Source: a virus
DNA: 27,841 nt
Reading direction: 5' to 3' (one strand)
IMG/VR virus record: IMGVR_UViG_3300021091_000331
Coordinates: 1-27,841 of that record
In this document: in pieces, positions 1 through 27,841 of the stretch
Layout: every line of letters starts with the position of its first letter
How positions within the stretch are numbered: the first letter of the stretch is position 1
Translations under genes and position numbers: made by a program
Notes under the pieces: model-generated
Databases searched by the model: none
Told to the model about the DNA's origin: nothing
What the model saw: only the letters and a program-made list of their open reading frames with translations

Positions 1-1
1 T

Positions 2-79
2 GAAGATTATGAATTAGCGCTAAGAGCAAAGAACTTAAAAGATTTGGTGAATAAAATATCAAATAGGCAAACTGCATGA
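2..79 (+). CDS. C-terminal end of an upstream protein with a UVR-like motif (5' partial)
   Basis: Only the last 25 codons are in the window, read in the frame starting at base 2 and ending at TGA 77-79. The visible peptide contains EDYELALRAKNLKDLV, which resembles the UVR helix-turn-helix motif (pattern D-[YF]-E-x-A-x-x-[LR]-x-x-L-K) found in UvrB, UvrC, McsA and ClpA-type proteins. A much clearer motif of the same kind closes the protein at 25726-26148. The stop overlaps the next start as ATGA, so the two genes are probably translationally coupled. The full protein is not visible, so no function can be assigned. Confidence 0.6.
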   Translation, partial: EDYELALRAKNLKDLVNKISNRQTA

Positions 80-489
80 GCGATTTATTTGGATTCATAA
101 ATGACATGGTTGCTAAACCCGAAGAGTTTAGAAAAACAAAAATGCATGAACGAGGAAAACATGTCTTTATGATTAATCGTTTATGTAGTATTGGTTTTCC
201 TATTCAAGCTTCTTACTTTAATCATATCAAGATTAACCCAGGACAAGCAGTAACTTTTTGGCAATCGCTCTTAAGCCAACGTTACAGCAGAACTCCACAG
301 TGGATGTATGTTAAAACTTCTAAGGCTAAGGCAGAAAAGAAAGCTGCACAACCTGTTGACGACGCTGTTATTCGCAAGTACTGTGAAATACACAAGATAT
401 CCCGAAGAGATGTAGATGACGCTCTTCTTATATTGGGGGAAGACTTCGCAAAAGAATTAAAGAATTTCGAACAACTAATTAAAGACTAA
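76..489 (+). CDS. Possible clamp-loader small subunit (T4 gp62-like)
   Basis: 137 residues, ATG start overlapping the upstream stop by four bases. Three stretches recall the gp62 family of phage clamp-loader small subunits: an N-terminal 'FMINR' (about residues 31-35), a central W-M-Y-V-K (about 76-80), and a C-terminal helical pair with IRKYC followed by DDALLILG and KEL. In T4, gp62 with the gp44 ATPase loads the gp45 sliding clamp, which serves both replication and late transcription. The match rests on remembered family patterns, not on an alignment, and T4 gp62 itself is longer (187 residues). No gp44 or gp45 gene is in the window. It could instead be an unrelated small phage protein. 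Confidence 0.45.
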   Translation: MSDLFGFINDMVAKPEEFRKTKMHERGKHVFMINRLCSIGFPIQASYFNHIKINPGQAVTFWQSLLSQRYSRTPQWMYVKTSKAKAEKKAAQPVDDAVIRKYCEIHKISRRDVDDALLILGEDFAKELKNFEQLIKD

Positions 490-554
490 TGGCAGTAACG
501 CTTCCCCAACCTAAAGAAGTTCTTAAACTCAAGATTATTGATGAAGTAATCTAG
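489..554 (+). CDS. 21-residue mini-ORF, unknown
   Basis: ATG overlaps the preceding stop codon by one base (TAATG) and the frame ends at TAG 552-554, giving a 21-residue peptide beginning MAVTLPQPKEVLKLK. The overlap is the same coupling style used by accepted gene pairs here (21718, 23658), which is the only argument that it is translated. It may be a real micro-protein, a remnant of a longer gene, or chance. No family is recognisable. Confidence 0.3.
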   Translation: MAVTLPQPKEVLKLKIIDEVI

Positions 555-569
555 CCTCCCAGACCGGGT

Positions 570-577
570 GATATATA
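570..577 (+). promoter_or_regulatory. Putative late promoter, GATATATA
   Basis: Exact octamer GATATATA, 21 bases before the TTG start at 599. One of seven identical copies in intergenic DNA. No matching -35 element is visible. The flanks form a short inverted repeat (GGGTGA at 566-571 and TCACCC at 590-595). Confidence 0.6.
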
Positions 578-598
578 AAGAAAAGATATTCACCCATT

Positions 599-2605
599 TT
601 GAGTTGCATTGCTACACTTTCTAAGATTGGAGACTTCGCTGTCTTTTCGCAGAATCCTACTAAGCCATTTTACTATGTGAATAAACTTACTAAAGTAGTA
701 GATGATATCTCTGGTGCTGGTACTTTAAAAAAGGAGTTTAGGTGGAGTACTTCTAATAAACTAAAGACTTCTTGGATGGATGTTTCCGAATTAAGCGGAG
801 CCATTCTTGATCCATGTAATGAATTGTATGTAGATTTTCGCTATACTTTAGTAGCTGGCTTTCCTGTTACTATTAATGACATATATGTTGAATTTACTCA
901 GTGTGAAGACGCTGACGATAAATTCTTAGGATATCGCCCCCCTTTAACTGTTTCCGAGCAAGGAAACATCAGCAATCTTACAAAGATTGAAAACTTTACA
1001 TTCAAGCCTTACGCGGTAAATGCAGCAGTTGCTTTGTATAAAGAACTGGCGTATACGATAAACCAAATGTTTGGTCATGATGTAATGTACGCGAGAGCGA
1101 ATCCTCTCTATAATGGACGAGACTTTACTCTTCATGAGTGGACCTTGTATGATGTTGAAGATCCCTGCTGTGTTAAGGTATTGGTGCCAGGGAACGAATT
1201 CCCTGATAGCAAGATATCATTTAACCCAATGGGTCTTGACTTTGAAATGCCTTTTGAAATACAAATAGTCAAAGACTATTACGAAAGTATTTTTGGGGTA
1301 GGGACGGGACCACAGAAACGCGATATCATTTACTTCCCTATCGTTAATCGTATATATGAAATTGAGAGTTCTTACTTATGGAGAGACATCATGCAGCGAG
1401 AAGTTTATTGGAAAGTTTCTCTTAAGAAGTATCAACCTAAGTCCAACCGATACGAACCTACTGACTTGCGTGAACAGTTTGATAACTTAACATGGGACGC
1501 CGAAGAAAGATTTGGAGAAGAAGTCAGGGAAGATGAAATTAAGACTACTAAGCCTAAGCAATATGATACTAAAATCGGCTCCCGTGATTATGACCCAGTT
1601 AGATTAACTGTAAACGATGATCTTGTCATTTCACAAGGGGTTGTTCAAAACTACAGTATATACCTTTCAGAATCCCAATATGACTTAAGATCGATATTCG
1701 ATATAGATAAACCTATTAATGCTGTAGTTTACCGAGAAAAAGCTGTATTCCCTATTGATGCAACAGAAGAAAGATCTTTAACGGGGTGGTTTAATGAATT
1801 GAAGCCAAAGGTTATCATACCTAAAGATCCTATTAAAGGTATCATTATGATTCCTCCTATGACTCTTCCTAAGCAAATTACATTTAACATACCGGTACAA
1901 AATCGTGACTATGAACCAGGAGATATAATCAAAATAACTCGGTACAATGGGTTTAGTTTATACGGAAAGTTTTTAAGTAAAGTTTCAACCATGAATGGTT
2001 TAACCATAACTATGGAAGTTCCGCAAGCTGTCTTAGATTTTGTAGCAAGTACTTATTCAACATGGCACTTGCAATCAGGTTATACTGCTGAGAAGTCAAG
2101 CGAAACAGTTTTACTCGACGGTTATGATGAAGCTAGTAACTCAGGTTGGAAGTTCTCTTTGTATGCTAGCAGATATTTTGTATTTAAGTCACCCGCTGAA
2201 GAACATGTGTTTGCTCTCCCAAACAATGTTATAGAGGGTTCATGGTATGCATTCTTTTTGAATGTAAGTAATTACTATAATCAAATATCTTTGGATGTCT
2301 GGATAAGAAAGTGGAACGAGACTGAAGTTACCCCACAACAAACTACAGATCTGGAGAATATATACTCAAAGGCTATAGTTGCTCCTGCAAAACCTAGAAC
2401 AGCAGGAAGCGGTGATTACAATTACAGGTTACCTGCTAGCAACTTGCTGTATACTAACATAAGACTATTTAACAAAACTGAAACCGATCTAATGAAACAG
2501 ATGACAATCTTAAATCAGACAATCGTACAAGATACGCATTATGCGATAATTATTGATAACGCTGTGCCGAGATTGCTGTTGCCGTGGAGCGGTAAAACTA
2601 AATAA
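599..2605 (+). CDS. Large virion structural protein, role unknown
   Basis: 668 residues. The in-frame stop TGA at 569-571 means the protein must start after that point. TTG at 599 is the only ordinary start codon near the promoter motif; ATT at 596 is the alternative. There is no signal peptide and no membrane helix. The chain looks like a multi-domain beta-rich virion protein. The C-terminal part (roughly residues 490-640) alternates aromatic beta strands such as WKFSLYASRYFVFK and WYAFFLNVSNYY and ends with TNIRLFN and AIIIDNAVPRL, which recalls a LamG/concanavalin-like fold (inference, weak). It sits directly before the terminase genes, where T4 has its neck and tail-completion genes, so a neck, portal-vertex or baseplate role is plausible. 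I do not recognise a named T4 homologue. Confidence 0.85.
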   Translation: MSCIATLSKIGDFAVFSQNPTKPFYYVNKLTKVVDDISGAGTLKKEFRWSTSNKLKTSWMDVSELSGAILDPCNELYVDFRYTLVAGFPVTINDIYVEFTQCEDADDKFLGYRPPLTVSEQGNISNLTKIENFTFKPYAVNAAVALYKELAYTINQMFGHDVMYARANPLYNGRDFTLHEWTLYDVEDPCCVKVLVPGNEFPDSKISFNPMGLDFEMPFEIQIVKDYYESIFGVGTGPQKRDIIYFPIVNRIYEIESSYLWRDIMQREVYWKVSLKKYQPKSNRYEPTDLREQFDNLTWDAEERFGEEVREDEIKTTKPKQYDTKIGSRDYDPVRLTVNDDLVISQGVVQNYSIYLSESQYDLRSIFDIDKPINAVVYREKAVFPIDATEERSLTGWFNELKPKVIIPKDPIKGIIMIPPMTLPKQITFNIPVQNRDYEPGDIIKITRYNGFSLYGKFLSKVSTMNGLTITMEVPQAVLDFVASTYSTWHLQSGYTAEKSSETVLLDGYDEASNSGWKFSLYASRYFVFKSPAEEHVFALPNNVIEGSWYAFFLNVSNYYNQISLDVWIRKWNETEVTPQQTTDLENIYSKAIVAPAKPRTAGSGDYNYRLPASNLLYTNIRLFNKTETDLMKQMTILNQTIVQDTHYAIIIDNAVPRLLLPWSGKTK

Positions 2606-2606
2606 T

Positions 2607-3290
2607 ATGCCAAGAAAAGATACACCAGAGAGAAAGCGAGAACTTGACTTAAAAGACGAGCTCGAGCGATTAATCGCAATCGACACCACCGAGGTTCAAA
2701 ACGCGGTCCAAGAAGCAAGAAGCATTCTTCCCTCAAGAACTGCGTCAGGGTTCCTCGATTACCACCGTGTGAAGGAAGAATCTGACAATACATCGACTAG
2801 CATAGTCGATTCTATTGCTGAGTTTTATCTTGACCGAGATATCATATCAGAAATTCCGTATGTCAAGCAAAAGAATTCCGTGGATAAAATCACAGTTTCT
2901 AATTTGCTTTTTCAAATGAAGACGGCTGAACACGCTATCATTAAACTTCTTGAAGAAATTGACAACGGAAATACTCACCCACGAACTTTTGAAGTTCTTG
3001 CGTCATTACAAAGGTCAAAGATGGAAATTGTAAAACATCTCGCCCAATTTATGGTAATCATGGAGCAAAACTACAAAAACTTAAAAGAAGACTACCGCAT
3101 AAAGAAATCGGAAGAACCTACTTCGTTATCAACCGGTGACTATTCTGTTGAGGTTGATAACGGCGGTGCACAGTTCAGAGGTGGTAAGCAACTAATGGAG
3201 ATCTTAAGAGAAGCTGTACCAGAAAAGAAAGCAGAAGCAGTAATTAAAAGGGATAAAGATGTCGAAGACGGGCAAAGTTTGGAACAGTAA
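2607..3290 (+). CDS. Probable terminase small subunit
   Basis: 227 residues. The frame is open further upstream, but ATG 2607, one base after the previous stop, gives the sensible protein start MPRKDTPERK. The composition is highly charged and predominantly helical. A central helical region of about residues 85-160 includes LLFQMKTAEHAIIKLLEEI and HLAQFMVIMEQNYKNLKEDY and is likely to form the oligomerisation coiled coil. The small terminase recognises phage DNA and regulates the packaging motor. The assignment rests mainly on position: it lies immediately upstream of, and overlaps by 32 bases, the large terminase gene, as T4 gene 16 precedes gene 17. Sequence alone would not prove it. Confidence 0.65.
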   Translation: MPRKDTPERKRELDLKDELERLIAIDTTEVQNAVQEARSILPSRTASGFLDYHRVKEESDNTSTSIVDSIAEFYLDRDIISEIPYVKQKNSVDKITVSNLLFQMKTAEHAIIKLLEEIDNGNTHPRTFEVLASLQRSKMEIVKHLAQFMVIMEQNYKNLKEDYRIKKSEEPTSLSTGDYSVEVDNGGAQFRGGKQLMEILREAVPEKKAEAVIKRDKDVEDGQSLEQ

Positions 3291-5094
3291 GAAGATTAAT
3301 GAAATGGTCGGAAGAATAGATAGCGGTCTTACCGCTGACTTCTCTCCTTTCTATGATCAAAACACTGCGTATCGTGCAGCTGATGTAGTTTTTGAGTATT
3401 CACAAGAAGAGTTACAAGAATTGGCTAAGTGTGCTGCTGATGTAGTTTACTTTGGTGAAAAGTATTGTTTCTCTATGACAGATGAAGGGGTTAGGAGAAT
3501 AACACTTCGTGATTACCAAAAAGACATGCTCAAAGGATTCCAGGAAAATCGTTTTTCTGTCATGCTTGCATCACGCCAGATCGGTAAGACTGTGACATCT
3601 TCAATCTTTATTGCGTGGTACCTATGTTTTCACTACGATAGGAACTGCATGGTTGTGGCTAACAAGTTAGCCACAACTAACGAAATTGTTGATAAAATTA
3701 AAGTAATCTTAAAGAACTTGCCTTTCTTTATGAAGCCAGGCATCGTAAGTGGTGGTGTAACAGGTATGAGATTTGACAACGGTAATCGTCTATTCTCACA
3801 AGCAACTACCAAAACAGCGGCTATTGGTTTTACCATTCACTTGTTATTCGCGGATGAGTTTGCTCACATTCACAGCAACTTCTTATTGCCTTTTTATCGT
3901 TCAATTTATCCAACCTTATCATCTTCCCAAATATCCAGGATGATTATATGTTCTACTCCAAATGGTATGAATCTCTTTTACGAGATATACCAAGGAGCTT
4001 TACAAGGAAAAAATGCATTTCATCACATACGCGTCGATTGGTGGCAAGTACCAGGAAGAGATGAAGAGTGGAAAAAACGAGAAATTGCCAACCTTGGTAA
4101 CGAAGAATTATTTAACCAAGAATATGGAAATCAATTTCTTGCGTCATCAAGACTTCTCTTATCAAGCGCAACTCTAAACTTTATTAAAAGAATAGCAAAA
4201 AACTATAAATACGTCGAGATCGATGATCTGATAGATTACCCAGATCTAGCTGAGGTTTTAAAGTGGCACCCTGAATACGACCCGACTGACCTTAGTGTCA
4301 AAGACGATAAAATGATATTCGCTATAGACATTGGCGATGGGGTAGGTCGTGACTTCACAGTGATAAACATATTTAAGCTAGAACCTAAGTCACCTGCTAT
4401 GATAAGGCAAACTCGAGACTGGGCTGATGAAACCAGCTTTTTTAGATTAAAGCAAGTTGGTATGTTTAGGTCAAACAAGTTATCCGTGGAAGAAATGGCT
4501 AAGTGTTTAGAAATACTTACGTTTAGCTTGTATAATCACGAGAACTGTAAGATTGTGATGGAGATTAATTTCAAGGGTAACTTGGTTTTCGAAAGACTAT
4601 CAAGACATCGAGAATTTTATCCTGAGATTTTCTTATATACCAAGCATTCTATCGCTAATGATCAAATGAAACTTGGGGTAAAGATTCAAAAAGACAATAA
4701 AGAATCATATTCTCGAGAACTTAGAAATTTCTTACATAACAAAAGGATTGTTTTAACAGAATCCAAAACATTTGAAGAGTTGTCAGCTTTTGGTATAAAT
4801 AATGCAGGACGGTACGAATCGCAAATGGGGCATGATGATGTTGCTATGACTTGCGTCAATCTTGTTACTTACTTTGACTCTATTGACTTTTATGAAATGG
4901 TAGAGGACATGTATGATAAAGTTGATGAAGCAACAAAAAAGGCTGTTGAATTGCGTATGTCAACAGAAGGAAGTGGTGAAGACGTCATGGATGTATTTCG
5001 TGTTATTAAAAACTTCGACCAGTCTTTTATCAGCGGGCAGAAATTTTCTTTTGGGGATAAGTTGAGAGGCAAAGGGCCAGGTAGAACTTATTAA
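3259..5094 (+). CDS. Terminase large subunit (packaging ATPase and nuclease, T4 gp17-like)
   Basis: 611 residues, close to T4 gp17 (610). The N-terminal ATPase has a Walker A ASRQIGKT at 104-111, a Walker B LLFADE at 195-200 with the catalytic Glu200, and the coupling motif STPNG at 232-236. The C-terminal RNase H-fold nuclease shows its acidic residues in AIDIGDG (Asp357), VMEIN (Glu435) and HDDVAM (Asp526/Asp527). The enzyme docks on the portal, translocates DNA into the prohead by ATP hydrolysis and cuts the concatemer. ATG 3259 overlaps the small-subunit gene by 32 bases; ATG 3304 (residue 16) would leave a 13-base gap and is a possible alternative start. A perfect 12-base inverted repeat lies inside the gene at 3652-3677. 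Confidence 0.96.
   Translation: MSKTGKVWNSKKINEMVGRIDSGLTADFSPFYDQNTAYRAADVVFEYSQEELQELAKCAADVVYFGEKYCFSMTDEGVRRITLRDYQKDMLKGFQENRFSVMLASRQIGKTVTSSIFIAWYLCFHYDRNCMVVANKLATTNEIVDKIKVILKNLPFFMKPGIVSGGVTGMRFDNGNRLFSQATTKTAAIGFTIHLLFADEFAHIHSNFLLPFYRSIYPTLSSSQISRMIICSTPNGMNLFYEIYQGALQGKNAFHHIRVDWWQVPGRDEEWKKREIANLGNEELFNQEYGNQFLASSRLLLSSATLNFIKRIAKNYKYVEIDDLIDYPDLAEVLKWHPEYDPTDLSVKDDKMIFAIDIGDGVGRDFTVINIFKLEPKSPAMIRQTRDWADETSFFRLKQVGMFRSNKLSVEEMAKCLEILTFSLYNHENCKIVMEINFKGNLVFERLSRHREFYPEIFLYTKHSIANDQMKLGVKIQKDNKESYSRELRNFLHNKRIVLTESKTFEELSAFGINNAGRYESQMGHDDVAMTCVNLVTYFDSIDFYEMVEDMYDKVDEATKKAVELRMSTEGSGEDVMDVFRVIKNFDQSFISGQKFSFGDKLRGKGPGRTY
3652..3677. repeat. Perfect 12-base inverted repeat inside the terminase gene
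   Basis: GTTGTGGCTAAC, a two-base spacer AA, then GTTAGCCACAAC. As RNA it would fold as an 11-pair stem with a CAAG loop. It encodes VVANKLATT just after the Walker A motif. There is no T-run after it, so it is not a terminator. It could be a DNA site or an RNA structure, or it could be chance. Confidence 0.75.
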
Positions 5095-5112
5095 AAAAAT
5101 GAATAAACATAA

Positions 5113-5120
5113 GATATATA
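5113..5120 (+). promoter_or_regulatory. Putative late promoter, GATATATA
   Basis: Exact octamer GATATATA in the 71-base gap between the large terminase and the tail sheath, 45 bases before the sheath ATG. The flanks match other copies (AA before it). It would give the sheath gene its own late transcript. Confidence 0.65.
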
Positions 5121-5165
5121 GAAAAAGGAATCATACAGGTTCGACAAAAAATAATAGTATAAAGA

Positions 5166-8100
5166 ATGGCTAAAATCACTCTTGATCTTAACAGATTCAA
5201 AGCATCTGGAATATACACAATCGAGTTCGATGCTTCTGAGTTTATCGTTGTATCAACTCAGACAATCCGCTTGGTCGTTGGGTTTTCACGAATTGGCCCT
5301 TTTAACTCTCCGGTGTTTTTGCGGGATATTCGCACAGCAAGAAGAGTTTTCGGTACAATAGACTCTTCACTTGAAGCTCGTGGATCTTTCTTCCATCGTG
5401 CAATTGAAACTTCACTCGGAACAGGTCCAATCTTCGCATTAAACCTCTTACCACTAAACAATGTCCCAGTTAATGAAGGTGGAGACGCAGTAGATTATCG
5501 ATCATTTGCACTTGCGGCAAATGAAAACAACGGTGACATTACTAGAGCACTCTACGCTTCTTTCTACAACAAAGAAAGATTCTTCTATCCAGACACAGAT
5601 TACCTACAAGCAACTGTGGATAGCAAACCAGCTAACCGCGGTAGATTGTTTAACGTAGTAAACCTTGGTCAACAAGCGCAAAGCGTAATCATCAGAAAAT
5701 CAACAAATGCTAGTCAGTACAATGTTACTGCTCAAGACTATTTTGGTGCTGATGAAATACCAACATTCGTTTACAAGTCTGACTTTATGTCTGATTATTT
5801 CGTAGACGTATTCATTGTACGCGGCGACTGGACTAACTTGCCTCTACTTGCAAAAGATCCTCTTTACAGCAAGTTCTTTGACTTACGTGGTCTACGCGCT
5901 GATCGTCTTAACTCATTCTTGTCCCTTGATGGAATTACATTAACAGGTTCATTTACAGGTTGCATTATACCTGACTTCCTTGATAACAACGGAAGTAATC
6001 AATCTATCGATGTAATCGTTAATCAACAAGTTGCTACAACTGGTTTATTCCTAAACATCAACCAAGACGTTCTAGAAGATTACGCCAATTCAACTTACAA
6101 GGTTGATATGATTGGTAATACTTTGATTAACACTACTGACGATATTCTTGACTTCTTGTCATACAACACTCCTATAAAGTCGGTTCTTTCCTTCACCGGT
6201 AAAGATGACAACCTTTTATCACAAACGACTCTACAATCATTTGGCCCTCTTACAGGATCTGTTGAACCATACATACGCTCTGTTGCTACAGGCGGTGCTG
6301 CTGGTAAATTTGGAAACGTTCTTGTATTACCTCGACCTATTCCAAGTGACATCATCTTCACACCTTCACAGTGGGACTATATTGCTTCTGTACTAAACAC
6401 AAGATCTCTTGTTTTATCTAACGGTGCTTTAACAATTAACGACAGTGATACTCCTAATGACTACGTTAAAGTAAGTAACATTGTTGACACAGGAACCGAC
6501 TTGTTGATTTACTTGTCAAACCCTGTTCGTCAAGATAAAGATTACTACAGCGCTCTTTACGGAACTGGTCCTGAAAGTGATTACATCGAAGAAACTGTTG
6601 CTGCAGCAGTTCCTACCTTAGCTAACACTATCGACATAAAAAGCTTTAGTAACCTTACTCCTGTTATCACAGTCGGAGATGTGATCTTGGTTGAAGCTCC
6701 TGGGTATACAAAGTACTTTGAAATTGCTTCTTACATACCATCCTTTTCTCCTGGTGTAGACCGAATCATCGTAAACACTTCATTAACAGTTGGCGGGCCT
6801 CTTTGGTTAAACAAATGGTGTGTAGCCGGTTTTGCTGCTGATGAATTCGCTGCTTACCAACAGCCTAGTGCTCTTAGAGTAACAGTTTGGGCTACAACAG
6901 AGGTAGGTGCTCAAGATTTGATTCCTAACCTGCAACAAGGTTTCGGTAATACTTTTGGTTACATTGCTGAATGTGCTTCTACTATCGCAAACGTTGAAGG
7001 TTTAGGACAAACTACTAATGCCGCAGCAGAAAATAATGTAACAATTACCGACGCATCATCTGGAACTGTTTACGGTACAGCTCATATCTACGGTACTTTT
7101 GCTACTACCGATGCTTACGATTTAGTTTTATCATCCCCTACTTATGGTGGAGTCAACATTCTTACTGCTGCTGGTCTAAACGCATTTACTGTATTAGGTG
7201 TTGCTGCTGCTGCACAAGTAATCATAACACTTCCCGGTGGTCAACAATTTACAGGATTCGCTGACCCAGCTGCTGTTGTCGGTGTTGATCCTACATTAAC
7301 AGGTTCTAACATTGCAACTATTTCGTACATCGAGTCTTATCCTGGTTCAAAATTGTCTAAAAACATTAACGGAAACCTTTTAGTTGACGGAGATCGTGTT
7401 AAGTACGGTTCTGGTGCTTCACAATACAACTACTTAAACGTAGATTCTATTTGGGGTAAAAATATCAATCAGTACTCAAAAGTTGCTTACGGCTTACCAG
7501 GAACAATCGTTCGCCAGTTCGCTGATACAGCTTTACAAAACCCTACTACAAACTTTGCTACTCTTGATAACACTTACATCGATACAACAATTCAGTTACC
7601 TGCTGCTCTTGGTGAAAATGTATTTGCTGCATATTCTTCGTTGGCTAAAAACATTCAGTCGAACATTGCGATTGAAACCCCAGGACTTTACGGCGGCGGT
7701 AAGAAATTCAAACTTAGCCAAACAAATTCTGTTAATCTAGAAGTTGGAGATTTCGTTGTGAATAATGACATCGTTTCTCCTAAACTTACAAGAGTTACTT
7801 CTAAAGTTAAGAAATTAGATCCTGCTACAGGATCTCCTTATTTTGAATATACTGTAATTGAAGTACCTGGTACTACAACTACTTCGGGTATTTCTTATAT
7901 TACTAAGTTTACACCGATTCAGAAATTTGCTGATCGTTTCCAATTCACTCAGTTATCTGGGTTTAAGATGACAGATTATCATATACCTGGTACTCCTGCT
8001 CAACTTGAAAAAATACTTAGTGTTCTTGAGACTACAAACATTGGTGAAACTCTTGCTTCAAGAGACGTGATTCAATTCCGTTACATCATTGACACATTCA

Positions 8101-9005
8101 ATGGTGGTCTTGAGCCAGGAATGGGCCCAAAACAATACTTGAGTCGATTAGCTAAGAATCGTCAACAGTGTCTAGCTTTATTGAACGCCCCTTCTATGGC
8201 TGAATTCCAAGCAAGCACTGACCCGCGATTCACTGAATTACCTGACGCTGCTTCAGGAAACCCTAAACCAGTGCTTAACACCGAGTACATTTCTACAGGT
8301 GGTAACTTAAGCCTTGGTCCAAGTTATACTTGGGGTTTACCTGATGAAGAGAACGGTGCTAAATTTATTGGGGTCTTCACACCTAACGTTATCCTTAGAG
8401 AAAACGGTAAGAACATCAGTATCCCACCTGCTGCTCACGTTTCTAACAACTTCGTTGCTAAATTCGTGAACGGAACCCCTTATGCTATCGTCGCTGGTCC
8501 AAGAAGAGGTGTTATTTCTGACCCTAAATTCGTAGGACTTGAATATGACTTCTTGTTGAAGGACCGTGAATATCTCGAACCAGCAGGTCTTAACCCCATC
8601 GTAGTTGTTCGCAACGTTGGTCCAATGATCTTCGCTAACCAGACTGCTTACCAAAGAACTTTATCAGCATTCAACAACTTACATGTTCGTGACTTGCTTA
8701 TTACAGTTGAAGAAGGTGTTATTGAAATCTTACAAAACTACTTGTTTGAGTTTAACGATGCTGCTACACGTCTTGAAATACGCACAATCATTGAAACATA
8801 TCTTGATGTTGTAAGAAACGCTGGAGGTATTCAAGCATTCTCGGTTATTATGGACGATACCAATAACACTAACGAAATCATTGACCAAAACTTTGGTATC
8901 ATTGACATCGGAATCGAGCCAACGAGAGGGCTACAGAAATTCGTTAACCGTATTACAGTTCTTAAGACTGGTGCAATCGCTTCAGGCGGATTTGCTGCAG
9001 TATAA
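5166..9005 (+). CDS. Tail sheath protein (T4 gp18-like), enlarged
   Basis: 1279 residues, about twice T4 gp18 (659). The N-terminal about 100 residues have the sheath pattern (IRLVVGFSRIGPFNSPVFL, then FFHRAIETSLGTGPIFALNL). The C-terminal domain from about residue 1090 is typical of phage sheaths: NNLHVRDLLITVEEGVIEIL near 1170, then a helix with FNDAATRLEIRTIIETYLD, ending with FVNRITVLKTG. Sheath subunits form the contractile tube that drives the tail tube through the host envelope. The extra 600 or so residues in the middle are Thr/Ser/Ala/Gly-rich, beta-looking segments that would project as surface domains. The leader is A-rich without a Shine-Dalgarno sequence. The tube gene follows directly, as in T4. 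Confidence 0.93.
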   Translation: MAKITLDLNRFKASGIYTIEFDASEFIVVSTQTIRLVVGFSRIGPFNSPVFLRDIRTARRVFGTIDSSLEARGSFFHRAIETSLGTGPIFALNLLPLNNVPVNEGGDAVDYRSFALAANENNGDITRALYASFYNKERFFYPDTDYLQATVDSKPANRGRLFNVVNLGQQAQSVIIRKSTNASQYNVTAQDYFGADEIPTFVYKSDFMSDYFVDVFIVRGDWTNLPLLAKDPLYSKFFDLRGLRADRLNSFLSLDGITLTGSFTGCIIPDFLDNNGSNQSIDVIVNQQVATTGLFLNINQDVLEDYANSTYKVDMIGNTLINTTDDILDFLSYNTPIKSVLSFTGKDDNLLSQTTLQSFGPLTGSVEPYIRSVATGGAAGKFGNVLVLPRPIPSDIIFTPSQWDYIASVLNTRSLVLSNGALTINDSDTPNDYVKVSNIVDTGTDLLIYLSNPVRQDKDYYSALYGTGPESDYIEETVAAAVPTLANTIDIKSFSNLTPVITVGDVILVEAPGYTKYFEIASYIPSFSPGVDRIIVNTSLTVGGPLWLNKWCVAGFAADEFAAYQQPSALRVTVWATTEVGAQDLIPNLQQGFGNTFGYIAECASTIANVEGLGQTTNAAAENNVTITDASSGTVYGTAHIYGTFATTDAYDLVLSSPTYGGVNILTAAGLNAFTVLGVAAAAQVIITLPGGQQFTGFADPAAVVGVDPTLTGSNIATISYIESYPGSKLSKNINGNLLVDGDRVKYGSGASQYNYLNVDSIWGKNINQYSKVAYGLPGTIVRQFADTALQNPTTNFATLDNTYIDTTIQLPAALGENVFAAYSSLAKNIQSNIAIETPGLYGGGKKFKLSQTNSVNLEVGDFVVNNDIVSPKLTRVTSKVKKLDPATGSPYFEYTVIEVPGTTTTSGISYITKFTPIQKFADRFQFTQLSGFKMTDYHIPGTPAQLEKILSVLETTNIGETLASRDVIQFRYIIDTFNGGLEPGMGPKQYLSRLAKNRQQCLALLNAPSMAEFQASTDPRFTELPDAASGNPKPVLNTEYISTGGNLSLGPSYTWGLPDEENGAKFIGVFTPNVILRENGKNISIPPAAHVSNNFVAKFVNGTPYAIVAGPRRGVISDPKFVGLEYDFLLKDREYLEPAGLNPIVVVRNVGPMIFANQTAYQRTLSAFNNLHVRDLLITVEEGVIEILQNYLFEFNDAATRLEIRTIIETYLDVVRNAGGIQAFSVIMDDTNNTNEIIDQNFGIIDIGIEPTRGLQKFVNRITVLKTGAIASGGFAAV

Positions 9006-9009
9006 GAAA

Positions 9010-9017
9010 GATATATA
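9010..9017 (+). promoter_or_regulatory. Putative late promoter, GATATATA
   Basis: Exact octamer GATATATA followed by CA, five bases after the sheath stop and 31 bases before the tail tube ATG. It would allow the tube to be transcribed separately from the sheath up to the terminator at 9625. Confidence 0.65.
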
Positions 9018-9048
9018 CATTGAATAAATAAAAGAAAACTAAAATACT

Positions 9049-9606
9049 ATGGCAGGATTACCGCACTATAGAAATTCCAAAGCCGCCATGGCTCAGTACG
9101 AGCCGGTGTACTTGGCACAGTTTGAGGTTACACTACAGCCTCCTGCTGCTGTTACAGGCTGGACTCTAGTAATGGAAAACGTTCTTAAAGTTGGTGGAGT
9201 TGATGTTAACCGTTCACCGGCAGTTGTTGAACAAAAATACAAATCAGCTAAACGTTCGTTTGCTGGTGGTATGGTAGATGCAACTACTTGCGATGTACAA
9301 CTTGATTTCGAAGTCAACCTTGACGATGCAAACTCAATGTATTGCTACAAAGCACTTCGTAAATGGTGTGATCTTATCTATGATCCACTTACAGGAAGAA
9401 TGGGATTGAAAAAGGACTACACTGGAGGACCGATGATCATCAACTACTTTAACAAGAATGGTGATATCTTCCGTCAGATTAAGTTCCCGATATGTTTCCC
9501 AACATCGCCTATCACTCCTATTGAAACAGATTTTGGTAGTAACGATATCTACAAAATCACCGGATTCACATTACGTTGTGATTACTGGGAAGAGACAATT
9601 CTCTAA
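9049..9606 (+). CDS. Tail tube protein (T4 gp19-like)
   Basis: 185 residues, near T4 gp19 (163). Features of the tube fold are visible: YLAQFEVTLQPP near residues 21-32, a central TTCDVQLDFEVNL strand, and the C-terminal pattern of a late strand ending ITGFTLRCDYWEE. The sequence DPLTGRMGLKKDYTGG near residues 112-127 is a likely loop between strands. Tube hexamers stack to form the inner pipe around the tape measure and carry the DNA. Its position directly after the sheath gene supports the call. It is followed by a strong terminator and preceded by its own GATATATA motif, so it can be made as a short, abundant mRNA. Confidence 0.93.
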   Translation: MAGLPHYRNSKAAMAQYEPVYLAQFEVTLQPPAAVTGWTLVMENVLKVGGVDVNRSPAVVEQKYKSAKRSFAGGMVDATTCDVQLDFEVNLDDANSMYCYKALRKWCDLIYDPLTGRMGLKKDYTGGPMIINYFNKNGDIFRQIKFPICFPTSPITPIETDFGSNDIYKITGFTLRCDYWEETIL

Positions 9607-9624
9607 TCTTAATCAAACTACTAC

Positions 9625-9650
9625 AAAGGGAGCTCTGGCTCCCTTTTTTT
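9625..9650 (+). terminator. Rho-independent terminator after tail tube
   Basis: Nine-pair stem AAAGGGAGC / GCTCCCTTT with a TCTG loop, running directly into a T-run that ends at 9650. It closes the tube transcript before the next promoter motif at 9692. Confidence 0.9.
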
Positions 9651-9691
9651 ATTCACAAATTTCCCAAAAATAAGAACTTTTCTTGCCAATG

Positions 9692-9699
9692 GATATATA
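9692..9699 (+). promoter_or_regulatory. Putative late promoter, GATATATA
   Basis: Exact octamer GATATATA between the terminator at 9625-9650 and the ATG at 9720 (20 bases away). The placement just downstream of a terminator strongly suggests a fresh transcription start. Confidence 0.68.
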
Positions 9700-9719
9700 A
9701 TTAAACAAAACCATTTTAT

Positions 9720-10733
9720 ATGTCAGAAGAACAAAACAACGACTTTAAAGAGCAGATTGAACGAGAAGCCAAATTACTTGCCCAGCAAGAAGAAGCTGCT
9801 GCTGCCGCTGCTGCTAAAAAAGTTGAAGTTGAAACTGTTGCAGAAGATCCCGTTCTGATTGCACAACCAACTTCACTTGGTAAAGCAGAGAAGTTCAAAA
9901 TTTATGAGGAAGAAGATCCAATTGCTAATGAGCTTGGTTGGAAAACTGTTCCATTAGAAAACCTACCATCAGGGGGTATGTTTTACGAACCGGGGACACA
10001 AGTTGCTATTCGTTCTGCATCAGTTGCTGAGATACGCCACTGGTCAACGATAGACGAAAATGACTTATTAGGTGTTGATGACATGCTTAACTTTATTGTT
10101 GATAAGTGTGCTCGCATTAAAGTGCCTGGTAAACCCGGTACATACAAAGATCTAAAGGAAATTGACCGTTTCTATCTAATCTTTGCTATTCGTGACTATA
10201 CATTTAAGAACGGTGAAAATAAAATGTTTGTAACTGTTACTAATGATGAAGGTCTTGAAGAAAGAGTAGAAGTAACTAAAGATGTTATTGATTACTTTAA
10301 TGCAGATGAGAGATTAATGAATTACTTTGATAACAACGATCGTTGCTTTGATATTCGTATGAAAAACGGTGAAAATTTCAAAATGTATTTACCGTCTCTT
10401 GGAACAATGCTATTCATCAAGAATTACTTAAAGCAACGTCAACAAAGCGGTACAAACTTTGATAAATCTTTCGTTAAGTACGCACCTTTTCTTTTTCCGG
10501 ATTGGAAAAGTGTTAATCAGAATGTGTATGATAAAGCTGTGCAAGAATCGTATACATGGTCATTGCAAAAGATCTCCGTTATGGATAAATTAGTTGACAT
10601 GCTAGCATCTTCGGTTAAACCGCAAGTTCGCTATCGTTCAATGAGTGGGACGGAGGCCACTGCTCCGCTTAACTTTCAGTCAGGAGTCAAGTCTATTTTC
10701 CTTATTTCAGATATCTTTGGAGAATTGGTTTGA
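9720..10733 (+). CDS. Tail assembly chaperone / baseplate hub-type protein (T4 gp26-like)
   Basis: 337 residues. The N-terminal 60 residues are charged with an Ala run (about residues 26-33) and look disordered. The core starts near residue 75 with LPSGGMFYEPGTQVAIRSAS and AEIRHWSTIDE, a pattern I associate with T4 gp26-type hub and tail-chaperone proteins. It lies between the tail tube and the tape measure, the place where contractile and siphophage tails encode tape-measure chaperones, often as a short and a frameshifted long form. Its last codons read SDIFGELV, then TGA at 10731-10733. The continuation that the family pattern leads one to expect appears at once in the +1 frame (EVEFLML...SELDRFEFWRAE). 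Either a +1 frameshift makes a fusion of about 443 residues, or the downstream ORF starts on its own at 10747. Confidence 0.75.
   Translation: MSEEQNNDFKEQIEREAKLLAQQEEAAAAAAAKKVEVETVAEDPVLIAQPTSLGKAEKFKIYEEEDPIANELGWKTVPLENLPSGGMFYEPGTQVAIRSASVAEIRHWSTIDENDLLGVDDMLNFIVDKCARIKVPGKPGTYKDLKEIDRFYLIFAIRDYTFKNGENKMFVTVTNDEGLEERVEVTKDVIDYFNADERLMNYFDNNDRCFDIRMKNGENFKMYLPSLGTMLFIKNYLKQRQQSGTNFDKSFVKYAPFLFPDWKSVNQNVYDKAVQESYTWSLQKISVMDKLVDMLASSVKPQVRYRSMSGTEATAPLNFQSGVKSIFLISDIFGELV
10727..10733 (+). promoter_or_regulatory. Candidate programmed +1 frameshift site (GTT TGA)
   Basis: The zero frame ends GAA TTG GTT TGA. Skipping the T at 10731 continues as GAG GTT GAG in the frame of the next ORF. 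The end CTT TGA C of the bacterial prfB +1 site is similar: a pyrimidine-ending codon that can re-pair with TTT, followed by a slow TGA. A GGAG sits nine bases before the stop's preceding codon region (10719-10722), as an SD-like stimulator would. No -1 slippery heptamer is obvious in the overlap. Confidence 0.4.
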
Positions 10734-10746
10734 GGTTGAGTTCCTC

Positions 10747-11052
10747 ATGCTTAAAATTCTTCGTCTTCAACCGTCTGAGCTTGATCGCTTCGAATTTTGG
10801 AGAGCAGAAATGCTGATGGACAACCTTAAGAATTGGAACGAAAGGGAAAATGAATCCAGAAAGCAACAGGAAAAAGAACAGCAATCCACTAGCGGCATGG
10901 ATGATGCTAGACGCGGAGCTGCTGATATGATGAGAAACGCTAACCAAGGTTTACCTTCATGGGCGCAATCATCAAGCTTTAACCCCGGAAGCTTTAAAAT
11001 GCCAAGTATGCCGAGTATGCCGAGTATGCCGAGTATGCCGAAGTTTTTCTAA
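10747..11052 (+). CDS. Downstream part of the tail chaperone (possible frameshift extension)
   Basis: 101 residues if started at ATG 10747, 13 bases after the previous stop. The same frame is open back past 10645, overlapping the upstream gene. The start of the protein (MLKILRLQPSELDRFEFW) reads naturally as a continuation of the upstream chain rather than as a protein N-terminus. A charged helix follows (RENESRKQQEKEQQ), then a Gly/Asn linker and a tail of five tandem Met-Pro-Ser units ending PKFF. In phages with a gpG/gpGT-type arrangement, the extension recruits tube protein to the tape measure; that role here is inference. A single-base sequencing error in GGTTT would also explain the split. 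A terminator follows at 11071. Confidence 0.7.
   Translation: MLKILRLQPSELDRFEFWRAEMLMDNLKNWNERENESRKQQEKEQQSTSGMDDARRGAADMMRNANQGLPSWAQSSSFNPGSFKMPSMPSMPSMPSMPKFF
10999..11043 (+). repeat. Five tandem 9-base repeats encoding Met-Pro-Ser
   Basis: ATGCC[AG]AGT is repeated four times and followed by ATGCCGAAG. The units are nearly identical, so copy number could vary by slippage without changing frame. They form the C-terminal tail of the 10747 ORF. Confidence 0.9.
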
Positions 11053-11070
11053 AAATATAGACTTTCGCCT

Positions 11071-11102
11071 AAGACCCGAGACCGTTGTGTCTCGGGTCTT
11101 TT
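11071..11102 (+). terminator. Hairpin terminator before the tape-measure gene
   Basis: Eleven-pair stem AAGACCCGAGA / TCTCGGGTCTT with an eight-base loop. The T-run is short (four T, 11099-11102) because the next promoter motif begins immediately at 11103, so the terminator and promoter abut. Confidence 0.8.
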
Positions 11103-11110
11103 GATATATA
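11103..11110 (+). promoter_or_regulatory. Putative late promoter, GATATATA
   Basis: Exact octamer GATATATA followed by CAA, directly after the hairpin terminator and 27 bases before the tape-measure ATG. Confidence 0.68.
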
Positions 11111-11137
11111 CAAAAATCACAATAGACAAACCCATAG

Positions 11138-14100
11138 ATGGCGAATGCAGATGCACAGTATATAGGTCAACAACTCAATAAGCTTTTAGGCCCAGGTGCA
11201 CCTATCAACGCGATTCTTGAAAAAATTGAAAAGAATACAGGTGGCAAAGGTGGCAAGGATGACAAGGGTGATGACAAAGGCAAGGAAGAAAAAAAGGGAG
11301 AAAAAATCGATGCGGGTGATATTGCTTCATCAGCAAAAGCCTTGGCAGAACTTATTAAAGCACTTTCCGAGGCAGAATCTATAGATAAGAGTTTAGGGTC
11401 TAATGTTGCAATCGTTATCAACGATATCGTAACTGCATTAGATGAAGCCACCAAGGAAATGGATACTGAGAAGATGCAAGCAACAGCTGATCTTATGAAC
11501 GCTATCCTTGGTAACGCAGGCACGTTTATGAAAGACATGGCTGCGATGTCTGTCTTGACGCCTTTATCTATGGCGGGTGCTGCTGGTTTTGGGGCAACAG
11601 TTGCGATGACTCTGCGTATTTTATCAGGGGTTCTTATGAACGCCACAACAAACATGGCCGCTGTTGTAGAACTTATGGGCGTAGCCGGAGGGGCAGCGCT
11701 ATTCGGTCTTGCTATGGCTGCGTGGTTATTTTTAGCACCAATGGCTGCTTTAGGCGCATTGGTATTCTCTGTTGTAGTATTTGCCATGTTATCACTATTT
11801 AGTTTGCTAGCTGCGTCTGCGGTCACTAATGTAGCTGCAGTAGCAGAGCTTGTAGGTATAGGTGGCAGTGCTATTATGTTTGCATTGGGAATGACTATCA
11901 TATCGCTACTCATGGTCCCTTTTGCGAAAGGTGCATTGGTTTTTGCAATCGTTGTTGCTGCCATGATTCTTATATTTGGATTGGTTGCAATGGCAGTGCC
12001 TCAGCTTGCAATAGCCACTGCTGGTATTGCTGCAATAGCTGGTACTGCGTTCCGTTTAACTTTAACATTCATTCTGATAGGATTTTTTGCTAAACAGTTT
12101 GCTATAGGTGCCTTGGTATTTGCTTTAACAGTAGGAGCTATGCTCCTTATATTTGGAGCAGTAGCCAAGCTATTTCCCGCAGTGCTCACTGCCGCTGAAG
12201 CAATCAGCATAATTGCAGGTGTTGCATTTAGGTTAGGTTTAACATTCGTACTTATAGGTTTATTTGCTAAAACGTTCGCTATCGGTGCGCTTACCTTCAT
12301 ATTAGCGATGGGGGTTCTTTTACTCGTGATGGGAGCAACCGCCGCTTTATTCCCTGAAATAACGCTGGCAGCAACTGCTATTAACAGTATGACTAAACCT
12401 ATCCTGAGTCTCACTGTTGCATTACTTATCGCAGGGCTATTTCCGATGAAAGTTCTTTTGGGCGGTGTAGTAATTTCGGTAGCAATAGCTCTTCTTTCCG
12501 GTGCTTTTGCGCTTGCGGGACAGGTTGCGGTCTGGATTGACTTTGGTGCTCAAGCGGTTCAAAAGATGGTAAACCCTACCATGCTAATTGGCGCTGCTGC
12601 TCTGGTTGCTGGTTTCTTCGCACCGCAGATAATTTTGGGAGCTGGTGCGCTTGCCATTAGTATTGTACTATTAGGTGGTGCATTTGCTCTTGCGGGTATT
12701 CCTGTTATTGCTGCAGCGATACATTTAGGGTCTTTTACTCTTGGCAAGGCAAGTTTCCCTTTAATGATATTTTCTGCCGTTCTTGCTATCTATTCTTTCC
12801 TCGACGCGCCGAGAGTAATCGCTGGCGCAGCAGCACTTGCTGGATCCATCATACTGCTAGCCGGCGCATTCGCGATATTTGGTATACCTCTTTTAGCTGC
12901 CCTTGTTATTATTGGATCCATTGCTCTCGAAACGGCAGCTATACCTTTAATGGTATTTGCTGGCGTGGTTGCAGTAATTGGTTCGTTACCTGGAATAAAC
13001 ATGGATAACATACATGCTCTCGCTGACTCTATTTCTGTATTAGGTCTTTCGGTAGCTTCTTTGGGCTTTCCTTTGATAGCTCTTTTTGTGATTCTTGGTG
13101 GTACGTCTTTGGTTTTTGCATCAGCGGGGATAATTGCTTTAACAGGAGCAGTCGCGGTATTTAATCAAGTCAAGTATGATAAGAAAACTGGTCAGCTGAT
13201 GGGAGATATGATAACTTCATTGGCTTACGCAATACTTGAAGGCTTTGCTATCATGGGCAATCCTATTTCAGCATATCTTATTATGTACGGTTCTATAGCA
13301 ATGGCAACCGCAAGCTATGCAATAACAACATTAGCGGAGGCTGTTGCTAAGATTGCCAATCTTGAAGTTACCTCAATGGTGGTAGCTAATCCTGGAACAG
13401 ATAAAGCTCAACTTGTTTTAGGAGAAACTCGTAAACTCAAGAAAAGCGACTTTAAAGACGCTGCCAATAACATCAAGTTAATGATTACTACATTAACAGG
13501 CCCTTTAATGGAGTTTGGTATGGCTGCTTCAGTTGGTAGTAGTTGGTTTACAAAAGGCATTATGCAGAAGGGTCTTGAGATGATGCCTATTATGGCGGAC
13601 TCTATTGCTACGCTTGCTGAAGGTGTAGCTAAGATGGCTAACCTGGAAGTAATGACCAACGTTGTAATCAACCCTGGGACAGATAAAGCTAAACTTGTGA
13701 TGGGCGAAGTTAGAAAACTTGATAAGTCTGACTTTAAAGAAGCTAGTAAAAACATCAAGTTAATTCTCACCAGCTTAACAGACCCTCTAATGGAATTTGG
13801 TAAAGCTGTTGACGAAGGCAGTGGTTGGTTTACAGCAGGTTACATTGAATCCGGTCTTGAAATGATGCCTAAACTTAGCGACTCTATGGTAGTTCTTGCT
13901 GAGGGTGTAGCTAAGATGGCTAACCTGGAAGTAATGACTAACGTTGTAATTAACCCGGGCACTAAGGACGCTAAACTTGTCATGGGTGATGTTAGAAAAC
14001 TCGATAAGTCTGACTTTTCAGCAGCTGCCAAAAACATAAATGCTATTCTTAGCGCAATCACTTCGCCCCTTATGGAATTCGGTAAAGCTGTTGACGAAGG

Positions 14101-17100
14101 AAGTAGTTGGTTTAGCGATGGCTACATTGAAATGGGTTTAGATATGTTTGGCAAGCTTTCGAGTAGTATGGTTACTCTTGCTAAAGGTGTTCAGCAGATG
14201 GCTAGTCTTGAAGTCATTGAAAACGAAGTGATTAACAAGGGCACTAAGGACGCAATGATCGTACCTGGAAAAGTCATTAAATTAAATGAAGGGCACTTTA
14301 CAGCTTCTGCTACAAACATAGGTGCTATACTTAGTAACATTACATCGCCTCTTATGGACTTCGGAAAAGCTCTTGATGAAGGAAGCGGTTGGTTTAGTGA
14401 CGGGTACATTGCTACTGGAGTTGAATACTTTGGCATTTTAACAGAATCTTTAACAACGCTTGCTACCGGTATTCAGGGGATGGCTAATCTTGAAGTCACT
14501 CAAAACAAAGTGATTAACAAGGGTACTAAGGAGGCAATGATCGTGCCTGATAAAGTGACAAAGCTCCAGGAAAGCGATTTCAAAGCTGCTGCTACTAACA
14601 TAGGCACCCTTCTCTCTACGCTAACAGCACCACTTACTAATTTTGGTATTCAGCTTGAGGGTGGAACAGGCGGAGGCGGATTCTTTTCCTTTTTTGCAGA
14701 TGCAATAAGTCCTAATTACATGCAGATCGGTCTTGAAGGCTTAGGCACTCTATCTGGCTCATTAACAGGCCTTGCTGAAGGGATGGCCAAGATGGCCAAC
14801 ATGGAGTTCATAACCCAAGAAATAGTTAATAAAGGGACACCTGACGCTAAACTCGTCCCCGGCAAAGTAATGAAAGTTACGCCGCAAATGATGGAACAAG
14901 CTGCATTAAGCGTAGGAGCGCTTCTTGCTGGTATGACTTCTCCGCTAACTGACTTTGGTATTGCACTTGAAGGCGGGACGGGAGGCGGCGGAGGGTTGCT
15001 TGACTTCTTTGCTGACCTAGTCAGCAAAGACTACATGAGAATAGGTCTTGAAGGAATCGGCACTTTATCTGGGTCTTTGGGAAGTCTTGCAGAAGGAATG
15101 GCCAAGATGGCCAACATGGAATTCATTGAACAAACGATTGTAGGTAGAGGGACACCTGACGCTAAGGTAGTACCCGGCAAAATCAGACAGGTTACGGAGG
15201 GCATGATGACCCAGGCTGGTAAGAACGTGGGTGCTCTTATCGTGTCATTGACAGAACCACTTACTAACTTTGGTAAGCAACTTGAAGGCGGTACAGGCGG
15301 ATCAGGTAGCTGGTGGGACTTCTGGTCAGATTGGGTTAGTCCTGACTATATGAGAATTGGTCTTGAAGGTCTTGGAACTCTATCGGAATCTTTGGGAGGT
15401 CTTGCTGAAGGTATAGTAAAAATGGCTAACTTGGAAGTCGTTGTAAATAAAGTGATTGATGACGGAAAAGGCGGAACCAAGATAGTTCCAGATTACGTAA
15501 GAAAACTATCTTGGGTCGACTTTGCTAATGCTGGATCAAATGTAGGAACTATACTTTCTTGGATAGCCACACCTCTTACAGACTTTGGTAAAGCTATGGA
15601 AGAAGGCAGCAGTTGGTTCTCTGGCGGGTATGTTGAAAAAGGACTTGAAGGTTTAGGTCTCCTTAGTGAATCTTTGGGTGGTCTTGCTGAAGGTGTTATC
15701 AAAATGGCACAAATGCAAGTGATTACTCAAAAGGTAATTAACCCAGGAACTCCCAAAGCAAAGGTTGTTCCTGACCAAGTAATAACTCTTAACGAAGGGC
15801 ACTTTGAGCTGGCAGCAGCGGGTATTGGAAAAATCTTAGACGGTTTAGCTGGCCCTCTTGGCGATTTTGGTAGAGCATACGCAGGAGGCGGTAGTTTCTT
15901 TGGTATAGTCTTTGGCGATGTTAAGTCAGGTATTGAAGCGATGGGTGAAGTAGCTGAACCAATTGGCGTACTAGCTGACGCAATCATCAAGATGGGAAGC
16001 GGGCAATTTGTTCAACAAGAGGTTGTTAAAGATAAGAAAGGAAATCCTAAATTGGTGCCAGGAAAGGTTATTAATTTCACTGACATGGTTGCTGACGCTA
16101 AAGTTAACTTGTATGATATCTTAACATTTTTTCCAGGCGCATTATCAGAAGCTGGTCATTTGGCACACGCAAACTATGAAGGACTAACCCACATGATGTG
16201 GCATCTTGATAATACGATAAACCCAACATTTGAATTGTTGATTGAAACTACTGAATTGTATTCTGAAGCTACCGCTGTGATTATGAAAGTTCGTGCAAAA
16301 TATCCTGAAGTATATGGACTAGAATTTGCTGGAAATTCTCCTTTCATATGGCCAGTTAAACGTTACATATCCGGTGCTGAACTTATTTCAAAAAGTGTAG
16401 GTGTGTTGAAAGACGCCTTGTGGAATTTCCACACTTATATCAATCCTGGTTTACAAGAAAACGTTACGGCATCATTGCTTTATTACAGAGCAACTGATAT
16501 ATTTCAAAAGGCCAAGGACAAAAACATCCCGATGGATCAACTAATACTTTCCTTCGATGTAAGTATGTCAATACTTGGCAGGACTATGAAAAGAGACATG
16601 AACATACCTGCGCTGCAAAACCTATGGCACTTTACCAATCAGATGCAAAGACTTTCTAACATGGTCACACCATTTGAAAGATTCACAAAGGCGTTTACAC
16701 AATTTGCTAAAGACATGGGTACATTCAGTCACAACTTCATGGTAATGACACCTGATGGTATAAATGCTTACAAAATTTGGACTGACGCTGTAGTTACAGT
16801 CGCAAACACCGACTTTAGTCTTATTGAATCCAAAATACAAGCTATGCGTGATATTGCTGCTAGCATCTATAAGGCGGGCGATCCGGAGATTCCTGGAGCG
16901 GATTTGACGCAAACCCTGGGAGAGAAATTAGGGGCTATAGGCAACACTGCACAAAACGTTGTATCTTCCCCGACCCCAGGTTCAATTGTCGGAGGCGGAG
17001 GCGGAGGCGGAGGCGGCGACGCCACCGCGATTGCACAAGCCGTTAAATCAGCGCTTTCTAACTTAACTGTACAAAACTTAAACGTTACAGGTGTAATGAA

Positions 17101-17359
17101 TACATCTGACAGAAGATTAAAAGATAACATTAAACTTATAGGCGTTTCTCCGTCAGGCATTAACATATATGAATTTACATATGTATGGGATAGCAACACA
17201 AGATTCATAGGTGTCATGGCTCAGGAGTTAATTGGCACTGAATGGGAACACGCAGTTGTTCTCGATGAACACGAGTACTATGCAGTTAACTACTCTATAA
17301 TTGATGTAGATTTCTGTTTAGCAGATGAATATATACAATATGAAAATGACAAGATTTAG
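11138..17359 (+). CDS. Tape-measure protein with two repeat arrays and a C-terminal S74 chaperone domain
   Basis: 2073 residues, the longest gene, directly after the tail chaperone; size and position make it the tape measure (functional counterpart of T4 gp29). Order of parts: a Lys/Asp/Gly-rich segment (35-57); a hydrophobic region (about 140-670) with a strict 59-residue repeat, anchored by A-x-G-A-L-x-F at 204, 263, 322 and 381; nine repeats of 94-105 residues (739-1618), typified by MANLEV, NPGT, LVPGKV, PL-x-x-FG and GLEGLG; a divergent tenth unit; a helical region; a run of nine Gly (1952-1960); and an S74-type domain starting TSDRRLKDNI. Ser1990 and Lys1995 have the spacing of the self-cleavage dyad of endosialidase-type chaperone domains, predicting release of the last 84 residues. 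If mostly helical (0.15 nm per residue), it would span about 300 nm. The hydrophobic part may enter the host membrane during DNA delivery (inference). Confidence 0.88.
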   Translation: MANADAQYIGQQLNKLLGPGAPINAILEKIEKNTGGKGGKDDKGDDKGKEEKKGEKIDAGDIASSAKALAELIKALSEAESIDKSLGSNVAIVINDIVTALDEATKEMDTEKMQATADLMNAILGNAGTFMKDMAAMSVLTPLSMAGAAGFGATVAMTLRILSGVLMNATTNMAAVVELMGVAGGAALFGLAMAAWLFLAPMAALGALVFSVVVFAMLSLFSLLAASAVTNVAAVAELVGIGGSAIMFALGMTIISLLMVPFAKGALVFAIVVAAMILIFGLVAMAVPQLAIATAGIAAIAGTAFRLTLTFILIGFFAKQFAIGALVFALTVGAMLLIFGAVAKLFPAVLTAAEAISIIAGVAFRLGLTFVLIGLFAKTFAIGALTFILAMGVLLLVMGATAALFPEITLAATAINSMTKPILSLTVALLIAGLFPMKVLLGGVVISVAIALLSGAFALAGQVAVWIDFGAQAVQKMVNPTMLIGAAALVAGFFAPQIILGAGALAISIVLLGGAFALAGIPVIAAAIHLGSFTLGKASFPLMIFSAVLAIYSFLDAPRVIAGAAALAGSIILLAGAFAIFGIPLLAALVIIGSIALETAAIPLMVFAGVVAVIGSLPGINMDNIHALADSISVLGLSVASLGFPLIALFVILGGTSLVFASAGIIALTGAVAVFNQVKYDKKTGQLMGDMITSLAYAILEGFAIMGNPISAYLIMYGSIAMATASYAITTLAEAVAKIANLEVTSMVVANPGTDKAQLVLGETRKLKKSDFKDAANNIKLMITTLTGPLMEFGMAASVGSSWFTKGIMQKGLEMMPIMADSIATLAEGVAKMANLEVMTNVVINPGTDKAKLVMGEVRKLDKSDFKEASKNIKLILTSLTDPLMEFGKAVDEGSGWFTAGYIESGLEMMPKLSDSMVVLAEGVAKMANLEVMTNVVINPGTKDAKLVMGDVRKLDKSDFSAAAKNINAILSAITSPLMEFGKAVDEGSSWFSDGYIEMGLDMFGKLSSSMVTLAKGVQQMASLEVIENEVINKGTKDAMIVPGKVIKLNEGHFTASATNIGAILSNITSPLMDFGKALDEGSGWFSDGYIATGVEYFGILTESLTTLATGIQGMANLEVTQNKVINKGTKEAMIVPDKVTKLQESDFKAAATNIGTLLSTLTAPLTNFGIQLEGGTGGGGFFSFFADAISPNYMQIGLEGLGTLSGSLTGLAEGMAKMANMEFITQEIVNKGTPDAKLVPGKVMKVTPQMMEQAALSVGALLAGMTSPLTDFGIALEGGTGGGGGLLDFFADLVSKDYMRIGLEGIGTLSGSLGSLAEGMAKMANMEFIEQTIVGRGTPDAKVVPGKIRQVTEGMMTQAGKNVGALIVSLTEPLTNFGKQLEGGTGGSGSWWDFWSDWVSPDYMRIGLEGLGTLSESLGGLAEGIVKMANLEVVVNKVIDDGKGGTKIVPDYVRKLSWVDFANAGSNVGTILSWIATPLTDFGKAMEEGSSWFSGGYVEKGLEGLGLLSESLGGLAEGVIKMAQMQVITQKVINPGTPKAKVVPDQVITLNEGHFELAAAGIGKILDGLAGPLGDFGRAYAGGGSFFGIVFGDVKSGIEAMGEVAEPIGVLADAIIKMGSGQFVQQEVVKDKKGNPKLVPGKVINFTDMVADAKVNLYDILTFFPGALSEAGHLAHANYEGLTHMMWHLDNTINPTFELLIETTELYSEATAVIMKVRAKYPEVYGLEFAGNSPFIWPVKRYISGAELISKSVGVLKDALWNFHTYINPGLQENVTASLLYYRATDIFQKAKDKNIPMDQLILSFDVSMSILGRTMKRDMNIPALQNLWHFTNQMQRLSNMVTPFERFTKAFTQFAKDMGTFSHNFMVMTPDGINAYKIWTDAVVTVANTDFSLIESKIQAMRDIAASIYKAGDPEIPGADLTQTLGEKLGAIGNTAQNVVSSPTPGSIVGGGGGGGGGDATAIAQAVKSALSNLTVQNLNVTGVMNTSDRRLKDNIKLIGVSPSGINIYEFTYVWDSNTRFIGVMAQELIGTEWEHAVVLDEHEYYAVNYSIIDVDFCLADEYIQYENDKI
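11747..12454 (+). repeat. Exact 59-residue hydrophobic repeats in the tape measure (four clear units)
   Basis: Units begin with A-x-G-A-L-x-F at residues 204, 263, 322 and 381, exactly 59 residues apart. Each holds two long apolar helices joined by a short segment, and a shared motif such as AGVAFRLGLTFVLIG in the middle units. Weaker units with similar spacing extend on both sides, so hydrophobic helices cover roughly residues 140-670. Confidence 0.85.
13352..15991 (+). repeat. Nine tandem 94-105-residue repeats in the tape measure
   Basis: Each unit runs from [MI]A-x-[LM]E[VF] through PGT or KGT, V-x-KL, and PL-x-x-FG to a G-L-E-x-x-x-x-L-x-x-S segment. Units 5-7 carry a longer Gly-rich, aromatic insert (GGTGGGG or GGTGGSG followed by FF or WW). 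Units 2 and 3 are very close at DNA level: 35 identical bases at 13622-13656 and 13904-13938, 282 bases apart, which points to recent duplication. Confidence 0.9.
17105..17356 (+). other. S74 / intramolecular chaperone auto-processing domain within the tape measure
   Basis: Codons from Ser1990 onward read SDRRLKDNI, then INIYEFTYVW, TRFIGVMAQELIG, VVLDEHEYYAVNY. This is the usual order of S74 domains: the SDxRxK dyad, a Y-x-[WF] strand, IG-V-x-AQE, and Y-x-V-[DN]-Y. In fibre proteins this domain trimerises, helps folding, then cuts itself off before the Ser. The last 20 or so residues (DVDFCLADEYIQYENDKI) replace the usual closing helix with an acidic sequence. Confidence 0.85.
17261..17280 (+). 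repeat. 20-base exact direct repeat, copy 1 (in the S74 domain)
   Basis: CTCGATGAACACGAGTACTA, encoding LDEHEY in frame. The same 20 bases occur at 17812-17831, again encoding LDEHEY. Confidence 0.95.
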
Positions 17360-17639
17360 TGACTGGGAGAAAATGAAGTATTCGGCTAATGAAGAGGCGA
17401 ATGCTGACACAAGCGGGGCCAACGCTGAGTTACTTGCTCAGATTGCTGACCTCACTAACCAACGTAAAGCTCACATAAAGAACAAGCAAGACTTTGAAGC
17501 TCAAATCTTAGAAATCGACATTAAGTTACTTAAACTTGAGGTAGATAAAAACAACTTAAAAGAGAAGCGCAAGCAATTAGCAGGTGCTTCTGAAATCGCA
17601 AAGCAGAAAAGAACTGAAGGAAAGAATTATGAGCATTAA
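17340..17639 (+). CDS. Small coiled-coil protein, unknown
   Basis: 99 residues from ATG 17340, overlapping the tape-measure end by 20 bases. ATG 17325 (further in) and ATG 17346 are also in frame. ATATATACA just upstream (17330-17338) loosely resembles the late motif but lacks the G. The body is one long charged helix (LLAQIADLTNQRKAHIKN onward, Leu/Ile at heptad spacing), so it probably forms a coiled coil. No family is recognised. It may be a tail or scaffold accessory because it lies between the tape measure and a terminator. Its stop overlaps the next ATG. Confidence 0.8.
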   Translation: MKMTRFSDWEKMKYSANEEANADTSGANAELLAQIADLTNQRKAHIKNKQDFEAQILEIDIKLLKLEVDKNNLKEKRKQLAGASEIAKQKRTEGKNYEH

Positions 17640-17832
17640 GAAAAAGACTCCTAAATTCGATAAATTCGAAAAAGGGATGACAAGTGACTACACGCCTCCT
17701 AAATACGTAGTACAACCACCTGTTAACGACAAGGGTTGGGAAATGTTTTCAGCGGCTTTTAATAAACAAAAAGGATACTTTACACCTGGAATAAAGAGTT
17801 CTAACAAAGAACTCGATGAACACGAGTACTAA
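17629..17832 (+). CDS. Small basic protein ending in LDEHEY, unknown
   Basis: 67 residues from ATG 17629. The frame is open upstream, but this ATG overlaps the upstream stop region (ATGAGCATTAA), matching the coupling used elsewhere. The N-terminus is Lys-rich (MSIKKKTPKFDKFEKGM), the middle is Pro-rich (YTPPKYVVQPPVND), and it ends LDEHEY. The last 20 bases of coding sequence are identical to a part of the S74 domain 551 bases upstream, in the same reading frame. No family is recognised. Confidence 0.75.
   Translation: MSIKKKTPKFDKFEKGMTSDYTPPKYVVQPPVNDKGWEMFSAAFNKQKGYFTPGIKSSNKELDEHEY
17812..17831 (+). repeat. 20-base exact direct repeat, copy 2 (end of small gene)
   Basis: Same 20 bases as 17261-17280, here forming the final codons of the 17629 gene before TAA. 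Confidence 0.95.
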
Positions 17833-17865
17833 AGCAAATAGAAGACATTAGAAGAATCTTAACGA

Positions 17866-17901
17866 GAGGTATGGGTATTAACTCATACCTCATTCTTTTT
17901 T
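17866..17901 (+). terminator. Rho-independent terminator
   Basis: GAGGTATG pairs with CATACCTC, with GGT/ACT extending the stem (one G-T wobble) to an ATTA loop. ATTC and six T follow. It ends the tape-measure transcript before the non-structural genes. Confidence 0.88.
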
Positions 17902-17920
17902 GTAACAGATGTCATCTACT

Positions 17921-17930
17921 TTATATATTG
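17921..17930 (+). promoter_or_regulatory. Possible promoter, TTATATATTG variant
   Basis: TTATATATTG lies between the terminator and the ATG at 17984 (53 bases away). It shares the TATATA core with the late octamer but lacks the leading G. It may belong to a different promoter class. Confidence 0.3.
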
Positions 17931-17983
17931 TACCGAGAACTAAATTCAATATCTTAATATAAATACTATAACACGAGAAACAC

Positions 17984-18271
17984 ATGAACGATAAAGACAA
18001 AACAAATTACTTGCGACAAAAGCTTGTCAGCTTCAGAGCTAACCCCGGCGAGGATGAGTCTGGTCCTAAAGAGCCAAGCACGAATGAAAATAAACCAGAA
18101 AAGAAAATACCGCAGCTTAGCAAAATCTTTCAGTTAGTTTTCATGTACCTTGCTTTCTATGGAGCACAATACATTATTTTAAGTAAGTATGTCAACCCAG
18201 AATTAACACTTAACTTCTTTGAAGCAGGTATAATATATTTATGTATAACATCCCTATTTAGAAAAGCGTGA
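17984..18271 (+). CDS. Two-helix membrane protein, holin-like topology
   Basis: 95 residues. The first 45 are charged and likely cytoplasmic (rich in Lys, Glu, Pro). Two apolar segments follow at about 48-66 and 76-92, with a short loop between, ending LFRKA. The topology fits a small class II-type holin, but many Bacteroidetes phages and cells have small two-helix proteins of unknown role, and no endolysin is visible nearby. The stop overlaps the following GTG start by four bases (GTGA), so it is probably coupled to the kinase gene. Function is not established. Confidence 0.8.
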   Translation: MNDKDKTNYLRQKLVSFRANPGEDESGPKEPSTNENKPEKKIPQLSKIFQLVFMYLAFYGAQYIILSKYVNPELTLNFFEAGIIYLCITSLFRKA

Positions 18272-18840
18272 AAAAAAGAATCATACTGATTGGAAAGTCA
18301 GCAGCCGGTAAAGATCACGCAAGAAAGATATGCGAGCAGTGGTTTGGTATGCCTTATCAAGTATCTTACACAACAAGACCACCAAGAGATGAAGAGACCG
18401 ATGGGTCTGACTATTACTTTTTGAGTAAGAGTGAGTTTAATGATATGATAAAGAAAGGTTTGTGGTTTGAGTACGTTGTGTTTAATGACTGGTACTATGG
18501 AACCACACACGAGCAATTTCACACACTTAACTCAGTGTTCATTATGACACCCGTGGGTTTATCACATTTATCAGAACAAGACAGGCGTGATTCACTTGTC
18601 ATATACTTTGATATACCGCTCGAGTACAGAAAGAATCGCATGTATGAAAGAGGCGGAAACGCTGATAGCGTAGACAGAAGAATTGAAGCTGATGAAGTAG
18701 ACTTTAAGTTTTTTGAAAACTACGATATATCAATATCCAATCCATTCTATAAGATTGGAGATCTTTATGAAGCCATTACTGAATGGATGGACCTGCCTAA
18801 CACAAACGAACTGTTGTTGAAAAATGTAAGCAAAATTTAA
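18268..18840 (+). CDS. Guanylate kinase-like nucleotide kinase
   Basis: 190 residues from GTG 18268, which overlaps the upstream stop. The P-loop GKSAAGKD is at 9-16, with Asp16 where the usual Walker A has Ser/Thr. The guanylate kinase substrate region is clear: YTTRPPRDEE (34-43) followed by GSDYYFLS (46-53), then FEYVVFNDWYYGT. The lid region has RKNRMYERGG (121-130). Guanylate kinase phosphorylates GMP/dGMP to the diphosphate and would supply nucleotides for phage replication. The protein is about the usual size (about 200). The Walker A change also occurs in some deoxynucleoside monophosphate kinases, so the exact substrate is uncertain. Confidence 0.85.
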   Translation: MKKRIILIGKSAAGKDHARKICEQWFGMPYQVSYTTRPPRDEETDGSDYYFLSKSEFNDMIKKGLWFEYVVFNDWYYGTTHEQFHTLNSVFIMTPVGLSHLSEQDRRDSLVIYFDIPLEYRKNRMYERGGNADSVDRRIEADEVDFKFFENYDISISNPFYKIGDLYEAITEWMDLPNTNELLLKNVSKI

Positions 18841-18857
18841 GAACTATTTACAAAACC

Positions 18858-18865
18858 GTTATATA
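18858..18865 (+). promoter_or_regulatory. Possible promoter, GTTATATA variant
   Basis: GTTATATA in the 49-base gap after the kinase gene, 24 bases before ATG 18890. One base differs from the late octamer (T for A at position 2). The spacing matches the late promoters. Confidence 0.4.
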
Positions 18866-18889
18866 AACAATAAATCATTAACTTCAATC

Positions 18890-19174
18890 ATGAAAAACTA
18901 CACAGTAACCCCAGAGTTTAAGACGCGAGCAACAGCTCTTTTGAACACTAAGAAATTTTCCGCAGTGTTCCCTTACATGAACCTAATCAACCGTGACGGT
19001 TTTAACTACAGCGAACAAGAACTAAATTCAATCGTCCAGTTCGTCGGGGAGTTTCCTTACAATGAAGTAGCTGAATTTTTCCAAATTCTACCTACGCAAA
19101 TTAAAGAATCAGCAAAGGAAGAAATAACACAAGAATCAGCTGAGCCGGTAGCAGAAGAATCTGAGACAAAATAG
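18890..19174 (+). CDS. Small acidic-tailed protein, unknown
   Basis: 94 residues. It begins MKNYTVTPEFKTRATALLN and has a compact, mixed helical core with NRDGFNYSEQELNSIVQF (about 34-51). It ends in an acidic, Glu/Ser-rich tail (from about residue 72) that looks disordered. There is no membrane helix and no recognised motif. The next gene starts six bases after its stop, so the two are probably cotranscribed, which hints at a nucleotide-metabolism or host-takeover role but proves nothing. Confidence 0.8.
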   Translation: MKNYTVTPEFKTRATALLNTKKFSAVFPYMNLINRDGFNYSEQELNSIVQFVGEFPYNEVAEFFQILPTQIKESAKEEITQESAEPVAEESETK

Positions 19175-19179
19175 TCTGA

Positions 19180-19650
19180 ATGACCCCCCGAATAGTTCAA
19201 AAGGTAGACACGTTTGTAAATATACTTGAACAGATATCCAAGCTGTCTACGTCTTCTCGTCTCAAAGTTGGCGCAATATCGGTTCACCGAAAGTTTCAGA
19301 AGATAGCATCTTTTGGCTACAACGGAAGCTTTCCTGATGCGCCTATTAATTCCACTACAGGTACTGAGGAAGAATCACTTGATCCTGGTTTATCAGGGTT
19401 CATTCACGCAGAGGTGAACATGATAGCTAAATTTCGTGAGAGTGATCCTGAAAACTACATTGTTTTACTTAGTCACTCACCGTGTAGTGTATGTACAAAA
19501 GTCCTAGTAAATGCTGGGTTCAAGTACATATACTGGATCGAAGAATACCGCGAAACTAAACACCTACAAATACTTGACAATTACGGCATTATGTACGGTG
19601 ACATAAAATCTCTCTACCAAGATTATTACACAACAATAAACCGTCGCTAA
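19180..19650 (+). CDS. Deoxycytidylate deaminase-like protein (CDA fold)
   Basis: 156 residues. The zinc-binding and catalytic signature is complete: HAE at 76-78 (His76 ligand, Glu78 proton shuttle) and PCSVC at 101-105 (Cys102 and Cys105 ligands), 26 residues apart. The N-terminal SSRLKVGAISV strand and the NGS(F) segment at 48-51 fit the dCMP deaminase family. The enzyme converts dCMP to dUMP, feeding thymidylate synthesis for phage DNA. T4 carries an equivalent (cd, 193 residues), and this one is shorter. It sits with the guanylate kinase gene, forming a small nucleotide-metabolism group. Confidence 0.9.
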   Translation: MTPRIVQKVDTFVNILEQISKLSTSSRLKVGAISVHRKFQKIASFGYNGSFPDAPINSTTGTEEESLDPGLSGFIHAEVNMIAKFRESDPENYIVLLSHSPCSVCTKVLVNAGFKYIYWIEEYRETKHLQILDNYGIMYGDIKSLYQDYYTTINRR

Positions 19651-19705
19651 GTTGTTAATAACTTATTAGAAAAATGGTTTACTATATGAAAATTTTTAGT
19701 TATTT

Positions 19706-19718
19706 TTATACTGTAAAC
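19706..19718 (+). promoter_or_regulatory. Possible promoter element upstream of the sigma gene
   Basis: TTATACTGTAAAC in the 80-base gap between the deaminase and sigma genes. It resembles TTATATAAACA at 18859 but is not the GATATATA octamer. The whole gap is strongly AT-rich. The assignment is weak. Confidence 0.25.
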
Positions 19719-19730
19719 AAAAAATAATAT

Positions 19731-20342
19731 ATGCACGAAAAACAAACACTTCAAAGAATAGGTCTTAACTTTTTTGAAACTCGCACAGAAAAGGACTTCA
19801 CCGCTGTTTACTACAGAATGAAACCTGGTATCAGTATGTACTTGCGAGAAATGCTACCAAACATGGACGATCGTGAAGAAGTTATCGCGACTACATTTGC
19901 CAAAGTCTGGGGCAAAATTCACCAATACGACCCTTATTGGAATTTTTCTACTTGGGTTTACCGAATCGCCCGCAACGAAGCTTTGCTATTCTTCCGCAGT
20001 AAAAAGAAAACATATTCATACGATGCAATGAAAGAGATGGGTATCAACGTTGAAGCCAAAGTGGGCTATGATATACCTGATTTTGCTGAAGATGAATTTG
20101 TAAATACTACTGAAAGATTACACGACATCGTTCTTGAAGAAATCAATAACTTACCAGACATGTACAAAGAAGTTCTTACTCTTCGTGAGGTTGAGAAAAA
20201 GAAATACGATGAAATCGCTGAAGATCTTGGCTGGAAAGTAAATACAGTAAGAACGCGCATACATAAAGCTCGCAGGTTAATCAGGGCTGAAATTGTCAAA
20301 AGAGATCCAGCGTTACTAAAAAAATACCAAGAAGCATTATGA
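19731..20342 (+). CDS. ECF-type RNA polymerase sigma factor
   Basis: 203 residues. Region 2 spans about 20-92, with DDREEVIATTFAKVWGKI and the NFSTWVYRIARNEALLFFR stretch that melts and reads the -10 DNA. Region 4 spans about 133-188 with the helix-turn-helix KYDEIAEDLGWKVNTVRTRI and a closing KARRLI. This two-domain layout is the ECF (sigma-E-like) class. It would redirect host RNA polymerase to phage promoters. It is the only sigma factor in the window, and GATATATA is the only shared promoter-like motif, so I infer that one reads the other, as T4 gp55 reads TATAAATA. The membrane gene after it overlaps by ATGA. No GATATATA copy precedes this gene, so it is probably expressed earlier than the genes it controls. 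Confidence 0.93.
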   Translation: MHEKQTLQRIGLNFFETRTEKDFTAVYYRMKPGISMYLREMLPNMDDREEVIATTFAKVWGKIHQYDPYWNFSTWVYRIARNEALLFFRSKKKTYSYDAMKEMGINVEAKVGYDIPDFAEDEFVNTTERLHDIVLEEINNLPDMYKEVLTLREVEKKKYDEIAEDLGWKVNTVRTRIHKARRLIRAEIVKRDPALLKKYQEAL

Positions 20343-20818
20343 TTACATGGTTAAAAAATTTCTTTAAGGCTAGAGGTCTTCGTCTATTGTGGATAGACTT
20401 AAGTAATTGGAGATACGTAATGAAAACTATCAGAAAACACAAAAAAACCTCTGATTGGGAATCGTTTAATCTGAGAGCTGATTGGGTTGGGCGCATATAC
20501 ACGGTACTTAATCCTCAGTCCCCAACAGACGACGGGGACACGATTGAGATACTCAAAATTAAGTACGCTGATAGACTTAAACCAATGAACCTTTACATTG
20601 ATAAAATTGGCTTAGGTTACTCAGTATCACCTGCCTACGAACAAGTAAATGATACTAATTCTTTTTTGATAGTTTATGTGCCAATCTTTAGTTACTTAAC
20701 AGTTTGGAAAGTTTTTATCTGGTTAATTTTCGTATTAACATTTTTCTTAACTAAGTTAGATACATGGACATTCAGTGCAATTACCTATCTATGGGATCTT
20801 TTAATGAAACTCTTCTAA
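20339..20818 (+). CDS. Membrane protein coupled to the sigma gene, unknown
   Basis: 159 residues, start overlapping the sigma stop by four bases (ATGA). The basic N-terminal region (MITWLKNFFKARGLRLLW) is followed by a soluble stretch with a region ILKIKYADRLKPMNLYIDKIG. A strong apolar helix (about 119-138) and a weaker one (about 145-157) lie at the C-terminus. ECF sigma genes in bacteria are often followed by a membrane anti-sigma factor, and the order and coupling fit that idea. However, the zinc-binding H-x3-C-x2-C motif of common anti-sigmas is absent and the topology is unusual. It is best left as an unknown membrane protein. Confidence 0.82.
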   Translation: MITWLKNFFKARGLRLLWIDLSNWRYVMKTIRKHKKTSDWESFNLRADWVGRIYTVLNPQSPTDDGDTIEILKIKYADRLKPMNLYIDKIGLGYSVSPAYEQVNDTNSFLIVYVPIFSYLTVWKVFIWLIFVLTFFLTKLDTWTFSAITYLWDLLMKLF

Positions 20819-20829
20819 TAAATAAACAA

Positions 20830-20837
20830 GATATATA
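20830..20837 (+). promoter_or_regulatory. Putative late promoter, GATATATA
   Basis: Exact octamer GATATATA followed by CAA. It lies only two bases before ATG 20840 but 20 bases before the second in-frame ATG at 20858, and the latter distance matches the other late genes. It would drive the block from 20840 to 25090. Confidence 0.62.
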
Positions 20838-20839
20838 CA

Positions 20840-21421
20840 ATGGACAAATCAAAAATTATGGAAACACAAGAACAACAAATTAATGCAAAAATCGTTTCTA
20901 AAAAAGAAGAAATAGAAGTTAGAAACGTCATGCGAGCCGATATGGTTAAGAAACTTAGCGAAAAAATCGAAGCAAAGGAAAAAGAAATTGAAAACAAGAA
21001 GTACATTATAGAAGGCGGTACTAAAACAGCATCTTCTATATTAAATTTCTTGAAGGAAGATGCTAGTTGGAAATTTAGCGAGGCACTCGGTGTGATTGAG
21101 GCAACTCGCCAAATAGAAGACGCGCAAAAGGATATTCTTAAGAATAAGACTAAAGAATTACTTATACCCGCTCTTGCTGTTGAAGCTGTTTACTACTTCT
21201 TAACCAAAGTTGAAGGTAAAGGCTTAACGAACGCAACTTCGTTTGTAAATGACCTTCTTAAGCCAGTGACTGACGCTCTTAGCCGTTCAAAAAATGATCG
21301 TGCTGAGATTGATCAATTGGTTAGAGATCGTGGTACTCTTGAGTCTGCTATTGACAGCGGGATAGATATCGAGAACGAAGATAGTGTGTTGAAAGAAATA
21401 CAAGAAGAATTAACGAAATAA
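20840..21421 (+). CDS. Coiled-coil protein, unknown
   Basis: 193 residues from ATG 20840. If the GATATATA at 20830 is the promoter -10 region, the message would begin near or after this ATG and translation would start at ATG 20858 (METQEQQ), giving 187 residues. Residues 10-58 form a charged coiled coil (KKEEIEVRN...KLSEKIEAKEKEIENK). A moderately apolar middle follows (LLIPALAVEAVYYFL at about 107-121), then a second charged helix. The region at 107-121 is too short and too polar around its edges to be a confident membrane helix. No family is recognised. It lies upstream of two membrane-protein genes and may work with them. Confidence 0.82.
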   Translation: MDKSKIMETQEQQINAKIVSKKEEIEVRNVMRADMVKKLSEKIEAKEKEIENKKYIIEGGTKTASSILNFLKEDASWKFSEALGVIEATRQIEDAQKDILKNKTKELLIPALAVEAVYYFLTKVEGKGLTNATSFVNDLLKPVTDALSRSKNDRAEIDQLVRDRGTLESAIDSGIDIENEDSVLKEIQEELTK

Positions 21422-21427
21422 CTATCG

Positions 21428-21718
21428 ATGAAAAAGATTAATGAATTTGTAAGTACGCATGGTACTAAAGTACTTTTAGTAGTAGTCATATTGATATTCT
21501 TCAATACCTGCGGAAACCCAAATAAGTCTGTGAATAAAAGACTTGACACCCTTTCACAAAAAATCGACAGTCTTGAGCAGATAACAGTGACAAGAAAAGA
21601 TTTACAGATTGAAGGCCTGAAAGTTGAGAAGCGAATGATTCAATCAACCGACAGAAAAATTCTTGATGTGCAGCGTCAATCTGCCATCGATGAAGAATTA
21701 AAGAAACTAGAAAAGTAA
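21428..21718 (+). CDS. Membrane-anchored coiled-coil protein, spanin-like
   Basis: 96 residues. A short charged N-terminus is followed by one apolar segment at about 14-27 (KVLLVVVILIFF), then NTC with Cys28, then a long periplasm-side coiled coil (34-96) with Leu/Ile heptads. This resembles the layout of an inner-membrane spanin. The Cys after the apolar stretch also raises a lipoprotein possibility, but FNTC is not a good lipobox (the -3 position is poor). The stop shares a base with the next ATG (TAATG). Function is inferred only from layout. Confidence 0.78.
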   Translation: MKKINEFVSTHGTKVLLVVVILIFFNTCGNPNKSVNKRLDTLSQKIDSLEQITVTRKDLQIEGLKVEKRMIQSTDRKILDVQRQSAIDEELKKLEK

Positions 21719-22488
21719 TGAATACAAAAACGGTCAAATACTTTGTCATCGGGACGTTTGTCACCTTGTATGCTATTGTAAGTTTGATTTCTACTATCCA
21801 CGTAATTGACTTTTTTAAGTTGTCAAACCCTGATTGGCTAGCAGTATCACTTGCTATTGCGTTTGAGATCGGGGCGGCAGCTTCTCTTGCTTCTATCATT
21901 GCTCTTAAGAAGATGAACAAGACTCTTATATGGGGGCTGTTTATCATTTTAACGCTAATGCAAATGATGGGAAACACTTATTTCGCATTTGTGAATCTAA
22001 ATGATTACCAAGCCTGGGTTGACCTCTTTGGTTTGACAGATTCTGAACCTCTTTTCCAAAAGAGGGTTCTTGCTGTAATTAGTGGAGCAGTTCTCCCTCT
22101 CGTAGCACTAGGTTTTATTAAGTCTCTTGTTGATTACATTAAACCTAATGAAGATGATGACACAGATAACAAAGAAGTAGAGAAACGTGTGTGGGAAAAA
22201 GTAAATGAACTTCGAGAAGAAGGCAAACTTCCTACTCCTACAGAAGAAGATATTACAGACGAGCCAAGCGCTTTAGCCTTTACGCCGTATGAAATCGAAG
22301 ATATGCCTGCAGAAGAACCTGATTACGCAGGAGGTGAAGTTGATCCTGAATTAATAGAAGCTCTACAAAAGTCAGGGGAACTTACGCAAAAAGATATTGA
22401 AAACTATAAAGAAAAATCTCGCACACCAGAAAGAGAGGGGAGAAAATCATTCATGAACCCTCAAATAATGCCGGGTGTGAATATGTAA
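21718..22488 (+). CDS. Four-helix integral membrane protein with acidic tail
   Basis: 256 residues. Apolar segments at about 8-30, 41-63, 69-92 and 116-138 form the membrane part. The remaining C-terminal 115 residues are acidic and soluble (EDDDTDNKEVEKRVWEKVNE onward, then PEEPD-like stretches), probably cytoplasmic. The start overlaps the upstream stop (TAATG), and the gene is cotranscribed with the coiled-coil genes. I know no family. Such phage membrane proteins can act in lysis timing, superinfection exclusion or as envelope anchors, and nothing in the sequence decides between these. Confidence 0.85.
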   Translation: MNTKTVKYFVIGTFVTLYAIVSLISTIHVIDFFKLSNPDWLAVSLAIAFEIGAAASLASIIALKKMNKTLIWGLFIILTLMQMMGNTYFAFVNLNDYQAWVDLFGLTDSEPLFQKRVLAVISGAVLPLVALGFIKSLVDYIKPNEDDDTDNKEVEKRVWEKVNELREEGKLPTPTEEDITDEPSALAFTPYEIEDMPAEEPDYAGGEVDPELIEALQKSGELTQKDIENYKEKSRTPEREGRKSFMNPQIMPGVNM

Positions 22489-22506
22489 AAGAACCGTTTA
22501 TGTAAA

Positions 22507-23658
22507 ATGTCAATCAAGCCACCTATTAAATGTCCACCTGACTACAGCATACTTGCTTTTAGAATTACTGAATGTAAGAAGGCCGGAATAGTCAAAGGGA
22601 TTGAAACGCAGTTGTCCGTTGATCTTCAAAAACTGTTTGTACCAGTTACAAACTATGAAGAAAGGTCAATGACTCTTAAAGCAGGTGAGATAAAAAAGAT
22701 TGACGTTTCAAGTTTAGGAGTTCAGTGGCCTCTTAATGAAAAGTTTGCATTTATTGCTAACGCAGATTTTTGCGGAGATGGCACTTCTCATTCTTACTCA
22801 TTATATGACGTAGACTTAAATCTAATAGAAACGATATCATTTACCGTCGATGAAAACTCTGAGCCATTTATAGATTTCCAGACTGCTCTGTCTACGGCGA
22901 TTAGCGGTTCTACAAAGATTAAGAACCTGGTATCATTCGATGCATCGCAGTTTGTCGGTCCCAATTCACCTTTATTTGTAACAGCGTCTAAGAGAGGTGT
23001 CAAGTATAGGCATGTATTTAGCTTTGACTTAGACGGTTTTGGCGGATACTTGCCATTCCCATTTGTTCACCCAGGAAATTTACTTGTACCGTATCTTAAG
23101 TATGAAAGACCGCGGGTTAAAATCATGCTAATATACCCAGATTACTACAAAGCAAATGTGCTAAGTTCATGTGGGTGTTTAGATGCATCTGGGGATATGA
23201 AATCAAATAAGAAGTATATTGAATACGCGTTTGAAGAAGATTACTTTAGAATTAAAAATCCTGGTTCTCCTATCACCGCTAACCCTATCCTAAATAACGC
23301 AAACGCTTCTGTTAACTGGACTTGGAATCAATCCAGTCCAGATCATATAGGTTATCACTTTGCTAAGGGTGATCTAATTAAAGCAAGTGGAAATAATCTA
23401 AGAAGAGGGTTAGTTAAAGAAATGGACGGTTACTTCTTTTCAACAGATATTGCTATAGGAGATAGCTTTCCTGCTTTAACGCAAACACTCTCACATGTAT
23501 GGTCGCCCTCAGTCGTAACGTGGAGAAACATGGGTGATTTCTACTTACATACTACAGCGCAAGATATCACAGACACAGACAAGTTATACATAGAGTCATT
23601 GTGGCTTAAGAACCCACATGATTATGACTTACCTATCAAAATTATGTTAGCTAGTTAA
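22507..23658 (+). CDS. Probable virion or fibre protein, unknown
   Basis: 383 residues. There are no membrane helices. The composition is beta-rich with many aromatic and Gly residues (GGYLPFPFVHPGNLLVPYL, NWTWNQSSPDHIGYHF). A CGC triplet lies near residue 223. The following gene starts inside its stop (TAATG), and two fibre genes come after that, so it probably belongs to a host-recognition or baseplate-fibre group. No motif allows a firmer call. Confidence 0.82.
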   Translation: MSIKPPIKCPPDYSILAFRITECKKAGIVKGIETQLSVDLQKLFVPVTNYEERSMTLKAGEIKKIDVSSLGVQWPLNEKFAFIANADFCGDGTSHSYSLYDVDLNLIETISFTVDENSEPFIDFQTALSTAISGSTKIKNLVSFDASQFVGPNSPLFVTASKRGVKYRHVFSFDLDGFGGYLPFPFVHPGNLLVPYLKYERPRVKIMLIYPDYYKANVLSSCGCLDASGDMKSNKKYIEYAFEEDYFRIKNPGSPITANPILNNANASVNWTWNQSSPDHIGYHFAKGDLIKASGNNLRRGLVKEMDGYFFSTDIAIGDSFPALTQTLSHVWSPSVVTWRNMGDFYLHTTAQDITDTDKLYIESLWLKNPHDYDLPIKIMLAS

Positions 23659-24145
23659 TGTATTACACAGATCAACAGCTTGACGAAGGAGTTGCTATTG
23701 CGGGCGGAGGATACACCATAAGTTGGGGGGATCTTGATGCAGCATATTGGAATTTACCAACTGAAAAACAATACTATGAGACTCTGTATATCATAGATCA
23801 GGGTAGTGATAGGACTATCAAAAGGCTTCCCGCAAATAGGCTACATACTTATGTTAGAAGTGAAGAATATCTCAATGTTGCTATTGAAGCTGTTGAAAGT
23901 CACTTACAAAAGAAAATGACTATAGAAGAAATTCCTATAATGCCCGAGGGAGAAGATGTTGCAGTAAATACATATATAACCAGTATAGGTGGAGAAAATG
24001 CACTAGATGCTGACTTACTTACTGCAAAATGGAAAGTAATAGGCACATGGGCAAGAAAAAACATTCTTGATGTAAACGATGCTTCATACTTAAAATTAGA
24101 GAGAGACGGTGTCTTTCTTATAGATGAAAATACATTCTTGGTACT

Positions 24146-24149
<4 letters not shown>
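23658..24149 (+). CDS. Unknown protein in the fibre operon
   Basis: 163 residues. The start shares a base with the upstream stop, and its own stop overlaps the next ATG (ATGA). The sequence is mixed alpha/beta with acidic stretches ([16 protein letters not shown]) and no membrane helix or signal. It sits just before the first collagen-like fibre, so a fibre connector or fibre-assembly role is possible (inference from position only). No family is recognised. Confidence 0.8.
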
Positions 24150-25090
<941 letters not shown>

Positions 25091-25118
25091 AGTAAGTTTT
25101 TATACAATCAATCCACAA

Positions 25119-25126
25119 GATATATA
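25119..25126 (+). promoter_or_regulatory. Putative late promoter, GATATATA
   Basis: Exact octamer GATATATA followed by CTC, in the 60-base gap after the fibre stop and 24 bases before ATG 25151. It would drive the last three genes. Confidence 0.65.
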
Positions 25127-25150
25127 CTCAAAATAGAAATACAATAAGAC

Positions 25151-25693
25151 ATGATATACACAAGAATTTACCCTATGGCTGCAAGGTCTTATGCCCAGCA
25201 AACTGTAAAAGGGCGCTGCACTGTTACCGCCAGTTCTTCGGATATATCCGTAAGTGATGCAGCTTATGCTGCGGCATTAGCTGGTTATGTTGTAACCATT
25301 TATCAAGGAGATACATCCGACATTTTTGCAAGTTATCAAGTTGATGCATTAGTTGCACCTAATAGTTTAACACTGAAGACTATTACCGGAGCGGCGTGGA
25401 CAGCACCAGCTGGATCCTCCGGACAATACGATTTTTTATTATTTGATCCTGATGCACCCAGCGCTAATGATTTTACACCAGCGGCTTTAGTATTTTCTAC
25501 TGTTCCTGGTTCCGTTGGTTCTGGGGATGAGATGGAAGTTATTCTTGCTTCAGGACAGTACGCGGTATTACCTGGAGATATTTTTGTAGCAGGAGCAATA
25601 TATGCAATTTCCATAAAGGAAATTCTAAATCCGGGTACTGCTAGAGGGTACTTACTTGGAAATGACGGTCTTAACGGGCGATCATTTATCTAA
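25151..25693 (+). CDS. Probable structural protein, unknown
   Basis: 180 residues, preceded by its own late promoter motif. It starts MIYTRIYPMAARSYAQQ. The rest is Ala/Ser/Thr/Val-rich with alternating strands (VVTIYQGDTSDIFASYQVD) and no Cys-rich or membrane segment. There is no signal peptide. Beta-rich composition plus its own strong promoter suggest an abundant virion component, but the identity is unknown. A 32-base gap separates it from the following UVR-motif gene. Confidence 0.82.
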   Translation: MIYTRIYPMAARSYAQQTVKGRCTVTASSSDISVSDAAYAAALAGYVVTIYQGDTSDIFASYQVDALVAPNSLTLKTITGAAWTAPAGSSGQYDFLLFDPDAPSANDFTPAALVFSTVPGSVGSGDEMEVILASGQYAVLPGDIFVAGAIYAISIKEILNPGTARGYLLGNDGLNGRSFI

Positions 25694-25725
25694 GAAAAAG
25701 ATTTTTACAAAAAAGGTTTTGAAAT

Positions 25726-26148
25726 ATGGACCTTATAGACAGAGCCATTAGCAGAGTCATTAATATGATTGACTGGGCTAAGATAAAAGGCTACCATAAG
25801 AAACTTGGTATACTTTGGGAATTTGAGCATGATAAACAAATCATTCACAGAACACCAAACATACCAGAATTAAAAGAAGAACTAAGAAGTCTTCTCAATC
25901 ATATGAATGAGGAACACCTTAACTACATTTCACATGGTAGTTGGGTAGTTTTCTGGGAGCGAGAGAGATCTAGCATAGGTGACATAAGAGTCATTTTCCG
26001 AATAATGGATTTTCACTTTGAGGAAAACCTCCAGTCACGAGAATCTATGGAAGCTGCTCTTAAACAAGCGATTGAGAGAGAAGACTATGAATACGCAGCT
26101 ATCTTACGAGATGTGCTAAATAAAGAAAAAGAAAACCCGACTGAGTAG
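25726..26148 (+). CDS. Protein with C-terminal UVR-type motif
   Basis: 140 residues. The central part is mixed ([20 protein letters not shown], then a [13 protein letters not shown] region). The C-terminus carries a good UVR motif, [20 protein letters not shown], in which the pattern (D-Y-E-x-A-x-x-L-R-D) matches UvrB/UvrC/McsA/Clp linker helices that mediate protein contacts. The first base of the next gene's GTG start is the last base of this stop codon. A protein-protein interaction role is likely from the motif, but no partner is evident. It may be related to the partial gene at 2-79. Confidence 0.85.
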
Positions 26149-27841
26149 TGGCTGGAAAAACTAACCTTATAACATCGTTTGTTCGTAGAATTAACAAGTA
26201 CTTTAATTCTACCGCAGAATCTTGGCCTAGACCAAAGAGCGCTATACCTGGGACAAACCACGTTGATAACCCTACAGACTTCGGCGGTAGAACCATTTAT
26301 CGTGGAGAAGAGATCGTTGATTTTGATAAAGGTAAACTTTATACACAAGACGGCGCTGAGATTATTCAGCCTAATACCGAACCCTCAATTTTATCAGGCC
26401 TAAAGGTACAAAAGCCTAATGTTGTAGCAGCAGTAGGAGCAGCAACGTGGGTGCAAGTTGAGACAGGTGTTGGTAGAATATACGGAAGAAACTATTACCA
26501 TGAACAAGCCTTAATTAACGGAGACATACAAATCGTCGATAACACCTACGTAAACAAAGCGCGGATTGATATTGTATATCTAGAAAGCGGATTCCCATCT
26601 CCCGCTCCACCGGCGATGGTACCTGGGACATCAGGCACGGAATACTTAGGAGCAATTGGTGCTGTTCAAGGGATACCGTATAACACAGGTCGTGCTACTA
26701 CTTTCATGGCTTCAGGAACAGCTGGAAACTCCATTCTTGACGTAAGTAATTTGGCTGGTTTAGGAACAGGGACAATTAACATCGGCGACATTATTATTGG
26801 ACCGGGGCTTGGGATTGGCGTTACTGCTTCAGCCATTGGTTATACTGGTGCGGGGGTAATTGATACAGTTGATGTTTCTCCAGCAACTTTAAGTTTAAGT
26901 CCTGTTGATAACTCTTTTGCGGTTGCATATACTAACGGAACCCTTTATGCTTTTGTTGGTAATACTGTAGCAGGAGTTAACTCTATTACCAATGTACACC
27001 CAATGCCTGGCGTTACCGGAGACATTGTTATAGGTAACGGAATTCCGCTAGGAACTTATGTAACAAACATATCAGGGACTACAATTACGCTTAGTGAAAA
27101 TGCTACGCTTTCTAACAGCAGTACCATATTTTCAATTGGTGATGTAGCTGATCATTTAATATATGATACCTATTCTCCTTGGCCTATTCTTAGCGATGAC
27201 AAACTATTCTTGGGGTTAGTTTACGTTCCCCCTTCATACACATCTGCAAGTTCTACTCACGAGTTAAGACCGTGGAGTTGGAGCGATGCATGGCAAACTT
27301 TTGACGCACCTAACCATAGTCCACAAAATCTTATTAAAGATTGGAGAGATAAGGTAGATTATTACCAGGCTGACATTTCTTATGTATCAGACCAATTCTT
27401 GATCGATAGATTTAATCACACTTTATTTCAGGTAGTACGCAATCACTACAGTTATTCCCTGGCGCAATCAATTTTAGACGGAGATATCATAAGGATTTAC
27501 GGTTTCGGTGGAGGTCCTATCGGTGCTACGGGTGGAACAGGAGGTACTGGACCCACTGGACCCACTGGACCCACTGGACCCACGGGTGCTACAGGCCCTC
27601 AAGGTGTTACAGGACCTACGGGACCCACGGGTTCTCAAGGAGTTACAGGCCCTACGGGTGCTACAGGCCCTACGGGTGCTACAGGACCCACGGGTGCTAC
27701 AGGCCCTACTGGACGCACTGGACCCACTGGACCCACTGGACCCACTGGACCCACTGGTGTGACTGGAGCGACTGGACCCGCAGGATCAGCACTAAGAGTC
27801 ATTGATATTCCAGCCTATTTACCTGAAGGTGGAGAATGGGA
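26148..27841 (+). CDS. Large collagen-containing tail fibre (3' partial)
   Basis: An open frame of 564 codons runs from GTG 26148 to the window end with no stop. GTG overlaps the preceding TAG (TAGTG), and the next in-frame ATG is not until 26617. The N-terminal half (about 1-455) is a soluble, beta-rich region ([53 protein letters not shown]). It includes [11 protein letters not shown] and a later related [10 protein letters not shown], which suggests duplicated repeats. Residues 456-546 are collagen triplets, then [18 protein letters not shown] begins a C-terminal domain that is cut off. It probably forms a trimeric receptor-binding fibre. The downstream end is not visible. Confidence 0.92.
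27513..27785 (+). repeat. Collagen-like triplet repeats (fibre 2)
   Basis: About 30 Gly-x-y triplets, chiefly GPT and GAT, coded by tandem 9-base units. The segment 27717-27767 is identical to 24341-24391 in fibre 1. Confidence 0.95.

Follow-up and report, generated by a model that had tools for sequence, protein, structure and literature searches.

An ECF sigma factor with a coupled membrane protein as the probable middle switch of a three-step transcription cascade in T4-like phages

The window analyzed here, a viral DNA stretch of 27,841 nucleotides (positions 1 to 27,841 of IMG/VR record IMGVR_UViG_3300021091_000331), encodes an ECF sigma factor and, translationally coupled to it, a membrane protein. 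The promoter motifs of related contigs make it probable that this sigma provides the middle switch in a cascade of three steps, in T4-like phages that probably infect Bacteroidota. Host RNA polymerase would transcribe the early genes, including that of the ECF sigma, from class A host-type promoters with an upstream palindrome. The ECF sigma would then take host core polymerase to class B promoters ahead of clamp loader, topoisomerase, DNA polymerase and helicase genes, and a gp55-like sigma with region 2 only would later serve the structural genes from GATATATA (class L). The membrane protein, made together with the sigma, could control it as a tether or anti-sigma until release. We infer the timing of the three classes from their motifs.

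The sigma gene and its promoter

The sigma gene (19731..20342, + strand) encodes 203 residues, with Sigma70_r2 at residues 31-93 (E 4e-11) and Sigma70_r4_2 at residues 132-182 (E 4e-15), both above the Pfam cut-off; no region 3 family is listed for it in the Pfam scan. The protein scores 69.4 bits against the NCBIfam sigma70-ECF superfamily, where the cut-off is 42.9, its profile matches the solved SigW and sigma-E structures across positions 15-189, and its PHROG match is phrog_1740. The two-domain ECF sigma proposed in the sequence-only reading is therefore confirmed above the thresholds of both Pfam and NCBIfam, and regions 2 and 4 without region 3 place the protein in group IV (ECF). It is not of the gp55 type, as phrog_234, the gp55 PHROG, is absent from its matches up to E 0.1. 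ECF sigmas recognize bipartite promoters with an AAC-type -35 element.

A host-like promoter region of the Bacteroidota -33/-7 type precedes the gene (19678..19713, + strand), the consensus being that given in the available part of PMC9723704, where TAnnTTTG is the -7 box of the flavobacterial primary sigma. The match is inexact in the window; TAnnTTTG is exact in several relatives. Some 70-80 nt 5' of the sigma start lies the near-palindrome TTGTTAATAACTT, a class A element (19652..19664, + strand). As the sequence-only reading had stated, the sigma gene has no GATATATA of its own, the nearest site lying ahead of the gene after the pair (20830-20837). Its placement among the earlier genes is consistent with this and with the putative host-like promoter.

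The membrane partner and its constant pairing with the sigma

The partner gene (20339..20818, + strand) starts inside the sigma stop codon with an ATGA overlap and encodes 159 residues with one strongly hydrophobic stretch, near residue 120. In a model built from 24 sequences (mean pLDDT 91.9, pTM 0.75), a soluble alpha/beta domain is followed by a long predicted helix, residues 122-158, that contains the hydrophobic stretch and forms the one C-terminal membrane helix. Coupling to a membrane protein without the usual zinc motif had been read from the sequence, and both points stand. The protein contains no cysteine and therefore no zinc motif of the usual kind, which rules out a zinc-type anti-sigma identity.

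Family searches gave no name to the partner. Pfam, PHROG and NCBIfam returned nothing for the window protein up to E 0.1, phage records contained no match at E 0.1, and Pfam over 24 family members gave only single-member chance matches; no known anti-sigma family was found for it in Pfam or in NCBIfam (the latter up to E 0.1). A PDB search reached no match with an E-value of 0.001 or lower, the top one having E 0.09; the best VIA Z was 5.4, to unrelated proteins, and the seven BFVD matches at E 0.001 or better are all uncharacterised or unnamed. With no named relative from PDB or BFVD, an assignment of function from the fold was abandoned. A further BFVD row (E 1.8e-3) is, at a guess from its length and look, ORF-043 of Tenacibaculum phage PTm1. 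The partner thus has the position of an anti-sigma gene, directly downstream and coupled, and neither a known anti-sigma family nor a zinc motif; that it acts as an anti-sigma is something we infer.

The two genes are almost always found together, although many of the contigs are near-duplicates and the counts that follow are therefore not independent. A sigma search of viral contigs gave 25 loci, every one of which, judged by eye, has a membrane protein homologue as its following ORF, and searches with the membrane protein gave 34 loci, 32 of them with the sigma directly upstream. A search with a wider alignment found 252 membrane-protein relatives, the best 80 of which were taken for locus counts; these 80 comprise 53 distinct membrane proteins, and the sigma lies directly upstream in 79. 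The exception, L202, where no sigma was found, shares its contig with L095. Genes were called with a simple longest-ORF script (60 aa or more). PTm1 was considered as an isolated relative carrying the pair and rejected, the best HMM matches being E 0.41 for the family ECF sigma and E 0.18 for the membrane homologue.

The surroundings of the pair are conserved as well. Upstream in the window are a 94-aa gene (18890-19174) and a deaminase gene (19180-19650), both on the + strand (18890..19650); among the 79 loci from the best 80 of 252, the former is near the pair in 73 and the latter adjacent to it in 60. The third gene directly follows the pair in 26 of the 77 loci with room for it and does not in the other 51, again from the best 80. 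In the diverged loci looked at, a nuclease-like gene of 180-250 aa (by eye) stands between the membrane and third genes (L217:5563-6177, L203:5447-6199).

Since the neighbourhood as a whole keeps its order, adjacency argues strongly, though not independently, for a shared function of sigma and partner. The partner might instead be unrelated to the sigma, an early membrane function held in place by that synteny, which we consider rather unlikely, though less so than the other alternatives. It would account for the conserved neighbours on both sides of the pair, for the membrane homologue of L202 with no sigma found, and for a similar fold, presumed to be PTm1 ORF-043, that has no sigma beside it. 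It would also suit contig G022 (L102:4359-6330), whose membrane homologue occurs without this sigma family; however, that homologue adjoins a divergently transcribed 462-aa gene with a Sigma70_r2 match, a sigma-like gene that takes the place of the ECF sigma. General synteny also sits poorly with a pair that is consecutive in 79 of 80 loci when the third gene is so often displaced. As the constant neighbour of the sigma there, and in a similar pair of Lak megaphages, the partner is likely to be a dedicated regulator of the sigma, perhaps a tether or an anti-sigma.

Three promoter classes

The class L motif GATATATA occurs seven times in the window, always on the + strand, against 1.08 expected from shuffles, and none of 100 shuffles reached seven. 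For six of the seven sites, a gene starts no more than 45 nt downstream (longest-ORF gene calls). Besides a site at 570..577, they precede the tail sheath gene 5166-9005 (site 5113..5120), the gene 9049-9606, tail tube-like by the scan of a homologue (9010..9017), the gene 9720-10733 (9692..9699), a 2073-aa ORF at 11138-17359 (11103..11110), the gene 20840-21421 directly after the sigma/membrane pair (20830..20837) and the gene 25151-25693 (25119..25126). With 2 nt between the end of the 20830-20837 site and the ATG at 20840, translation may really begin at the 20858 ATG, or the transcript may be leaderless. Also in this window, tail fibre-like proteins carry collagen-like GPTGPT repeats (24146-25090 and 26148-27839). 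In a k-mer count over 307 intergenic upstream regions from five contigs, GATATATA was seen 55 times against 3.0 expected, and 60 sites share no conserved upstream block.

A second k-mer from the same 307 regions, GAATATAA (34 seen, 3.6 expected), has a different architecture: its 35 sites carry [AG]AA[AC][CT] at -19 to -15. In 8 clade contigs, RAAMY-Ns-GAATATAA occurs 39, 57 and 14 times at s=13, 14 and 15, at most four times at other spacers and, on the reverse strand, at most twice at any spacer; 10 Markov resamples gave 0-3 for the N14 form, compared with the 57 seen. All promoter classes were defined as string patterns, class B being RAA[AC][CT]-N15-17-NTATAA. Upstream of genes, RAAMY-Ns-NTATAA at s=15/16/17 is found 44/78/27 times in all 8 clade contigs, 10/27/22 times, at slightly longer spacing, in five contigs with a diverged sigma, and 1/1/0 times in G022 and PTm1, both without this sigma family. 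The peak is thin in G030 and G032 (2 and 4), G017 has three sites at spacer 16, and G027 has a noisy variant form, NTAATA. Class B is therefore present in every examined contig with the sigma (as the variant in G027) and in neither of the only two without it, G022 and PTm1; G017 and G027 carry the sigma, and G037 and G041, which contain gp55 and have no r4_2 match, may be fragments and were left out of the negatives. In the window, GAACT-N15-NTATAA sites precede the genes 17984-18271 (17937..17962, + strand) and 18890-19174 (18841..18866, + strand), a class B-like site (9674..9700, + strand) overlaps the GATATATA at 9692 so that both classes occur at one place, and two further pattern matches lie inside genes.

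Class A emerged from the same k-mer count of 307 regions as enriched pieces of GTTAATAAC together with the host-like -7 element. Downstream of the GTTAATAAC sites come TTTG and TAnnTTTG-like elements, and the sigma gene belongs to this class. In many class A genes the near-palindrome stands ~70-90 nt 5' of the gene, and between it and the -7 element there is often a hairpin that resembles a terminator (by eye). The near-palindrome may bind a regulator.

The genes behind each class

The three classes precede different kinds of genes. Among 713 upstream regions in 14 contigs, where gene labels are those of homologues of annotated PTm1 genes, 136 have L only, 123 B only, 9 both, 84 A and 361 none. 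Class L precedes the tail sheath gene in 12 of 12 cases, neck genes in 10 of 13 (3 none), two baseplate subunit genes (1 A, 9 none), one portal gene (2 none) and one prohead protease gene, with another prohead protease gene carrying both motifs (2 none). The remaining structural and other labels are one baseplate hub gene with B and one with none, four head completion genes with none, and a major capsid, a large terminase and a thymidylate synthase gene, each with none. Class B precedes seven of eight clamp loader genes (1 none), all four topo B genes and the one topo A gene, two DNA polymerase genes (1 none), three RNase H genes (4 A, 3 none) and one ssDNA-binding protein gene (2 none), and class A precedes four DNA ligase genes and one NAMPT gene. 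Replication genes thus divide 18 B to 0 L and structural genes 26 L to 1 B (Fisher p 1e-11, computed without the one structural gene that has both motifs, on related contigs that are not independent).

PHROG scans agree with this division. The class B proteins (20 of 23 clusters scanned) include clamp loader, DNA polymerase, DnaB-like helicase, topoisomerase, dUTPase and thymidylate kinase, in addition to a DNA-binding protein and a kinase-like protein. The 19 class L proteins include portal, sheath, tube and head closure, along with two glycosyltransferases, a homing endonuclease and a Dps-like protein, and the 10 class A proteins include exonuclease, PRPP synthetase, RNA ligase and ATPase/kinase; the others in each class are unknown or unmatched. 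A sliding clamp gene of class B (L035:10833-11594), identified by eye only, had no PHROG, PDB or NCBIfam match and was not counted. Motif architecture, co-occurrence and gene content all argue that the ECF sigma very probably directs transcription of the class B replication genes.

The replication genes also bear on a second alternative for the partner, in which it is a positive recruiter that gathers the sigma and the polymerase where the phage genome or a replication site is attached to the membrane, for middle transcription. The constant pairing, the layout of a soluble domain followed by a C-terminal membrane helix, which would fit an anchor, the replication genes of class B and the lack of an anti-sigma family match are all compatible with such a role. 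However, a sigma gene followed by a membrane protein gene is the order typical of sigma/anti-sigma pairs. We regard a recruiter as unlikely. The most likely reading of the partner, set against a recruiter and against no relation at all, is still that it controls the sigma as a membrane tether or an anti-sigma that holds it until release, a role we propose only tentatively.

A second, gp55-like sigma factor

Class L appears to have a reader of its own. Of 15 records searched with Sigma70_r2, nine have a second, shorter match and the other six are contigs of <40 kb; in two later record sets a short Sigma70_r2 match was present in 3 of 6 records and in 6 of 8. The short proteins have region 2 only; four contigs encode one of 114 aa, and the gene call in G018 gives 145 aa. 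The two that were scanned match phrog_234 at E 2.9e-13 and 2.1e-12, T4 gp55 itself scoring 2.9e-69. By these matches the short sigma of the related contigs is a predicted ortholog of T4 gp55, and as such would fit as the natural reader of GATATATA, a single-element, -10-only motif. That it reads GATATATA ahead of the structural genes is highly probable. The correspondence between contigs is not complete, in that PTm1 shows no excess of GATATATA despite its gp55-like gene, and G017 has GATATATA and no gp55-like match on its 37-kb contig. G018 carries in addition a third sigma, ECF-like and 205 aa long (L059:12182-12796; position 9710 in the reversed orientation), whose gene immediately follows a class B site, an arrangement by which the ECF sigma might launch a further step.

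The sequence-only reading had assigned the late genes to the ECF sigma through GATATATA, and this did not hold: the predicted gp55 ortholog fits GATATATA, and the bipartite motif precedes replication genes. It is very improbable that late genes are switched on by the ECF sigma through its own recognition of GATATATA, with the membrane protein setting the time; GATATATA is present in all 20 records searched, each of which carries the sigma, and it marks structural genes, but a gp55 ortholog is available to read it, it lacks a -35 block although the ECF sigma has region 4, contig G027 has the sigma, the pair and no gp55-like match with a single GATATATA in 217,700 bases, and class B would be left without a reader.

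Relation to known systems

Bacterial ECF operons have the sigma gene first and then the gene of a coupled membrane anti-sigma. The phage partner differs from those anti-sigmas in having no zinc motif, cysteine or anti-sigma family match, and in its layout, with an alpha/beta soluble domain and a C-terminal membrane helix that no sensor domain follows. A parallel is found in Lak megaphages, where a similar C-terminally anchored protein occurs in 15 of the 15 records with a match. In the Lak record read in detail, a 167-aa protein lies 10 nt downstream of the sigma and has the same gene order, C-terminal membrane helix and order of secondary structure elements as the partner in a low-confidence model (pLDDT 58); its sequence similarity to the partner family is weak (hhalign E 0.003, probability 10%). 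No such membrane gene lies next to the sigma in any of three huge-phage sequences (LR745206, LR756502, LR756504). In the crAss-like phages cr53_1 and cr273_1 (L371, L373), an annotated RNA polymerase sigma-W factor is followed by small membrane proteins of another layout, with N-terminal hydrophobic stretches and, in one, a 4-nt overlap. MT839839.1 (L368), named Bacteriophage sp., pairs an ECF sigma with an anti-sigma-like gene that has the zinc motif, and the record appears bacterial.

Phage sigmas acting in succession are familiar from SPO1, where gp28 is followed by gp33/34; the sigma types and hosts differ from those here, and to our knowledge a membrane partner is not part of that cascade. 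The proposed late step resembles that of T4 (gp55, gp33, gp45), whose late promoters, in the available part of PMC2988020, are boxes of 8 bp that lack a -35 element: a predicted gp55 ortholog is paired with an 8-bp single-element motif before structural genes. What differs from T4 is the motif itself, GATATATA, and the ECF-like bipartite motif that marks the middle class.

For the middle step, the nearest precedents are 7-11 gp47 and phiEco32 gp36, phage sigmas that send host polymerase to phage middle/late promoters (PMC8948821, PMC4281155, in the parts available). The sigma of phage 7-11 has region 4 and a bipartite promoter consensus, as proposed for the ECF sigma here, whereas phi32_gp36, without region 4, uses single-element promoters, a difference that the authors attribute to the presence or absence of region 4 (excerpts of PMC8948821). 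In the accessible parts of PMC8948821 and PMC4281155, the SU10 protein that corresponds to gp36 is given as an ECF sigma. In the same portions, the 7-11 sigma serves late genes and the phiEco32 sigma middle and late genes; here the gp55-like sigma would take the late class. No anti-sigma candidate is annotated for Privateer, a related phage, in the available part of PMC7881722.

Biological meaning

Among the titles and abstract openings found, with subscription journals mostly outside coverage, no phage pair of a sigma and a membrane protein is described. A bolder version of the scheme, in which a dedicated, co-translated partner from a new family with no known relatives among anti-sigmas holds the middle sigma at the membrane until an infection event there, for instance entry of the genome or the end of that entry, releases it, in a pair that spans T4-like Bacteroidota phages and Lak megaphages and a cascade of three sigmas, is doubtful as a whole.

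If the cascade is correct, early, replication and structural genes would be run by host, ECF and gp55-like sigmas respectively, and a T4-type gp55 late system would stand beside an ECF sigma that serves the replication genes. For a large phage lineage, most of it uncultured, this would provide a readable transcription programme of three promoter classes and three sigma sources, with promoter classes that can be checked by sequence alone in any related genome. If the membrane protein does control the sigma, these phages would be timing a sigma factor of their own by way of the membrane.
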